From the NCBI GenBank assembly GCA_020882975.1, contig JAHRFD010000005.1:177271-241270 (forward strand): a stretch of 64,000 nucleotides of DNA, in the 5' to 3' direction. The notes below the pieces were generated by a model. The model searched no databases and was not told the DNA's origin. It was given only the letters and a program-made list of their open reading frames with translations. The DNA comes from Microcoleus sp. EPA2 (GTDB taxonomy: Bacteria; Cyanobacteriota; Cyanobacteriia; Cyanobacteriales; Microcoleaceae). Every line of letters begins with the position of its first letter. Position 1 is the first letter of the stretch. The position numbers were made by a program, and so were the translations under genes. Below are positions 1-64,000 of the stretch, in pieces.

Positions 1-125
1 ATTCCTAATTCCAAATCGCCTGATTCTTCCTCAAATATCTCTGTGAGATAGCCAGCAGAATATGCCGGATTTTTGAGATTTGAAATTTTATAGGGGTGAT
101 AAGGTAAACTCTTAGGCATTGTCAT
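1..125 (-). CDS. Antitoxin of a RelE-type TA pair (partial, cut by window edge)
   Basis: Only the first 41 codons are present. They read MTMPKSLPYH, then a segment with ISNLKNPAYSAGYLTEIFEE and SGDLELG. This matches the N-terminus of the complete antitoxin encoded at 507-890 (ISNLKDPNYSAAYLSLIFDE, GDLEMG), so it is a paralogue. The ATG at 125 follows the toxin stop by 4 bases. An AGGAG ribosome-binding site overlaps the last toxin codons, so the two genes are translationally linked. It presumably neutralises the upstream toxin and autorepresses the pair, as antitoxins of this arrangement do; that is inferred. A second possible ATG lies 6 bases further in. Confidence 0.75.
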   Translation of the reverse strand, partial: MTMPKSLPYHPYKISNLKNPAYSAGYLTEIFEEESGDLELG

Positions 126-129
126 TGTC

Positions 130-456
130 TTAACTCCTGTAATCTGTCCAGTATTTTTGAGCTTTGCGGATATCTTGCTCTTGAGTGCTTTTATCTCCGC
201 CTATCAGCAAAAGTATAATTGTTGTTCCAACTTGTCCAAAATAGACCCGATAGCCAGGGCCGTAATTTATCCTCAACTCATAGACACCTTCTCCCACTGA
301 GCGATAATCTCCGAGATTTCCAGTCCCAACTCGATCGAGTCGCCCGTCAATCTTAAATTTTGCCTTGAGATCGCGGAGGGAGTCTAACCACTCCGAGAAA
401 GGAACTTTGCCGTCTGGTGTCGTGTAACGCTGAATTTCCCTTGGTTGTACTTCCAT
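130..456 (-). CDS. RelE/ParE-superfamily toxin (HigB-like addiction-module killer), copy 1
   Basis: 108 residues, starting at MEVQPREIQRY. An upstream in-frame start exists at 510 but would add residues absent from the paralogue. The order of segments (REIQRYTTPDGKVPFSEWLDSL, then a basic segment, then GVYELRINYGPGYRVYFGQ, then GGDKSTQEQDI and KAQKYW) is typical of the phage Gp49-like / HigB killer family (about 100 residues). Members of this family are ribosome-dependent or free mRNA interferases. It lies 4 bases upstream of its partial antitoxin, toxin first, which is the higBA order. It is highly similar to the toxin at 862-1206, so the cassette is duplicated in tandem. The family call is firm; RNase activity is inferred. 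Confidence 0.88.
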   Translation of the reverse strand: MEVQPREIQRYTTPDGKVPFSEWLDSLRDLKAKFKIDGRLDRVGTGNLGDYRSVGEGVYELRINYGPGYRVYFGQVGTTIILLLIGGDKSTQEQDIRKAQKYWTDYRS

Positions 457-506
457 AAGTGCGATCGCAACTACTCGTAAATCATCATAGGGGCGATCGC
501 CCCAAA

Positions 507-890
507 TCAAACATTAGCAACCTCCACCAACTCAACAGCACTAACAGCACTTGACTCTTCCCCTTCATCCTCAGCAACCGTAACAGATAACTTCAATCCC
601 AAAACCTTCAGCCAATTCGCCAAAGCATAAATAGTCGCAATCCCTTCTTGCGGTAACAAAACATCTAATTTTTCCAGATGCAATTTCGCATCCTCCGCAG
701 ACATAATTGGTTCTCCAAGAGCTTCAAATACATCTCTCAGAACTTGTCGCATTATTCCCATCTCTAAATCGCCTTCTTCCTCTTCATCAAAAATAAGTGA
801 CAGGTAAGCAGCAGAATAGTTGGGATCTTTAAGATTGGAAATTTTAGAGTCATGATAGCTATCACTGGTCGGCACTTTCGCGTATTTCAT
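507..890 (-). CDS. Antitoxin of a RelE-type TA pair, copy 2
   Basis: 127 residues from the ATG at 890 (MKYAKVPTSDSYHDSKISNL). The longer reading frame upstream lies inside the toxin gene and is rejected. The reading frame overlaps the 3' end of the toxin by 29 bases, a classic coupled TA arrangement. The N-terminal half is acidic (FDEEEEGDLEMG). The C-terminal half contains IATIYALANWLKVLGLKLSV, which resembles the last helices and strand of the probable addiction-module antidote (HigA-type HTH) family, but a standard HTH is not obvious. It is followed by an acidic tail. It likely binds and inhibits the toxin at 862-1206 and controls the operon. Homologous to the partial antitoxin at 1-125. 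Confidence 0.75.
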   Translation of the reverse strand: MKYAKVPTSDSYHDSKISNLKDPNYSAAYLSLIFDEEEEGDLEMGIMRQVLRDVFEALGEPIMSAEDAKLHLEKLDVLLPQEGIATIYALANWLKVLGLKLSVTVAEDEGEESSAVSAVELVEVANV

Positions 891-1206
891 AATCTTTCCA
901 GTATTCCTTAGCTCTAACAATGTCTTGGTCTTGAGTGCTTTTATCCCCAGCACACAGAATAAGCACAATAGTGACTTCTGCTTGTCCAAAATAGACTCGG
1001 TAGCCAGGCCCATAGTCAATTTTTAACTCGTAGACTCCTTCGCCAACTGAGCGACAGTCCCCTAAATTGCCATTTCTAACCCGCAGAAGCCTCTTATCAA
1101 TTCTAATTTTAGCGTTAACATCTCGCAGGGCAGCCAACCATTCCGCAAAAGGAACTGTGCCGTTTGGTTTGATATAACGTCGAATTTCCCTCGGCTGTAC
1201 TTCCAT
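862..1206 (-). CDS. RelE/ParE-superfamily toxin (HigB-like addiction-module killer), copy 2
   Basis: 114 residues from MEVQPREIRRY. The start at 1206 is chosen because it aligns exactly with the start of copy 1. The upstream extension to 1332 has no counterpart. It shares with copy 1 the segments PFAEWLAALRD, RNGNLGDCRSVGEGVYELKIDYGPGYRVYFGQ and AGDKSTQDQDI. It belongs to the RelE/ParE toxin superfamily, whose members cleave mRNA or inhibit gyrase; which of the two cannot be decided from sequence. It is the first gene of the tandem toxin-antitoxin array, divergent from typA. Its C-terminus (KDYEIRESADQ) is longer than that of copy 1 because the downstream antitoxin start lies inside it. Confidence 0.87.
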   Translation of the reverse strand: MEVQPREIRRYIKPNGTVPFAEWLAALRDVNAKIRIDKRLLRVRNGNLGDCRSVGEGVYELKIDYGPGYRVYFGQAEVTIVLILCAGDKSTQDQDIVRAKEYWKDYEIRESADQ

Positions 1207-1426
1207 AACCTTTAGTCTTGGAAGGATCAAGAACATAATTATGTCATTCTGAGGGAACCGAAGCATCTTAGATCCTAACAACAGCCTAGAGGCTGCGTCC
1301 AGGAGTAACCTTGATTCTAGCGACGATCGCACTCCAATATTGCAGCCACCCGATCGCCCCTTGACTCCATACGCTACAATTATTAAGAAATCTTTAGTTA
1401 AATCCGTTTAACGTCCCAGACGCATT

Positions 1427-3217
1427 ATGAGTCTTCCCATTCGCAACGTTGCTATCATTGCTCACGTCGATCACGGCAAAACCACCCTCGTGGACGCTCT
1501 CCTCAGACAGTCCGGGATCTTCCGCGAAGGGGAAGAAATCCCGGATTGCGTCATGGACTCCAACGACATTGAGCGCGAACGCGGCATTACAATTCTTTCC
1601 AAAAATACCGCCGTCAGGTACGGCGAAACCCTGATCAATATCGTCGATACCCCCGGACACGCGGACTTCGGCGGCGAAGTCGAACGAGTTCTCGGCATGG
1701 TAGACGGTTGTTTGCTGATCGTAGACGCCAACGAAGGCCCAATGCCGCAAACCCGCTTCGTGCTCAAAAAAGCCCTAGAAAAAGGACTGCGCCCGATCGT
1801 CTTTGTGAATAAAATCGATCGCGATCGAGCAGACCCCCACAAAGCCGTCGATAAAGTTTTGGATCTGTTTCTAGAACTAGGTGCTGACGACGATCAGTGC
1901 GAATTTCCCTATCTCTTCGGTTCCGGCTTAAGCGGTTACGCCAAAAAACACCTAGAAGACGAAGGGGTAGATATGAAGCCCCTGTTTGAAGAAATACTCG
2001 ACCACGTACCACCTCCCGTAGGCGACCCCAACAAGCCGCTGCAACTGCAAGTAACCACCTTAGATTACTCGGAATACGTCGGCCGCATCGTCATCGGCCG
2101 CATCCATAACGGCACGATTAAAATCGGTCAACAAGCCGTCTTAATCACAGAAAGCGGCGCCGTTGTCAAATCAAAAATTAGCAAATTGATGGGCTTTGAA
2201 GGCCTGAAGCGGATTGACATCCCAGAAGCTACTGCTGGTAATCTCGTCGCCGTTGCCGGTTTTGCGGATGCGTACATTGGCGAGACAATTACCTGTCCCA
2301 ACGACCCGCAAGCCCTACCTTTGATCAAAGTAGACGAACCGACTTTGCAAATGACTTTTTCCGTGAACGATTCGCCATTCTGCGGTCAAGAAGGAAGTTT
2401 GGTAACATCGCGTCAAATTCGCGATCGGCTAATGCGCGAACTCCAAACCAACGTCGCCCTGCGCGTCGAAGAAACCGAATCTCCCGACAAATTCCTAGTA
2501 TCTGGCCGTGGCGAACTTCACCTGGGAATCCTGATTGAAAATATGCGCCGCGAAGGATACGAATTCCAAGTATCCCAGCCGCAAGTAATCTTCCGCGAAG
2601 TCGGCGGCCGTCCCTGCGAACCCTTTGAATGTTTGGTCTTAGACGTACCCGAAGAAGCAGTCGGCGGTTGCATCGAACGGCTCGGTCAGCGGAAAGCAGA
2701 AATGCAAGATATGCACGTCAGCAGCACCGGCCGCACCCAAATCGAATTTTCAGTCCCTGCTCGCGGTTTGATTGGATTCCGAGGTGAGTTTATGCGCTTG
2801 ACTCGCGGCGCTGGAATTATGAACCACAGCTTCCTCGACTATCGCCCCCTCGGTGGAGAAATTGTCGCCCGTCGCAACGGCGTATTGATTTCCTTTGAAG
2901 AAGGAACTGCAACTACTTATTCACTGAAAAATGCTGAAGACCGTGGCGTATTTTTCATTACCCCCGGAACCAAGGTTTACAGAGGGATGATTATCGGAGA
3001 AAACAACCGAGATGACGACATGGAGCTGAATATTTGCAAGTCGAAGCAGTTGACAAACCACCGCGCATCTGGCGGTGAAGAATTGGCGCAATTGCAAGCG
3101 CCAGTCGATATGAGTTTGGAGCGTGCTTTGGAGTACATCGGCCAGGATGAATTGGTGGAAGTAACACCGAAATCAATTCGCTTGCGGAAGGTTTCTAAGA
3201 AGTTAGTCAAACGCTAA
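1427..3217 (+). CDS. typA: Translational GTPase TypA/BipA
   Basis: 596 residues, the usual family length. The G motifs are all present: G1 AHVDHGKTT at about residues 12-20, G2 RGITI, G3 [15 protein letters not shown]4 NKID. Elongation-factor-like domains II, III and V follow, then the C-terminal BipA-specific region. TypA is a ribosome-binding GTPase of the EF-G/LepA group that works in 50S assembly and stress or low-temperature growth. The start [17 protein letters not shown] matches the family. It stands alone, divergent from the toxin-antitoxin array, with its own terminator downstream at 3222-3258. Confidence 0.97.
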
Positions 3218-3221
3218 AATC

Positions 3222-3258
3222 AGTCTAGGGTTGGCAATGTCAGCCCTAGACTTTCTCC
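3222..3258 (+). terminator. Hairpin terminator after typA
   Basis: Perfect 9-bp inverted repeat, AGTCTAGGG at 3222-3230 and CCCTAGACT at 3244-3252, beginning a few bases after the typA stop codon and followed by a pyrimidine-rich run (TTCTCCTC). Confidence 0.7.
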
Positions 3259-3653
3259 TCAAGTCAACTTTTTTAAACAACTAGGTTGGGGAAAATCCAA
3301 CCACCCATTTCAATATTTGTAGGGACTGGTTTTACAGATAATATTTAAGACTCACAAACAATCTATATAAACCAGACGCCACTAAGATTTTTGAGGGTAG
3401 AAATTTGTGGGGTTCTGATATTTTGCGCGATCGCACAAAAGTTGGTAAATGCGCTTGAGCGCTGAAGCTACTTAACCAGAGACTACATTATATGACCACA
3501 CAGATTTCCATGATGCTATGATATGTCAATCCCACCAAAAAGTCAAGTAAAATTGCTGTCATAATCGGCAAAGTTTTCTAAACAAAACAAGGAAAAATCA
3601 ACCGGAATGGCTCTGATTGCTAACTCATAAGTAAGAACCCATAACTAATAACT
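3259..3653. other. Intergenic region typA to yqgF-like gene, nothing recognised
   Basis: AT-rich stretch without a supported reading frame. The last 30 bases before the next gene contain near-repeats of ATAACTAA / CATAACT type. It presumably carries the promoter of the gene at 3654; no clear promoter elements were identified. Confidence 0.4.
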
Positions 3654-4070
3654 ATGATTTTAGGTTTCGATCCAGGTAAAGACAAGTGCGGTGTCGCCGT
3701 CATGGGTACAGACCATCATATCTCCTACCATCAAGTTGTACCCTCGGAAAGTGCAATTTCGACTATTCAATCTCTCTGCGAACAGTTTCCCATTGACTTA
3801 TTGGTGATGGGAGATCAAACAACTTCTAAGAAATGGAAACAACAACTTACCCAGAGTTTGTCACCTTCCATCGTCATTACTCAGATTGATGAGAGATACA
3901 GCAGTTTAGAAGCAAAGGAACGTTACTGGCAAATGTACCCTGCGACGGGACTCAATCGCTTGATTCCGCTGGGAATGCGGACTCCACCGCGACCGGTAGA
4001 TGATATAGTGGCGATCGTCCTGATTGAACGGTATTTAAATCAGACTAGACCTACGCAAGCGATACATTAA
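3654..4070 (+). CDS. YqgF/RuvX-family RNase H-like nuclease (putative pre-16S rRNA nuclease or resolvase)
   Basis: 138 residues with the YqgF RNase H-fold signature. It opens with MILGFDPGKDKCGVAV (catalytic Asp at residue 6). A central strand VMGDQTTSKKW follows. DERYSS is present near residue 82. The C-terminus has PVDDIVAIVLIERYL, which supplies the last acidic residues. YqgF proteins mature the 5' end of 16S rRNA or act as Holliday-junction-type nucleases. Cyanobacteria often carry this divergent form in addition to a canonical RuvX, so the exact substrate is open. It is convergent with the Rpn-type gene, 26 bases away. Confidence 0.8.
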   Translation: MILGFDPGKDKCGVAVMGTDHHISYHQVVPSESAISTIQSLCEQFPIDLLVMGDQTTSKKWKQQLTQSLSPSIVITQIDERYSSLEAKERYWQMYPATGLNRLIPLGMRTPPRPVDDIVAIVLIERYLNQTRPTQAIH

Positions 4071-4096
4071 TTCCGAGAAGTTGGGATGCTATTTTT

Positions 4097-5119
4097 TCAG
4101 GGTAACCAATTCACCAGATTATCCACCGTATTAAAATCAAACAAAGATTCCGTTAAACTATCTAACTGAGCGCTGGACAACTGTAAAACTCTAGCTTGGA
4201 TTGACTCGTCCAAAGTTCCGAGTTTTTGTGTTAGCAAACGCAGCACCAGATTGCTTTTTCCCTGCTGTAAACCCTGCTGTAACCCCTCCTGCAAACCCTG
4301 CTGTAACCCCTCCTGCAAACCCTGCTGTAACCCCTCCTGCAAACCCTGCTGTAACCCCTCCTGTAAGCCCTGCTGCAAACCCTCCTGCAAACCCTGCTGC
4401 AACCCTGCTTCTAAAGCTTCTTCTCTAAACCTCTGTTGATCTTGGAAATAAAACACCTGGGCCTCCAATTCATCTAATTCCTGCCTGCTGAGATTTGTAC
4501 TGTTAGCAATAGTGAAAGCTTGCTGAATTGCTGAATTAGTTTCCAAGGATTCTGGAACCATTTCCAAACTGGGCGCTTCCTTGATAAAATAAATCCACTT
4601 GTCAGCCAAAGATTCTAACTCGGCAAGAGATTTATTGAATTTCGGTAATTCCACAAAAATTAGAGTCATCACCGGAAACAGATAATCAAAATGTTCTTCC
4701 TCTTCCCGAAAAGAAAATCGCGAAATTACTTTGTTCGTGTTATTAAACAAAGTAAAATCAGTAATTGTCAAGGCAATTACCGGGTCTAATTGTAGGTATC
4801 CCTTACCAGTCATCAGTTGATTTGCATAGGCTTTTGCTGCATTGTAGGCAATTCTTTTTTCAAAAGCTTTCACATTCAAAACTTGCATTTCGATGACAAC
4901 AATCGTGCCGTTATCAAGAGTGGCTTTGACATCTAAGTAGGTGTCTTTCAAACCCATTAATTTTCCAGCTTGATAGGGGTCGATAATTTGCAAATCCTGA
5001 ATAGTGGGATTGCCTTGATAAATCAAGCCATTGAGAAAACTAATCAGAATTGGTTTGCTTTCGGCTGAAGCAAATATTTTTTTAAAGGCAAAATCTGTTC
5101 TAGGGTCAATAAAACTCAT
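4097..5119 (-). CDS. Rpn family recombination-promoting nuclease / putative transposase with C-terminal DUF4351-like region
   Basis: 340 residues. The N-terminus MSFIDPRTDFAFKKIFA is typical of the Rpn/PD-(D/E)XK family. Around residues 60-80, YLDVKATLDNGTIVVIEMQV supplies the Asp and the E-x-Q of the nuclease core. Residues about 235-285 are an alternating octapeptide repeat (LQQGLQEG), encoded by a 24-bp tandem repeat at about 4258-4410. The C-terminal 55 residues (LVLRLLTQKLGTLDESIQARVLQLS...) look like the DUF4351 helical region found in many cyanobacterial members. Rpn proteins are DNA endonucleases linked to RecA-independent recombination and, more recently, phage defence. The number of repeats is likely variable between strains. 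Confidence 0.85.
   Translation of the reverse strand: MSFIDPRTDFAFKKIFASAESKPILISFLNGLIYQGNPTIQDLQIIDPYQAGKLMGLKDTYLDVKATLDNGTIVVIEMQVLNVKAFEKRIAYNAAKAYANQLMTGKGYLQLDPVIALTITDFTLFNNTNKVISRFSFREEEEHFDYLFPVMTLIFVELPKFNKSLAELESLADKWIYFIKEAPSLEMVPESLETNSAIQQAFTIANSTNLSRQELDELEAQVFYFQDQQRFREEALEAGLQQGLQEGLQQGLQEGLQQGLQEGLQQGLQEGLQQGLQEGLQQGLQQGKSNLVLRLLTQKLGTLDESIQARVLQLSSAQLDSLTESLFDFNTVDNLVNWLP
4258..4410 (-). repeat. In-frame 24-bp tandem repeat inside the Rpn-type gene
   Basis: A 24-base unit (plus strand CTGCTGTAACCCCTCCTGCA followed by AACC) is repeated about six times with few changes, giving the protein octad LQQGLQEG. Because 24 is a multiple of three, gain or loss of units keeps the frame. 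Confidence 0.93.
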
Positions 5120-5319
5120 GGTTTTTAGCTCCTAATTTGTGTAACAACAAGTCCGCAAGGTTGGTAATCTGCCCTGGCGTGGGTTTATGATAAATTTCTG
5201 ATAATTCCTGTGTCCCAGCCTTGGCCGTTGATATGTATCAAAAAATCGGGGAAATAGAAAATTTATATGATTTCCTTTTCCCCATTTTCAGGACTAAACT
5301 CCTGACTACTAACCTGTGA

Positions 5320-6909
5320 TTAACTAACCGATGTTAGCTGTTTTTGTTTAACTTCTACCGGAGCACTCAAAGCCTCTTCCAAGTCAGCACAACCCAATTT
5401 TTCCTCCAAAATAGCCATCACTTCTCTGCCGAAATCATTGGAATTTCGCTGCCAAGCTTCCAAACAAATTTGACCGAAAAACGAACCCAAAGGCTCAGGA
5501 TTCCACAGCAATTTTCGTGCTGTCCAAGGCATCAAACTCATCGGGTCATAACCAGGTTGTAAAATCTCCTGTTTAAAGGCGTATTCTTCCAAAATGGTGT
5601 GGGGCTGTAACCCGATAAAGAAAATTGCTGGCTCTACTTTATCGGCTCCAAAAATCCGCTCCAATTCCCGATGATAAGCAATGGTTTGGCGGATGGTTTC
5701 AAAGGTTTCATCCATCACATTAAAGGAGTAGTTTACGGAAACAACATCGTTGAAACCGGCGGCTTTTAAATCGCGGCAATTTTCCAAAACTACTCGCAAA
5801 TTATAACCCATACGCATTTTGCGAACTAATTCTTGGGAACCGCTGGTGATGCCGATTTCAAAGTAATTCATCCCCGTTTTTACCATCAAATCGCACAATT
5901 GTGGTGTGAGATTGTCCGCACGGATGTAAGCAGCCCAGTGGATGTCTGTCATGCCGGCGTCGATGATTTTTTGCAAGAGTTCAACGGCGTCATCAATGAA
6001 TTTGCGGGCGGGGATAAATTGAGCGTCGGTAAACCAGAAATTGCGGATACCTCGATCGTACAATTGTCTAATCTCCGCCACCACCTCATCCGCTGGATTG
6101 ATCCGCACTTGCTTACCTTCAATCACCGTGTAAATGCAGTAACAGCAGTTGTGGGGACAGCCGCGCTTGGTTTGGACGCCGATGTAGAAGTCCCTATCCT
6201 GTAGATAATAGGAAAATTCTGGCCAAATGGTCTCGATGTACTGATAATTACAGGCAGTTTTCTCGATGTTGGCTGGCTTTTCGTGAATTAGTCGATCGCG
6301 CGGGACTGTCTCACCTACGACATAACACCTTTCCTGGGCTAAATCCTCGCCTTTAATCAACTTCTCCAGCAGCGCCTCGCCTTCCCCCACCGAAACCACA
6401 GTCCCCTTGGGTAAACTGCGTCCCAACTGCTCATAAAACACGCTCACAGCACCGCCACCGACGACTGCACGAGCTTCGGGACGGTATTTGCGGGCGCGAT
6501 GCAATCCCCGCTTCACCAACCCCAAATTGCGCCAGAGTTCCGTATAGTAAGACACGGCTAAACGTAATCCTCCCAATGCTCCCCGCATTTTAACCAGGGG
6601 ATTGTTGGCGTAGTAAAACTCAAAGGCATTTTGCAGGGGATTGCCGCCTCTACCACCTACAGGTGCGTAAATTTGAATGTCTCGCCAGGAGAAAACTAGG
6701 AGGGTTGGTTGAAATTCATCGACGGCGGCGTCGAGAGCCTTGGCGTAATCTAAGGGCGGTACTGCACCTACATCGAAAATCCGTTGTTGGACATCGGGAA
6801 ACAGCTTGTGGACGTGATCGGAAAGGTACACAACTCCGATCGGGAAAATGGGATTACAAGGGAGGCGAACATATAGAACTCGGTTTTCTCGGTTTTCTCG
6901 GTTTTCCAT
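5320..6909 (-). CDS. B12-binding-domain radical SAM protein
   Basis: 529 residues. The ATG at 6909 is preferred over a GTG at 6918 because the upstream AGGA is well spaced only for the ATG. The N-terminal 200 residues have the layout of a cobalamin-binding Rossmann domain (FPIGVVYLSDHV..., LLVFSWRDIQIY, AVVGGGAVSVF). At about residue 255, CPHNCCYC gives the CxxxCxxC motif that holds the 4Fe-4S cluster, followed by a TIM-barrel part (FWFTDAQFIP, ADNLTPQLCDLMVKTGMNYFEIGITSGS). Such enzymes use SAM radicals, often for methylation or rearrangement in cofactor and tetrapyrrole metabolism; the substrate is unknown. The N-terminus has an ENR tripeptide repeat. Confidence 0.85.
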   Translation of the reverse strand: MENRENRENRVLYVRLPCNPIFPIGVVYLSDHVHKLFPDVQQRIFDVGAVPPLDYAKALDAAVDEFQPTLLVFSWRDIQIYAPVGGRGGNPLQNAFEFYYANNPLVKMRGALGGLRLAVSYYTELWRNLGLVKRGLHRARKYRPEARAVVGGGAVSVFYEQLGRSLPKGTVVSVGEGEALLEKLIKGEDLAQERCYVVGETVPRDRLIHEKPANIEKTACNYQYIETIWPEFSYYLQDRDFYIGVQTKRGCPHNCCYCIYTVIEGKQVRINPADEVVAEIRQLYDRGIRNFWFTDAQFIPARKFIDDAVELLQKIIDAGMTDIHWAAYIRADNLTPQLCDLMVKTGMNYFEIGITSGSQELVRKMRMGYNLRVVLENCRDLKAAGFNDVVSVNYSFNVMDETFETIRQTIAYHRELERIFGADKVEPAIFFIGLQPHTILEEYAFKQEILQPGYDPMSLMPWTARKLLWNPEPLGSFFGQICLEAWQRNSNDFGREVMAILEEKLGCADLEEALSAPVEVKQKQLTSVS

Positions 6910-7274
6910 GATTGCCACATCCTAAATTGCTAGTTTTTTGACTGTGTTAATATTCTTTTAATATAACTTTACAATCTCTCTAATTTTGGTAATTTAACAT
7001 TAAATATTTTAAAATTTTCCGAAGCGGAGTAAAGCTGAGCCTGTTGGCGTGGCTGAGCTGGAGGACGATAAAATAGGGAATTTTTAAATTAATTACAGCT
7101 AAGGTTGACAGAAAATTGACGATCGCACTTAATATCACGTTTTTTCTGCCTCTATCGGCACTATGGTCTCTTAAGGTGCTAGGGAATTGGTAGTCCGCAT
7201 TACAACAATGCGGGATCGCAAAGTGTTAATTTTGAAAGATAACGAAAACTTTTATCCAAGGCTCTCTACCAGTT
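6910..7274. other. Divergent intergenic region with a small hairpin
   Basis: It carries the promoters of the radical SAM gene (minus) and the DUF1830 gene (plus). It is very AT-rich next to 6910-7010. A 7-bp hairpin, CCGCATT at 7195-7201 and AATGCGG at 7207-7213 with a 5-base loop, lies about 60 bases before the DUF1830 start and could sit in its 5' leader. No gene is seen. Confidence 0.5.
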
Positions 7275-7664
7275 ATGGCTCAAATTCTTGACCCACTACC
7301 CTCAGACGCCGACAGCAAAATTCTCTGCTGCTACGTCAACGCCACCAATCAAATTCAAATTGCTCGCATCACCAACATTCCTAACTGGTATTTTGAACGA
7401 GTGGTATTTCCCGGTCAGCGCTTAGTGTTTGAAGCAATGACAGCAGCAATGTTGGAAATTCACACTGGGATGATGGCGAGTGCAATTTTGTCTGATACCA
7501 TCCCTTGCGATCGCTTGCAGATTAATGAAGGACCCTATTCTCCTATCAATGCTACCAGATCGAGACCGGAAAGTAAGATCGATCGCGCCTCAACTACAGC
7601 CCGCTCCAAATCTAAAGAAACCTCAGAGCCTTTAACAGTACCGGCGTTAACAGCCGTCGATTAA
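7275..7664 (+). CDS. DUF1830 domain-containing protein
   Basis: 129 residues. The core ILCCYVNATNQIQIARITNIPNWYFERVVFPGQRLVFEA is the DUF1830 signature, a small family found essentially in cyanobacteria and of unknown function. The conserved part ends near CDRLQINE (about residue 80). The last 45 residues are a low-complexity Ser/Thr/Arg-rich tail (RSRPESKIDRASTTARSKSK), probably disordered. The protein is soluble, with no signal peptide. It is a single-gene unit with a strong terminator at 7744-7783. Confidence 0.85.
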   Translation: MAQILDPLPSDADSKILCCYVNATNQIQIARITNIPNWYFERVVFPGQRLVFEAMTAAMLEIHTGMMASAILSDTIPCDRLQINEGPYSPINATRSRPESKIDRASTTARSKSKETSEPLTVPALTAVD

Positions 7665-7743
7665 GCTAGTTCTCGGATTGGGGACTTCTCAGGGATCGGA
7701 AGTTAATAAATTTTTCATTTAACAAATAAACCTTGTACAAAAT

Positions 7744-7783
7744 CTGCTCTTACTCGATCTGAAATTGGTAAGAGCAGTTTTTT
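7744..7783 (+). terminator. Rho-independent terminator after the DUF1830 gene
   Basis: Perfect 10-bp stem, CTGCTCTTAC at 7744-7753 and GTAAGAGCAG at 7768-7777, followed immediately by six T residues. It lies 80 bases after the DUF1830 stop and 60 bases before the next start. Confidence 0.92.
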
Positions 7784-7842
7784 GTGCAGACCTTTGCTCG
7801 ATCGCCGATAATCTTTCTATAAAACCCGTTCTTAGTTCAACC

Positions 7843-8427
7843 ATGTCAGTACCACCGATGGAATCGCCATTATCCTCTACTCCCCTATTTCAACCAGCGG
7901 TATTTCGGCTTTCTCCTTTAATTAGAATCACCCTTTTGAGTTTGTATGCAGCCTTAACAATTCCCTTACCTTTTTTGTCCACAGCAACGGCAGCACCGGT
8001 GCCTGCTAATATTATTTGGGCGGGAATTGTAATCGGCGCTGTGGGTTTGTATGGCGTACTTAGCGAAAGGGTAATTGTGAATGACGAGGAAATTCAAGTA
8101 ACTTATCCCAACTGGTTTCCCAAAGTATTTCGCAGAGGTTGGTCTTTAGCTTGGACAGAAGTCAAAGCTCTTAAACCTCGATCGACTGGTCAAGGTGGTT
8201 TAGTTTATTATTTTTTGAGTCATTCGGGAAAGGGTTATTTATTACCCATGCGAGTGGCGGGATTTGCCAAATTAGTCCGTTTAGTTGAAGCAAAAACAGG
8301 CATTGATACTACAGATGTCCGCCCTTTGTCTCAGCCTTGGATGTATTTGATTTTGCTCTTATGTACCCTGCTGTTACTCTTAGTTGATGGGTGGACGATT
8401 GTCACGGCGATCGCCTTAAAACCTTAA
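7843..8427 (+). CDS. Conserved membrane protein, unknown function (PH-like)
   Basis: 194 residues from MSVPPMESPL at 7843. The longer frame from 7765 runs through the upstream terminator and is rejected. Two close hydrophobic segments lie at about residues 25-75 (LIRITLLSLYAALTIPLPFL and IIWAGIVIGAVGLYGVL). A soluble part of about 90 residues follows (RVIVNDEEIQVTYPNWFPKVFRRGWSLAWTEVKALKPR), which resembles bacterial PH-like membrane-protein domains. A C-terminal helix follows (WMYLILLLCTLLLLLVDGW). The PH-like idea rests on pattern only. No partner is evident; it is convergent with leuD. Confidence 0.7.
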   Translation: MSVPPMESPLSSTPLFQPAVFRLSPLIRITLLSLYAALTIPLPFLSTATAAPVPANIIWAGIVIGAVGLYGVLSERVIVNDEEIQVTYPNWFPKVFRRGWSLAWTEVKALKPRSTGQGGLVYYFLSHSGKGYLLPMRVAGFAKLVRLVEAKTGIDTTDVRPLSQPWMYLILLLCTLLLLLVDGWTIVTAIALKP

Positions 8428-8429
8428 TT

Positions 8430-8489
8430 GTTGACTGTTAGCTGTGGGCTGTAGGTCAACCGTCAACAGTTAACAGTTAACAGTTAACG
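8430..8489. repeat. Heptamer-repeat palindromic element at the leuD 3' end
   Basis: Built of AGTTAAC / GTTGACT heptamers, with GTTGAC at the left and GTCAAC near the right able to pair. The right edge supplies the leuD stop codon (TTA at 8484-8486 on the plus strand). Related elements occur at 12643-12766 and 41625-41693. Confidence 0.75.
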
Positions 8490-9029
8490 ACTAGCAATCA
8501 TTCCCGTCTGACGTGCGTAAGCAAAGAGTCCGCCGGCATCAATGACTGGGCCTACTTCTCCTAAAGGTTTGAGGTCATAGGTGCAATCTAGAGTGTGGTT
8601 GATAATTTTCTCTGCTGTAAAGTCGATGGTCACTTCTTGGCCAGTAGCAAACAAATCGCAGAGTCGATCGGCTGATTCGATCGGATATAATTCACCAGTA
8701 GCCGAACAATTGCGGAAGAAAATGCGGGCGTAGGACAAAGCTACCACAGCTTTCACCCCAGCAGCCCCAAGAGCGATGGGAGCGTGTTCTCGCGAAGAAC
8801 CGCAGCCAAAATTTTCCCCAGCAATGATAATCTGATAGCGGGTTTTCATTTCACCCGGTTCCATAAACTTACCATAGCGATCGGGCAACCCAATCATGGC
8901 GTAACTGCCAAGTTTATCGTACTCATCCGGCTTCGAGGGAACCAAAGTCAGGTATTCCGCTGGGATAATTTGATCTGTATCGATGTTGTCATCTACCACA
9001 AAAATTTGACCGCTAATTACTTTACCCAT
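8484..9029 (-). CDS. leuD: 3-isopropylmalate dehydratase small subunit
   Basis: 181 residues. The swivel-domain signature is clear: VVDDNIDTDQIIPAEYL near the N-terminus and GENFGCGSSREHAPIALGAAG at about residues 70-90. With the LeuC subunit, encoded elsewhere, it isomerises 2-isopropylmalate to 3-isopropylmalate in leucine synthesis in the cytoplasm. The length fits the short cyanobacterial/archaeal form. The start MGKVISGQIFVVDD is well placed. Its terminal codons run into a heptamer-repeat element, which may act as its terminator. Divergent from the gene at 9185. Confidence 0.95.
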   Translation of the reverse strand: MGKVISGQIFVVDDNIDTDQIIPAEYLTLVPSKPDEYDKLGSYAMIGLPDRYGKFMEPGEMKTRYQIIIAGENFGCGSSREHAPIALGAAGVKAVVALSYARIFFRNCSATGELYPIESADRLCDLFATGQEVTIDFTAEKIINHTLDCTYDLKPLGEVGPVIDAGGLFAYARQTGMIASR

Positions 9030-9184
9030 AGTTTATTTTCAGTTAGCCTCAAAAATGCTTTAGTCATGCTTGTCAAGTCAGATATCTATTTTAACCTGGG
9101 AGTGTCAATGGTAATCTGTATGAATAAAAATTTAGCTCCCAAAGTTTGGTTAAAAATTAACAGATTGCTAAGCGTCAACTCTTT

Positions 9185-10054
9185 ATGGTGAATACAGTAG
9201 ATGATATTGCCCGACAAGCCCGCGAGGGATCTGTGGCAGCGATTATTCAAATCCTCAACGATCGACTTGCACAGATAGGCGTTAGAACTAGAGCCGTGTT
9301 TGCCGATGGGGTGCTCCAACTGCTGTGCGAGTCGGCCACCGCCGATTTGCTAGAACAGTCTAGCTTGGTCTCCCGCATCCGGGAAATTTTGGAGCAACTT
9401 TCGCCCCGAAATATTCGCCGAGTCAATATCAACAGCCGGATTGTCCGAGAACATCAACTGCTGTGGCTGGAAGAAATTCGCCGGGACCCGGAAAATCAAC
9501 TCCTGTGGTGTCAAGAAATTAAACTGAGAAAAGTCCATTTTTGGCGGCGTTTCGCCATCGCCCAAACCGAGCGCCAAGGTCAGAAACCAGCTTTGCCCAA
9601 AATGGCCAAACAGCATCGATGGTCGATGCAGGAACCGGGACAATTTCAGCGCGGTATCATCGGTGGTATCGCCCTGAGCGTGTTGTTACTCGTCGCCGTT
9701 GCCGCTATCTACAAAGGTTTCCATTCTCCATCGCTCAACACTACAGCCACTACTACCCAAGCTACTCTTACTCCGATTCCCTCTAGGCCGACTCCTCCAC
9801 AGAAAATTGCTCAAGAGACTGGAAACTCCGACTCTTTTGCACAAGCCGTGCGGTTGGCAGAACAAGCAGCCCGCGAAGGCAAAAGTGCCCAATCACGACC
9901 GGATTGGTTAGTTGTGGCAGCTAAGTGGCAACAAGCTTCGGATTTAATGGCCTCGGTACCATCGAAACATCCCCGTTACACAACGGCTACCAACCGGGCG
10001 GCTCTTTATCGCCAAAATAGCGAAAAAGCCCAACAGGAAGCACAAAATAGGTAA
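9185..10054 (+). CDS. Conserved cyanobacterial membrane-anchored protein, unknown function
   Basis: 289 residues. The N-terminal 120 residues (VDDIARQAREGSVAAIIQILNDRLAQIGVRTRAVFADGVLQLL) form a compact soluble domain repeatedly found at the start of cyanobacterial hypothetical proteins. A single transmembrane helix follows at about residues 160-178 (IIGGIALSVLLLVAVAAIYK). A Thr/Pro-rich linker follows, then a helical C-terminal part (FAQAVRLAEQAAREGKSAQSRPDWLVVAAKWQQASDLMASVP) that looks like a TPR-type or tetratricopeptide-like helical pair. Topology would be cytoplasmic N-terminus and periplasmic or luminal C-terminus. Function unknown. Confidence 0.8.
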   Translation: MVNTVDDIARQAREGSVAAIIQILNDRLAQIGVRTRAVFADGVLQLLCESATADLLEQSSLVSRIREILEQLSPRNIRRVNINSRIVREHQLLWLEEIRRDPENQLLWCQEIKLRKVHFWRRFAIAQTERQGQKPALPKMAKQHRWSMQEPGQFQRGIIGGIALSVLLLVAVAAIYKGFHSPSLNTTATTTQATLTPIPSRPTPPQKIAQETGNSDSFAQAVRLAEQAAREGKSAQSRPDWLVVAAKWQQASDLMASVPSKHPRYTTATNRAALYRQNSEKAQQEAQNR

Positions 10055-10386
10055 TGTCTACAGCCTCACTAAATCAGGTTGGAACCCAGTTAAGATCGAG
10101 CCTAGTACGGCTTAACAACATTTTCTGACTAAAATTTTGTTTTTTTTAGAGAGGGTCATAATTATTTATGAGATATAATTAGTTGGTGCGATCGAAATCA
10201 CTCCATTGATGAACTTGGATCACATAATAAATTTGCTAGAATCACAGACTAAAATAGGCAACATCACAGGTTTTGGAGAGGGGTGTCACCAAGCAGTCAC
10301 GACAAAAACTGAATAATAATACGGGATAGCTTCTATCTTTGCAGCGATCGCAGGCTCAAACATCTTAAAATAAAGGCTTGGCTGCC
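10055..10386. other. Intergenic region upstream of the GAF histidine kinase
   Basis: Contains an imperfect inverted repeat with GTTAAG and GGCTTAAC arms at about 10090-10117 and a run of eight T residues at about 10140, either of which could end the upstream transcript. The rest is AT-rich. No gene or RNA was recognised. Confidence 0.4.
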
Positions 10387-12609
10387 ATGACAAATTATCA
10401 GGGAAGTCAAGACTGTGAACCGATCGACCGATCGCCCTCAGAGTCTTGTACGTTGCACTTAGAGCAAATCACAGAACCAGTCTCAGTCCAAAAATTTCTG
10501 GATCGAATAATGCAGTACCAGGTCGATCCTGCTCAAATCGGGCGACAAATTTGCCAAATTATCAGCACAAGCTTTCATGAAGAAACGCTACTGCTGGAGA
10601 TAGCTAATACTTTAGGAGCAGCTTGTCAAGTAGACTACTGTTTAGTTGCTGCTGTGAGTAACGATCGCATCGCCATTCCGAACGCAGGCTGGGGCATTTT
10701 CGGCGATGCGATCGATTCCACAGTGATTTCCGATGCAGCAGTTTTAACCCACAGATCCGAAATTCCTGAAACAGAAATCTTAAACTCGCTATTAATTTCA
10801 CTGCCAGAGCATCTGCTAGTAAATATACTGACACATGGTGAAATACTAGGGATTTCCGACATTCAAGACGATCGATCGACCAACGCCCCTGATTCTTTAG
10901 TCCCATCCCTTCCTTTCCGAGGGATTTTAGCATCGCCAACCCGATTCCGCGGGGCTATCAATGGGATAATTATCCTGGCTACTGCCCAACCCCAGGAGTG
11001 GTCTGCGGCTTCGCGGCAGTGTCTAGAATTAGCATCAGATGCGATCGCCACCGCCATCTCCCACATTCAAAAAACTCAAGAAATTGCCCATTTAAACCAA
11101 AAATTAGAGCAACAAGCTAAATACAAACAGCTACTGAGTACCGTTACCAAAGAAATAGCAAAAAATGCAGAAATAGATCTAACTTTGCAGCAGGTGATAG
11201 CAAGTATCAGCCAAAGCCTGGAAGTAGATAGAGTTCAAATCCTATCATTAAAATATACACCACCACTTTCACAAATAAGCTCACTAAATCAACCTAGCCC
11301 AACAACAATTGCCTTAGTTAGTGAATCCGAACTAAAAAAAGTAGAAAAGCCACCAACTAGCAAAACTCAATTCTCCCCAAAAAACTCGACATATAAAACA
11401 AAAAACCAATATAAAACTACAAATACTCAAGCGAAAATTACCAACTCACTATCCAAAAATAGCGGCTATTTTAGCATATCGGAATCGAGTTTGTGCCAGT
11501 CAGCATTCAATAGCGCCCCCCAATCCTTCGCCTTAGCTGATGCAGGGGAAATAATCAACCACGAACCGCAAAACTCAATAGAAATCTTGAAGCTTCAGGA
11601 GACTCGCGCCTTGATGATGGTTCCCCTGATCGGGGGCAGGACACAGGAAACTGTGTTGGGTTTCTTGCTATTGCAACACTCCGAACCTCGCACTTGGGAA
11701 ATGGCAGAATTAGAGGTTTTGGAATCAATCGCCTCTCAAGTCACCAGAGCTATACTTGAGTTTGAGAAACTCCAAGAACTGCAAACTCAGCTAGAATATA
11801 GAAGCACTCAATTGGCAAACAGTCTAGATGTCCAAGAAAAACTGCACGAGCAATCTGCCAATCAATTAGAGCAAATACGCAAGTTAAGGCTGATCCAAGA
11901 CGAGTTTCTGAGCGTGGTCAGTCACGAGTTACGCACTCCTTTGACGATCATGAAGCTAGCAATTATGATGCTAAAACAAGCAGACAGTTCCTTGCAGAGT
12001 CGGATTAAATATCTGGATATTCTAGAGCAGCAGTGTTCTAAAGAAACAGACTTGGTTAGCGATTTACTAGCACTCAAACAGCTAGATGCTCAACAATTCC
12101 CCATATTTCTAGTTCCGGTTTCTCTCAAGAGTCTAATTCAAGATTTGGCTGAAGATTTTGAGAAAAATTGGGCAGATAAAGGATTAACTTTGGCTCAGGA
12201 TTTCTTGAAACCATTACCTCGCTTGGAAACAGACAAGGATAGTCTCCATCGCATCTTGTTGGAACTGTTGACCAATGCCGGCAAATACTCGGCTGCTGGA
12301 ACAGAGGTGACTTTGGAGATATCTCAAGGAAGTGGCAGTATTGTCATGAAACTATCAAATTTGGGAATTGGGATTTCTGCTGCTGATTTACCCCACATCT
12401 TTGAAAAATTCCACCGTGGGACAGGTATTACTCAGCAAGCTATCCCTGGTACGGGTTTGGGTCTAGCTCTGGTAAAGTGTTTAGTACAGCACTTGAATGG
12501 TACTATTGAGGTCTCTAGTAGTCCGTCAGAGATTTTAGAAAACGATCCGTTGTGGCGTACATCTTTTACTCTGAAGTTACCCCAATTTCCAGGGGGTACA
12601 TACTCCTGA
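10387..12609 (+). CDS. GAF-domain sensor histidine kinase
   Basis: 740 residues from the ATG at 10387 (a TTG three codons upstream is less likely). GAF-like regions lie at about residues 60-225 and about 265-460. The second is interrupted by a Lys/Ser/Thr/Asn-rich, probably disordered insert (residues about 310-375). A coiled coil follows at about 465-505. The HisKA box is SVVSHELRTPLTIMK with the phospho-acceptor His at residue 513. The HATPase has the N box LLTNAGKYSAAG, GIGIS, and GTGLGLALVK. No transmembrane segment is seen, so the protein is cytosolic. No receiver domain and no adjacent response regulator gene, so the partner is unknown. No bilin-type Cys signature was found in its GAF domains. 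Confidence 0.92.
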   Translation: MTNYQGSQDCEPIDRSPSESCTLHLEQITEPVSVQKFLDRIMQYQVDPAQIGRQICQIISTSFHEETLLLEIANTLGAACQVDYCLVAAVSNDRIAIPNAGWGIFGDAIDSTVISDAAVLTHRSEIPETEILNSLLISLPEHLLVNILTHGEILGISDIQDDRSTNAPDSLVPSLPFRGILASPTRFRGAINGIIILATAQPQEWSAASRQCLELASDAIATAISHIQKTQEIAHLNQKLEQQAKYKQLLSTVTKEIAKNAEIDLTLQQVIASISQSLEVDRVQILSLKYTPPLSQISSLNQPSPTTIALVSESELKKVEKPPTSKTQFSPKNSTYKTKNQYKTTNTQAKITNSLSKNSGYFSISESSLCQSAFNSAPQSFALADAGEIINHEPQNSIEILKLQETRALMMVPLIGGRTQETVLGFLLLQHSEPRTWEMAELEVLESIASQVTRAILEFEKLQELQTQLEYRSTQLANSLDVQEKLHEQSANQLEQIRKLRLIQDEFLSVVSHELRTPLTIMKLAIMMLKQADSSLQSRIKYLDILEQQCSKETDLVSDLLALKQLDAQQFPIFLVPVSLKSLIQDLAEDFEKNWADKGLTLAQDFLKPLPRLETDKDSLHRILLELLTNAGKYSAAGTEVTLEISQGSGSIVMKLSNLGIGISAADLPHIFEKFHRGTGITQQAIPGTGLGLALVKCLVQHLNGTIEVSSSPSEILENDPLWRTSFTLKLPQFPGGTYS

Positions 12610-12642
12610 CCGAAAATATACCTCAACTTCCCTAAGCCTATT

Positions 12643-12766
12643 TGTTGACAGTTGACAGTTGACCCTTCGACTAACCAACGGCTGCGCTGAGCTCACAAAC
12701 AGCGAGCGGGCATCGCTGTTGACGGTTGACTGCTCAACAGTGAACAGCTAACAGTCAACAGCGATG
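12643..12766. repeat. Heptamer-repeat element with long hairpin
   Basis: Starts with direct copies of GTTGACA. Further right there is a perfect 13-bp inverted repeat, CATCGCTGTTGAC at 12711-12723 and GTCAACAGCGATG at 12754-12766, with 30 bases between. It lies between the stop at 12609 and the start at 12781, so it may separate the two transcripts. Confidence 0.8.
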
Positions 12767-12780
12767 GAATCTCCTACATT

Positions 12781-14460
12781 ATGCTCATCAAAGCTGCACC
12801 TAAAACCCTACGTTGGCAACGTTCTCAATATTCACCGTTAGCACGACAAATAGATGTTTTTGCAGCAGCGGCCAAGTTTATATTTTGTCTGTGGTGGGAT
12901 GGACTGCTGCAAAACAAATCTGCCCATACTAGAAGAATTCGCGCCCATTGGTTGGTTAATACTTTGTTGAATTTGGGTCCGACTTTTATCAAAATCGGAC
13001 AGTCTCTCTCCACTAGGGCTGATTTGCTCCCCCTGGAGTACGTCAAGGAACTCGAACAATTACAAGACCGGGTGCCGGAGTTTAGTTCTGAAGAGGCGAT
13101 CGCCCTGATAGAATCAGAGTTGGGCAAAGATATTTATGCTTTGTATCGCGATTTTGACCCTTGTCCCATTGCCGCCGCCAGTCTCGGACAGGTGCACAGA
13201 GCTAGACTGCACACCGGAGAAGATGTAGTTGTCAAAGTGCAGCGCCCCGGATTAGAAAAATTATTTGACTTGGATGTGAAAGCCGTTCGCCAAGTGATGA
13301 ATTTATGCAATAAGTATTTTCCTGGGATTCGCAAGTACGACCTGGAATCTATTTATCATGAGTTTTTTAAGATTTTATATCAAGAAATTGACTATATACA
13401 AGAAGGCAAAAATGCCGATCGCTTTGGCAAGAATTTTCAAGGATATCCTCGGATTATTGTGCCAAAAGTATATTGGCAATACACTACCAAAAAAGTGCTG
13501 ACTGTACAATACGCCCCTGGTATTAAAGTCGATGACCGCCTTAGTTTAGAAGCGATAGGAGTAGATATTGTCAAGCTCAATCAACTGGGAATTTGCTGTT
13601 ACTTGAAACAGTTGTTGATTGACGGTTTTTTTCAAGCCGACCCCCATCCTGGAAATTTAGCCGTCACGGAAGATGGTAGTTTAATTTTTTATGATTTTGG
13701 GATGATGGCAGAGGTTAAGTCTTTGGAAAAAGACCAGATGGTCAAGACTTTTTTTGCTGTGATGAGAAAGGATACTGACGAGGTACTCGATACTTTAATG
13801 ACCATCGGCTTAGTGGAGCCGATGCCGGATCTGATGCCGGTGCGCCGCCTGATTACTTTTCTGTTGGATAAGTTTATTGATAAGCCGATCGACTTTCAAG
13901 CCTTTAACGAGATTAAAAACGAATTGTACATTATGTTCGAGCAGCAACCATTTCGTATGCCTGCACAAATGATGTTTATTCTCAAGTCAGTGACTACCCT
14001 CGATGGCATTGCCAGAACTCTCGACCCGAACTACAATTTTCTAGCATCTGCTCAGCCTTTTGTCAAGAGTATTGCGATTAGTAAAGGTAGAGGCAATACG
14101 GTGGGAGAACTGGCAAGACAAGCGCGAGATTTGATTAGATATAAATTGCAGCAACCGAGCAAATCAGAAGTTTTGTTCAAACGTTTAGAGCAGCGGATTC
14201 TGGATGGAGAATTGCAAATTAAAGTGCGAAATATAGAGAACGAGCGCGCCCTGAAACGCATTTATTTAGCCTTAAAAACTCTGATCTATGCCTGTGTGAC
14301 AGGTTTTGTGCTGGTAGCGGGGACAGTGTTGCTCAAGGGTGGATATGCGAGGGAGGCGATCGCCGCTTTTGTGGTCTCAGGATTCGGCAGTTTGTTTTTG
14401 ATACGTTCTTTTGTGGATTTGTTGCTGAAAGAAAAACTAGATCGCCTAGCGGAAAAATAA
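12781..14460 (+). CDS. ABC1/AarF/UbiB-family atypical kinase-like protein
   Basis: 559 residues. ABC1 signatures are in order: the KxGQ motif in GPTFIKIGQSLSTRADLLP (about residues 60-80), the Ala-rich loop AAASLGQVHRARL, VVVKVQRPG, the E/D-containing DYIQEGKNADRF, and the catalytic-like ADPHPGNLAVTEDG followed by YDFGMM (Asp of the DFG equivalent). Two hydrophobic helices lie at the C-terminus (about residues 500-545). In cyanobacteria and plastids this family supports prenylquinone metabolism and stress tolerance at thylakoid membranes. The exact paralogue is not assigned. It stands between two signalling genes, with no sign of co-transcription. Confidence 0.93.
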   Translation: MLIKAAPKTLRWQRSQYSPLARQIDVFAAAAKFIFCLWWDGLLQNKSAHTRRIRAHWLVNTLLNLGPTFIKIGQSLSTRADLLPLEYVKELEQLQDRVPEFSSEEAIALIESELGKDIYALYRDFDPCPIAAASLGQVHRARLHTGEDVVVKVQRPGLEKLFDLDVKAVRQVMNLCNKYFPGIRKYDLESIYHEFFKILYQEIDYIQEGKNADRFGKNFQGYPRIIVPKVYWQYTTKKVLTVQYAPGIKVDDRLSLEAIGVDIVKLNQLGICCYLKQLLIDGFFQADPHPGNLAVTEDGSLIFYDFGMMAEVKSLEKDQMVKTFFAVMRKDTDEVLDTLMTIGLVEPMPDLMPVRRLITFLLDKFIDKPIDFQAFNEIKNELYIMFEQQPFRMPAQMMFILKSVTTLDGIARTLDPNYNFLASAQPFVKSIAISKGRGNTVGELARQARDLIRYKLQQPSKSEVLFKRLEQRILDGELQIKVRNIENERALKRIYLALKTLIYACVTGFVLVAGTVLLKGGYAREAIAAFVVSGFGSLFLIRSFVDLLLKEKLDRLAEK

Positions 14461-14569
14461 AGCTGAAACCTAGGGATATTAAGGCAAAAAAGTCTTAAAA
14501 ATCTCCGTATCTTTAGACCGGGGACTGTCAATTCTGTAATAATTGGTTAAAGCACAGTTTCCTTGAAAA

Positions 14570-17500
14570 ATGCTGACACCTGCCACAGCCCTGACGCCAG
14601 CCGAACTAACATCCGCGATCGTCCTCAATCCGCTGATGGTTGCACCGGATATCACAGTGATGGAAGCGATCGCCCAGATGAGCGGCGTCCGTACCATTTG
14701 CTCAACCTCTAAAACCGCCGATAGCCAACTTGACGAGCTCCATGTAGAGGCGAGATCGAGCTGCGTCTTAATTGTCCAAGATCGTCAGTTGCTGGGAATT
14801 CTCACAGAACGAGATATTGTGCGCCTCAGTACCCAAAAACGTTCCTTAGATAGCGTTCCGATCCGTGAGGCAATGACATCTGGGGTGGTCACTATCGGCG
14901 TATCTGCCTTCACCGATTTATTTTTGGCGCTGAATCTGCTTCAGCAATATCAGATTCGCCACTTGCCAGTGCTCGACGACCAAAATCGAGTGGTGGGAAT
15001 GTTGACCCACGAAAGTTTGCGACAAACATCGCGCCCCGTAGATTTGTTACGATTGCGCCTGGTAGTAGAAGTGATGACCTCTGAAGTGATTTGCGCCAAT
15101 CCTGATGTTTCAATGATGAACATCGCCGAATTGATGGCCCAAAATCGAGTCAGTTCGGTGATGATTGTCGAAGAACAGATAGGAAGCGATCGCCAAAAAC
15201 AGCAAATTCCCATCGGGATTGTGACTGAGCGCGACATCGTACAATTTCAGGCTTTAAATCTAAACTTAGAAACCTGTCTGGCAAAATCTGTGATGAGCAC
15301 CCCGATTTTTGCGGTGAGTTCAGAAGATTCTCTGTGGACTGTGCAGCAGATCATGGAACAACGGTTAGTCCGCAGATTGGCGGTTACTGGCAAAGCAGGT
15401 GAATTGTTGGGAATTATAACTCAGACGAGTATTTTGCAGGCGCTCAACCCGATAGAAGTATATAAATTAGCAGAAATTTTAGAAAAAAAGGTGTTACGAC
15501 TAGAAGCAGAAAAAGTAGCACTGCTGGAAAATCGGAATATTGAACTAGAGCAGCAAGTGGAGAATCGCACCGCTACCCTGAAGGCAGAATCAGAGCAAAA
15601 ACAACTGATTGCTACCATCGCTTCCCAGATTCGAGCCTCCCTAGATTTAACAGAAATCCTCAATACCACAGTAACCGAAGTGCGATCGCTCTTAAATTGC
15701 GATCGGGCTGATATCTGGCAGTTTCAAGCAGATGCTAGCGTGATTGTCGTTGTAGAATCCGTCGCAGATAAGCAAATAGCAAATCAAAGCAAATATATTC
15801 ACGACAATTGTTTGGATTGGCGGGGAAAATGGCGCACCGGAGTGATTCGAGTAGTAGACGATATCTACACGGCCCCAATCAGCGATTGCCACCGTCAACT
15901 ATTAGAAGATTTGGAAATTAGAGCCAAAATTTTAGTACCCATTTTCCAAGCAGAAACCCTCTGGGGCTTGCTTTGTGTCGCCGAAAGCCGGACCCCCCGC
16001 CACTGGCAGACAACAGAAATTACTCTCCTGCAACAGTTGGCTACACAACTAGAAATTGCCATTCAACAGGGAACGGCTTACCAACAGGTACAAAGCGAGT
16101 TGGCAGAAAGACAACGGGTGGAGGCCCATTTGCGAGAAAGCGAAAAACGTTTTGCGGCTTTGGCGCAATCTGCTCCCGTGGGGATTTTCCGCACGGATAC
16201 TAGCGGTAATTGCTTGTTTGTCAACGATCGCTGGTGTGAAATTGCTGGACTTACATCCGATGAAGCATTGGGTAAGGGTTGGATTCAAGGCTTGTATCCA
16301 GAGGATCGGGACAGGATTAGCGCCGAGTGGTATCAATCCGCCCAAGAACATCGCCCTTTTAAGTTAGAGTATCGCTTTGGGCGATCGGATGGTACTTTCA
16401 GTTGGGTGTTTGGGCAAGCATCGGCAGAAAGAGACGAAGACGGGCAGATTGTGGGTTATATCGGCACAATTACTGATATTAGCGATCGCAAACGGGCGGA
16501 AGAAGCACTGTCCCAACTCAATCAAGAATTAGAACAAAGGGTAGAACAACGGACGCTAGAAGTACATCGCAGTGAATCTCGCCTACAGGAAGCTCAACAC
16601 ATTGCTCGTCTTGGCCATTGGGAAATTGATTTTGCCGAGTCCAAGATTACTGGTTCTCCTGAGATTTTCGAGATTTTGGGATTGGAGATTCATCATCAGG
16701 AACTTACTTTTGAGCAACTCAGACAGCATTTCCATCCCTCAGACTGGGCCTATCATCGTAAAACCATCAAAGGAGTTATTCAACTAGGTGGTAAACACTA
16801 CGAAATCGACCAGCAAATTATCCGCTCTGATGGCTCCCTAGGTTGGATTTTTGCTAAGGGACAAACGGTTTACAATGCTGAGGGTCAGCTTGTCCGATTG
16901 TTTGGCATTGTGATGGATATTAGCGATCGCAAACTGGCAGAAACTGAGTTAGCCAAGAGTGAGGAAAAATTTCGCTGCTTGGTGGAAGGGATTGATGATT
17001 TGATTTGGTCTTGCGATCGAGAGGGTAAATTAACTTACTTGTCACCACAATTCAAAATACTCTTTGGTTGGGAACCAGAAGCATGGATTGGTCAATCTTT
17101 TAGTCTGCTGGTTCATCCAGACGATCGCGATTGGGTTGTAGCTGATGCTCAGCGGATGGTTGTCACTTCTGAAAAGTTGCAGGCTCAGGAATTCCGACAT
17201 CTGCACCAGGATGGGGGTTATATTTGGGTACTGTGCAACGCCACACCGCTCAAAAATGCTGAAGGTATGGTGATTCAATTTCAGGGAATTTTACGGGATA
17301 TTAGCGATCGCAAATTAGCTGAAGAACAGTTGCGCCAACAGAAGGAAACACTTCAAACTATTTTCGATCGCATTCCCCTCATGATTGGTTTGTTTTCAGC
17401 CACTGGGGAAACTGTGATGATTAACCCGGAAATGGAGCGGCTAATTGGTTGGCACCAGGAAGAATACAACCAAATTGATGTTCTAGCATCCTGCTATCCC

Positions 17501-20449
17501 AATGTTGATGATTATCGCAAGGTAGTCGCTCACATGATTCGGGCTGATTCTAGTTGGCAAGATTTTGAAACTCAGGTGCGCGACGGGCGAAAGTTGATTA
17601 CTAGCTGGTCTCAAATTCGTTTGTCTAACGGTTCTAGCATTGGTCTGGGACAGGATATTACCGAGCGCTTCTTAGCAGAAGAAGCTTTGCGCGAATCCAA
17701 GCAATTTTTGCAAACAGTTCTCAATACTTTTCCCCTGGGAGTATTTTGGAAGAATCGAGAATTTGTTTTTTTAGGTTGCAATCTATATTTTTCCCAGGTG
17801 GGTGGTTTAGCGTCTCCAGAGGAAATTTTAGGCAAGACTGATGAGGATTTTGACTGGGGACTAAGGGAAGCAGTGTTTCACCGCACTGATGATGCAGAAG
17901 TCATGGAATCAGGTGTAGCTCAACTGGGAATTATCAAGACAATGCTTCAGGCTGACGGTTCGACAATTTGGCTAGAAATTAATAAGATTCCTCTGCGAAA
18001 CATCAAGGGCGAAATAGTCGGATTACTTGGTACTTTTCAGGATATTACCCATCGCAAATTAGCAGAAATTCGGTTGGAACAACAAGCAGAACAGGAACGC
18101 ATCCTCACCTTCATCACTCAGCGGATACGGGCTTCTCTGAATCTCAAAGAGATTCTGAATACAGCAGTTGCAGAAGTGCGCCAGATTCTGAAGGTAGACA
18201 GAGTTTTGATCTATCGTGTCTATCCCAGTGGTACGGGGGCGGCGATTGCGGAATCCGTTGCACCCCATTGGCTGAAACTTCTGAATATAAATTTCCCAGA
18301 AGAGATTTTCCCTAAAGAAAATTATCAGCGATACTTAGATGGCAGAATTTTTGCTTTGAGCGATCGGGAAACGGGGTCTATTTTGCCTTGTTTAGTAGAT
18401 TTTTTAAGACAAATCAAAGTCAGGGCAAAACTGGTACTACCCATTGTGGATAAACAGGAACTTTGGGGATTATTAATCGCTCATCAGTGCGAGGATTCTC
18501 GTGACTGGCAAAACTGGGAAATTGATTTGATGAAACAACTTTCCAACCAATTATCCATCGCTATTCAACAATCTAATTTGTATCAACAATTGCAATTAGA
18601 GCTAAAAGAAAGACAAGCCAAAGATTTGGTGATTCACAGACAAGTGAAAATGGAATCTTTGCTGAGGGAAATAACTCAACGTATCCGTGATTCCCTGGAT
18701 TTACAAACTATTTTTGCCAGGGCTACGGAGGATACTCGTCATTTAATTGATGCCGATCGAGTGGGCATTTTTCAATTTGCTTCCACTTCTAACTTTAATG
18801 AAGGTGAGTTTGTGGCGGAATCTGTGGTAGCAGGATTTGATTCTGTGATGGCGACTAAAATTCACGATCATTGCTTCGGCGAACAGTACGCTGTTTACTA
18901 TCACCAGGGTAGAATTCAGAAAGTCAGTGACATTTATGATTCTGGACTGACAGAATGTCACATCAATATTTTGGCACAATTCCAGGTGCGGGCGAATCTG
19001 GCAGTGCCATTATTAGATGGATCGAATTTGTGGGGATTGTTGTGCATCCATCAATGTTCTAGACCCCGCTATTGGAGAGAGTCGGAGATTAATTTAGTTA
19101 AGCAAATTGCCAACCAATTGGCGATCGGCATTCAGCAGGCAAATCTTTTTGACCAGTTGCAAACGGAGTTACAGGAACGGCAACAAGCAGAAACAAAACT
19201 TACTGAAATTAATCAACAGTTGGCTATTTCTAATCAAGAACTTGCCCGCGCTACTCGTCTCAAGGATGAATTTCTGGCGAACATGAGCCATGAATTGCGA
19301 ACTCCCCTAAACGCTATTTTGGGGATGACAGAGGCTTTGCAGGATGAGATTTTTGGTGCGATTAACGAGCGACAAATACGAGCTTTGCAAACTGTTGAGC
19401 ATAGTGGGAATCATCTGTTGTCCTTAATCAATGATATTCTCGATCTTGCCAAAATAGAATCGGGACAGGTAGAATTAAATTGTAGTCCCACAGCCGTTGA
19501 TAGTTTGTGTCAGTCTAGTTTGACTTTGGTGAAACAGCAAGCTTTACAAAAAAGGATTCAACTTCAGGTAAAAATTCCCGCTAACCTCCCAGAAATAGTG
19601 GTGGATGAACGTCGGATTAGACAAGTTTTGATTAACTTGCTCAATAATGCGATTAAGTTTACTCCTGAAGGTGGGAGTGTGATTTTGGAGGTGACAATCG
19701 AACCAAGCGAAATATTACCAACACAGGCAAATTATCCAACTACAGCAAGTTCTATTCGGTTTGCAGTGAGGGATACAGGGATCGGTATCACAGCGGAAAA
19801 TATTCAGAAGTTGTTTCAGCCTTTTGTGCAAATCGATAGTGCATTAAATCGTCAGTATATGGGTACTGGTTTGGGCTTGTCTCTAGTGAAGCGGATGGTA
19901 TCTATGCACGGGGGAACAGTTTTGGTGACGAGTGAGGTTGGTGTGGGTAGTTGTTTTAGTTTCGATATCCCCGCAGGCAATTTGCCCCTGCTGGTTTCTG
20001 AGTCGGGGGATGCAAAAAGGCCTAATTTGGAAGATAATTTGAGGGAAAAGGTTGCAGTAACAACTTCGCCTTTGCTATTGTTGGTGGATGATAATCCAGC
20101 GAATGTTAATACAATTTCTGGCTACTTAAAAGCTAAGGGATATCAGATGTTGGTGGCGAGAAATATTGCCGAGGCGATCGCCCTCACTAAATCATCGATT
20201 CCTGACTTAATGATGATGGATATTCAGATGCCGGGAATGGATGCTGTGGATGCGATTGGGCAAATCCGCAGCGATCGCCAATTTGCGAATATTCCGATTA
20301 TTGTCTTGACTACATTGGCGATGGCGCGCGATGGGGAACGATGTCTACAAGCTGGGGCGAATCACTATTTGACTAAGCCTGTAAAATTAAAGCAATTAGT
20401 TAGCACCATTCAGGATCTATTAGCATCATCTCTAAAATACCAAATTTAA
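14570..20449 (+). CDS. Giant hybrid histidine kinase: 4x CBS, 3x GAF (cyanobacteriochrome-like), 5x PAS, HK, REC
   Basis: 1959 residues, no transmembrane helix. Order: two CBS pairs (about 15-290), coiled coil, GAF1 (350-505), five PAS/PAC units (520-1160, most ending in SDRK), GAF2 (1173-1333), GAF3 (1363-1522), HisKA with His1574 in NMSHELRTPLN, HATPase (N box NLLNNAIKFTPEGG), REC with Asp1884. GAF3 carries D-H-C-F (Cys1435) and C-H (Cys1463-His1464), the paired-Cys pattern of DXCF-type cyanobacteriochromes. GAF1 has the variant D-N-C-L (Cys414) and C-H (440-441). GAF2 lacks both the first Cys and the His. CBS domains suggest adenine-nucleotide sensing. First gene of the 14570-30243 cluster, followed after 7 bases by its paralogue. 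Photochemistry is inferred from motifs. Confidence 0.93.
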   Translation: MLTPATALTPAELTSAIVLNPLMVAPDITVMEAIAQMSGVRTICSTSKTADSQLDELHVEARSSCVLIVQDRQLLGILTERDIVRLSTQKRSLDSVPIREAMTSGVVTIGVSAFTDLFLALNLLQQYQIRHLPVLDDQNRVVGMLTHESLRQTSRPVDLLRLRLVVEVMTSEVICANPDVSMMNIAELMAQNRVSSVMIVEEQIGSDRQKQQIPIGIVTERDIVQFQALNLNLETCLAKSVMSTPIFAVSSEDSLWTVQQIMEQRLVRRLAVTGKAGELLGIITQTSILQALNPIEVYKLAEILEKKVLRLEAEKVALLENRNIELEQQVENRTATLKAESEQKQLIATIASQIRASLDLTEILNTTVTEVRSLLNCDRADIWQFQADASVIVVVESVADKQIANQSKYIHDNCLDWRGKWRTGVIRVVDDIYTAPISDCHRQLLEDLEIRAKILVPIFQAETLWGLLCVAESRTPRHWQTTEITLLQQLATQLEIAIQQGTAYQQVQSELAERQRVEAHLRESEKRFAALAQSAPVGIFRTDTSGNCLFVNDRWCEIAGLTSDEALGKGWIQGLYPEDRDRISAEWYQSAQEHRPFKLEYRFGRSDGTFSWVFGQASAERDEDGQIVGYIGTITDISDRKRAEEALSQLNQELEQRVEQRTLEVHRSESRLQEAQHIARLGHWEIDFAESKITGSPEIFEILGLEIHHQELTFEQLRQHFHPSDWAYHRKTIKGVIQLGGKHYEIDQQIIRSDGSLGWIFAKGQTVYNAEGQLVRLFGIVMDISDRKLAETELAKSEEKFRCLVEGIDDLIWSCDREGKLTYLSPQFKILFGWEPEAWIGQSFSLLVHPDDRDWVVADAQRMVVTSEKLQAQEFRHLHQDGGYIWVLCNATPLKNAEGMVIQFQGILRDISDRKLAEEQLRQQKETLQTIFDRIPLMIGLFSATGETVMINPEMERLIGWHQEEYNQIDVLASCYPNVDDYRKVVAHMIRADSSWQDFETQVRDGRKLITSWSQIRLSNGSSIGLGQDITERFLAEEALRESKQFLQTVLNTFPLGVFWKNREFVFLGCNLYFSQVGGLASPEEILGKTDEDFDWGLREAVFHRTDDAEVMESGVAQLGIIKTMLQADGSTIWLEINKIPLRNIKGEIVGLLGTFQDITHRKLAEIRLEQQAEQERILTFITQRIRASLNLKEILNTAVAEVRQILKVDRVLIYRVYPSGTGAAIAESVAPHWLKLLNINFPEEIFPKENYQRYLDGRIFALSDRETGSILPCLVDFLRQIKVRAKLVLPIVDKQELWGLLIAHQCEDSRDWQNWEIDLMKQLSNQLSIAIQQSNLYQQLQLELKERQAKDLVIHRQVKMESLLREITQRIRDSLDLQTIFARATEDTRHLIDADRVGIFQFASTSNFNEGEFVAESVVAGFDSVMATKIHDHCFGEQYAVYYHQGRIQKVSDIYDSGLTECHINILAQFQVRANLAVPLLDGSNLWGLLCIHQCSRPRYWRESEINLVKQIANQLAIGIQQANLFDQLQTELQERQQAETKLTEINQQLAISNQELARATRLKDEFLANMSHELRTPLNAILGMTEALQDEIFGAINERQIRALQTVEHSGNHLLSLINDILDLAKIESGQVELNCSPTAVDSLCQSSLTLVKQQALQKRIQLQVKIPANLPEIVVDERRIRQVLINLLNNAIKFTPEGGSVILEVTIEPSEILPTQANYPTTASSIRFAVRDTGIGITAENIQKLFQPFVQIDSALNRQYMGTGLGLSLVKRMVSMHGGTVLVTSEVGVGSCFSFDIPAGNLPLLVSESGDAKRPNLEDNLREKVAVTTSPLLLLVDDNPANVNTISGYLKAKGYQMLVARNIAEAIALTKSSIPDLMMMDIQMPGMDAVDAIGQIRSDRQFANIPIIVLTTLAMARDGERCLQAGANHYLTKPVKLKQLVSTIQDLLASSLKYQI

Positions 20450-20456
20450 AATCGAT

Positions 20457-23400
20457 ATGACATCTACCACCGCCCTGACACAAACTGAATTAAAATCGGC
20501 CATCATCCGCAATCCACTGACAGTTTCACCCGATACGACGGTAATGGAGGCGATCGCCAAAATGAGCGGTGTTCGTACCCTTTGTTCGGCTTCCCAAAGC
20601 GCGGATATCCAAGGAGATGAATTGTCTATAGAAGCGCGATCGAGTTGCGTTTTGGTTGTGGAAGGTCGGCAGTTGTTGGGAATTGTCACAGAACGGGATA
20701 TTGTTCGACTCACTGCGAAAAATTGCTGTTTAGAACGTATGAATATTACCACAGTGATGGCATCTGAGGTGGTGACTATGCGCGAATCTGTGTTCACAGA
20801 TTTGTTTGTGGCGGTAAATCTGGTTCAGCAACATCATATTCGCCATTTGCCGATTCTAGACGACGAAAATCAATTGGTGGGACTTGTGACTCACGAGAGT
20901 TTGCGGAAAGCGTCGCGCCCCATTGACTTGTTGCGAATACGGCTGGTTTCTGAAGTGATGGCGACGGAAATAATTTGTGCTAGCGCGGATGTTTCTATGC
21001 TCACTATCGCTCAATTGATGGCCCAAAATCGAGTTAGTTCCGTCATGATTGTGGAAGCACAACACACAGGAGGCGATCGCCCACAACAGCAAATCCCGAT
21101 TGGCATTGTCACTGAGCGCGATCTCGTCCAATTTCAAGCCTTAAATTTAAACCTGGAAACTTGTCAAGCCCACTCGGTGATGAGTACGCCGATTTTTACG
21201 GTGAAGCCTGATGATTCTCTGTGGGATGTGCAGCAGATTATGGAACAGCGGTTAGTCCGCAGATTGGCGGTGACAGGGGTGTTTGGTGAACTTTTGGGTA
21301 TTGTCACTCAGACAAGTATTTTGCAAGTTTTGAATCCCCTGGAACTTTATAAATTAGCTGAGGTTTTAGATAATAAGGTATCGAAATTGGAGGCGGACCA
21401 AATAGCATTGTTGGAGAATCGCACCGTCGAATTAGAGCGCCAAGTAGAGGAGCGAACGGCTGCACTCGCCACAACGGTGAGGCGGGAAAAACTAATTGTC
21501 ACCATCGCTTCGCAGATTCGAGCTTCTTTAGATTTGCCGGAGATTTTGGATACGGCGGTGAAGGCGGTACGAGAGTTTTTGCAGTGCGATCGACTTTTAA
21601 TCTATCGGTTTGAACCGGATTGGACTGGTGTGGTAGTGGCAGAGTCGGTGGAGGCTATTTGGCGCACTTCTATTAACGATCGCATAAATGATTCTTGTTT
21701 TAAAGAAAGGGCTGAAGTTATTTATCAAAGCGGAAAAACTATTGCTGTTAATAATATTTATACGGCTGGCTATACACCATGTCATGTGCAATTGTTAGAG
21801 CAATATCAGGTAAAATCTAATCTAGTAGTACCAATTTTGGTGTCGGAAAAGTTGTGGGGATTGTTAATCGGGCATCACTGCGAAAGCTATCGTGCTTGGT
21901 ATCCTAACGATCTGAGTTTGTTGGAGGAGATAGCTGTGCAATTGGCGATCGCCATTCAGCAAGCAGAACTGCACACTCAGCTACAAGAAGAACTAGCAGA
22001 AAGACGACAGACGGAATTGCTGTTACGCAAGAGTCAAGAAAATTACCGTTTGATTACTGAAACTATTGAGGATGTATTTTGGTTAGCAGATCCGCAACTT
22101 GGGAGAGCAATTTATATTAGTTCGGGTTATGAAAAAATCTGGGGGCGTGCTGCTGAACCGCTTTATCAAAACTTTCTGGGATGGCTAGAAGCTCTCCACC
22201 CTGACGATCGCGAGTATGTCAGCAGGGAGTTTATGCAATTATTATCCACAAACCATTATGAGGTGGAGTACCGGATTGTGCGGCCTGATGGTTCTGTGCG
22301 CTGGATTCGCGATCGGGGCTTTACGATTAAGGATGATTCGGGAACGGTGGTGCAGATTTCTGGGGTAGCAGAGGATATTAGCGATCGCAAAGCTAATGAG
22401 ACGTTTCTGCGACAGTATGAGGGGATTGTTTCTACGACACCCGATCGCATTGCTTTAGTCGATCGTAATTATATTTATCGGCTGGTTAACGGCACTTATT
22501 TAGAGCGTAGTGGCAAGTCTTGGGAGGAAATAGTCGGACATTCGGTGGCTGATTTGCACGGCGAAACCATGTTCCAAACGATTATGAAGCCCTATCTCGA
22601 TCGATGTCTTGGGGGAGAAATTCAACAATATGAAGCATGGGTTTATGAGTTTAATCACCCGGAACCCCGGTTTATCAGTGTCAGCTACGGGCCCTATAGA
22701 TCCCCAGACGGCACGATTTCTGGCGTGACAGTCAACGCCCGCGATTTGACCGAACTCAAACTGGCTGAAGAATCTTTGCGGGAAAAAGAGCAGTTTTTAC
22801 GCAGCATTTATGAAGGCATAGAACAGGCAGTTTTTACTGTGGATGTTTTGCCGGATGGAGAATTTTATTTTCTCGAATTCAACCCTGCCTGCGAGCGTTT
22901 AACTCAGACATTAACTGCTGATGTGCGAGGCAAAAAGCCCTTGCCAGAAATCCGAAAACGCTATGCCGATTGCGTTCAGTCTGGATTTCCTATTTGCTAT
23001 GAAGAATGTCTGAATTTTAAGGGGAAAACTACTTGGTGGATTACGACGTTGACTCCAATTCGAGATAATAGCGATCGCATTTATCGGATTGTGGGTACGA
23101 GTATGAATATTACCGATCGCAAGCAGGCAGAAGCAGACCTAGTGCAACTGAACCAATCTCTAGAAGCGAGGGTGGCAGAGCGCACTGTGGAACTCCAAGA
23201 ACGGGAAGCTCAATTGTATGATTTATTTGACAATGCTACGGATTTGATTCAAAGCGTTTCCCCCCTAGGGCAAATTTTGTTTGTGAATTCTGCCTGGAAA
23301 GAAACTCTGGGCTATACCGATGCCGATCTACAGGAGTTGTTTTTGTTTGAAATCATCCATCCAGACAGTTTGGTTAAGTGCCAAGTCATGATGGAACAGC

Positions 23401-25571
23401 TATTTGATGGCGTACCTTGCACCAGTATTGAACTTAAGTTTTTGACGAAAGATCGTAGGACAATTGTAGTTGAAGGAAATGTCAATTGTCGGTTGGAAAA
23501 TGGTAAACCCATCGCGATGCGGGGAATTTTTCGGAATATTACGGAACGCAAACAAGCTGAAGCCAGACTTAAGGATAGTCTCAAGGAATTATCCGACTTT
23601 AAATATGCCTTGGATGAGTCAGCAATTGTGGCAATTACTGATGCTGAGGGCAAAATTACCTATGTTAACGATCGATTCTGCGAGATTTTTCAATATAGTC
23701 TAGGGGAGTTGATCGGGAATACCTATCGGCTGTTGAATGCTGGCCATCATTCTCCTGAATTTTTTGAGGAAATGTGGCGAACTCTACGGAATGGGGAAAT
23801 CTGGCGGGGCGAGATTCTCAACCGGGCAAAGGATGGTAGTTTCTACTGGATTGATACTACGATTGTGCCTTACCTGGATGCGGACGGTAAACCTTTTCAA
23901 TACTTGGCTATCCGCACTGATATTAGCGATCGCAAGCGTGCCCAAGAGCAGTTGTCCAGTTTGTCAGACAGGTTGGAATTGGCGCTGAAGTCGGGTCAAA
24001 TTGGGATTTGGGATTGGGATATTGTCAACGATCGCCTGATCTGGGACGATCGAATGTACGAACTCTATGGCGTCACAGCCTCGGATTTTGGCGGTGCTTA
24101 TCAAGCCTGGGAAGCGGGCATACATCCCGATGATATCCTGGCGACGCGGACTGTGAGCGAGGAATCACGGGCTGGAATCAGAGATTTTGATACGGAATTT
24201 CGCGTGGTGTGGCCCGATGGTACGGTGAAATTTATCAAAGCCTACGCCCTGATTCAGCGCAACTCCCAAGGAGAACCCCAACGGATGATTGGGATTAATT
24301 ATGATATTAGCGATCGCAAGCAAGCAGAAGCCAGACTTACTGAAACCAATCAAAAACTGGCTATTTCTAACCAAGAACTAGCTCGCGCTACTCGTCTCAA
24401 GGATGAATTTTTGGCGAATATGAGCCACGAATTACGCACGCCTCTGAATGCGATTTTGGGAATGACGGAGGCTTTGCAGGAGAACATATTTGGCTCGATT
24501 AACGAGGGACAAATACGGGCTTTGCAAACTATTGAACATAGTGGCACTCATCTTTTATCATTAATCAATGATATCCTCGACCTTGCCAAAATAGAATCGG
24601 GACAAATCGAACTAAATTGTAGTCTGACGGCCATTGATAGTTTGTGTCAGTCCAGTTTAACTTTGGTGAAACAGCAAGCTTTACAAAAAAGGATTCAACT
24701 TCAGGTAAAAATTCCCGATCGCCTCCCCGAATTATTAGTCGATGAACGTCGCATCCGACAAGTTTTGATTAATTTGCTCAATAATGCGATTAAATTTACT
24801 CCCGAAGGTGGCAGCGTGACTTTGGAGGTGACAATCGCACAAACCGCCATGGTCCCCCCACTCCCAAATTCTCCCACTAGATCCAGTTCAATTCGGTTTG
24901 CAGTGAGTGATACAGGGATCGGTATCACAGCGGAAAATATTCAGAAGTTGTTTCAGCCTTTTGTGCAAATTGATAGTGCTCTGAATCGTCAGTACATGGG
25001 TACTGGTTTGGGTTTGTCTCTGGTGAAGCGGATGGTGGAAAAGCATGGGGGAACAGTTTCGGTGACGAGTGAGGTGGGCGTGGGTAGTTGTTTTAGTTTT
25101 GACTTACCGGCTGGCAATTTGCCGATGCTGATTTCTCAATCTCCGATTGAGAAATCAGCACCGATGGAGGGCCAAAAAGAGTCTGAAACATCCCGACTAA
25201 TCCTATTGGCAGAAGATAATGAAGCAAATATCAGTACCATTTCTGGCTATCTGATGGCTAAAGGGTATCGGATTGTGGTGGCGAAAAATGGTGCAGAGGC
25301 GATCGCCGTCACTAAATCATCTCTTCCCGACTTGATTTTGATGGATATCCAAATGCCGGGAATGGATGGTTTTGAGGCGATTAAGCAGATTCGCAGCGAT
25401 CGCCAATGTGCCCATATTCTGATTATCGCCTTGACTGCATTGGCGATGACTGGTGATGGAGAACGATGTCTGGAAGCTGGGGCGAACAACTATCTCACTA
25501 AGCCAGTGAAATTAAAGCAACTAGCAAATGCCATTCATGAATTATTAGCAACTAAAGAGCTTAATCAATGA
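20457..25571 (+). CDS. Giant hybrid histidine kinase: 4x CBS, DXCF-type GAF, 6x PAS, HK, REC
   Basis: 1704 residues and a clear paralogue of the preceding gene. The CBS region (about 15-290) and the HK-REC part are nearly alike, while the PAS array differs. GAF at about 350-505 has N-D-S-C-F (Cys414) and, 28 residues on, P-C-H (Cys442-His443), followed by NLVVPI and LWGLLIGHHC. This matches DXCF cyanobacteriochromes of the TePixJ kind. Six PAS units (526-1285) follow, then HisKA with His1324, HATPase and REC with Asp1630 in MDIQMPGMDG. It starts 7 bases after the previous stop and overlaps the next gene by ATGA, so it is co-transcribed. Predicted blue/green light input into a phosphorelay; CBS domains may add energy-state input. 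Confidence 0.93.
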   Translation: MTSTTALTQTELKSAIIRNPLTVSPDTTVMEAIAKMSGVRTLCSASQSADIQGDELSIEARSSCVLVVEGRQLLGIVTERDIVRLTAKNCCLERMNITTVMASEVVTMRESVFTDLFVAVNLVQQHHIRHLPILDDENQLVGLVTHESLRKASRPIDLLRIRLVSEVMATEIICASADVSMLTIAQLMAQNRVSSVMIVEAQHTGGDRPQQQIPIGIVTERDLVQFQALNLNLETCQAHSVMSTPIFTVKPDDSLWDVQQIMEQRLVRRLAVTGVFGELLGIVTQTSILQVLNPLELYKLAEVLDNKVSKLEADQIALLENRTVELERQVEERTAALATTVRREKLIVTIASQIRASLDLPEILDTAVKAVREFLQCDRLLIYRFEPDWTGVVVAESVEAIWRTSINDRINDSCFKERAEVIYQSGKTIAVNNIYTAGYTPCHVQLLEQYQVKSNLVVPILVSEKLWGLLIGHHCESYRAWYPNDLSLLEEIAVQLAIAIQQAELHTQLQEELAERRQTELLLRKSQENYRLITETIEDVFWLADPQLGRAIYISSGYEKIWGRAAEPLYQNFLGWLEALHPDDREYVSREFMQLLSTNHYEVEYRIVRPDGSVRWIRDRGFTIKDDSGTVVQISGVAEDISDRKANETFLRQYEGIVSTTPDRIALVDRNYIYRLVNGTYLERSGKSWEEIVGHSVADLHGETMFQTIMKPYLDRCLGGEIQQYEAWVYEFNHPEPRFISVSYGPYRSPDGTISGVTVNARDLTELKLAEESLREKEQFLRSIYEGIEQAVFTVDVLPDGEFYFLEFNPACERLTQTLTADVRGKKPLPEIRKRYADCVQSGFPICYEECLNFKGKTTWWITTLTPIRDNSDRIYRIVGTSMNITDRKQAEADLVQLNQSLEARVAERTVELQEREAQLYDLFDNATDLIQSVSPLGQILFVNSAWKETLGYTDADLQELFLFEIIHPDSLVKCQVMMEQLFDGVPCTSIELKFLTKDRRTIVVEGNVNCRLENGKPIAMRGIFRNITERKQAEARLKDSLKELSDFKYALDESAIVAITDAEGKITYVNDRFCEIFQYSLGELIGNTYRLLNAGHHSPEFFEEMWRTLRNGEIWRGEILNRAKDGSFYWIDTTIVPYLDADGKPFQYLAIRTDISDRKRAQEQLSSLSDRLELALKSGQIGIWDWDIVNDRLIWDDRMYELYGVTASDFGGAYQAWEAGIHPDDILATRTVSEESRAGIRDFDTEFRVVWPDGTVKFIKAYALIQRNSQGEPQRMIGINYDISDRKQAEARLTETNQKLAISNQELARATRLKDEFLANMSHELRTPLNAILGMTEALQENIFGSINEGQIRALQTIEHSGTHLLSLINDILDLAKIESGQIELNCSLTAIDSLCQSSLTLVKQQALQKRIQLQVKIPDRLPELLVDERRIRQVLINLLNNAIKFTPEGGSVTLEVTIAQTAMVPPLPNSPTRSSSIRFAVSDTGIGITAENIQKLFQPFVQIDSALNRQYMGTGLGLSLVKRMVEKHGGTVSVTSEVGVGSCFSFDLPAGNLPMLISQSPIEKSAPMEGQKESETSRLILLAEDNEANISTISGYLMAKGYRIVVAKNGAEAIAVTKSSLPDLILMDIQMPGMDGFEAIKQIRSDRQCAHILIIALTALAMTGDGERCLEAGANNYLTKPVKLKQLANAIHELLATKELNQ

Positions 25572-28399
25572 AAAAACTTTATAACTCAGGAATTTCAGTC
25601 GAAGAAACAGTTGACTTGACTAATTGCGATCGCGAACCGATCGAAATTCCTAATGCTATTCAACCCCACGGGATTCTGATAGTATTTTCTCTGCCAGATT
25701 TTACCATCGAACAGGTGAGTGCTAATACAGAATTGCTGCTGGGAATAAGTCCCTATGAACTCTTAGGGAAATCTTGGGAAACCTTGTTAAATCAAGCAGA
25801 TTTAGAAAATATTAAATATTGGATTGAGCGAGATTGTAAAACAGCAATTACGATAAAATTGTTTGTCAAAAAACAACTTAATAAAACTTTATTTAACGCC
25901 ATAATTCATCGGCTAGGAGAGAATTCCGTCATCCTAGAGCTAGAGCCGGGAGATAATACCGATCGGTCAAGTTTTAACGGATTGTTCCAAATAACTAAAG
26001 GCATTCTCAGTCAGATGCAAAAGGCTGCCAACCTCACAGAAATGTGTCAGATAATCACCAAAGAAGTGAGAAAACTGATTGAGTTTGACCGGGTGATGGT
26101 TTATAAGTTTGATGCTAATGGTGCCGGCGAAGTGATTGCCGAAGAAAAACTCGATGAGATGGAATCCTATCTGGGGTTACATTACCCTCAATCTGATATT
26201 CCTCGGCAGGCTAAACGTCTCTATACGATTAATCTATTGCGATTAATCCCCGACATCAATTATCAGCCTGTCGGTATTTTGAGGCTGGATGCAGGGGCGA
26301 TCGCCCAGTCCGGGAAAACGACAGACAATCAACCCCTTGACTTAAGCCTTAGTGTATTACGAAGTGTTTCTCCTATCCATATTGAATATCTCCAAAATAT
26401 GGGTGTGGGAGCTTCCATGTCAATTTCACTAATTGAGGATGGCAAACTCTGGGGTTTAATTGCCTGTCACCATGAAACCGCCCGATTTATTCCCTATGAA
26501 ATTAGAACTATCTGCGAGTTTGTTGCTCAGGTAATGTCTCTGGAATTGGCATCTAAAGAAGCTCAGGAAGATATGGATTACAAAATGTCAGTAAAGTCGG
26601 TACAGTCGCAATTGATTAAAAGTCTTGCCCAGGCTGGGGAGATTACGGAAGAATTGGTAAGAAACGCAGACAATTTATTGGCACTTGTGGGTGCTAGGGG
26701 TGCGGCAATTTGTGCCGAAAGTCAACTGGTGACTGTGGGTGATACACCCCCAGTAGCCGAGTTGCAGGATTTGATCGATTGGTTGGGCGATCGCTTCGAG
26801 CGGGATATTTTTGTTACCGATTCTTTAGCTTCGTTATATCCCCAGGCGACGGAGTTTCAGGATGTGGGTAGTGGTTTACTGGCTCTTTGTATTACTAAAG
26901 TTCAGAGGAATTACGTATTGTGGTTTCGACCTGAGATCTTACAATTGGTTAATTGGGCTGGGAATCCCTATAAACCGAATCAGGTGGAAGCAGATGGGAG
27001 TCTGACGCTGTTTCCTCGGAAATCCTTTGAGCTGTGGCAACAAACTGTTCGCCTTAAGTCGCTTCCTTGGAAACCATGGGAGATTGAGGCCGCGATGGAA
27101 GTCCGAAGTGCGATCGTGGAAATTATTTTGCGAAAAGCTGATGAACTGGCTGCTATTCATCAATCTGAGCTTTATGCCCAGTTGCAGGAAACTAATCAGG
27201 AATTAGCCCGCGCCACCAGGCTCAAAGATGAATTTTTGGCCAATATGAGCCACGAACTCCGTACTCCCCTGAATGCAATTTTGGGGATGACAGAGGCATT
27301 GCAAGAACAGGTTTTTGGCAAGATTAACGAGCAACAATTGCGGGCTTTGCAAACAGTTGAAAACAGTGGCACTCATCTACTGGAATTAATTAACGATATC
27401 CTGGATTTGGCAAAAATTGAAGCGGGACAAATTGAATTAAATTGCAGCCCAGTCACTGTCAGTCAGTTGTGCCAATCTAGTTTGCCGTTTGTGAAACAAC
27501 AAGCTTTGCAAAAACGCATTCAGATTCAGTTACATATTGCACCTAATCTGCCAATTTTGATGGTGGATGAACGGCGGATTCGACAAGTTTTGATCAATTT
27601 GCTCAATAATGCAATTAAGTTTACTCCTGAAAAAGGTAGCGTTAGCTTGGATGTGAGATTAGAACCACCCACACCCCAAGCAACATTGGCGGTAGATCGA
27701 AATATACCCAGTTTAATTCGGTTTGCGGTGATTGATACTGGTATCGGTATTAAACCCGAAAATCTTAAAAAACTTTTTCATCCTTTTGTGCAAATTGACA
27801 GTGCTTTAAACCGTCAATACACGGGGACTGGTTTGGGTCTTTCTCTGGTTAAACAAATAGTGGAAATGCACGGAGGAAATGTGGCTGTCCAGAGTGAATT
27901 AGGTGTTGGTAGTTGTTTTAGTTTCAATTTGCCCTGTGGGGATTTACCCCTTCCTGTATCTCAGCATCTGAGTGCTTCACCCTCGGAACCTATGCCCAGC
28001 GAGACTGTTACACAACTGTCTCCACTAATCCTGTTGGCAGAAGATAATGAAGCTAATATAAGTACGCTTTCTAGTTACTTGGAGGCGAAAGGATATCGGA
28101 TTGTTTTGGCGAACAATGGTTTAGAGGCGATCGCCGCCACTAAGGCCCAAGTTCCTGATTTAATTTTAATGGATGTCCAAATGCCGGAAATGGACGGTCT
28201 TGAGGCAATGAGGCTGATCCGCAGCGATCGCCAATTTGCGCATATTCCGATTATCGCCTTGACGGCATTGGCCATGACGGGCGATCGCGAACGATGTCTA
28301 GAAGCTGGGGCTAGTGATTATCTCACTAAGCCGGTTAAACTCAAGCAATTGGCCAGCACAATTCAACTATTGTTAGAAGCACAGGATAGTAGGAAATGA
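25568..28399 (+). CDS. Bacteriophytochrome-type hybrid histidine kinase (PAS-GAF-PHY-HK-REC)
   Basis: 943 residues. The N-terminus LTNCDREPIEIPNAIQPHGIL places Cys20 exactly where biliverdin-binding bacteriophytochromes have their chromophore Cys. The GAF domain has SDIPRQAKRLYTINLLRLIPDINYQPV and SPIHIEYLQNMGVGASM, with Ile where cyanobacterial Cph1 has its phycocyanobilin Cys, so it belongs to the BphP class. The PHY domain includes the tongue: WFRPE, WAGNPYKP, FPRKSFELW, LPWKPWE. Then HisKA with His562, HATPase, and REC with Asp869. The ATGA overlap with the upstream kinase and with the downstream REC-GGDEF-EAL gene shows tight coupling. Expected to switch between red and far-red states with biliverdin; the covalent link needs proof. 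Confidence 0.93.
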   Translation: MKKLYNSGISVEETVDLTNCDREPIEIPNAIQPHGILIVFSLPDFTIEQVSANTELLLGISPYELLGKSWETLLNQADLENIKYWIERDCKTAITIKLFVKKQLNKTLFNAIIHRLGENSVILELEPGDNTDRSSFNGLFQITKGILSQMQKAANLTEMCQIITKEVRKLIEFDRVMVYKFDANGAGEVIAEEKLDEMESYLGLHYPQSDIPRQAKRLYTINLLRLIPDINYQPVGILRLDAGAIAQSGKTTDNQPLDLSLSVLRSVSPIHIEYLQNMGVGASMSISLIEDGKLWGLIACHHETARFIPYEIRTICEFVAQVMSLELASKEAQEDMDYKMSVKSVQSQLIKSLAQAGEITEELVRNADNLLALVGARGAAICAESQLVTVGDTPPVAELQDLIDWLGDRFERDIFVTDSLASLYPQATEFQDVGSGLLALCITKVQRNYVLWFRPEILQLVNWAGNPYKPNQVEADGSLTLFPRKSFELWQQTVRLKSLPWKPWEIEAAMEVRSAIVEIILRKADELAAIHQSELYAQLQETNQELARATRLKDEFLANMSHELRTPLNAILGMTEALQEQVFGKINEQQLRALQTVENSGTHLLELINDILDLAKIEAGQIELNCSPVTVSQLCQSSLPFVKQQALQKRIQIQLHIAPNLPILMVDERRIRQVLINLLNNAIKFTPEKGSVSLDVRLEPPTPQATLAVDRNIPSLIRFAVIDTGIGIKPENLKKLFHPFVQIDSALNRQYTGTGLGLSLVKQIVEMHGGNVAVQSELGVGSCFSFNLPCGDLPLPVSQHLSASPSEPMPSETVTQLSPLILLAEDNEANISTLSSYLEAKGYRIVLANNGLEAIAATKAQVPDLILMDVQMPEMDGLEAMRLIRSDRQFAHIPIIALTALAMTGDRERCLEAGASDYLTKPVKLKQLASTIQLLLEAQDSRK

Positions 28400-30243
28400 A
28401 TCAACCATCTGTTTTAGTAGTTGACGATGAACCCGATAATTTTGATGTGATTCAAGCGCTGTTGAGCGATCGGGAATATGATTTGTACTATGCTTCTAGC
28501 GGTCAATTTGCGATCGACTCCCTAGACGTATTCCGACCCGATGTGATCTTGATGGATGTGATGATGCCAGATTTGGATGGTATTGAAGTCTGTCAGCGGA
28601 TTAAAGCTTTGCCACAATGGGAGTCGGTTCCGATCATCATAGTCACAGCCTTAAGTGCTAAAGAAGACTTGGCGCGATGTCTCAAGGCTGGTGCTGATGA
28701 TTTTATTAGCAAACCCGTCAGTGGTCTGGAACTGCGCGCCAGAGTCAACTCCATGCTGCGCATTAAACAACACTACGATGACTTGCAAGCTTCTTTGAGG
28801 CGGCAAGCAATCTTAGAAGCTGAAAAACTCTATTTCCTCAAGCATCGCAATACGGAATTGGAACAACAGGTTGCAGAACGAACCACGGAACTTAAGGCAA
28901 AGGCAGAACTGATTATACACAATGCCTTGCACGATCCCTTGACAGATTTGCCAAATCGGACTCTGTTGGTGGAGCGGCTCGAATTAGCGATTAATCGAGC
29001 TATGCGATTGAAAGACTATTTTTATGCTGTCTTGTTTCTCGACCTCGATCGCTTTAAAGTAATCAATGACAGCTTAGGACACTTAGCTGGAGACCTATTA
29101 CTCACGAATATTGCTCAAAACCTCAAAAACTATCTGCGGGAGGCGGATTTAATCGCTCGACTTGGTGGTGATGAATTTGTAATTTTGCTGGAAGATGTGG
29201 CCGGTATTGAAGAAGTTATTCAAATTACTGAGCGGATTCAAAAAGAATTTCAAAACCCCCTCACGATTAATGGCTACGAAATGTTTATCAGTGCTAGTAT
29301 CGGCATTGTTTTAGGGCATAAAAATTACTATCAAGCCTCGGATTTGATTCGAGATGCGGATATTGCCATGTATCGGGCTAAGGCTCAAGGCAGAAATTCT
29401 TACAAAATTTTTGATGCCACCATGCACACTCAAGCTGTCAACAGGCTAACTCTGGAAAACGATCTCCGTAGGGCGATCGAACGAGAAGAGTTTATTGTGT
29501 ACTATCAGCCAATTGTTGACATCAGAGGCGATCGGCTGGTGGGGTTTGAGGCTTTGGTACGTTGGCAACATCCCACTCGTGGTTTCATTTCTCCCCTAGA
29601 CTTTGTTCCTATTGCAGAAGAAACGGGGTTGATTGTACCGCTAGATAGTTGGGTATTGCACACTGCTTGCAAACAATTAGCTCGCTGGCAAAATCAGTTT
29701 CCTAGTCGATTTCCCTTGAAGGTCAGTATTAATCTTTCCGCTCAAGACCTGCGTAAACCTCTGTTGATTCAGGAAATCGACCGTACCATTGCTGCAACCG
29801 GTTTAGATGGCAGTTATATTACTCTGGAAATTACCGAGAGTATGCTGATTGAAAATATCACAAAAACTATAGATTTATTGACCCAATTAAAAGCCCGCCA
29901 AATTCAGATTAGCATAGATGACTTTGGGACGGGATATTCATCGCTAAATTATCTCCATCGCTTGCCTGCGGATAATTTAAAAATCGACCGCTCTTTTGTG
30001 AATCAGATGCAGGAAGGCAACCGTAATTATCAGGTGGTGAGTACGATTATTGCTTTGAGCAATCAACTGGGATTAGCCGTTGTGGCTGAAGGTATAGAAA
30101 CAGGACAACAACTTAAATGGTTGCAGGAACTTGGCTGTGAATTTGGTCAAGGATATTTATTTTCTAAGCCCTTATCAGCTCAAGAAATTGAAATAAAATT
30201 TTTGAATAATCAAGATGAAAACATTTTTAAATTAGCTGGTTAA
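28396..30243 (+). CDS. Response regulator with GGDEF and EAL domains (c-di-GMP turnover)
   Basis: 615 residues. REC at 1-125 with phospho-acceptor Asp54 (LMDVMMPDLDG) and the KPVSG Lys. A coiled coil follows. GGDEF domain at about 170-335 with the intact G-G-D-E-F signature at 257-261. EAL domain at about 350-600 with E385-A-L in VGFEALVRWQHP and downstream DDFGTGYSS, so both catalytic centres look intact. It can both make and degrade c-di-GMP, with the REC domain as switch. It overlaps the bacteriophytochrome gene by 4 bases, making it the likely phospho-partner and output of the photosensory kinases. In cyanobacteria c-di-GMP governs motility versus aggregation. Confidence 0.95.
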   Translation: MNQPSVLVVDDEPDNFDVIQALLSDREYDLYYASSGQFAIDSLDVFRPDVILMDVMMPDLDGIEVCQRIKALPQWESVPIIIVTALSAKEDLARCLKAGADDFISKPVSGLELRARVNSMLRIKQHYDDLQASLRRQAILEAEKLYFLKHRNTELEQQVAERTTELKAKAELIIHNALHDPLTDLPNRTLLVERLELAINRAMRLKDYFYAVLFLDLDRFKVINDSLGHLAGDLLLTNIAQNLKNYLREADLIARLGGDEFVILLEDVAGIEEVIQITERIQKEFQNPLTINGYEMFISASIGIVLGHKNYYQASDLIRDADIAMYRAKAQGRNSYKIFDATMHTQAVNRLTLENDLRRAIEREEFIVYYQPIVDIRGDRLVGFEALVRWQHPTRGFISPLDFVPIAEETGLIVPLDSWVLHTACKQLARWQNQFPSRFPLKVSINLSAQDLRKPLLIQEIDRTIAATGLDGSYITLEITESMLIENITKTIDLLTQLKARQIQISIDDFGTGYSSLNYLHRLPADNLKIDRSFVNQMQEGNRNYQVVSTIIALSNQLGLAVVAEGIETGQQLKWLQELGCEFGQGYLFSKPLSAQEIEIKFLNNQDENIFKLAG

Positions 30244-30300
30244 TCGCAGCTTGAAGATTTAGAGAACTCAACGGAAAAATCGATCCTTATTCAGCAAGCC

Positions 30301-30322
30301 CTAATTAGGTTAACCTAATTAG
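30301..30322. promoter_or_regulatory. 22-bp perfect palindrome upstream of the REC-HK gene (operator candidate)
   Basis: CTAATTAGGTT followed by its exact reverse complement AACCTAATTAG, centred on GTTAAC, 44 bases before the start at 30366. No T-run follows, so it looks more like a dimeric-regulator site than a terminator. The factor is unknown. Confidence 0.6.
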
Positions 30323-30365
30323 CAGTGGCAATTCAGTAATATTCACCCCAAAAGGAGCAGCACCA

Positions 30366-31508
30366 ATGAATCAGCCCTCTATTCTAGTAGTTGATGACGA
30401 ACCCGATAATTTTGATGTGATTGAAGCGCTGTTGAGCGATCGCGGATATGATTTGCACTATGCTTCCAATGGTCAAGTCGCCCTCAACTCCCTGGATGTA
30501 TTCCAGCCGGATGTGATCTTGATGGATGTGATGATGCCAGACTTGGATGGTATGGAAGTCTGTCAGCGGATTAAAGCCCAGCCCCAATGGGAGGGTGTTC
30601 CCATCATCATGGTGACAGCTTTGAGCGCCAAAGAAGACCTGGCTCGATGTATCAAGGCTGGTGCCGATGATTTTATCAGCAAGCCCGTCAGTGGTCTGGA
30701 ACTCCGTGCTAGGGTTCATTCCATGTTGCGACTCAAGCAACAATATGACAAAATCCGCAGTCTTTCCAAAGTCCAAGAAAGTACGATCGACCTATTACAA
30801 AAAAATCTGAATGAATTAAGCGGTAACTTAGCTTCCAGTTTACCTCATGAATTGAACACACCCTTAAACGGTATTTTCGGAGTGATTGGATTGTTGATCG
30901 ACGATCGTGAAGACATGAGTGATGAAGAAATTCATGAACTTTTACTATTAGCTCAACAGTCGGCTCTGAGACTAGATAGGCTGACGAAAAAGTTTTTGAT
31001 CTATATCAAGCTAGAACTGATGACTAGCCAAATGCCTATGGATAAAATTTCGACTAATAATGAAGTCACTTCTACTAAATCAGTCATAGAAAATTGTGCG
31101 AGGGAACAGGCCAAAAAAGTCGATCGCCAAAATGACTTGATTTGCGAGCTAGAAGATATAGATATCCCCGTGTCTGAGGAAAATTTGAAGTGGATGGTAG
31201 ATGAATTGTTAGAAAATGCTTTGAAATTTTCTACACCTTTAACACCGGTGAAGGTAAGTAGTCAATTAATTAAGGGAGCATTTCATCTATCCATATCCGA
31301 TCGCGGCCGGGGAATGACAGAGGAACAGATTTCCAAAATCGGAGCGTTTATGCAATTTGAACGCCGTACCTATGAGCAACAAGGTTTAGGACTAGGATTA
31401 AAAATAGTCAAAAAAATCATAGATATATCCGGGGGACAATTTTATCTTTCCAGTGTATACCATGAAGAGACCACAGCTCATATTAAATTGCCTAGCATTT
31501 CTGAATAG
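30366..31508 (+). CDS. REC-histidine kinase (receiver at N-terminus)
   Basis: 380 residues. The first 130 residues are nearly identical to the receiver of the gene at 28396, starting with MNQPS-(V/I)-LVVDDEPDNFDVI and including Asp54 in LMDVMMPDLDG. HisKA is at about 150-215 with His161 in LPHELNTPLNGI. The HATPase has WMVDELLENALKFSTP and a C-terminal QGLGLGLKIVKKI box. It is preceded by AAAAGGAGCA, a strong ribosome-binding site. A receiver fused in front of a kinase usually receives phosphate from an upstream kinase and adjusts its own output. The gap of 122 bases with a palindrome suggests separate or additional control. Its partner could be any regulator of the cluster. Confidence 0.93.
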   Translation: MNQPSILVVDDEPDNFDVIEALLSDRGYDLHYASNGQVALNSLDVFQPDVILMDVMMPDLDGMEVCQRIKAQPQWEGVPIIMVTALSAKEDLARCIKAGADDFISKPVSGLELRARVHSMLRLKQQYDKIRSLSKVQESTIDLLQKNLNELSGNLASSLPHELNTPLNGIFGVIGLLIDDREDMSDEEIHELLLLAQQSALRLDRLTKKFLIYIKLELMTSQMPMDKISTNNEVTSTKSVIENCAREQAKKVDRQNDLICELEDIDIPVSEENLKWMVDELLENALKFSTPLTPVKVSSQLIKGAFHLSISDRGRGMTEEQISKIGAFMQFERRTYEQQGLGLGLKIVKKIIDISGGQFYLSSVYHEETTAHIKLPSISE

Positions 31509-31598
31509 TTTTGTTTGGTGATGATATAGCAACCGCCAAACATTTAAGTTCTCAACTTTTTTGCTGGGTCCATCTTTTCTACACTAATCTTACAAATT

Positions 31599-34130
31599 TT
31601 GCGACTGCCAAAACTTTATACTTTACGCAAAAAGTTGATCGTCTCCTTTTTAATAGTGGCGCTAATTCCACTAATGTTGCTAGCGGCGATCGACAAACAC
31701 GCCACTGAACAAATATTAACCAAGAATGCGGAACAATCTCTATTTGCGATCGCCTCCCAAACCGCTGTCACCATCGACACTTTTATCACCGTCAATCTCA
31801 ACGATGTCCGCGTCGCAGCCCTGTTACCAGGACTCTCAAAATACTTGAGTTTACCCCCAGAGTCTAGGGCTGAAAGTGAGGAAAAAAAAGTAGTTGAAGA
31901 GACTTTACATAGTCTCAGCCGTCGAGATACTGTGAATATATTTTCCTATGCACTGCTAGACATCAAAGGTCAAAATGTATTAGACACTTATACTGAGGAT
32001 ATCGGGAAAGATGAATCGAACCGCGATTACTTTCAACAACCCTTGAACACCGGTTTACCCTATGTTTCAAATTTGCGACTTTCCGCCAAAAAACCAGGTT
32101 TAGTTAACATTTATTTTAGCAATTTAGTTCGCAACAGCCAAGGAGTTGCGGTGGGGTTGTTGCGAGTATCATATAATGCGACTGTGTTGGATCAGTCCAT
32201 CGCCCGACAAACTGGTTTAGCCGGTCAAAAATCCTTTGCTATTTTACTAGACGAAAATTATATTCGGTTAGCCCACGGTACGGAACCGGAATTAATTTTC
32301 AAATCCGTAGTTCCTCTCCCACCGGATTTGGTGAAAAAATTGCAAGCCGAGAGAAGGTTGCCGGAGTTACCTCTGGACGAATTGTCCACTAATTTGCCCG
32401 AATTAAAACAGGGTTTAGACAGTGCTGTCGATCGACCTTTTTTAAGGTTGCGATTAACATCCACAGACAATCAACTGAGTGCAGTGGCGATCGCACCTTT
32501 ACACAATCTCCCCTGGTACGTCCTATTTGTACAGCCACAGTCAGTATTTCTCGCCCCCATAGAAGCCCAAACCCGCACCGCACTCATATTATCTCTAATT
32601 ATTGCTAGCATTGTCACCCTCGTCGGGATTATTTTAGCACGAATCTTAGCTAAACCGATTATTGTTTTGACTCAAAGAATTGCCCAATTCAAAGCAGGAA
32701 ACTTAAATATTAGAGTTCCCATAGAATCGAGAGATGAACTGGGAAATTTGGCAGATACTTTCAATAAAATGATTGAAAGAATCCAAAATTATACCGATAG
32801 CTTGGAAGTGAAAAATGCCGCTTTGTTGCAAGTGGAATCCCAGTTACGTGAAAGCGAAAGCCGACTCTCCCAATTGCTAGAAGCAATGCCTGTCGGCGTG
32901 TTTGTCACCGATGCCAACGGTCAACCCTACTACGCCAATCAGGTAGCCCAACAGTTACTTGGTCAAGGAGTTTTAGCCGGAGATACAATTGAGGAATTAG
33001 TCCAAAATTATCAAATTTATATTGCAGGAACTAAGCAAAATTATAACTTAGAAATTTTTACGATTCCGAAACTATTGAGGGGAGAGTATGCTAACGCTGA
33101 CAATATAGAAATTCACCGCGCCGACAAGGTGATTCCCATCGAAGCTTGGGGAACTCCGATTTTTGACAACCAAGGCAATATCTCCTATACAATTATCGCA
33201 TTTCAGGACATTTCGGAACGGCGAAAAATTGAAGCAGAGCGAGAAAAGTTTACTTCTGAACTATCGCAACTGAATCGCAACTTAAAAAAAGCCCTGGATG
33301 CGGAATTTGAACTAACCGATGCCTACGGTAGGTTTGTGCCACATCAATTTTTACATTTACTGGGATACGAAAGTATTGTTGATGTGAAATTGGGGGACAA
33401 CGTACAGCAAAAAATGTCGGTGCTTTTTGCGGATATTCGGGACTTCACAGCGCTGTCGGAGAGCATGACACCTCAAGATAATTTTAAGTTTATCAATGAT
33501 TATTTGATTCGGATGGAGCCTTGTATTACTGCGAGTAATGGGTTTATTGATAAATATATTGGTGATGGGATTATGGCTTTGTTTAGCGGTAGTGCGGATG
33601 ATGCGGTGAAAGCAGGAATTGCAATGCTAGAAAGTGTGGGAGAATACAATTTAATCAGGAAAGAAGGAGGTTATGCGCCGATTAAAATTGGGATTGGAAT
33701 TAATACTGGTTCTTTGATGTTGGGTACTGTGGGCGGGGAAAATCGGATGGATGGAACTGTGATTAGTGATGCTGTGAATTTGGCATCTCGTCTGGAAGGA
33801 TTGACCAAAAATTATGGAGTTTCGCTGTTAATTAGTCATCATACTTTTTCAGCGTTGACAATTCCTAGTAATTATGATATTCGGCTAATCGATCGAGTTC
33901 AGGTGAAAGGTAAGTCGGAGTTGGTGACTGTGTATGAGGTGTTTAATGCGGATTTACCGGAGGTGCGGGAGGCTAAGGCGATCGCCAAAACCGCTTTTGA
34001 AAGAGCCTGGATCTTGTACAATCAGGAAAGGTTTACTGAGGCGGCACAACTGTTTGAGGATTGTGTGCTGCGAAATCCGGCGGATGGGGTGGCTGCAATT
34101 TATCTCGATCGCTGCCAACAACAATTCTGA
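31599..34130 (+). CDS. Membrane-bound class III adenylate/guanylate cyclase with Cache, HAMP and PAS domains
   Basis: 843 residues. No ATG fits: the frame is open from 31548 and the N-terminal helix needs the TTG at 31599, so a TTG start is proposed, without a good ribosome-binding site. Transmembrane helix 1 at about 12-30, a periplasmic dCache-type sensor (about 45-310), transmembrane helix 2 at about 325-348, HAMP (about 350-400), PAS (about 420-550), and a catalytic cyclase domain (about 600-790). The metal-binding aspartates are Asp612 (FADIRDFT) and Asp656 (YIGDGIMA), and GENRMDGTVISDAVNLASRLEGL is present. The C-terminus has a TPR-like helix pair. It makes cAMP (or cGMP) in response to an extracytoplasmic ligand. 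It resembles cyanobacterial CyaB/C-type cyclases. Confidence 0.92.
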   Translation: MRLPKLYTLRKKLIVSFLIVALIPLMLLAAIDKHATEQILTKNAEQSLFAIASQTAVTIDTFITVNLNDVRVAALLPGLSKYLSLPPESRAESEEKKVVEETLHSLSRRDTVNIFSYALLDIKGQNVLDTYTEDIGKDESNRDYFQQPLNTGLPYVSNLRLSAKKPGLVNIYFSNLVRNSQGVAVGLLRVSYNATVLDQSIARQTGLAGQKSFAILLDENYIRLAHGTEPELIFKSVVPLPPDLVKKLQAERRLPELPLDELSTNLPELKQGLDSAVDRPFLRLRLTSTDNQLSAVAIAPLHNLPWYVLFVQPQSVFLAPIEAQTRTALILSLIIASIVTLVGIILARILAKPIIVLTQRIAQFKAGNLNIRVPIESRDELGNLADTFNKMIERIQNYTDSLEVKNAALLQVESQLRESESRLSQLLEAMPVGVFVTDANGQPYYANQVAQQLLGQGVLAGDTIEELVQNYQIYIAGTKQNYNLEIFTIPKLLRGEYANADNIEIHRADKVIPIEAWGTPIFDNQGNISYTIIAFQDISERRKIEAEREKFTSELSQLNRNLKKALDAEFELTDAYGRFVPHQFLHLLGYESIVDVKLGDNVQQKMSVLFADIRDFTALSESMTPQDNFKFINDYLIRMEPCITASNGFIDKYIGDGIMALFSGSADDAVKAGIAMLESVGEYNLIRKEGGYAPIKIGIGINTGSLMLGTVGGENRMDGTVISDAVNLASRLEGLTKNYGVSLLISHHTFSALTIPSNYDIRLIDRVQVKGKSELVTVYEVFNADLPEVREAKAIAKTAFERAWILYNQERFTEAAQLFEDCVLRNPADGVAAIYLDRCQQQF

Positions 34131-34224
34131 GAATTTTCCTGTCTTGCTCATAGCAAGAAGGGGGGGCTTATTGCCCACCCCTCGGTTGCTTGATATCGTT
34201 TTGATATCGGAGTTAGATTTTCAA

Positions 34225-34297
34225 TACCCCCAGGGGAATTCGAATCCCCGTCGCATCCGTGAAAGGGATGTGTCCTAGGCCTCTAGACGATGGGGGC
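34225..34297 (-). tRNA. tRNA-Glu (anticodon UUC)
   Basis: 73 bases on the minus strand. The acceptor stem GCCCCCA pairs with TGGGGGT (G-U at the first pair), the anticodon arm is CATCC-CTTTCAC-GGATG with TTC, and the T arm contains GGGGATTCGAATTCCCC. Discriminator A; CCA is not encoded. Besides translation, this tRNA feeds 5-aminolevulinate and thus chlorophyll, haem and bilin synthesis. Confidence 0.96.
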
Positions 34298-34389
34298 GCG
34301 TTGTTTGCTTGTGTTCCGCACCTTTATTACCTTAACTAATCTTCCTCGATTTGTCAACCACTTTCAGAATTTTTTTTTAAACTTGTGGG

Positions 34390-35436
34390 TCAATCGTCGG
34401 AAAGCTCGTCACAGTAAGCTTTCAGAATCCGAGCACAATTGTCGATCGCCCCCAGATGAGCAATCTCAAAGCCGTGGGTGTTCTGGGTAGGGAAGGCCAA
34501 ACAAGCGGCACGGGCCACATGGCCGAACTTCATGGCGATGGAAGCATCACTACCAAAACCGCTAATCGCTGCCAACTGCACCTGGACACCAGCCCGATCT
34601 GCCGCCACGCGCAATTCCCCATTCAACCCTTCATCATAAATCCCATAGCCGTCCTGAACCAGCAACACTGGATTTTCGCCGTCGGCGATCGGGTATTCTG
34701 GAGCCAGCGGGCAAATTTCCAAAGCAATCAGCGCATCCAAGGGCTGCCGCTGCGAGAAATACAAAGCCCCGATCGCCCCAACCTCCTCCTTCGCCGAAGC
34801 CACCAAATAAACATTCACCGCAGGCTCGGTCAAACATTCCGCCAAACCCAGCAAAATCGCCACAGAAGCCTTGTTATCCAGGGTATAACTCCCGATCCAA
34901 TCCTTCAAGCGGATCGGCTGTTTGCGGTGCTTGGACACCACCATCCGCGTTCCGGGCCGAACTCCCGCCTCCGCTAATTCCTCAGTAGTACACTTAGTTT
35001 CGATCCACGCATCTTCCCACTTGAGGGAAACATCCTCCTGTTGAGCTTTTTGAGGGGATTCGTGGGAGACGTGACGGCTTCCGAAGCTGAGAATGCCGCT
35101 AATTGTTTGGTTGTCGCCCAACAAATCGACAACGCCTTCGCCGTAAACCCACGGAAACGCGCCCCCTAATTTGCGAACTTCCACTCGCCCCTGGCTACCG
35201 ATGGTTTTGACAATCGCCCCAATTTCGTCTTTGTGGGCGGTAATGGCGATCGACTTTTGCCGATTGCGCCCCGGAATTAGGGCGATGACATTATCCGCGC
35301 GATCGATCCAAGCATTCACTCCCAGGGCTGCAAATTTTTCCATTAACCCGTCATTAATTTCTGATTCCACGCCGCTGGGGGAGTATAGCATCACTAATTC
35401 TGCGATGGTTTGAAAAAGTCGATCGAACTGTAGCAT
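34390..35436 (-). CDS. M42-family metallo-aminopeptidase
   Basis: 348 residues. M42 signatures: AITAHKDEIGAIVKTIG (first metal ligand His and the catalytic DEIG), DNKASVAILLGLAECL (bridging Asp), ASAKEEVGAIGALY (general-base Glu pair), LIALEICPLAPEY, and the C-terminal NTHGFEIAHLGAI (His ligand). Such enzymes are cytosolic, often dodecameric, di-metal aminopeptidases that finish peptide breakdown. The length and the start MLQFDRLFQTIAELVMLYSP are typical. It sits downstream of tRNA-Glu in the same orientation, with no operon partner. Confidence 0.92.
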   Translation of the reverse strand: MLQFDRLFQTIAELVMLYSPSGVESEINDGLMEKFAALGVNAWIDRADNVIALIPGRNRQKSIAITAHKDEIGAIVKTIGSQGRVEVRKLGGAFPWVYGEGVVDLLGDNQTISGILSFGSRHVSHESPQKAQQEDVSLKWEDAWIETKCTTEELAEAGVRPGTRMVVSKHRKQPIRLKDWIGSYTLDNKASVAILLGLAECLTEPAVNVYLVASAKEEVGAIGALYFSQRQPLDALIALEICPLAPEYPIADGENPVLLVQDGYGIYDEGLNGELRVAADRAGVQVQLAAISGFGSDASIAMKFGHVARAACLAFPTQNTHGFEIAHLGAIDNCARILKAYCDELSDD

Positions 35437-35576
35437 TGTTGATTTTCTGGTTGGCTAGCGCAGGTTAATATACAATAATGCTAGGTGCACTTATCTAGAT
35501 TCTAGTTTTTAATTTAAGTTTATTAGTATCGAAGCAGCAATCAACAATCAGCCAGCACCAAGCAGCACTAACATCA

Positions 35577-36392
35577 ATGATTTCAGCCATTAATAATGTC
35601 CTCAACATCTTCAAGGTCGCTCTACTACCCACCCCTACAGGTCGCTATCCCTTGATTATGCTATTCACTAAAATTGTGCAACTCCTGAAACGGAAAATTA
35701 GAGCCAAAAAATTGGGAATAAAGTTCCCTAGAGTTGCGAAGTTTAATTTACCCGATAGTTTAATTGTACAAGGCAAGACTAAACCCCTTAAATTGCCTTC
35801 CGAAAAAGGCATGGACGGAGAATTTATCGAAGTGCTTTTAGACGACTGCTATGGCTTAGAGCAATTACCTCCATCCCTACTAAAAATTATAGATGTGGGA
35901 GCCAATGTGGGATTGTTTTCTCTTGCCGCCCGCAACCGATTTCCCAAAGCATTGATTCACGCCTATGAAGCTAATCCTAACTTGGAAAAGTATCTCCAAA
36001 ATCAGTCTCAAATTGCCAGTTTTGCCTATTTCATGGAAGCCATCGGCGCTAGAGATGGTAAAGTAGTGCTGGATATCCGGGAAGTATCGGGAAAAACGCG
36101 ATCGACTGTCACGGAAAACGGCGATATACCGATGGTATCCTTCAAAAGGGCGATCGATCGCATTGGTGGTAAAGTAGATTTAGCTAAAATAGACTGTGAA
36201 GGTGCAGAATGGCCTTTATTTGAAGATAAAGAAATTTGGCAATTTGTGGAAAATCTTTCTTTAGAATATCACTTGTGGTCTGGACATACCCACGCCGAAA
36301 CTAGACAAGTTATTGAAAGTTTAGGATTTCAAATAAAAAAACAAGTACCCATAGATAAATGGTACGGTTTAATCCTAGCTTCCCGTACTTAA
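35577..36392 (+). CDS. FkbM-family SAM-dependent methyltransferase
   Basis: 271 residues. The SAM-binding motif I is IIDVGANVGLFSLAARNRFP (about residues 105-125), followed by IHAYEANPN. The FkbM C-terminal signature KIDCEGAEWPLFED is present at about residue 205. Family members O-methylate sugars or polyketides; the neighbours do not point to a particular pathway. An internal Met at about residue 28 (MLFTKIVQLLKRKIR) is an alternative start, since the first 27 residues look unlike the family and no good ribosome-binding site precedes the first ATG. Confidence 0.88.
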   Translation: MISAINNVLNIFKVALLPTPTGRYPLIMLFTKIVQLLKRKIRAKKLGIKFPRVAKFNLPDSLIVQGKTKPLKLPSEKGMDGEFIEVLLDDCYGLEQLPPSLLKIIDVGANVGLFSLAARNRFPKALIHAYEANPNLEKYLQNQSQIASFAYFMEAIGARDGKVVLDIREVSGKTRSTVTENGDIPMVSFKRAIDRIGGKVDLAKIDCEGAEWPLFEDKEIWQFVENLSLEYHLWSGHTHAETRQVIESLGFQIKKQVPIDKWYGLILASRT

Positions 36393-36566
36393 ATAGCCCC
36401 TTTAACTCTAAGTCTGCTTAGTCAGTGTCCGCCGACTACCTTAGACAATAATTTGCAAATATATTCCTAGGGGCTGTCACCTTGGGGCAGACAATTTATT
36501 AATGATAACCAGAGATTTACAGCTCATGCTATAGCCATTACCAAATCGGGATGCTCCCCCATTTTT

Positions 36567-37484
36567 TCACAAAGCTTGTTTATGTCGTTCTTCAACTTTC
36601 TCCTTTAATTTTCCTATAATCGATTGCAAACGACTCGCGTGTCTGAGCATTTCGTCTTGATAAAAATCCAGCACATGACTCAAGCCGATCAGTTGACTTG
36701 CTTCCAGTATTTCCCTAGGAACAATCTTGTTATTAGCCATAACTATCGGGGTGTTTGGGGAGTTATTAAAAACTACTTCCCCATCAAAAGGCAACAGTGC
36801 CGTTTTCACTGCAACGGCTAAAACATTTAACTTTTCAGCTAGATTTAAGGGAATTTCTATGTTGAATAAAATCTCTACCATAAATAAACTTCCCGAAGGC
36901 AGCAGTCCACCTATTCCTAGCACCGATTTGAGTTGATAGGGAATAATTAATGAATTTTGTTCAGCAATAAACTGGCTATTTTGGGCAGAGGGTATATAAA
37001 AAATATTTAATAACTTTGGCTCCATTTTTAACATTTTTTCATCAGCAATGCCCAAAACGGTAGGAATATCCAAACCTAACTGTAGAATCCGTTCGGAAAT
37101 TGGTGGCATTTGAGCTACCAACTCTTCATTCACTAAGGGAATGACGATATTCGGGGCTTCGTCAACATAATTACACTGAGGTTCTTTTCCTGCGGAAGCT
37201 AACAGCGTCCAGCATTTCATTTCATAGGGGGGAAAATTATTGTGCATCAAGCTACGAGCAGACGCTTGCAATGAATCGTCTAATTCTCCGTAGGGATGGG
37301 TTTTGAAAAGACGTACTAAAACACAGGAATTTTGGGATCTGTCCGAGTCATAAAAATGTTGATAAATATAATCAGTAATTTTTTGACTGGTCTCTTGCAT
37401 ACTAGCAGAATTTCTAGCGAACTGGCGCAGGACTAAGCTACATTTTGCCAAATTTTTCAAGGTAAACGGGGTCTGATTATACAT
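36567..37484 (-). CDS. Conserved hypothetical protein (GAF-like fold possible)
   Basis: 305 residues. The ATG at 37484 is chosen over a TTG one codon earlier. No family motif recognised. The protein begins with a helical segment (LKNLAKCSLVLRQFARN...QKITDYIYQHFYD). A middle part follows with alternating strands and helices (SCVLVRLFKTHPYGELDDSL, YQLKSVLGIGGLLPSGSLFMVEILFNIEIPLN) reminiscent of a divergent GAF-type sensor. The C-terminus is a coiled coil (VLDFYQDEMLRHASRLQSII). Soluble. Proteins of this layout in other bacteria accompany sensor kinases, but no kinase is fused here. Function unknown. Confidence 0.7.
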   Translation of the reverse strand: MYNQTPFTLKNLAKCSLVLRQFARNSASMQETSQKITDYIYQHFYDSDRSQNSCVLVRLFKTHPYGELDDSLQASARSLMHNNFPPYEMKCWTLLASAGKEPQCNYVDEAPNIVIPLVNEELVAQMPPISERILQLGLDIPTVLGIADEKMLKMEPKLLNIFYIPSAQNSQFIAEQNSLIIPYQLKSVLGIGGLLPSGSLFMVEILFNIEIPLNLAEKLNVLAVAVKTALLPFDGEVVFNNSPNTPIVMANNKIVPREILEASQLIGLSHVLDFYQDEMLRHASRLQSIIGKLKEKVEERHKQAL

Positions 37485-37623
37485 CAAAAAACGCTCTCCC
37501 AGAAATTGAATACTCTTTTCTATTTATTCTTGTCACTAGGGCCAGATCCGGAATAATATTGAGAGTTTTCCGAGGGAATGTGAGTGAAAATAGATAGAAT
37601 TTTGGCTAATCAAATAAATTATG

Positions 37624-37675
37624 TAAAAAAAATACTATAGCCAGATAGCCGACTTCTGAAAGAAATCGGCTATCT
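37624..37675 (-). terminator. Terminator after the SLH lipoprotein gene
   Basis: Inverted repeat AGATAGCCGA at 37643-37652 and TCGGCTATCT at 37666-37675. On the minus strand the stem is followed after about 10 bases by a run of eight or nine T residues (plus-strand A run at 37624-37632). Confidence 0.65.
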
Positions 37676-37700
37676 AACAGATATCGGCTTTTAGCTGTGG

Positions 37701-39098
37701 CTATTGAGTAGGTTGAGACTTGGCTTCCCCGGCATCTTTTGCAGATAATCCCTGATCTTGAACGCCAAAATACCACAAACTAGCCGCGGCTTCGGCGCGA
37801 GTCACGGATTTTTTTGGTTGAAACAATGTTGTGAAACCAAACACCCGGCGAATATTGGCTAAATCTCCATTATTAAAATCTGCTAAAACTGCTCGCGATG
37901 CTTGGGAATCAATTTTAGAAGCATCTTGAAAACCCCACTTTTCTTTCACTGCATCAATGTTAGCTGTGGGTAAAACTTGACGAGTATCTAAAGGTACTTT
38001 CCACAGAATCATTGCTTCGCGAGTTAAAGGTGCATCGGGACGAAATTTAATATCTTTAGTTTCTCCTGAAATGCTACTGGGAATTAAACCTGCTTCTGCT
38101 AAACCTTGAATGGCTGCAAAATCTGGGTCGGTTTTGGGTATGTCAGCAAAAGCTGGTTCGCTGGATGCTACTGCTAATCTAATTTGTTTGGCTTGACGGC
38201 TGGCATAAATTTGATTGTTAGCAGCTACTAACCAGCGGGCATATTCCCGACGGGTGGCTATTTTGTTTGGTTCGGGTAAGGTGTTTTCTGTTTCTAAATT
38301 TGCACCGGATTTGGATCGCACTTTCAGCACTTCCAATGAGGCTAAATCTGCTACATACTGCCGCAATTGTTGAGGAATTTGGCTATCTAGTTGGCTGACT
38401 TTTTTGGTTTGTGACTCTGGAGATGATGTGGCCGTTGGTGCTTCGGAATTAGACGGGGTTGGGGCGGCTGTAGGAGATTGGGTAGCATCGGAATTCTGAG
38501 GTTGGGGATTGCTGGCAATTTCCCCACTTGCTTTGTCGTATGCAATCACAAATTCTGTCGCACCTCCTACTTTTTGGGTAGGAGACAGTGACACTGTTAC
38601 TCGCAATTTATCTTGCTGGGCTACCACAGAACCTTGTCCGTCGGGGGTTGGGGGAGTGACTATTTTCCAGTTGCGACGCCCAAACTCATTCTGATAAAAA
38701 TTCTGAATGGAATTAATCGGATCGGTGCTTTCGTAGCGCAGTCGTATATTTTGTTCTGAGGGGGTGCTTGGCCCTGTAACTTCTACCAACTGAGCATTAG
38801 GATAGAGGGGTATCTCTGTTGGGAAATCGGGAGGGAGTTTGGCGTTGGTGCTGGTGTCCACTGGTGTCGCTGGCTGGGGGGAAGCCAAAGCCACGGGATT
38901 TTCTTTTAATTGGGGATCGGCGGCGAAGGATTCTTCCATCGCCTTGCTGTTGGGGCTGTTGGCACAGCCTGTGACAGCGCCAAGCAGACAGATTGCTAGC
39001 AAAGCATTTACAGTTGCGAGTATATGGGTTTTACTGGTTTTAGTTGGCGATCGCCCTGTCAAGTGGCCTCGCCGTTGAGCAAATATAATATTCAACAT
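37701..39098 (-). CDS. SLH-domain lipoprotein
   Basis: 465 residues. The N-terminus has a basic region, a hydrophobic stretch (ATVNALLAICLLGAVTGC) and a lipobox LGAVTGC near residue 45, so it is predicted to be a lipoprotein. The n-region before it is unusually long. A domain of about 110 residues follows (FPTEIPLYPNAQLVEVTG... FYQNEFGRRNWKI...), then a Ser/Thr/Pro/Gln-rich linker. The C-terminal 190 residues carry S-layer-homology units (TRREYARWLVAANN; PLTREAMILWKV; VTRAEAAASLWYFGV). SLH domains attach proteins to peptidoglycan-linked polymers, so the protein probably bridges the outer-membrane or thylakoid-side lipid and the wall. Divergent from the secreted protein at 39168. Confidence 0.88.
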   Translation of the reverse strand: MLNIIFAQRRGHLTGRSPTKTSKTHILATVNALLAICLLGAVTGCANSPNSKAMEESFAADPQLKENPVALASPQPATPVDTSTNAKLPPDFPTEIPLYPNAQLVEVTGPSTPSEQNIRLRYESTDPINSIQNFYQNEFGRRNWKIVTPPTPDGQGSVVAQQDKLRVTVSLSPTQKVGGATEFVIAYDKASGEIASNPQPQNSDATQSPTAAPTPSNSEAPTATSSPESQTKKVSQLDSQIPQQLRQYVADLASLEVLKVRSKSGANLETENTLPEPNKIATRREYARWLVAANNQIYASRQAKQIRLAVASSEPAFADIPKTDPDFAAIQGLAEAGLIPSSISGETKDIKFRPDAPLTREAMILWKVPLDTRQVLPTANIDAVKEKWGFQDASKIDSQASRAVLADFNNGDLANIRRVFGFTTLFQPKKSVTRAEAAASLWYFGVQDQGLSAKDAGEAKSQPTQ

Positions 39099-39167
39099 AA
39101 ATCCCCCGTTTGCGGATATAGTTCTAGGCTAGCGCAAATCCATCGGGCTAATCTAATTATTCCCAAA

Positions 39168-39713
39168 ATGAACTTCCTACATTTATTCCTAGTTACTGCT
39201 ACATTATTTGTCTCTGTTGTCAAGTTTGCTAGTCCCCTCCAGGCTGAATCTGCTCCCAGGACGGCCGTACTTGCTCAACCGGATTGGCAGCCCTTTTGTT
39301 CCGCTGAGGGTTTGTTTGCGATCGACATACCAGGAACTACCAAAATTAATGCAGAAACTTTTTCAAATCAGATTATTGTTCATACCTACAGATCGATCTT
39401 AAAAAACGAAGAAACTTATTTACTGCAATACTTCGACTTAGATTTAGCCCTAACTAATAATAACATTAAAATCACTTTAAATAATGCCGTTGATTTATTT
39501 GTGGTCGCATCTAATGCCAAATTGCTGCAAGTGCGCGATATTTCCTTGGGTAGTTATCCGGGAAAAGAATTTGAGTTTCAGTCCCTTTCCCCTAGTACGC
39601 CTGTAGGTGTAGGTCAGGTATTTTTGGTGGACAGACGTCTTTACGGCTTAGTCGCCATTACCCCAAAACCGGAAAATGCTCAAAAGTTTCTGGCATCTTT
39701 TCGTTTATTTTAA
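39168..39713 (+). CDS. Secreted hypothetical protein
   Basis: 181 residues from the ATG at 39168. The longer frame from 39024 overlaps the divergent lipoprotein gene and is rejected. The signal peptide is MNFLHLFLVTATLFVSVVKF with likely cleavage after LQA (about residue 27). The mature part is one small domain (WQPFCSAEGLFAIDIPGTTKI ... VFLVDRRLYGLVAITPKP, FLASFRLF) like many cyanobacterial periplasmic proteins that carry a DUF1795-like or PsbP-like fold. That fold suggestion rests on pattern only. Function unknown. Confidence 0.78.
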   Translation: MNFLHLFLVTATLFVSVVKFASPLQAESAPRTAVLAQPDWQPFCSAEGLFAIDIPGTTKINAETFSNQIIVHTYRSILKNEETYLLQYFDLDLALTNNNIKITLNNAVDLFVVASNAKLLQVRDISLGSYPGKEFEFQSLSPSTPVGVGQVFLVDRRLYGLVAITPKPENAQKFLASFRLF

Positions 39714-39775
39714 ATCAAAACATGGAAGGTTCCCAAGCCTGTACTTGGGAACGAGAAATGCACAGGTTGTGCCTG

Positions 39776-40168
39776 CTACTTCTGATGGGATACCTCAATG
39801 ACGGTGTGCACGTTCCCTCGTGGCGAAAAATCGCCTTTAATGGTGGCTGAATGTGGCGCGCAAGCGGCGACGAAATCGTCTAGAATTTGGTTGATCGATT
39901 CTTCGTGAGAAATGTAGCGATCGCGATAACTGTTAATGTACAGCTTGAGCGCCTTCAATTCCACTACTCGTTCGTCGGGTACGTAGGTGACGTGAATTGT
40001 CGCAAAATCGGGATAGCCGGAAAACGGACACTTGCAGGTATACTCCGGTAAAGTAATGTTAATGGAGTAACGTCGCCCGACTCGCGGATTCGGGAAGGTA
40101 ATTAACTCTCCTTCTAAAATCTGGCGTTCGCCGTATTTCATTGCCTCGGTACTTGACTTTTGTGACAT
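39776..40168 (-). CDS. queF: NADPH-dependent 7-cyano-7-deazaguanine reductase (preQ0 reductase)
   Basis: 130 residues from the ATG at 40168 (MSQKSS), preferred because a purine-rich AGAAGAAAG directly precedes it. An ATG nine codons upstream (40195) is the alternative. Short-form (unimodular) QueF with the active-site Cys in TCKCPFSGYPDFATIHV (about residues 47-63), the VVELKALKLYINSYRD strand, and SHEESINQILDDF. It reduces preQ0 to preQ1 in queuosine synthesis. No preQ1 riboswitch pattern was seen upstream. Confidence 0.94.
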   Translation of the reverse strand: MSQKSSTEAMKYGERQILEGELITFPNPRVGRRYSINITLPEYTCKCPFSGYPDFATIHVTYVPDERVVELKALKLYINSYRDRYISHEESINQILDDFVAACAPHSATIKGDFSPRGNVHTVIEVSHQK

Positions 40169-40342
40169 ACTTTCTTCTGTTTGGTAGTTGTTCATAGCGA
40201 GCCTGTGGAAACTGCTAACATTTAATTAAACTTCACTATCAATATCTGTAACAAATATCTTGACGAATTGTGTGGCGATCGATCTAATTGCAAATACTCT
40301 CAGGCTAAACTAAAAAAAGCTCACCCTCGCCATCTACAAATT

Positions 40343-40981
40343 ATGCAAAATACTACCTTACCTGACCATAACTCCTCCGCCAACTCAAATAACTACTCTC
40401 CATCAGTACCTATTTCCCTTTACCGAGAAGTCACTGCCGAGTTGCAATCGGCTCAAGCTTTGCTTGACTCTCTCAAAACTCATAATCAGCAATTAGTCCA
40501 ACAAAATCAACAACTGCGGCGAGAAGTAGAAACAGTAGTTCAAGCATCCATATATCTACAGCAAGCGGTCAATTCAGCTCAAAGTGTTAGCCAGACAGGG
40601 ATGCCTCAAATGACTCCGGTCAAAAAATTCAATCTTACCGTGGAATCGCCTCGCCTCGCATCTTTACCATTCTCGGCTGACTATTCCGTACCCAACGACA
40701 CCTCTACCCCAAATCCAGCCCCTCCCCCTCCCACTGTAAATTTCCCCTTCCCCATGGCAGCAGCCGAACCAACAAGTCCTTCCCTAGATGAAAAACTGCC
40801 CGATAAATTTCCCGATAAATTATTTACCGAAGTACCCGAAACTCCTTACCGTTTGCGCTCTCAACCAAAAAAAACCTCTGACTTGAGCGGATTGTGGTTA
40901 GCCATCGCCATTTTTCTGATTGTGATTGCTGCTTTCGGCGCTGGTTATATAGTGGTTCGGCCTTTATTAATGAAAAAGTAA
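40343..40981 (+). CDS. Coiled-coil protein with C-terminal membrane anchor, unknown function
   Basis: 212 residues from the ATG at 40343. The upstream extension to 40268 is without merit. Residues about 28-85 form a coiled coil (SLYREVTAELQSAQALLDSL, LVQQNQQLRREVETVVQ). A Pro/Ser/Thr-rich linker follows (residues about 100-170), then one transmembrane helix at the very C-terminus (LWLAIAIFLIVIAAFGAGY) with a short basic tail. This tail-anchored layout with a cytoplasmic coiled coil recurs in cyanobacteria; the role is unknown. It ends at a bidirectional terminator shared with speD. Confidence 0.75.
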   Translation: MQNTTLPDHNSSANSNNYSPSVPISLYREVTAELQSAQALLDSLKTHNQQLVQQNQQLRREVETVVQASIYLQQAVNSAQSVSQTGMPQMTPVKKFNLTVESPRLASLPFSADYSVPNDTSTPNPAPPPPTVNFPFPMAAAEPTSPSLDEKLPDKFPDKLFTEVPETPYRLRSQPKKTSDLSGLWLAIAIFLIVIAAFGAGYIVVRPLLMKK

Positions 40982-40995
40982 ATTTCCAAAACAAT

Positions 40996-41021
40996 AATCC
41001 CACGGTTAGAACCGTGGGATT
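40996..41021. terminator. Bidirectional terminator between convergent genes
   Basis: Perfect 12-bp inverted repeat AATCCCACGGTT / AACCGTGGGATT with a 2-base centre (AG), T-rich on the plus side (TTTTC) and TTATTGTTTTGG on the minus side. It lies between the coiled-coil gene (stop 40981) and speD (stop 41070). Confidence 0.85.
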
Positions 41022-41069
41022 TTCAGCAAGAGATAGCATAAAATAGTTAAAGTTACGCTAATTGGCTGA

Positions 41070-41492
41070 TTATACTCTAGTGGCACCCGTCTCTATCAAA
41101 CGAGGCGCATACTGTTCTTCAGAAGCAGAACCTAAGATGCCCACCCCTGGCTCGAAACCGCGCGTGAACTCAGTGAGTTTTACCTGTTTAGCTTCCAAAG
41201 CTGTCTGTAGCACCTTCATGGCCTTGTGAGGGTCGCCGGCACCGCAGAAAAATAAATCCGCAGCAAAATAACCGTGTTCAGGCCAAGTATGGATTGCTAT
41301 ATGAGACTCAGCCAAAGTAGCAGTAGCCGTCACTCCGTGAGGACTAAACTGGTGTACGCACAAATCGATGAGAGTAGCTCCTCCGGCTTCGATCGCATCG
41401 AGAATAGCGCGGCGGATACGTTCAGGATCGTTGAGCAGGTCTCCAGGAGACTGCCAAGCATCAGCGACCAGATGGGTTCCCAATTGTTTCAT
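41070..41492 (-). CDS. speD: S-adenosylmethionine decarboxylase proenzyme
   Basis: 140 residues, the prokaryotic class. LAESHIAIHTWPEHGYFAADLFFCG contains the processing site: cleavage between Glu and Ser makes the pyruvoyl group on the Ser of the SHIAIHTWPE motif. FSPHGVTATATL and CGAGDPHKAM are further family motifs. The C-terminal 20 residues beyond TRGFEPGVGI are typical of cyanobacterial forms. It produces decarboxylated SAM for spermidine-type polyamines. Confidence 0.95.
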   Translation of the reverse strand: MKQLGTHLVADAWQSPGDLLNDPERIRRAILDAIEAGGATLIDLCVHQFSPHGVTATATLAESHIAIHTWPEHGYFAADLFFCGAGDPHKAMKVLQTALEAKQVKLTEFTRGFEPGVGILGSASEEQYAPRLIETGATRV

Positions 41493-41624
41493 TCTGCGGG
41501 GTTTTACCTCTATTGATGTTAAGTCTCAAACCTTTTAACCTTAGCACGGTGTCTCTACTTTGGCAAGTAGGCAAACCCAAAATTTTTAAGATAGTCGCAA
41601 AGGAGCGATCGAAACCACGAGTTT

Positions 41625-41693
41625 GTTGACGGTTGACTGTTCGCTGTTGGCTGACCACAGACCTCAGTTAACCGTTAACCGTCAACAGTTAAC
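41625..41693. repeat. Heptamer-repeat palindromic element at the pentapeptide gene 3' end
   Basis: Inverted repeat GTTGACGGTT at 41625-41634 and AACCGTCAAC at 41677-41686 within GTTAACC/GTTGACT heptamers, ending 5 bases from the stop codon of the gene at 41698. Same family as the elements at 8430 and 12643. Confidence 0.78.
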
Positions 41694-41697
41694 CCGA

Positions 41698-42759
41698 TTA
41701 ATCCCGACTGTGAGTAGCTCCATTGGGCAAAATTGCGCCGCCCAAAGCCGCTTCATTTAAATTAGCAACATTCAAACTCGCCCCAATCAAATTAGCCTCG
41801 GATAAATTAGTTCCTGTTAAATTTGCTCCCGCCAGAGAACTGAGCAGCAAACCAGCTCCCGACAAATTAGCACCACTCAAATTCGCCCCGCGCAAATCCG
41901 CTTCCAGCAAGCTAGCTCCCGACAAATTAGCACCGCTCAAATTAGCCCCCCGCAAAGAAGCTTTGTTCAAATTCGCACCCCTCAAATTAGCGTTGTGCAG
42001 AATCAAACCATTTAAATTAGCTTTACTCAAATTAGCGCCTTGCAAATCAGCGCTGTTCAAATTAGATCCATTCAAATTAGCAGATTGTAAGTCAGCACCG
42101 CTCAAGTCAGCACCGCTCAAATTAGCCGCGCACATACAAACTTCTCGCAGACTTGCTTCGCTCAAAGAAGCTCCCACCAAATTAATACCGCCAAGATTTC
42201 CGCGATTTATATAAGCTCGAATCAGGGTTGCACCGCCCAGATTAGCCCCGCTCAAATCTATTTCGCTCATAATTGCTCTAATTAGATTTGCTTTGCTCAA
42301 ATCTACTCCACTCATAATGGCTCGACTCAGCGTCGCCCCGCTCAAATTAGCCTCAGTTAGTTTAGAGCCACTGAGCATACAAGCTCCGAGTAAACTGGCT
42401 CCAGTCAGAATAGCTCTGCTCCAGTCAGCCTGAGACAATATGGCTCCGCTGAGATTAGCACCGCTAAAATCTGCTCCGATCGCCATCGTTCCAGTTAAAC
42501 TAGAACTGCCGAGATTCGCTTCAATGAGTTTCGCCTTAGATAAATTAGCGCCGCTCAAGTCGGCTCCGTTTAAATTAGCTCCAATCAGTTTGCTTTTAAT
42601 TAAGTTAGCACCTTTCAAATTAGCATTGCTCAAATTGGTCCGACTGAGATTAGCTTCGCTGAGATTAGCTTTAATGAGGTTAGCACCTCGAAAATCTCTT
42701 TCTCCGTTTCTATGTCTAATTAAAAATTCATCAGCACTTAACTGTTCAGTGGAATTCAT
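41698..42759 (-). CDS. Pentapeptide-repeat protein
   Basis: 353 residues, of which nearly all after residue 20 are A(N/D)LxX pentapeptide repeats (for example LKGANLIKSKLIGANLNGAD), expected to form a right-handed quadrilateral beta-helix with Leu/Ile in the core. The N-terminal cap is MNSTEQLSADEFLIRHRNGER, a usual start for cyanobacterial members. No signal peptide or kinase domain is fused, so it is cytosolic. Such proteins are very numerous in filamentous cyanobacteria; function unknown. Some act as DNA mimics, but the charge pattern here does not show that. Confidence 0.94.
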   Translation of the reverse strand: MNSTEQLSADEFLIRHRNGERDFRGANLIKANLSEANLSRTNLSNANLKGANLIKSKLIGANLNGADLSGANLSKAKLIEANLGSSSLTGTMAIGADFSGANLSGAILSQADWSRAILTGASLLGACMLSGSKLTEANLSGATLSRAIMSGVDLSKANLIRAIMSEIDLSGANLGGATLIRAYINRGNLGGINLVGASLSEASLREVCMCAANLSGADLSGADLQSANLNGSNLNSADLQGANLSKANLNGLILHNANLRGANLNKASLRGANLSGANLSGASLLEADLRGANLSGANLSGAGLLLSSLAGANLTGTNLSEANLIGASLNVANLNEAALGGAILPNGATHSRD

Positions 42760-44038
42760 AAAAAAATTGAGTGAGTTTCCTTGCTTTCTCGATTCGATGT
42801 TCTATGCAGTCTGAAAAATTCGGAGTTTCGAGGTTGCGAGTATTTTTGAGAAAAAATACTTACTGCAACAGCAAAAATGGCATAAACTGGCAAATTCCCA
42901 GCAGCATCCTGCGAGGGAAGTCGGAATTTTGTTAATAGTTAGTTGGCGGCCGTTCTGAGTTAATGAGTTATTAGTGATTAGTTGTATTTTCTACTAACTG
43001 CTAACTGCTAACTATTAACTACTAACCATTTACCAAAATACTTAGTAGTTGTCTATCGCTCCTAAGAGCGATCGAGTATTTGGGGTATCCGTGGTGGCAC
43101 ACAGGCCACATTCTGACTCGAAAAATTGCTGCTACAGGCGATCGAATGTATGAGTCCCAGAAACCGTCCAGATAGTAGAGCTTAAACACTTCTACCTTGT
43201 AGCATCTGCTTGATACCTTCGAGAACCAGCGACAGCAGCACCCGGTCAGCTCAGCTAGTGTCACCTCCCCCCACTGTGCATAGTGCCAGTGAAAGCCAAC
43301 AGGAAGGCTCTTTCCCTCTGAGTTCTGAGCCGGTCACAAACGAAGGAAGCAACAGGCTATCCCTCGCCTGCAATTTCGCATAAAGACTTTCCGCGAGCCA
43401 TTTCCGTGCTCCCGCGCTGATGTGCTTGCTGTTAATCTTGATTCGATCCATGAGCGCTTGCGGTTCTAATTAACAGAACACCTGACACTAGACGCACTCT
43501 CGGACATCATAGCTGTTCCTGGGCTTCTCAAATGCTTCGCTGAGGCATTCCCAGGAAAACTGTATTCCTGTAGCAGGTCTTGCCAACGGCAATTAGGCTG
43601 CTCCATCCAACCAATTGCCAACCTAAGCCTTGGGAGAATCTGTTCTAGAGCCCTCAATCTTGGCTGGCGACGACAATATTGTTTTAATAGTTGCCGACCA
43701 CCGCAGGCCGTACTTGGCGCGTGGGACTGGACTAATTCACATCTATAAGTTGCTGAAATTAGCGGCCCCATAACTTAAAGATAGTCGCGATTGATGAACC
43801 GAGCAATATCTGCTGTAAGGTATGCCGTCTTTTAAAATCATACTCTCTCCTTAGCAAGTAAGCAGTAGTGAGTGTTACAGACACCAAATTATGACCAAGG
43901 TGGTGTATAAAAATTAATGTTAAGAATTAATTTGACTGTGAAGCTGCTGGTCGGGAACAGGGGTTTTAGGCAGGTTAGCCGAGTCCACGACACAAATCAA
44001 AATCGCACTTTGGAAAAGCAGTTTTTTTTACTTTCCAT
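42760..44038. other. Long intergenic region with no convincing gene
   Basis: About 1.3 kb. 42975-43026 holds heptamer-like AACTGCT/ACTACTA repeats. 43030-43790 is less AT-rich than usual intergenic DNA. On the minus strand three consecutive short frames occur (43466-43771, 43251-43451, 43022-43264). None has a recognisable domain or ribosome-binding site, and beyond the stop of the second the same frame continues into a plausible helical stretch (RVLLSLVLEGIKQMLQG). This could be a decayed gene or a structured RNA. Nothing is called as CDS. 43790-44038 shows no feature. Confidence 0.4.
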
Positions 44039-44083
44039 AAAAAATCCCAAGTCGGCAATTTATCTAAAATTGCCGACTTGGGA
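44039..44083 (-). terminator. Rho-independent terminator of the stress-protein gene
   Basis: Perfect 17-bp inverted repeat, TCCCAAGTCGGCAATTT at 44045-44061 and its complement at 44067-44083. On the minus strand it is followed by six T residues. It lies 45 bases after the stop at 44128. Confidence 0.93.
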
Positions 44084-44127
44084 GATGATTTTGCGGTTAG
44101 ATATCTATTCGCAAAAGCTGAGTTCAC

Positions 44128-45336
44128 TTACAGCCGACTGTGGCTGGTAACACCCTGATTTGGGTCATAAATATGAGGAGTGGTCTCAACTCCAGGAGCG
44201 CCGGGAACACCGTAGTCAGTGCGAGCAGTATCCACGCTGGGGTAATCGTAGATACCCAAGTTCTGAATACCTCCCTTGTTGAGAATTGTTTCGGCTTTGG
44301 CGATTTCTGCTTCACTACCGTTAAGCAGTACCAGATAGTCTCCGCGAGATACTCGATCGCTGTATGCTTTAGCTTCATCTTCGGGAATTCCCAAACCAGC
44401 TAGGGCTCCGATCAAACTACCTGCTGTGGCACCCAAAGCAGTACCAGCCAATGTAGTCGCAATCGCCGTAGCTTCAGCACCCGCCAACATAATCGGTCCA
44501 ATACCGGGAATGGCCAACAAGCCCAGACCTACCAACAAACCAGTCAAACCGCCCAAAGCGCCACCGGTGAGAGCGCCCTTACTAGCACCTTCATCAGCCT
44601 TATTGTCCGTGCCCTCTTTGACATCAATACCTGCAATTTCGCCCTTAGAGTCGGCATCCTTAGCGATGACCGAAACCCGATCCATATCGAAACCCGCAGC
44701 TCTAAGCTCTGTGAGCGCTTGTTCCGTCTCACGTCTGGTAGAAAATACGCCCACAGCGCGCTTGTGGCGGCCCGAAGCTTTACGGTGAGAGTCTACCGGT
44801 ACATCGTAAATACCCCAATCTTGAATACCCCGGACACTGAAAATTCCTTCAGCGGTAGCAATTTCCTCATCGGTACCTTCTACCAATACCAAATATTCTC
44901 CACGGGAAATGCGATCGCTATAAATTTTAGCTTTGTCATCTGGAACTCCCAAACCTACCAAACCGCCAACTAAACCTCCAGCAGCGGCTCCAATGGCGCC
45001 TCCGACAGCAGTGTCAGCCAGCAAAGTAGCCAAAGCTCCCCCAGCCATCACAGGTCCAACTCCCGGAATCGCCAGCGCACCAATGCTTCCGAGCAAACCA
45101 ATCAAACCCCCAGTCACCACTCCCGCCGTCGCCCCTGCTTTCGCGCCACCGGCCACTTGGTCATCGGTACTCTTACCCGCAGTCGCACCAGCGATTTTGC
45201 CTCCATCCAGATTTTCGCCCACTACCGACACTCTATTCATCGGAAACCCTGCACTTTGTAGTTCGAGCAGAGCGAGTTCAGTATCTCGGTAATTAGAAAA
45301 TACTCCTACAGCCCGTTTGTGTTGACCTAAAGCCAT
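44128..45336 (-). CDS. Tandem GSP17M/YflT-domain general stress protein with glycine-rich membrane-like segments
   Basis: 402 residues built of two homologous halves. Each starts with HKRAVGVFS...(D/E)TE.AL.EL..AGF.M(N/D)RVSV (residues about 5-40 and 190-225), the general-stress-protein 17M/YflT signature. Each half continues into a Gly/Ala-rich stretch (GGLIGLLGSIGALAIPGVGPVMAGGALA; second half alike) resembling a glycine-zipper membrane helix pair, and ends with (G/S)..Y.DR(I/V)SRG(D/E)YLVL. The duplication within one gene is clear. AAGGAG precedes the ATG. It is likely induced by osmotic, cold or light stress, as relatives are; that is inferred. Confidence 0.87.
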   Translation of the reverse strand: MALGQHKRAVGVFSNYRDTELALLELQSAGFPMNRVSVVGENLDGGKIAGATAGKSTDDQVAGGAKAGATAGVVTGGLIGLLGSIGALAIPGVGPVMAGGALATLLADTAVGGAIGAAAGGLVGGLVGLGVPDDKAKIYSDRISRGEYLVLVEGTDEEIATAEGIFSVRGIQDWGIYDVPVDSHRKASGRHKRAVGVFSTRRETEQALTELRAAGFDMDRVSVIAKDADSKGEIAGIDVKEGTDNKADEGASKGALTGGALGGLTGLLVGLGLLAIPGIGPIMLAGAEATAIATTLAGTALGATAGSLIGALAGLGIPEDEAKAYSDRVSRGDYLVLLNGSEAEIAKAETILNKGGIQNLGIYDYPSVDTARTDYGVPGAPGVETTPHIYDPNQGVTSHSRL

Positions 45337-45584
45337 TTTTTTTCTCCTTCAAAATATTGTAGTTTTAACTTGTCAACAACTACAGAATTTAATTTCTGTT
45401 TGCTGCTATCAATACATTTACTCATTTTTTACCTAGCAAATTCATCGCTCGTTGGACATAACTTGCTTCTGTATCTTCCGACCGATATTCAAGGGTTTTC
45501 CACGGAGTAAATCCATGTATCCATTAGAGATTTAAAAGTAAAGAATTTGCTCCTTTTATGCTGAGTAACCAGGATTGAAATCGA

Positions 45585-45611
45585 CAAAAAAAGTCCCAGG
45601 AGAAGGGGACT
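45585..45611 (-). terminator. Terminator after the BON lipoprotein gene
   Basis: Stem AGTCCC at 45592-45597 and GGGACT at 45606-45611. On the minus strand seven T residues follow. It lies about 50 bases past the stop codon at 45660. Confidence 0.82.
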
Positions 45612-45659
45612 CATAAATCTAGGGGATATTCAAGTCTGATTTGGTATTACTACTGAAGC

Positions 45660-46124
45660 TTATTGGGGTGTAGCCGGGGCAACAACTGCGGTAACGTTTA
45701 CTGTTTTGACACCCTTAATCTGTTTAGCTAAGGGTTCAATTTTAGCTAAATCTTGTTGATTGGGAACTGTTCCTCCGATGGTAACTACCCCATCTTTGGC
45801 CTCCACAGTTAACTGACCTTTCGTAATATTGACTTCCAACTTAGAGCGCACTTCACTTTTAAGGTCGCCGTCGGCTCTAATGGCATCGCCACCTGTCACA
45901 TTGTTGCGCTGTTCTCGTGCCCTAATATCAGAATTGGCTTGGGCTTTGCGAATATCGCTAGTTGCGTCGCCCTGAGTTTTTTGTACGGTCTCGGCTGCGG
46001 GAGGACTAGCTGTAGTTTGTGTGGCGGAATTAGGAGCATCAGCGCTAGTTTTTGCACCTTCACTGCAAGCTACTGCTCCAAATAACAGAATACCGCCGAT
46101 CAAAAATGGTGTTAGTTTGTTCAT
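45660..46124 (-). CDS. BON-domain lipoprotein
   Basis: 154 residues. The signal peptide MNKLTPFLIGGILLFGAVAC has a lipobox (GAVAC) with the lipidated Cys at residue 20. A Ser/Thr/Ala-rich linker and a charged segment follow (ATSDIRKAQANSDIRAREQR). The BON domain is at about 85-150 (DLKSEVRSKLEVNITKGQLTVEAKDGVVTIGGTVPNQQDLAKIEPL...VKTVNV). BON domains bind phospholipid and are found in OsmY-type stress proteins. Together with the adjacent stress-protein gene (separate transcripts, each with its own terminator) this suggests an envelope stress role, which is inferred. Confidence 0.9.
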   Translation of the reverse strand: MNKLTPFLIGGILLFGAVACSEGAKTSADAPNSATQTTASPPAAETVQKTQGDATSDIRKAQANSDIRAREQRNNVTGGDAIRADGDLKSEVRSKLEVNITKGQLTVEAKDGVVTIGGTVPNQQDLAKIEPLAKQIKGVKTVNVTAVVAPATPQ

Positions 46125-46329
46125 AATATTTGAATACCCAACAGGTAAGTTTTAGGTGATAGGACTGATTGTTTGGCTTTTGTGGTTTGAATTTAAAAAC
46201 CTTATTTTTAATATAAATATTTTGGTAAATAGCTACATCGCTCTACAGGTGTAACTTTGTTCTATGTCGTTAGACATAGTAAAAAAAATTCAGGGAGCCA
46301 CGATGGGGATAATTTTGATAGATTTGAAG
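46125..46329. other. AT-rich region upstream of the BON gene
   Basis: Carries the presumed promoter of the BON lipoprotein gene on the minus strand. No recognisable RNA or gene. Confidence 0.35.
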
Positions 46330-46438
46330 TAATTGGTCATTGGTAATTGGTAATGGGTAATGGGTAATTGGTAATTGGTAATTGGTAATTGGTAATTGGT
46401 AATTGGTAATTGGTAATTGGTAATTGGTAATTGGTAAT
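46330..46438. repeat. Heptamer tandem repeat (TTGGTAA)
   Basis: About fifteen nearly perfect head-to-tail copies of the 7-base unit TTGGTAA, with a few GGGTAAT variants at the left end. Such short tandemly repeated repetitive sequences are well known between genes of filamentous cyanobacteria. It adjoins the partial inverted-repeat element at 46439-46520. Confidence 0.95.
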
Positions 46439-46520
46439 GCCCTATACCCTCCCCCCCAGGGGGAGCTGGGGGGTTCCCCATTACCTATTACCTAGTACCC
46501 ACCTAACTGAGAAAGGCTAT
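46439..46520 (-). repeat. Partial copy of the MITE-like element (inverted relative to 55415-55589)
   Basis: Ends with AACTGAGAAAGGCTA at 46506-46520, the same terminal sequence as the element at 55.4 kb. Inward it shares ATTACCTAGTACCCACCTAA, then a C-rich/G-rich hairpin core (CCCCCCAGGGGGAG) and GCCCTATA next to the heptamer array. The opposite terminus is missing. Confidence 0.8.
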
Positions 46521-46572
46521 AGATTGTTTGCTCGCCTAAAATATCCGTAAAACCTGCCCGGAATTATCTAAA

Positions 46573-47337
46573 CTATCTCGTGACGCATTGTCCGCCCACG
46601 ACTACCCGACACTGATTTCGGCTATCGTCAATCCGAGCCGAATCTAAATTCCTCGTGCGGGGGTTATAGTAATAATCTCCCTGGGGATAATCGCGAGTTG
46701 GTATGGCACAATAAGTCGTATCTCCATCATCAAACCTTACTCTCACCAGAGAACGTCTCTGGCTACAATCCACAGCCCGCAAACCCAAATCATCTCGCAA
46801 AATCCGTTCTCCGTCGTACCTGCTGTTCTTATCTCCGCGATTGTATCGCCGGTTATTGCTCCTGTTATCCCGCCAATCCCTAGCCATTCTGTCACCCTGA
46901 ATTCCCGAAACTTCCAAGGTATAATCTCCGCCTCTGGTAGCATCTTTTGCTAATACTAACAGTCGATAATCGCCACTACGGGGAATCTGATAATTAAAAG
47001 AAGTCTCTTGGGTAAAAGCTACTTGTTTGTTATTCCCATAAAACAGCACCATCACAGGAGTAAAACCGCCACTTCTGTTAGTGTTTAAATAAACTTCGAC
47101 ATCATCGCCTTCGTTAGCAGTGAAAGTGTATTCTTGCCCGCGTAATTCTTCGGTTGGTGCTCCGGGGACCCACATATTTCGGAAGCGGTAGATGGTGGAT
47201 GTGCGACGAATTACTCCGTCGATGCGATCGCCGTTGGTGATTTGTTCAGCCGCAGCACCGGAGGAAATTCCAGTCAGTGCTAATCCTGCAACTAGCACAG
47301 CGGCGGTAATATTTTTTAACAAATTGTGTGTTTTCAT
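46573..47337 (-). CDS. Secreted protein with pre-peptidase C-terminal (PPC)-like domain
   Basis: 254 residues from the ATG at 47337, chosen because AAAGAGGTT precedes it and the signal peptide starts there (MKTHNLLKNITAAVLVAGLA, cleavage near GAAA|EQ). Residues about 30-150 read ITNGDRIDGVIRRTSTIYRF...GQEYTFTANEGDDVEVYLNTN ... FNYQIPRSGDYRLLVLAKDA..GGDYTLEVSG, the PPC beta-sandwich pattern. The C-terminal 100 residues are Arg/Asn/Asp-rich (WRDNRSNNRRYNRGDKNSRY) and then hold a small Cys-containing domain (four Cys). Periplasmic or extracellular. No protease domain is attached; function unknown. Confidence 0.82.
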   Translation of the reverse strand: MKTHNLLKNITAAVLVAGLALTGISSGAAAEQITNGDRIDGVIRRTSTIYRFRNMWVPGAPTEELRGQEYTFTANEGDDVEVYLNTNRSGGFTPVMVLFYGNNKQVAFTQETSFNYQIPRSGDYRLLVLAKDATRGGDYTLEVSGIQGDRMARDWRDNRSNNRRYNRGDKNSRYDGERILRDDLGLRAVDCSQRRSLVRVRFDDGDTTYCAIPTRDYPQGDYYYNPRTRNLDSARIDDSRNQCRVVVGGQCVTR

Positions 47338-47566
47338 ATTAACCTCTTTGGGTAATTTTTTAATTTTTTTTGGCTGTGTTGATACCGACATTTGCACAGA
47401 TAAACGCGGTAATGGATCGTCGGTAAAAGGCTACATTTTAAATATACTTTCGCTCATCCAGTGTCAACCTCACCCAACAGGACTATTTAGCCACTGCCAA
47501 CTGCGATCGCTCAGAATTTAGCACAAAGGTAGTTAATTATTTTTCATCCTATCTAAACGGTCATTT

Positions 47567-48475
47567 TTACCCGCAAAGGAGCATTCCCGATTCAGCATCG
47601 AGACTGGCCATAATTCCCATTGGTAAAGCAGCGTTAACTCCGTCGTGTCCAAAGGGTAAATCCGAGACAATGGGAATATTTAAGTCACCGAGGCGATCGC
47701 GCAAAACTTCTTCTACACTAAAACTGGGAATCTGCGAGTCAATCTCGCAGCGACTGAAACGTCCCAAAGCAATCCCCTGCACCCCTGTAAAAGCCCCCGC
47801 CATCCGCCACTGAGTCAACATTCGATCGATCCTGTAAGGAGCCTCTGAAACATCCTCAAATGCTAGAATCACCCCGGTTAAATCCGGTTGATAGGGGGTT
47901 CCGAGCAAATGAGTAGCCACCGTCAGATTCGCTGGAAACAGCCTCCCCGTAGCCTTTGGACCACCCCATCCCTTACCTTGTAAAGATGGTAACGGACGAC
48001 CTTCTACATAATCAAAAAGACGATCGACAGACCAATCTGGTTCCAGGCCCAAAGTAGTCAGCAGTGGTCCGTGAACGCCCCAAATGCCTAGTTTATCCTG
48101 ATTCCAGAGCAAAGCCGTAATATCTGAAAAGCCAATCAGCCATTTCGGAGAATGGGTATCAGGAATTGGTGATTGGGTATTTTTTGCCACTTTTCCTGTT
48201 TCCAAAAGTCTAGTGCTGCCGAAACCACCGCGCACGCATAGAATACCGCGACAATCTGGGTCCTTGAGGGCATCGGCAAGTTGTTGGAGTCTGTTTTCGT
48301 CAGAACCAGCCAAATAGCCCCAGCGATCGTCAAAACCGGGACTTAATTCAACTCTATAGCCGCGGGATTTCCAAATTTCTACACCACGTTCAAAGTTAGT
48401 TAATTCTCGCAAAGTACCACTAGGGGAAATTACTCTGAGCAAATCTCCTGGTTGTAGAAACTCTATGTTACTCAT
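47567..48475 (-). CDS. LD-carboxypeptidase, peptidase family S66 (LdcA/MccF-like)
   Basis: 302 residues. The nucleophile Ser lies in WLIGFSDITALLWN, the oxyanion/structural region is ILCVRGGFGSTRLLE, and the catalytic Glu and His are expected in LAFEDVSEAPYRIDRML and PFGHDGVNAALPMG. Family members cut the L,D-bond of tetrapeptides in murein recycling, or immunity peptides of the microcin C type. Cytosolic, no signal. A short segment QSPIPDTHSPK between the glycine-rich loop and the Ser region is encoded by DNA resembling the local heptamer repeats. It lies 40 bases downstream of proA on the same strand, so the two may be co-transcribed. Confidence 0.92.
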   Translation of the reverse strand: MSNIEFLQPGDLLRVISPSGTLRELTNFERGVEIWKSRGYRVELSPGFDDRWGYLAGSDENRLQQLADALKDPDCRGILCVRGGFGSTRLLETGKVAKNTQSPIPDTHSPKWLIGFSDITALLWNQDKLGIWGVHGPLLTTLGLEPDWSVDRLFDYVEGRPLPSLQGKGWGGPKATGRLFPANLTVATHLLGTPYQPDLTGVILAFEDVSEAPYRIDRMLTQWRMAGAFTGVQGIALGRFSRCEIDSQIPSFSVEEVLRDRLGDLNIPIVSDLPFGHDGVNAALPMGIMASLDAESGMLLCG

Positions 48476-48514
48476 TTGTGATTGGTTATTTGTGATTTTT
48501 ATATTATTCAGGAT

Positions 48515-49795
48515 TTACAAATCCCGATGACTAAACTTTTGAGACTGATTTCCCACATAACTAGCGGCAATATGGCCATCTCCCACCACTCGATATTTGT
48601 ACGTCACCAATCCTTCTAAACCAACAGGTCCGCGAGGTGGCATTTGCTGGGTGCTAATCCCCACTTCTGCGCCAAAACCGTAGCGGAAACCATCGGCAAA
48701 TCGAGTGGAACAATTGTGATAAACTCCGGCCGCATCTACTCGATCTAAAAAGGTTTCGGCGGCTTCGCTATCTTCGGTGACAATTACATCTGTGTGTCGG
48801 GAACCGTAGGTATTGATGTGATTAATTGCTGCTTCCACAGAATCTACTATTTTGATAGACAAAATTAAATCGCTATATTCTGTAGACCAATCTGTTTCTG
48901 TAGCTGCGGCAATATCCAAGATTTCACGAGTTTTTTCGTCTCCCCGCAGTTCGACTTTTTTCTCCTGCAAAGCGGAGGCTACTAGGGGCAAAAAATTGGG
49001 AGCGATCGCACTGTGAACCAACATAGTTTCAATGGCATTACAAGCTGCGGGATACTGAGTTTTGGCATCGACGGCAATCGAGATTGCTTTGTGAATATCC
49101 GCGGCTTGGTCTGCATACAAATGACAAATTCCGTCGGCGTGTCCCAACACTGGAATTCTGGTATTTTCCTGCACGAACTGAACAAAAGAGTTGGAACCTC
49201 TGGGAATAATCAAATCTATATATTTATCCATTTTTAGCAATTCGATGGTTTCTTCCCGCGTGGTTAGTAACTGCACAACTTGGGGATTGACTACGGTTTC
49301 TGCTAAGGCTTGTTGAATAATTTTTGTCAGTATTTCGCAGGAACGGACTGCCTCTTTGCCACCTTTGAGAATCACGCCATTTCCTGATTTGATTGCCAAG
49401 GATACTATCTGAATTAAAGCTTCGGGACGGGCTTCAAAAATAATGCCTAAAACGCCCAAAGGACAGGTAACGCGCTTCAGAATTAATCCTGTATCCAATT
49501 CCCGGTGAATTTGCACGACACCGATCGGGTCGGGCAGTTTGGCAACGTCGCGCACACCGGCGATCGCACTTTTCAACTTCACCTCATCTAACTTCAGGCG
49601 ATCGTACAACGGTTTAGCAATGCCCTCGGCTTGAGCGGCTTGGCAATCTGCCACATTTGCCGCCACAATGGAGGGCGCAGCAACTTCTAAAGCTTTAGCA
49701 ATAGCTTCAATAGCTTGATTTTTGGCATCCGCGGACAAAACGGCTAACTTTCTAGCAGCTTGGCGGGTGGTTTGGGCAATTTGGGCGATCGACAT
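48515..49795 (-). CDS. proA: Glutamate-5-semialdehyde dehydrogenase (gamma-glutamyl phosphate reductase)
   Basis: 426 residues, normal for ProA. It begins with the NAD(P)-binding aldehyde-dehydrogenase fold ([36 protein letters not shown]). The catalytic Cys lies in [15 protein letters not shown]. The C-terminal signature has [31 protein letters not shown] and [15 protein letters not shown]. It reduces gamma-glutamyl phosphate with NADPH in proline synthesis. The start [20 protein letters not shown] fits. Divergent from the M48 protease gene. Confidence 0.96.
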
Positions 49796-49969
49796 AACAG
49801 TAACTTGTCAAAAAATTATTATACTCAGTTTCTATTTTAACAAAACTAGAACAAATTCTATACTTTTGTTGAGAATCTCTACCACATTCCGAAGTCACAA
49901 GCTAAAACAGTGAAGTACATACAAAGCCTGACGGACATTCCTCTTTTAAAATAACCTTTGGAGATTATT

Positions 49970-51682
49970 ATGTCTTCTCAATCCCGCCTACACAAGACAG
50001 GAAGAGCGGCTAAAGCTGGCGTTAAGCTGGTACAAAAAACGGGAGGAAATCTCGTTTTAGCTTCCGGTGTCACCATCACCCTGCTATTAGGTATGGTGTT
50101 AGCCTTATCCTTAGCGGCAGTTTTCATTATCAATAGTCCCGATCCAGTAACCGGATTGGCGATCGCACTTCCCATTACCCTAATTTTCAACATCGCTACT
50201 TTTTTCCTCTCACCTTGGTTAATGGACTTAACCCAAAACTGGCTTTACAATACTCGCTGGGTTTCCCTAGCAGAAATTGAAGACAAAAGTCCTGAAACAG
50301 CGAAAGTTATTCATAAAGTTTGTCAGCAAAAAAAATTGAAGCAACCACGGTTAGGAATTATCGATGACCAAAACCCCACTGCTTTTACCTACGGTTCCTT
50401 TCCCAACAGCGCTCGCGTCGTCGTCAGTGAAGGTCTTTTTACCTATTTAGATGACGATGAAGTTGCCACTGTTTACGCCCACGAACTAGGTCACATCGTC
50501 CACTGGGATTTTGCAGTCATGACTTTAGCTTCGACTTTAGTGCAGATTACTTATTTAATTTACACTACTGCTCACAGGCTCGGCAATAGGGGTGGGGAAA
50601 AAGTGAAAGATGCAGCCAGTTCCGTTGCCGCTGTGGCTTATTTGTTTTACATTATCGGCACTTATTTGTTACTATACTTGTCGCGCACCAGGGAATATTT
50701 TGCTGACCATTTTGCTGCTGAAACTACTGGCAACCCCAATGCTTTGTCCCGCGCTTTAGTCAAAATTGCTTACGGGATTTTGGAAGAAGGACAAAGGGCA
50801 ACAGAACCCAGCCGCTTATTAGAAGGAACTCGCGCTTTAGGCATTTACGATGCCAAAGCTGCCACATCTACAGGCACTGCTTACCGGATTTCTTCGGAAC
50901 CTGAAAAGATCGGGCGAGTATTTTTGTGGGATATGTTTAATCCTTGGGCTTGGTGGATGGAGTTGAATTCGACTCACCCGCTGACTGGTAAACGAGTTCG
51001 CGCTTTGAGCACTTATGCGGAACAATTAGGCTTAGATATTGAGTTTGATATGGGGATGATTGTCGGCGAAGGTCGCAATTTAAGCAAGGGGAAATTGTAC
51101 GGCAATTTTGTGTTGGATTTGCTGCTTTACAGTGCAGAAATTGTCGGTTTGTCTGTGGGTTTTGCGATCGGAATTTCCCTGTCGGCTGCCAATCCGATGA
51201 TGATGATTGCCTGTCCTTTAATCGGTTTGGGTACTGGGATTTTGCTGAAGAGTTTGGTGATGTTCCCGACATACAACCAAGCAGAGAGTTTGGATGTTTT
51301 AACCTTAATGTCTGATCCCTATGCTAGTCCTTTGCGGGGTCAACCTGCGAAACTTCAGGGCGAATTAATTGGTCGTGGTGATGCTGGTTATACTTTCGGT
51401 TCTGATTTGAAATTACAAGATAGAACCGGGATGATTTATCTGCGTTATGCTTCTCGTTTTGGCCCGATTGGTAATTTTCTGTTTGGGATGAAACGGGTGA
51501 AAAGTTTGATTGGGATGGATGTTCAGGCTTTGGGTTGGTTCCGGCGCGGTGTCGCACCTTGGATGGATTTAATTCAGCTTGAAAGCGATAGCGGTACGAC
51601 GGTTAATAGTTATCATCGCTTCTGGTCTTTGGTATTGGCGATTGGGGCGATCGCGATCGGTATTGCATCGCTATTTCTGTGA
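49970..51682 (+). CDS. M48-family membrane metalloprotease (HtpX-like)
   Basis: 570 residues from the ATG at 49970, preceded by TTTGGAG; a TTG at 49958 is rejected. Two hydrophobic segments at about 35-95 (VTITLLLGMVLALSLAAVFI; ALPITLIFNIATFFLSPWL) precede the zinc site HELGH at about residue 175 (YAHELGHIVHWDF). A further helix pair and the third zinc ligand in SRTREYFADHFAAE follow. The C-terminal 200 residues extend beyond classical HtpX, with two more helices and a soluble part (GELIGRGDAGYTFGSDLKLQ), typical of cyanobacterial members. Probable membrane-protein quality control. Confidence 0.93.
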   Translation: MSSQSRLHKTGRAAKAGVKLVQKTGGNLVLASGVTITLLLGMVLALSLAAVFIINSPDPVTGLAIALPITLIFNIATFFLSPWLMDLTQNWLYNTRWVSLAEIEDKSPETAKVIHKVCQQKKLKQPRLGIIDDQNPTAFTYGSFPNSARVVVSEGLFTYLDDDEVATVYAHELGHIVHWDFAVMTLASTLVQITYLIYTTAHRLGNRGGEKVKDAASSVAAVAYLFYIIGTYLLLYLSRTREYFADHFAAETTGNPNALSRALVKIAYGILEEGQRATEPSRLLEGTRALGIYDAKAATSTGTAYRISSEPEKIGRVFLWDMFNPWAWWMELNSTHPLTGKRVRALSTYAEQLGLDIEFDMGMIVGEGRNLSKGKLYGNFVLDLLLYSAEIVGLSVGFAIGISLSAANPMMMIACPLIGLGTGILLKSLVMFPTYNQAESLDVLTLMSDPYASPLRGQPAKLQGELIGRGDAGYTFGSDLKLQDRTGMIYLRYASRFGPIGNFLFGMKRVKSLIGMDVQALGWFRRGVAPWMDLIQLESDSGTTVNSYHRFWSLVLAIGAIAIGIASLFL

Positions 51683-51695
51683 TTTCTTTTCTGTT

Positions 51696-51743
51696 AGCAC
51701 CCCGACTTATGCAAAAAGTCGAGGTGCTGGTATTTGGCTTTTT
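51696..51743. terminator. Terminator between the M48 protease and acyltransferase genes
   Basis: Inverted repeat AGCACCCCGACTT (51696-51708) with AAGTCGAGGTGCT (51716-51728), one mismatch, followed by GGCTTTTTTAG on the plus side. It serves the convergent pair at 49970 and 51748. Confidence 0.8.
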
Positions 51744-51747
51744 TAGT

Positions 51748-52923
51748 TTAGTTGCTCATGAATGGTTTCTCAAAGATTATATGAAAAATATAAGCACTCA
51801 AGAGGCATAGTGGCAATCCTAATACTGAAAGTAGGATCGAATTGACTAACGGTGTTCGGATTACATCTTTGAGAGCGAATTGAAGCAGGGCCATTGCTAT
51901 CGTATGTACTAGGTACAGGCTATAAGAAAAAGACCCTAATTTAACTAGCCATCGCCCTTCTAATATCTGCAAAATACCTGTAAAAGAATTTTTTAGTCCA
52001 TCAGACAAAAACCGCGTGCAGGAAATAATTAACCCCGTAGCTACTACACCCAATAAAATATCGTCAAAAATGATGTTTACTTGGACCAGATCGAAGGCAT
52101 TGGCAACGACTAAGCTAATCCAAATTCCACCTAATAGGCTCGTCACTAAATCCCAAGGAAATCTTTCTTTCAAATTTACTAAGGATTGCTTTTTAGAAAA
52201 TCCGATAGTGGCCCCAATCATTCCTAGTGTAAATAGGATTATGTACCACCAATGGGCGATGCGAAAACCAATTATAGCACCAAATATACTCGCCACAACT
52301 AACACAGGTATGAGGCCAAAGCGTCGCCATACAGGTAGTAGTAAAAATGCAAACACGAAATAGATTTGCCATTCTAGTGCTACACTCCACATGGGGGGAT
52401 TGATCAGGAAGACCCATTCACCCTTGAGGTTATGAAGCAGCAATAAGTGTGATAATATGCCACCTAGAGTGAAAGCAGGTTGTCCAGAATTCCAATGCCA
52501 TCCTGTAGCAGACATTAAAGTTGCTGGTACTAGAGCTGACAATAGCAAGGAAAAGAAAAGGGCTGCGTAATAAGGAGGTAAAATTCTGCGGGCCCGTCGC
52601 TGGATATAATTAACAACTCCACCTCGCAGTTTACCATCGCTAGATTTAGCAACAGGTAACATTAAACAATAGCCAGAAAGCACAATGAAGATGGCAACAC
52701 TGGATGCTCCATGTGACATGAAAACTTCTATTATTGAGTTCAACAAGTAAGGTAATTGTATTATTCCTGATTGGGTGTTAATGACATCAAGATAAATGTG
52801 AAACAAGACCACGTATAGAGCTGCCATCCCCCGCATTCCATCTAAATATTCAAGGCGAATTCTTGTTGATTTGGGGGGATTTAAGGGCTCTGTGGAGGAT
52901 TGAGATAATTCAATGCTAGACAT
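51748..52923 (-). CDS. Acyltransferase-3 (OafA/NodX-type) membrane protein
   Basis: 391 residues with about ten transmembrane helices. The N-terminal family motif is RLEYLDGMRGMAALYVVLFH (catalytic His at its end). RRARRILPPYYAALFFS is the conserved R..R..P.Y segment, and SYSLYLVHTIAMALL lies near the C-terminus. These enzymes transfer acetyl or other acyl groups to sugars of polysaccharides or lipids across the membrane. The upstream gene at 52938 (14-base gap) encodes a hexapeptide acetyltransferase, so the two probably form a small surface-polysaccharide modification unit. Confidence 0.92.
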   Translation of the reverse strand: MSSIELSQSSTEPLNPPKSTRIRLEYLDGMRGMAALYVVLFHIYLDVINTQSGIIQLPYLLNSIIEVFMSHGASSVAIFIVLSGYCLMLPVAKSSDGKLRGGVVNYIQRRARRILPPYYAALFFSLLLSALVPATLMSATGWHWNSGQPAFTLGGILSHLLLLHNLKGEWVFLINPPMWSVALEWQIYFVFAFLLLPVWRRFGLIPVLVVASIFGAIIGFRIAHWWYIILFTLGMIGATIGFSKKQSLVNLKERFPWDLVTSLLGGIWISLVVANAFDLVQVNIIFDDILLGVVATGLIISCTRFLSDGLKNSFTGILQILEGRWLVKLGSFSYSLYLVHTIAMALLQFALKDVIRTPLVNSILLSVLGLPLCLLSAYIFHIIFEKPFMSN

Positions 52924-52937
52924 GAAACTCCGTAATA

Positions 52938-53453
52938 TTATTCAGAGAAAGTACGATCGCTAGGGGAAGGGGGGTCGATTTTTTTGACAACTCTCGCAGG
53001 TATTCCCGCCACAATACTATAAGGCTCTACGTCTTTATTCACTAGGGAACCAGCAGCTACTACTGAATGCTCTCCTATGATACAAGGACCAATCACCGTC
53101 ACATTACTAGCCAGCCAAGCTCCTTCTTTGATGATCACGTCTCTACCAAAGCCTGGAACAGTGATTTGTCTTTCACGACCAAACTTGTTATAATCGTGGG
53201 TTCCTGTTAAAACTGAAACATTCAGTCCAAAAAATACATATTCTCCTATTTTGATGTCACCGGAGATTGTATTAAAAGTAGCATTGTTAATCACCGCAGT
53301 TTCTGCTATTTGCAAACGGTCTTCATTCCCGTAAAGCAAGTATTTGAATAGAAAACGGGTTTCCATATATCTGTCGATCGCCAAATTTCCTATTCTGGAA
53401 AATAACTTGTCGTAAATTTTAATTACCAGCAGCTTAATTTTTTTTTTGATCAT
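52938..53453 (-). CDS. Left-handed beta-helix (hexapeptide) acyltransferase
   Basis: 171 residues from the ATG at 53453, with AAGGAG upstream; a TTG two codons earlier is less likely. Hexapeptide repeats run from ITVPGFGRDVIIKEGAWLASNVTVIGPCIIGEHSVVAAGSLV, and DIKIGEYVFFGLNVSVLTGTHD contains the catalytic-type His. The N-terminal 45 residues are basic and amphipathic. Resembles WbbJ/LacA/CysE-like O-acetyltransferases using acetyl-CoA. Same strand and 14 bases upstream of the acyltransferase-3 gene; a surface glycan is the likely target. Confidence 0.92.
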   Translation of the reverse strand: MIKKKIKLLVIKIYDKLFSRIGNLAIDRYMETRFLFKYLLYGNEDRLQIAETAVINNATFNTISGDIKIGEYVFFGLNVSVLTGTHDYNKFGRERQITVPGFGRDVIIKEGAWLASNVTVIGPCIIGEHSVVAAGSLVNKDVEPYSIVAGIPARVVKKIDPPSPSDRTFSE

Positions 53454-53560
53454 TGCCAAACTCCTTATTTACTCTTAGATTTATCCCAAAAAAACGAGTT
53501 TTTGGTTGGCTCGATGCCAAACCAAAGCAAAATTTGGGGGAAGTCTCACCACATTTACAC

Positions 53561-53645
53561 TTATTTCAAATTCTAGTTCAAAGTGGGGGAATAATCTCTA
53601 ATTTATGATTATTTCAAATTGTACTTGCAGCGGGGGGAATAATTT
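53561..53645. repeat. 37-bp near-duplicate spanning the cupin 3' end
   Basis: Two copies, 53561-53597 and 53609-53645. They share TTATTTCAAATT at one end and GGGGGAATAAT at the other and differ in the 11-13 bases between. The second copy includes the end of the cupin coding sequence and its stop codon. Confidence 0.7.
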
Positions 53646-53916
53646 TTAAACCGTAGTTTGGGGCCGCGGCCAAAATTTTTTCGACATCAGGGGGGGAAAG
53701 GGGAGGTGGTAGCACCGACTGTTGTGTCGCCATCGTACCTACTTCGATAAAAAATTTCTCTAATCCTGCTGGTGTCACCCAACACAGCATTTTTGCGGGA
53801 AGGGAGCCGATATTTGTAAATCTGTGAAGTTGTCCTTTGGGAGAATGAAGGAAAGTTCCAGCACTGGCGACGATTATTTCTCGATCGAGTTCAAACTCAA
53901 ACTCTCCCTCTTGAAT
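53614..53916 (-). pseudogene. Cupin-domain gene, 3' fragment (interrupted by the tnpB element)
   Basis: 100 codons starting at the insertion junction with IQEGEFEFELDREIIVASAG, then TFLHSPKGQLHRFTNIG, MLCWVTPAGLEKFFIEVG and a Pro-rich tail. This is the second half of a cyanobacterial cupin: the beta-strand motif 2 with its His (QLHRF) is present. The first motif (HxH...E), which would supply most metal ligands, is absent. The open frame continues 26 codons into the IS right end, giving a fused start that is probably meaningless. The 5' fragment lies at 55262-55334 on the other side of the element. Roughly 45 residues appear to be missing between the two pieces, judged from memory of family lengths. 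Confidence 0.85.
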
Positions 53917-54110
53917 TTGACACTCCGCTGGCGTGAACGCGCAGGGATTCTTTAATCTACGAGCCAACTTGCTGATGCAGGATTTCTCCAGCAAAAGTAG
54001 AGGTCAATTCTCCTAAAGCGTTGCTTGCATCTAATGCAAAGGTTTCGGTATGCCCTACCGTACCCAATCCTCGATTCAGGATGTTTCTAGCTGCGTTAAA
54101 ATCTCTATCA
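53917..54110 (-). ncRNA. Putative omega/reRNA of the tnpB element
   Basis: TnpB guides come from the 3' end of the tnpB transcript through the right end. Here the right end on the minus strand reads AAAGAATCCCTGCGCG, TTCA, an imperfect complementary arm (CGCCAGCGG), then AGTGTCAA at the boundary. The guide would be the first bases beyond, ATTCAAGAGGGAGAG, inside the cupin gene. Its 5' limit is not visible and is only a guess. Confidence 0.4.
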
Positions 54111-55147
54111 AGCGTACAACCACACTTGCAAACGTGAGTTCTGGTAGATAGTGTTTTCTTGACAATTTCACCGCAACTAGAGCATTCTTGGCTGGTGTAT
54201 TGGGGATTCACCGCAACCGTTACTCTCTGAAATACTTTGCCAAAGTATTCAATCCAGATACGGAAATGATACCAAGAAGCATCGTTAATAGACTTAGCCA
54301 GACAAGGATTTTTCACCATGTTTTTGATTCTCAAATCTTCGTAGACGACTACATCGTTTGATGAGATTACGCACCTTGCTAATTTCACAGCATGGTCTTT
54401 GCGCTGTCTACTTATTTTGAGATGGCGTTTACTTAGAACCAGCCTAGCCTTGCCTCTGTTGTTTGAAGGTTTAACTTTTCTGGATACGCGACGTTGAGCG
54501 CGTTTGAGGACTTTTTCACCTTTTCTCAGAAACCTCGGATTTTCAACCGTATTTCCGTTCGAGTCAGTGTAGTATTCTTTCAATCCTACGTCTAATCCGA
54601 TCGTAGTACCCGAAGGCTCTGTGTTTTCCAAACGGTCAACGTCAACGCAAAACTGAACATACACACCGTCTGCACGTTTTACCAATCTCACCCGTTTAAT
54701 TTGGCTAATTTGGTAAAAGTGTAAGTCGCGCGTTCCTTTTAGTTTGAGTTTCCCAATTCCTTTTTTGTCGGTAAATTTGATTGATTTACGATCTAGGGCC
54801 AATTTCCATCCAGTTGATTTATACTCAACTGAGCGACAATATTTCTGGAATTGGGGATATCCCTTTTTGCCAGGAGTTCCCTTTTTGCAGTTATCGTAGA
54901 ATCGGGAGATAGCAGACCATGCTCGTTCGGCACTAGCTTGTCTTGCTTGAGAGTTGAGTTCGTCAGCGAACGAAAAGTCGCGAGCCAATACAGCGCAGTA
55001 TTTGTTCAAGTCGTACTTGTTAACTTTTGGGTTGTCAATCCAATAGCGCAAACAGCTATTTCTGACAAATTTTGCTGTACGAATTGCTTCATCTACTGCT
55101 GAGAACTGACTCTGATTTCCGTAGGTTTTGAATTCAAAGACTAGCAT
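53957..55147 (-). CDS. tnpB: TnpB-family RNA-guided nuclease (IS200/IS605 accessory protein)
   Basis: 396 residues. N-terminal HTH_OrfB region MLVFEFKTYGNQSQFSAVDEAIRTAKFVRN. The RuvC-like catalytic residues are Asp in TTIGLDVGLKEYYTDSNG (about residue 187), Glu in VVVYEDLRIKNMVKNP (about 275) and Asp in LDRDFNAARNIL (about 345). The zinc ribbon is QECSSCGEIVKK...HVCKCGCTLDRD. All appear intact, so the protein is probably active. A perfect AGGAGG precedes the ATG. TnpB cuts DNA under guidance of an RNA from its own right end and helps keep the element in place. No TnpA is encoded, so movement would need a transposase in trans. Confidence 0.95.
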   Translation of the reverse strand: MLVFEFKTYGNQSQFSAVDEAIRTAKFVRNSCLRYWIDNPKVNKYDLNKYCAVLARDFSFADELNSQARQASAERAWSAISRFYDNCKKGTPGKKGYPQFQKYCRSVEYKSTGWKLALDRKSIKFTDKKGIGKLKLKGTRDLHFYQISQIKRVRLVKRADGVYVQFCVDVDRLENTEPSGTTIGLDVGLKEYYTDSNGNTVENPRFLRKGEKVLKRAQRRVSRKVKPSNNRGKARLVLSKRHLKISRQRKDHAVKLARCVISSNDVVVYEDLRIKNMVKNPCLAKSINDASWYHFRIWIEYFGKVFQRVTVAVNPQYTSQECSSCGEIVKKTLSTRTHVCKCGCTLDRDFNAARNILNRGLGTVGHTETFALDASNALGELTSTFAGEILHQQVGS

Positions 55148-55261
55148 TGCTTTACCTCCTGCTTTAGGCTAACTTACTCAGTTTAAAATAGCTCGCAAGT
55201 TCAACAAATTTTTACAATTAAAGCCGTCCTAAAAGGACGGGGTTTTCAACCCTGTTTTCTG

Positions 55262-55334
55262 ATAAATCTCCGAGTACCCAGTAGGATGCACCTTGACCTT
55301 GTGTCTTAAATATGCCGTCTGTTTTGACTGTCAT
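55262..55334 (-). pseudogene. Cupin-domain gene, 5' fragment
   Basis: From the ATG at 55334 (preceded by GGTGGG) it reads MTVKTDGIFKTQGQGASYWV then LGDL before running into the IS left end. ASYWVLGDL is the usual N-terminal strand of the same cupin family as the 3' fragment at 53614-53916. It is too short for ordinary gene finders. After GDL, family members continue with an aromatic-rich strand that is missing here. The junction sequence GATTTAT next to the element end gives TTTAT as the likely target-adjacent motif. Confidence 0.8.
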
Positions 55335-55414
55335 AGACCCACCTTTCTTGGAATTAACGGGCGTTAGCTATGGGCAATTCGTTACCAGGGATTGAGGATG
55401 GGAAGTATGAGGTA

Positions 55415-55589
55415 TAGCCTTTCTAAGTTAGGTGGGTACTAGGTAATGGGTAAATGGGGCATGGGAACCCCCCCCTGCCCCCCAAGGGGGGATGGGGGAA
55501 GTGCATAGGGCATTATTAATTACCAATTACCAATTACCTATTACCCATTACCAATTCTCGATCGTACCTCATCTTTCGGAGAAAGGCTA
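55415..55589. mobile_element. MITE-like element with 10-bp terminal inverted repeats
   Basis: 175 bases bounded by TAGCCTTTCT (55415-55424) and its exact complement AGAAAGGCTA (55580-55589). Inside are TAAGTTAGGTGGGTACTAGG, a C/G-rich hairpin core (about 55469-55500), GCATAGGGCATTA, and five heptamer-type units (ATTACCA). No coding capacity. A partial second copy lies in opposite orientation at 46439-46520. Confidence 0.8.
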
Positions 55590-55657
55590 CATCTACCTGT
55601 CATCTCATCCCCAGAATGTCCAACTAGGCAATTTTACCAAAACATGACAACAGAGAG

Positions 55658-56674
55658 TTAATCTGTTGATTTTTCTAAACTTTGAACTGATTCAATCAAA
55701 TCTCGGATGGTGTTAGTACCTTCTGAACTCTCAAAGGATAAGGGGAATTTGCCGCGAGCGATCATTCTTAAACCCAAGGGGCCGAGACTTAATAAACCTT
55801 GGACATCGCGGAAGTAGTTTCCTACTACTTCGATGCCAAATTTACGCTCGTCTATCCAGCCACCTTCTTTGACTAGATTGATTAAGACTTTGCGGTGGCG
55901 AATCGATCGACTGGCTTGGTCATCTTTGCGATCGAGAATCTCTTGTTTAATCTTACCAATTTGATCCATCGGCGCAACTTCCATGGGGCAAACCGAGTTG
56001 CAGTAGTAACAACGGGTACATCCCCAAACGCCTTCTGTGCCTTGGTTATATTTTTCCAGGCGATTTTCTGTATCGCTATCGCGGGAGTCGGCGATGGTGC
56101 GATAAGCTTTGGCTAGGGCGTGGGGCCCGACAAATTCTGGGTTGACTTCGCGGGCGTTGCACTCAGAATAGCACGCGCCGCAGAGGATGCAATTGCCTGT
56201 TTGGTCGAGTTTCGATCGCTCTTCTGGTGTTTGCAGAAATTCGCGTTCGGGCACTGCTCGCCCCGAAGTGCTGACATAGGGGTCAACGGCTTCCAGGTTG
56301 TCCCAAAAACTGGTCATATCGACGACCAAATCTTTGATTACGGGCATATTTCCCATGGGGGCGATCGTAATTTCTGGGATGAAATCGGTTGGTTTTTCTG
56401 CCGAACTGAAATTAGCTATTTTGTCAAGTCTTGCGAGTTCGCTGCCAACATTTTCTTTGCAAGCTAATGCCGATCGACCATTAATCCGCATGGAACAACT
56501 ACCACAAATTGTGTTGCGGCAATTTTTGCGGTAGGCTAAGCTGCCATCCTGTTGCCACTTAATGCTGTTGAGGCAGTCGAGGATAGTATTGCTCTCTTCT
56601 ACCTCTAGGGTGTAAGTATGAACGCGGGGAGGCTCGTTTTGATTTTGGCGAACTACATTAAAACGGACTTGCAT
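55658..56674 (-). CDS. sdhB: Succinate dehydrogenase / fumarate reductase iron-sulfur subunit
   Basis: 338 residues. The 2Fe-2S ligands lie in NCRNTICGSCSMRINGRSALAC (about residues 58-78), the 4Fe-4S group in CILCGACYSEC (about 162-172), and the 3Fe-4S/4Fe-4S group in GCTRCYYCNSVCPMEVAP (about 218-235). About 80 residues follow the last cluster, longer than in E. coli SdhB. This C-terminal extension is common in cyanobacteria. In cyanobacteria it passes electrons from succinate to plastoquinone in the thylakoid. No sdhA or membrane-anchor gene is adjacent, which is usual for cyanobacteria. Confidence 0.95.
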   Translation of the reverse strand: MQVRFNVVRQNQNEPPRVHTYTLEVEESNTILDCLNSIKWQQDGSLAYRKNCRNTICGSCSMRINGRSALACKENVGSELARLDKIANFSSAEKPTDFIPEITIAPMGNMPVIKDLVVDMTSFWDNLEAVDPYVSTSGRAVPEREFLQTPEERSKLDQTGNCILCGACYSECNAREVNPEFVGPHALAKAYRTIADSRDSDTENRLEKYNQGTEGVWGCTRCYYCNSVCPMEVAPMDQIGKIKQEILDRKDDQASRSIRHRKVLINLVKEGGWIDERKFGIEVVGNYFRDVQGLLSLGPLGLRMIARGKFPLSFESSEGTNTIRDLIESVQSLEKSTD

Positions 56675-56956
56675 AGTTTCGGCTAGGAAGTTTTCGTATA
56701 TTTTAAGCTGAAATTTTTGGTTATTTAAAAAGCTATTAATTATTTAATAGTAAGTATTTATCAAAAATCGCCGTAAATTCCGCACTGCCTTGGTGAATTT
56801 CTGGGGGTTTTTTAGGCGATCGCACTGATTTTAACAGAGAGAGCGATCGGCTAATATGGGAACTTGGTTGAGCTTGCAATGTTGGTGCGTCCGCGGCCTT
56901 AGACACTCAGAAAAACCTAGCATCCTGACCACAAGCCCCTGGATTCATCTGTAGGT
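56675..56956. other. Divergent intergenic region between sdhB and radC
   Basis: Contains two HIP1-like GCGATCGC/GAGCGATCGG sites and otherwise AT-rich sequence next to sdhB. No gene or RNA was recognised. It should hold both promoters. Confidence 0.4.
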
Positions 56957-56989
56957 TCAATCTCAAATCTCAAATCTCAAATCTAAAAT
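56957..56989 (+). repeat. Heptamer repeat directly upstream of radC
   Basis: Four tandem copies of the 7-mer CAAATCT/AATCTCA end 4 bases before the radC ATG, occupying the position where the ribosome-binding site should be. No Shine-Dalgarno sequence is visible. Confidence 0.85.
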
Positions 56990-56992
56990 TCG

Positions 56993-57724
56993 ATGACTTA
57001 CAGCTTGAGAATTGTCGATTTACCGACAAGTGAACGGCCGCGGGAGCGCTTGATGGCTAGTGGCCCAAAAAGTTTGGCGACTGCGGAACTGATTGCGATT
57101 CTGCTCGGTACGGGGCAGGGAAAGGGCAAGCTTTCGGCTGTGGGGTTGGGACAATATATTTTAAATCAGTTGAGCCAGCACCAACGAGACCCTCTGGCTG
57201 TGCTCCGGGATATTAGCGTGCAGGAGTTGACCCAGATTCACGGGATCGGTCCTGCTAAGGCGACGGGGATTTTGGCTGCGGTAGAATTGGGTAAGCGGGT
57301 GTTTCAGTCGCGGCCACCGGATTTGGCAATTGTTGACTCTCCCCAATCGGCTGCGGCTGCTCTGAGTCAGGATTTGATGTGGCAGTCTCAGGAACGTTTT
57401 GCTGTGGTGTTGCTGGATGTAAAAAATCGGCTGCTGGGAACTCAGGTAATTACCATCGGCACTGCGACAGAGACTTTGGCTCACCCTAGGGATATTTTTC
57501 GAGAAGTCATCCGTCAAGGGGCCACTAGGGCGATTATTTCCCATAATCATCCGTCGGGAAATCTGGAACCGAGCCCGGAGGATATTGCTTTGACACGGCA
57601 GTTGCTGGCTGGAGCCCAGTTTTTGTGTATTCCCTTGTTAGATCACTTGATTTTGGGAAATGGCGATTTTCGGAGCTTACGACAGACCACTACTCTTTGG
57701 GACGATTATCCCCAGGGAGATTGA
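56993..57724 (+). CDS. radC: RadC family JAB-domain protein
   Basis: 243 residues. The N-terminal UPF0758 helix-hairpin part is [20 protein letters not shown]...[10 protein letters not shown] and [22 protein letters not shown]. The C-terminal MPN/JAB metal site is [14 protein letters not shown] (H-x-H-x7-S-x2-D, about residues 183-196) with the upstream Glu in [15 protein letters not shown]. The family was once tied to DNA repair; its biochemical role remains unclear. It is preceded by a heptamer repeat instead of a normal ribosome-binding site. Confidence 0.95.
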
Positions 57725-58041
57725 CATCTTCTGCTTAACTAACTCCATCACTATCATTAGTTATTTGTATATTTGGGGGATTCAATGGCTGAATCACCGA
57801 TTACAGAAGGCAAATTTTGTGGCTAGATCGCTCTGGGGCAGAGTGTTTGGTCTGAATGTCGCTACTGATACTCCGTGGAGAACATAACTCGGTTAATCTA
57901 GTAATGGTGGGCTGAAGAGATCGCTAATTTGATTTTTTTCTAGCATACTGAACGTATACTGTACCAGCACCTAGGGACCCAATTATTAAGAAATTATGAA
58001 GTTGGGTGTAAAATAAACGGCGTGGTGATAGGAGAAAAACT
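57725..58041. other. Intergenic region radC to DUF1815-like gene, nothing recognised
   Basis: No hairpin with a T-run and no supported frame. Directly before 58042 lies ATAGGAGAAAAACT, which provides the ribosome-binding site for the GTG start of the next gene. Confidence 0.4.
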
Positions 58042-58386
58042 GTGTTTCTGAGACTTGCAGAACAACACCGTAAATTCGTCCAAGATTTGGTAATGAACCT
58101 CCAAGCTTTAGCGATCGTGCTAGAGCATCGGGGTTATCTGGCATCCTGCTACACTTGCGGGGGTCAGATGAACAGTGCCTCATTTATGGTCAGTTTGACG
58201 GATAATCATCTGATTCGATTTTTAGTGTCAGATTATGGTATCACTTGGACTGAGATGCGGGACGATCGGGAACTGATGAAACTAGAAGGTGCAGAAGCGA
58301 TTAGTCAGTTACAAGAACTGGCAAATCTCGTGAAGTACCATATCCAACCTTCAGAAGCTACTTTGGCTACGGCCCAACGAGTCTAG
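58042..58386 (+). CDS. DUF1815-like cyanobacterial protein
   Basis: 114 residues from a GTG start with AGGAG 9 bases upstream. The sequence FLRLAEQHRKFVQDLVMNLQALAIVLEHRGYLASCYTCGGQMNSASFMVSL is strongly conserved among cyanobacteria. I associate it with the DUF1815 family, from memory and without a search. Small soluble protein with two Cys (CYTC) and a predicted alpha/beta fold (HLIRFLVSDYGITWTEMRDD). Function unknown. Confidence 0.8.
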   Translation: MFLRLAEQHRKFVQDLVMNLQALAIVLEHRGYLASCYTCGGQMNSASFMVSLTDNHLIRFLVSDYGITWTEMRDDRELMKLEGAEAISQLQELANLVKYHIQPSEATLATAQRV

Positions 58387-59223
58387 TCATGGTCTGGTTC
58401 CAAGGGCACCGACAGCGAAAGTCTATGCTTCCCTGCTGCCAACCACTCCTTGGGGAGTATGTTGAGAAGGTCAGAAGTTGCGGAGCGATCGCAACTCAAC
58501 TGACAAGAGTCCTCTGAGTGACTTCTAACTAAGTGCTTTGAGACTCTCAGTCTAGCCCTAGAGAAGCTCTTGTGGGCCTTCCCAGACGGCATAGTTGATG
58601 CAATTAGGTCTAAGTGTCGGAACTTCCAGTTTTTTTGGCATCCATCGACGGAAAAATGCGAGGAGACAATGCCCAAAGTTTACCGCTCGAATTCAGAAAA
58701 AATGTGAAATTTTCAAGCCCTCAATTTATTTCCGGGGGACTTAAATTATACATTTGATTTTCTACCGTCGCATAATTCTCCCTGGAGAGCAGCTCACAAA
58801 ATGTGGTAGTACGAGTGCTAGTCGGCTGCTAAGTTAATTCCCCACTTTGACCTTCAAAAGTCCAAGAATTTGAAATTAACTTTGAGTAGGCAAGTAAAAT
58901 TCAATATTCAGAGTGAGGATGAGGCTGTGAAGATTGGCGAAGCGCAGTCAGGGGGTATGTTAAATGGGTGAACTGCGTTGATTTTTGCCCTTTGATTTAG
59001 TCTATAAGACTAACAATTAATTTGAAGCAGCAGCAATGCTGTCGAAATCTCACAGCCGGCCTTAGCCGGCTAAGTTTTGTTTAAATGTATGTTTTCAGTT
59101 GGTTTCTATAATTTCCAATTGGTGTTGATTAAAGTTGACGATCGCCCCGGCAACCATAATATTTTATAATTTATTTATAATTGCTCCGAAAAAATCGACC
59201 GGGAAGTTGAGAGTCAGAATCAA
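58387..59223. other. Long intergenic region, no gene recognised
   Basis: Apart from the hairpin at 59054-59071, no feature could be assigned. 58390-58680 is relatively GC-rich. Its minus strand has a 97-codon frame without family resemblance or ribosome-binding site. 58690-59050 is AT-rich apart from 58930-58980 (GGCGAAGCGCAGTCAGGGGG). A small RNA is possible because the hairpin lies nearly 670 bases after the last gene. Confidence 0.4.
59054..59080 (+). terminator. Possible terminator, isolated from any gene
   Basis: Perfect hairpin AGCCGGC, loop CTTA, GCCGGCT (59054-59071), followed by AAGTTTTGTTT. There is no annotated gene within 650 bases upstream on the plus strand, so it may end a small RNA. 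Confidence 0.55.
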
Positions 59224-59703
59224 ATGGTAAATTTAAGCGAAATTCTAGAGCCTGTAGCCAGTCAATTCCGCAGCCTGGGAATTCCCGAACCGATTACCCA
59301 TTGGGGACACCCAGTCATGATGGGCATCGTTGTGGTAGCCATGGGCAGTTTTGTTGGTTATACAGGATGGCAAGGACGTTTGGCCACCGATAAAGACGTG
59401 GCTATCAAAAGTCGCTCCGATCACCGCAAACTTGCTCCCTGGATGTTTTTGTTCATCGCTTTGGGCTACACTGGCGGCTTGTTGTCTCTGGTGATGCAAC
59501 ACCAGCCAGTGATGGAAAGTCCTCATTTTTGGACTGGTTCGACAATCATTGTATTGTTGACTGTTAATAGTTTGATTTCCCTAACAGGTTTTGGGGGCGA
59601 CAAGCTGGCACTGCGTGCTGTTCACGCTTATTTGGGGACGACAGCCCTGGCACTGATGGTACTCCACGCGGCTTTCGGTTTAAAATTGGGTTTGTCTATT
59701 TAA
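59224..59703 (+). CDS. DUF4079 domain membrane protein
   Basis: 159 residues with four predicted transmembrane helices (HPVMMGIVVVAMGSFVGYTG; APWMFLFIALGYTGGLLSLV; FWTGSTIIVLLTVNSLISLT; VHAYLGTTALALMVLHAAFG). Conserved His residues occur in or near the helices (HWGHPVM, DHRK, VHAYLG, LHAAFG), recalling a b-type cytochrome arrangement. The family DUF4079 is found in cyanobacteria and plastid-related proteins; haem binding is not shown. Followed by a hairpin at 59716-59745. Confidence 0.87.
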   Translation: MVNLSEILEPVASQFRSLGIPEPITHWGHPVMMGIVVVAMGSFVGYTGWQGRLATDKDVAIKSRSDHRKLAPWMFLFIALGYTGGLLSLVMQHQPVMESPHFWTGSTIIVLLTVNSLISLTGFGGDKLALRAVHAYLGTTALALMVLHAAFGLKLGLSI

Positions 59704-59715
59704 GAGCATACCCAC

Positions 59716-59745
59716 ATCCCCGACTTCTGCGGTGAAGTCGGGGAT
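59716..59745 (+). terminator. Hairpin after the DUF4079 gene
   Basis: 12-bp perfect stem ATCCCCGACTTC / GAAGTCGGGGAT with loop TGCGGT, 13 bases after the stop codon. The T-run is weak (ATAATAG). Confidence 0.65.
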
Positions 59746-59772
59746 ATAATAGCTATCGTGTTTTAGGTTTAG

Positions 59773-62334
59773 ATGAATCAAGCAACGGGTGTAATTTTCT
59801 GTTTAGCTTACATTTTGGGATTGATTTCTACAGCGCTTCCTTGGGGTGGTTATGGTGTACTTTCTTTGGGAGTTGTTACGGCGATCGCCTTACCAAAATT
59901 TTTGCGAAAATACACTCGAAACGCTGTCAAAAATCCGAAAAAAAGACGCAGCCGAACTACCAAAAATCCTACGGATTCTTCCTTAGAAAAAACCGAAGCA
60001 TTGAATTTTTATCAAATGCTGCCCAAGTCAAAATGGGTATGGTTCCTCGCAGGTGTGACGGGATTTATCGCTAGCTTTTATATTCAAATTCGCTCGCCAG
60101 TACCAGCCATTAATGACATCAGCAAACTGATTCCGGCTGGTGGCAATACTCAAGAAATCGCTGTGACAGTGCGCGGTAGAGTTGTGAGTACGCCACGGTT
60201 GACTAGATCGGGACGATCGCAATTTTGGTTAGATACCAATCTAGTTAGCGAAATCAACGGTGGCGAGGGAGGAGTAGTCGTAAATCGGGAAGTATCCGGT
60301 CAACTTTACGTCACAGTACCTTTGTTGCAAGCCACAGGTTTGTACGAAGACAATACGATCGCCGTGGTGGGTTCTTTGTACAAACCGCAGCCACCATCAA
60401 ATCCAGGGGCTTTTGATTTTGAAGCATATTTAGCCAGATCGGGGGCTTTTGCAGGCCTCAAAGGAAGCCAAATTGACTGGAAGAGAGAAAATGCGATCGC
60501 CGATGTTAATCGAAGTGAGAACCAAGCTGCTAGTTTTTCCGAGTCCAGCGCCATGCCCAAATCGCACATTCAAGCCATGCGACAACGGATTGTGCGATCG
60601 CAACTATTTCACTTGAATGTTCCTGAAGGCACCTTAATTAGTGCGATCGCCCTCGGCAAGCAAGCAGTAGATTTACCTTATAACATCCGCGACTATTTTG
60701 TGCAAGTTGGATTAGCCCATGCGATCGCAGCTTCCGGCACTCAAGTTTCGATGGTTTTAGCTTTAGTTCTAGCTTTAACCAGGCGTTTTTCCAAACAGTT
60801 GCAGTTTAGTTGTGGAGTCGGCGCTTTATTGCTGTTAGTAGGATTAACTGGCTTTGAAGCTTCAGTATGTCGTGCCGCTTTAATGGGATTTGGAACATTA
60901 TTTGCTTTGCTGCTGAAGCGAGAAGTTAAGCCTCTGGGATTGCTCTTAATCGCTGCGATAATTTTACTGCTAGTTAATCCTTTGTGGATTTGGGATTTAG
61001 GTTTTCAACTAAGTTTTCTCGCAACTTTGGGATTGATAGTCACCACACCACCGCTGATGGCAAAGTTGGACTGGATGCCACCGGCGATCGCTTCTATTTT
61101 TGTGGTTCCTATCGCTGCTTCAGTTTGGGTATTACCCTTGCTACTTTACGTTTTTAATGTAGTATCTCCCTACAGTATTTTAGTCAATATTATATCTGCT
61201 CCTTTACTCTGGATTTTGAGTATTGGAGGAATGATTAGTGCCTTAGCTGGATTGATTTTTCCACCCGCTGGTAGTGGGTTAGCGCAAGTGCTAGAGTATC
61301 CTGCAACAGGGTTAATTGCGATCGCTCAATATTTCTCCCAGTTACCGGGTAATTCGGTAGCTGTCGGCCAAGTATCCCAGTTGCAGCTAATCGCACTTTA
61401 CAGTTTAATTTGCTGGGTTTGGCTGGGGAGAAAGTCAACCCCCTCCCAAGGACGAGAAGAACCCGCCCCTACCGCCACCAAGAGGGGAAGCCAGAAGGGA
61501 AAAAGCACTGTTGTTTCGCTGCCAATTTTTTCATCAGCCTCAATTTTACCCCTGGCTATTGTGGTGGGAATTAGCATCATAGTTTTACCAGCTTGGCACA
61601 GTCAATCATCTTTATTTCAAGTTACTTTGCTGGCGACATCGAGGGAGCCTGTTTTGGTAATTCAAGAACGGGGAAAAGTATCACTAATTAATAGCGGTGA
61701 TGACAATACAGTCCGATTTATACTATTGCCTTTCTTGCAGCAACAAGGAGTCAATTCTGTGAATTTTGCGATCGCCACCCATCCTCATTTAGGTTTAAAC
61801 GCAGGTTGGGGAAAATTATTAGAACGCTTGCCAATTCAAACATTTTATGATAACACATCTCCCAAACAAATTAACTATGCCAGCGGTCAAGAATTGATGA
61901 CTGCGGTGCAATCTCGCCAAGGAGTTTACTTTCCTTTAGAAACTAACAGCACCATTAATCTAGGTTCTGTGCAGTTGCAGTTTGTGAATGCAGAAATCCC
62001 GGTGGTAGAACTACTGGTGGATGGACGAACTTGGTTGCTGCTGGGTGAAATAGCACCAGAAGCACAAAAAAAGTTGGTAGCAACGGGAAGTTTGAAGCCA
62101 GCTCAAGTGCTGTGGTGGTCGGGGAAAACCCTGACACCGGAGTTATTAACGGCGATTGGGCCAAAAGTGGCGATCGCCGCTGCTGACGAAATTGACCCGG
62201 AGACGGCCGCACAACTTCAAAAAACCAAAACCCAAATTTTCTGGACGGGACGGGATGGAGCCTTGCTGTGGACACCCGCAGGGGGATTTAAGACCACCCT
62301 GGAATCGCAAGAAAATCAAACTTCTGTTTTGTAG
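59773..62334 (+). CDS. comEC: ComEC/Rec2-family DNA uptake channel
   Basis: 853 residues. Layout: two or three N-terminal helices, a DUF4131-like soluble region (VRGRVVSTPRLTRSGRSQFWLD), and the competence domain with many helices starting at ALGKQAVDLPYNIRDYFVQVGLAHAIAASGTQVSMVLAL and VCRAALMGFGTLFALLL. A C-terminal metallo-beta-lactamase-like domain starts at about residue 610. In that domain the metal motif reads ATHPHLGLNAG instead of HxHxDH, so the catalytic Asp-His is lost. ComEC forms the inner-membrane pore for transforming DNA. The gene implies a competence pathway together with pilus genes elsewhere. Confidence 0.9.
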   Translation: MNQATGVIFCLAYILGLISTALPWGGYGVLSLGVVTAIALPKFLRKYTRNAVKNPKKRRSRTTKNPTDSSLEKTEALNFYQMLPKSKWVWFLAGVTGFIASFYIQIRSPVPAINDISKLIPAGGNTQEIAVTVRGRVVSTPRLTRSGRSQFWLDTNLVSEINGGEGGVVVNREVSGQLYVTVPLLQATGLYEDNTIAVVGSLYKPQPPSNPGAFDFEAYLARSGAFAGLKGSQIDWKRENAIADVNRSENQAASFSESSAMPKSHIQAMRQRIVRSQLFHLNVPEGTLISAIALGKQAVDLPYNIRDYFVQVGLAHAIAASGTQVSMVLALVLALTRRFSKQLQFSCGVGALLLLVGLTGFEASVCRAALMGFGTLFALLLKREVKPLGLLLIAAIILLLVNPLWIWDLGFQLSFLATLGLIVTTPPLMAKLDWMPPAIASIFVVPIAASVWVLPLLLYVFNVVSPYSILVNIISAPLLWILSIGGMISALAGLIFPPAGSGLAQVLEYPATGLIAIAQYFSQLPGNSVAVGQVSQLQLIALYSLICWVWLGRKSTPSQGREEPAPTATKRGSQKGKSTVVSLPIFSSASILPLAIVVGISIIVLPAWHSQSSLFQVTLLATSREPVLVIQERGKVSLINSGDDNTVRFILLPFLQQQGVNSVNFAIATHPHLGLNAGWGKLLERLPIQTFYDNTSPKQINYASGQELMTAVQSRQGVYFPLETNSTINLGSVQLQFVNAEIPVVELLVDGRTWLLLGEIAPEAQKKLVATGSLKPAQVLWWSGKTLTPELLTAIGPKVAIAAADEIDPETAAQLQKTKTQIFWTGRDGALLWTPAGGFKTTLESQENQTSVL

Positions 62335-62511
62335 AGATGGGCACAGACGGCCCGTGGTGCGTTAAGATACAAAATGCTCAATATATCAACAAAAATTGCG
62401 GCCCAATCGCCCATTTAGGCGATCGCCAAATTAACCGAGCAACTACAACCTTAAGTTTTTGGTTGATTTTTACCTCGCGTTATGCAATTATTGTAGAGTA
62501 GCCAACCAATT

Positions 62512-62598
62512 GGAGAGGTGGCAGAGCGGTTGAATGCGGTAGACTCGAAATCTACTTTAGGGGTGACTCTAACGTGGGTTCAAATCCCACCCTCTCCG
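62512..62598 (+). tRNA. tRNA-Ser (anticodon CGA)
   Basis: 87 bases with a long variable arm typical of class II tRNA. Acceptor stem GGAGAGG / CCTCTCC, anticodon arm GTAGA-CTCGAAA-TCTAC giving CGA for UCG codons, T arm GTGGGTTCAAATCCCAC, discriminator G. CCA is not encoded. Confidence 0.96.
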
Positions 62599-62947
62599 TA
62601 CATTCATTACTCGACAAGGCTTTGATGCTATCAGCTTCTTTAGCCAAACGTGCAGTTTTATAGCCAGTGGTATATGTAAGTGGTATATGCACCACTCCGG
62701 TACATACCACTTTTTGTTTTAACTTCAATTCCTGAAACTGCTTCCAGAACTCAGAGAAATACAAGTTTCCGGTTTAACGCTAGGATTAAACAAGAAATAA
62801 ACACCAAAATTACCAAGGTCCAGCTAAATATAGACTGGGCAAGTTTTGGCTAGGTATTATAAAGCCTCTGGGTATCCCACGGGAGTTGTTAAATAACTAG
62901 CTCAGCACTGTGGGTTACTGAGTTTCCAAACGTATCAGGAGCTTCTT
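62599..62947. other. Intergenic region between tRNA-Ser and the HtrA-type gene
   Basis: Holds the tRNA terminator (62678-62715) and AT-rich sequence. No gene is supported; the minus-strand frame here runs into the tRNA and is an artefact. AGGAGC lies just before the start at 62948. Confidence 0.5.
62678..62715 (+). terminator. Rho-independent terminator downstream of tRNA-Ser
   Basis: Stem AAGTGGTAT at 62678-62686 and ATACCACTT at 62704-62712, with a T-run completing at 62715. An extra copy of AGTGGTATATG lies just before the stem. Confidence 0.8.
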
Positions 62948-64000
62948 ATGAGTTTATCTTTTAAGCAATTGACCCTTTATCTGACGTTGCTGTCCATCGG
63001 TGGAGGTATGGGATGGTTGGGAAATCGCTATCTCCAAAGTCCAAACGCCCTGGAAACTGGCTCAGTTTTGCCCGTGGTACGCCAACAAATCCCGCCCTAT
63101 GCGTCTGCTCCAGTCCCATCCGATCGACAGCCCGATCGCGACAATTCCAATTTTATTGCAGAAGCCGCCCAAAAAGTCGGCCCGGCTGTGGTCAGGATTG
63201 ACGCATCAAGCAAAGTCGTCAATCAAGTGCCGGAAGCTTTCAAAAATCCTTTGTTTCGCAGGTTTTTTGGGGATAATTTGCCAGTACCGGAAGAAAAAAT
63301 TAAACGGGGTACAGGTTCGGGGTTTATTCTCACTTCAGATGGCCGGATAGTTACTAATGCTCATGTTGTTTCCGGTAGTGACACTGTGAAAGTTACCCTC
63401 AAAGACGGCCGAGAGTTTGAGGGTAGAGTCCAGGGGGTCGATTTGCTGACGGATGTGGCTGTAGTGAAAATTAATGCCTCAAACTTGCCTCTAGTGGCTT
63501 TGGGTCGATCGGATAATATTGTACCCGGACAATGGGCGATCGCCATTGGCAATCCTTTGGGTCTTGACAATACAGTCACTGTCGGTATTATCAGCGCTAC
63601 AGGTCGATCGAGCTCCCAAGTAGGCATCCCCGACAAACGAGTCCGATTTATCCAAACCGACGCCGCCATCAACCCCGGCAATTCTGGCGGCCCACTACTC
63701 AACGACCAAGGCGAGGTCATCGGCATCAACACAGCCATTCGTGCCGATGCTCAGGGATTGGGGTTTGCCATTCCTATCGAAACTGCCAAACGAGTTTCCG
63801 ATCAGCTATTCGCCAAAGGTAAAGCGGAACATCCCTATCTCGGCATTCAAATGGTCAGCTTGACTCCCGCCACACAGGCAGAAGTCAACAAACAGCTCAA
63901 TGCTAAGATTTCCCTCGATAAAGGAGTAGCCGTCACCCGCATTGTGGAAAATTCCCCCGCTCAAAAAGCCGGATTGCGTCCCGGAGACGTGATTGCCAAA
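62948..64000 (+). CDS. HtrA/Deg-family serine protease (HhoA/HhoB/HtrA-like), partial at 3' end
   Basis: 351 codons visible, running off the window in frame. Preceded by CAGGAGCTTCTT. The N-terminus MSLSFKQLTLYLTLLSIGGG is a signal or anchor sequence. The trypsin-like triad is present: His in IVTNAHVVSGSD, Asp in LTDVAVVKI, Ser in AAINPGNSGGPLL. A PDZ domain begins at about residue 297 (PYLGIQMVSLTPATQ ... GVAVTRIVENSPAQKAGLRPGDVI). Periplasmic or thylakoid-lumen protease of misfolded proteins; in cyanobacteria three paralogues exist and which one this is cannot be decided. Confidence 0.95.
   Translation, partial: MSLSFKQLTLYLTLLSIGGGMGWLGNRYLQSPNALETGSVLPVVRQQIPPYASAPVPSDRQPDRDNSNFIAEAAQKVGPAVVRIDASSKVVNQVPEAFKNPLFRRFFGDNLPVPEEKIKRGTGSGFILTSDGRIVTNAHVVSGSDTVKVTLKDGREFEGRVQGVDLLTDVAVVKINASNLPLVALGRSDNIVPGQWAIAIGNPLGLDNTVTVGIISATGRSSSQVGIPDKRVRFIQTDAAINPGNSGGPLLNDQGEVIGINTAIRADAQGLGFAIPIETAKRVSDQLFAKGKAEHPYLGIQMVSLTPATQAEVNKQLNAKISLDKGVAVTRIVENSPAQKAGLRPGDVIAK

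Follow-up and report, generated by a model that had tools for sequence, protein, structure and literature searches.

Within a 64,000-nucleotide stretch of contig JAHRFD010000005.1 from Microcoleus sp. EPA2 (the window), five neighbouring genes probably encode a light-colour two-component circuit, in which three predicted photosensory hybrid kinases (P1, P2, and P3) would signal to the matched receivers of a REC-GGDEF-EAL protein (P4) and of a REC-HisKA-HATPase kinase (REC-HK) (Table 1). The inputs would be P1, with three CBCR-type GAFs that include an RcaE-type green/red domain and a DXCF domain, P2, with one DXCF GAF, and P3, with a biliverdin-type phytochrome sensor; energy state may be a further input. 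Because P1, P2, and P3 all carry one kinase-core type, they should share targets, the most likely being the two matched receivers. P4 would set c-di-GMP via its GGDEF and EAL domains, REC-HK would pass the signal on to another regulator, and the kinase core with the receivers would act as a fixed interface on top of which sensors and outputs are exchanged. Bilin binding, the colours sensed, phosphotransfer, the direction of the c-di-GMP change, and the behaviour controlled (motility, aggregation, or cell shape) are what we infer from the genes.

Table 1. Features of the locus, in window coordinates.
Feature	Coordinates	Strand	Remarks
P1, predicted hybrid histidine kinase	14570..20449	+	1959 aa; 4xCBS, GAF1, PAS, GAF2, GAF3, HisKA-HATPase, REC
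P1 GAF1, CBCR-type	15641..16066	+	DNCL (15803), canonical Cys in ISDCH (15878)
P1 GAF2, putative RcaE-type	18140..18565	+	FPEE (18293), Cys-Leu (LPCLV at 18383), AK; no DXCF
P1 GAF3, DXCF-type	18677..19159	+	DHCF (18866), TECH (18950)
P1 HisKA-HATPase	19262..19975	+	
P2, predicted hybrid histidine kinase	20457..25571	+	1704 aa; 4xCBS, GAF, PAS, HisKA-HATPase, REC
P2 GAF, DXCF-type	21531..21956	+	DSCF (21690), TPCH (21774)
P3, predicted bacteriophytochrome hybrid kinase	25568..28399	+	943 aa; PAS-GAF-PHY on circuit-type HisKA-HATPase-REC
P3 HisKA-HATPase	27224..27937	+	76% identical to P2 kinase, 74% to P1 kinase
P4, REC-GGDEF-EAL	28396..30243	+	615 aa; GGDEF at 29164, VGFEAL at 29539, Asp54
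P4 receiver, codons 1-128	28396..28779	+	near-twin of receiver at 30366-30749
REC-HK, REC-HisKA-HATPase kinase, candidate fifth member	30366..31508	+	380 aa; marks the system more widely than the other parts
REC-HK receiver, codons 1-128	30366..30749	+	
dCache-HAMP-PAS-nucleotide cyclase, possible neighbour, not core	31599..34130	+	843 aa

The P1–P4 open reading frames all lie on the plus strand and start with ATG, and their spacing (a gap of 7 bases, then two overlaps of 4) agrees with that given in a sequence-only reading of the same DNA, which had proposed a multi-colour module of three kinases feeding one GGDEF-EAL enzyme; P4 is followed by REC-HK after a gap of 122 bases. The spacing of the genes is by itself what would fit a single transcript of four or five genes, and scans of positions 14300-31700 were at chance level both for promoter-like signals (33 vs a shuffle mean of 31.1) and for terminator-like ones (14 vs 14.1 in shuffles). 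The Pfam domains named for P1–P4 each exceed their cut-off: four CBS, three GAF, PAS, HisKA, HATPase, and REC in P1, the same kinds with one GAF in P2, PAS_2-GAF-PHY-HisKA-HATPase-REC in P3, and REC-GGDEF-EAL in P4.

Four GAF domains, the three of P1 and that of P2, combine CBCR homology with the canonical Cys, and their matches to solved CBCRs settle the predicted fold of these putative CBCR GAFs. With the phytochrome GAF the count of bilin-type GAFs comes to five, where three had been claimed. The best solved match for P1 GAF1 (E 5.1e-41), P1 GAF3, and the P2 GAF is PDB 6oap, which is PPHK, a kinase from Leptolyngbya JSC-1 (PMC11480761). A strict DXCF motif is found only in P1 GAF3 (DHCF) and the P2 GAF (DSCF), P1 GAF1 reading DNCL, a second correction to the earlier reading. 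P1 GAF2 has EEIF at the DXCF site, with Leu after its Cys and a Glu and Lys that we take to be the remainder of the RcaE/CcaS protochromic triad. RcaE is its closest kin (PDB 7ckv, E 3.5e-44), chain 8k9o also matching it (E 1.4e-47), and GAF2 is a putative RcaE-type green/red domain that had been overlooked.

These residues are widely kept among related proteins, DxC plus the canonical Cys being present in 42/56 of the non-RcaE GAFs. Of 91 aligned GAFs, 74 carry the canonical Cys with a His or Leu directly behind it, and the RcaE-type set of E, C, L, and K occurs in 30 of the 35 domains labelled GAF2; together with the closest solved chains being CBCRs, this makes it very unlikely that light is marginal and that the cluster reports metabolic state, with the CBS and PAS domains as the real inputs and GAFs that bind no bilin or another ligand. 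In favour of such an arrangement, P1 and P2 have four CBS domains and several PAS domains, the CBS kinases of some relatives gave no GAF match, and the DxC/Cys pair is missing from 14/56 of the non-RcaE GAFs (some of these being fragments or non-circuit).

P3 has the features that the earlier reading ascribed to a BphP-type protein, an N-terminal Cys and a PHY tongue: its PAS-GAF-PHY part contains DLTNCD (Cys20), SDIP, SPIHI, ACHH, and the tongue motif PRKSF, and its closest solved chains are FiDCB 9jry and BphP 6bap. The kinase is of another kind. By identity it does not belong with the kinases of other BphPs: against 35 of their rows (among which a single gene occurs twice) it reaches 39% at most, vs 74-76% against P1 and P2. 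Over the 72 residues around the phospho-accepting His, the three pairs among P1, P2, and P3 share 66, 62, and 63. In an AU test on the reduced tree, a single clade made up of its 21 BphP kinases, P3 among them, is also rejected (p 0.0067). That tree took 81 of 146 kinase rows, after removal of the REC-HK rows and second REC-HKs along with some long branches and non-circuit CBS kinases. Of the 36 ORFs that matched PHY, 22 gave a kinase match of sufficient length for the HK tree; L059 and L107 are a single gene that stands twice in the HK trees, and L011 and L013, which duplicate L041 and L097, stayed in the HK trees but were dropped for the REC and GGDEF-EAL trees. As far as its sequence tells, P3 is a graft of a phytochrome sensor onto the kinase type that its CBCR neighbours carry.

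Among the genomes examined, a whole phytochrome gene at this locus was found here only. G017 and G026, whose P4 proteins come closest to that of the window, retain remnants of P3, which in G017, a near relative, is cut down to 215 aa and has Ala for the phospho-accepting Asp of its receiver. Both genomes lack a whole P3, and the idea of a conserved four-gene operon was dropped. The G017 counterpart of the P2 GAF reads DSYF, with one DXCF Cys changed; given this change and the Ala-receiver P3, neither the P2 GAF colour nor the P3 colour seems essential. Of 42 stretches fetched around REC-HK, two hold a BphP. One is the window; in the other, from G241, the BphP is a gene of its own (749 aa) with a receiver gene behind it.

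REC-HK, which the earlier reading missed, belongs to the gene set as its candidate fifth gene, and was found in 42 of 388 genomes in a sample of the order. Its receiver is 87% identical to that of P4 over 128 aa, and the likeness collapses straight after codon 128: DNA identity runs from 0.69 to 0.96 across eight 48-base blocks and then falls to 0.33 and 0.29. PPHK, presumably a REC-GAF-HK protein whose kinase is steered by its receiver, would be a parallel for how REC-HK may work, although REC-HK carries no photosensory domain. In the receiver tree, the REC-HKs, the circuit REC-GGDEF-EALs, and the second REC-HKs make up one set of 71 rows (SH-aLRT 98) that stands apart from other REC-GGDEF-EAL receivers; the P4 receiver and the hybrid-kinase receivers fall into different clades. 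On a receiver tree that does not contain G432, an AU test speaks against placing the receivers of the window, G017, G026, and G287 together in a single clade (p 0.012). The P4 receiver would have been made like that of REC-HK later, most likely by gene conversion, a second graft of a receiver onto P4 being a possible alternative.

We also considered, and dropped, the idea that this lineage built P4 by joining the receiver of its neighbour to a GGDEF-EAL of foreign origin, because P4-type proteins occur in G287 and, in another order, in G432. The G287 protein (612 aa, 71% identical to P4) has a REC, a similar linker, and a canonical GGDEF-EAL, and lies 373 bases downstream of a kinase with an EHCF/CY GAF and an HK 71% identical to that of P1. 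The EHCF motif of this GAF is not strict DXCF. In G432, only 12 bases separate a kinase with a DHCF/CH GAF, its HK 72% identical to that of P1, from the P4-type protein downstream, which is 70% identical to P4. Close full-length kin of P4 are those of G017 (98%) and G026 (97%), the next being at 57% (59 genomes searched, its own included). The GGDEF-EAL of P4 joins that of G287 with a support of only 92/69, in a tree that omits the G056:C62 protein present in an earlier GGDEF-EAL tree.

The claim that P4 keeps both catalytic motifs was borne out, with GGDEF, EAL, and Asp54 all present, and P4 looks able to make and break c-di-GMP. We regard it as rather unlikely that P4 is a phosphodiesterase or c-di-GMP sensor only, its GGDEF serving as a regulatory domain. 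In another clade of circuit-type REC-GGDEF-EALs, GEDEF replaces the motif in 9/13 and EAL stays, so the cyclase is often altered there, but P4 sits in a GGDEF-EAL clade apart from this one and its own GGDEF motif is intact.

To whom the kinases speak is the point on which a further alternative turns. The hybrid kinases might form a closed phosphorelay that runs from their own C-terminal receivers through a distant HPt to some other regulator, with P4 and REC-HK as mere neighbours answering other kinases. P1–P3 do all end in receivers with a phospho-accepting Asp; the contig has no HPt match, while the rest of the genome has 13; and in the nearest case studied, that of Anabaena PCC 7120, CdgK passes its signal to CdgS by way of an internal receiver and an HPt (PMC9927289). 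Such a relay is unlikely all the same, since a circuit-type kinase near a REC-GGDEF-EAL recurs across families and in one other order, and a CBS-domain kinase is present in 35 of the 42 stretches fetched around REC-HK. For the favoured circuit of P1–P3, P4, and REC-HK, these comparisons leave the proposed module partly standing: the architecture, the c-di-GMP output protein, the common kinase type, and the upstream kinase recurring in two distant genomes support it, whereas it had missed the RcaE-type GAF2, REC-HK with its twin receiver, the chimeric nature of P3, and the presence of a whole phytochrome gene at this locus here only among the genomes examined. An intact REC-GGDEF-EAL is found in 15 of the 42 REC-HK stretches and absent from 27, some stretches ending at contig ends, and because of these 27, c-di-GMP would not be an obligatory output.

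Several known systems resemble parts of this locus, as judged from the available parts of the sources cited. (i) In SesA/SesB/SesC of Thermosynechococcus (PMC5871770, PMC8846402), as predicted here, several CBCR-type photoreceptors set c-di-GMP by light colour. Those photoreceptors are themselves cyclases or phosphodiesterases, whereas here they would be kinases acting on a separate GGDEF-EAL response regulator, and no one-chain photosensor with GGDEF/EAL of the SesABC type was found at this locus. (ii) CdgK-CdgS likewise pairs a large PAS/GAF hybrid kinase with a response regulator; CdgK is co-transcribed with CdgS, whose phosphorylation raises cyclase activity. It differs in that CdgK is the only kinase and combines a CHASE domain with an internal HPt, and in having an output with GGDEF for which that text describes no twin receiver, in contrast to P4 and REC-HK (PMC9927289). 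(iii) P1 GAF2 is of the same type as RcaE/CcaS, with Leu after Cys (PMC9415938; PDB 7ckv), but it is part of a CBS-PAS-multi-GAF hybrid kinase at a locus that also encodes a c-di-GMP enzyme, and not of an RcaE-RcaF-RcaC or CcaS-CcaR pathway. (iv) Bacteriophytochromes share the sensory part of P3 (Cys20, SDIP, PRKSF), while its kinase and receiver are as in the neighbouring CBCR kinases. Among the matches listed, none describes this gene set by its title or the start of its abstract, subscription literature being mostly outside this scope; the parts are familiar, and the wiring appears undescribed.

These features touch on a long-standing question, how two-component systems change inputs and outputs yet keep specificity. 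Tentatively, and just short of calling it probable, we propose that the locus is a platform for rewiring, in which a kinase core was copied among sensors, the receiver became near-identical in two outputs (probably by gene conversion), and sensors (CBS-CBCR, RcaE-type, DXCF, and phytochrome) as well as outputs (c-di-GMP enzyme and relay kinase) were swapped, so that the cell would compute c-di-GMP by combining as many as five bilin sensors that differ in colour. In close relatives, the phytochrome has been deleted or has recombined, and a DXCF Cys has been replaced. With the P3 sensor on the neighbours' kinase type, the near-identical output receivers, and these altered relatives, both the rewiring rule and a two-component light-colour control of c-di-GMP in filamentous cyanobacteria become testable, and the locus family offers natural chimeras usable for optogenetic design. 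The gene for the nucleotide cyclase adjoins REC-HK in G017 and G026 as well.

The four plus-strand genes described in the sequence-only reading, with one gap of 7 bases and two overlaps of 4, were borne out by ORF and domain reading, and motif reading confirmed P4 as a REC-GGDEF-EAL protein with both catalytic motifs intact. REC-HK starts 122 bases past the end of P4, and we refer to these five genes as the circuit.

Circuit genes and neighbouring features, in window positions
Feature	Position	Strand	Length	Make-up
GAF histidine kinase and ABC1-type kinase, just upstream of P1	10378-14460		743 aa (histidine kinase)	
P1	14570-20449	+	1959 aa	N-terminal 4x CBS; C-terminal HisKA-HATPase-REC
P2	20457-25571	+	1704 aa	N-terminal 4x CBS; C-terminal HisKA-HATPase-REC
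P3	25568-28399	+	943 aa	PAS-GAF-PHY, then HisKA-HATPase-REC
P4	28396-30243	+	615 aa	REC-GGDEF-EAL
REC-HK	30366-31508	+	380 aa	REC-HisKA-HATPase
Cyclase gene, 90 bases after REC-HK	31599-34130			dCache-HAMP-PAS-nucleotide cyclase

The three sensor kinases have nearly the same core. A 72-residue stretch that surrounds the phospho-accepting His has 66 identical positions between P1 and P2, 62 between P1 and P3, and 63 between P2 and P3. The P3 kinase is 76% identical to that of P2 and 74% to that of P1, against a best of 39% among 35 other bacteriophytochrome (BphP) rows from its own and related genomes (one gene counted twice). A kinase tree reduced to 81 of the 146 rows puts P3 close to P1 and P2, in a small set with weak to moderate support (82); the circuit-type set of 43 has support of 90, and monophyly of 21 BphP kinases, P3 among them, is rejected (AU p 0.0067). 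P3 thus joins a phytochrome sensor to a kinase and receiver of the circuit type. No other BphP match in the 59 genomes searched, its own included, exceeds 55% identity to this sensory part, which aligns to a solved phytochrome chain over 515 residues, and the N-terminal Cys and PHY tongue noted earlier are present (Cys20, SDIP, SPIHI, ACHH, PRKSF).

Bilin-type GAF domains are indeed encoded, although motifs and matches to solved chains give five, not the three first counted. Cyanobacteriochrome chain 6oap is the best solved match of P1 GAF1 (DNCL, CH; 5.1e-41), P1 GAF3 (DHCF, CH; 1e-41) and the P2 GAF (DSCF, CH; 1.7e-46). Motif reading found no DXCF in P1 GAF2, whose closest solved kin are 8k9o (1.4e-47) and RcaE 7ckv (3.5e-44), in near-identical alignments. 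GAF2 retains FPxE, Cys-Leu and AK, which we take to be the RcaE protochromic triad Glu217, Leu249 and Lys261. CcaS and RcaE are described as having Leu in place of the His next to the Cys (PMC9415938). The alignment of 91 GAFs covers the window and relatives and includes a few domains that are fragments or not of the circuit; in 74 of the 91 the Cys is followed by His or Leu; all four RcaE-type residues are kept in 30 of 35 GAF2-labelled domains, and D-x-C with the canonical Cys occurs in 42 of 56 others, 37 of these 42 having His beside the Cys. In the GAF of the kinase upstream of P1, no Cys aligns at the bilin position, where the alignment has a gap.

The receivers of P4 and REC-HK are 87% identical over 128 residues; at the DNA level, identity ranges from 0.69 to 0.96 within codons 1-128 and falls to 0.33 from codon 129 on. 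A receiver tree across genomes unites 71 rows (SH-aLRT 98), comprising 42 REC-HKs, 17 circuit-type REC-GGDEF-EAL proteins, 10 second REC-HKs and 2 others. Outside this set fall two clades with 24 receivers of other REC-GGDEF-EAL proteins and of kinases, as well as 11 hybrid receivers. The P4 receiver clusters, at a support of 100/99, with the REC-HK receivers found in its own lineage; the P4 GGDEF-EAL part, however, lies in a canonical clade, apart from 13 other circuit-type ones (AU p 0.0049), nine of which have GEDEF instead of GGDEF. Full-length P4-type proteins are not confined to this lineage: G432, a genome of another order, encodes one 70% identical to P4, and G287 encodes a P4-type protein at 71%, whose linker resembles that of P4 (62% over 50 residues). 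Given these two proteins, P4 is probably old, its receiver having been homogenised later with that of REC-HK.

The most likely mechanism is a light-set kinase balance acting on two matched receivers. Light would set the balance among P1, P2 and P3 as three kinases of one specificity, with adenylate state perhaps a further input through the CBS domains, and the kinases would act on the receiver of P4 (putative c-di-GMP output) and on that of REC-HK (putative onward relay). HPt had no match on the window's contig and 13 elsewhere in the genome; in CdgK-CdgS, HPt is part of the route (PMC9927289). Of the comparative evidence that the kinases signal to P4, the strongest is the gene pairs of G287 and G432, where a GAF hybrid kinase lies 373 bases (EHCF/CY; kinase 71% to P1) and 12 bases (DHCF/CH; 72%) upstream of the P4-type gene; a REC-HK of the circuit family is absent from both stretches examined.

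Among the papers listed by literature searches, none described this gene set in its title or abstract opening. The SesABC photoreceptors are themselves the enzymes (PMC5871770, PMC8846402), and CdgK-CdgS is a two-component c-di-GMP system whose signal is not known (PMC9927289).

Close relatives record recent change. G017 is 95-97% identical in DNA over the circuit genes; its P3 is cut to 215 aa by an in-frame loss of ~2.2 kb, leaving the phytochrome N-terminus and a receiver with Ala where the phospho-accepting Asp is expected, its P1 is short by 127 residues (about one PAS), and its P2 GAF motif is DSYF. In G026, P2-type and P3-type receiver pieces are fused and P1 is on another contig. The repeated kinase-receiver segments thus seem to recombine, and the phytochrome dates back at least to the last ancestor shared by G017 and G000 (apparently the window's own genome). 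The G026 operon is broken (L032:7491-7886 and upstream), the hybrid receiver remnant being followed by unrelated sequence; the GAF histidine kinase and ABC1-type kinase stay with P1 there. The cyclase gene keeps its place in G017 and G026, and this locus may have cAMP-type signalling next to that by c-di-GMP.

In a sample of 388 genomes of the order, 42 have REC-HK (E up to 1e-95), spread over 20 of 149 genera; at 1e-80 it occurs in 15 of 59 genomes, own included. The stretches around the 42 REC-HKs (up to 20 kb; 27.5 kb for the window) often end at contig ends, making all counts lower bounds: at least 35 hold a CBS-domain kinase (G026 and G010, whose circuit-type CBS kinase is on another contig, scored as misses), at least 15 an intact REC-GGDEF-EAL gene, at least 9 a second REC-HK and at least 2 a BphP. 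In G313 (L090:2017-3752) and G227 (L091:2514-3746) the REC-GGDEF-EAL gene is in pieces and REC-HK whole. In G241 (L083:15070-17319) REC-HK genes have a separate BphP gene in their vicinity, followed by a receiver gene; phytochrome and the circuit may have become linked independently there. Four congeners (L076, L077, L079, L082) carry a kinase of ~2750 residues that has about eleven PAS and two RcaE-type GAF domains and, in L076, is split into two ORFs; it adjoins two REC-HKs, with no GGDEF-EAL within the stretch.
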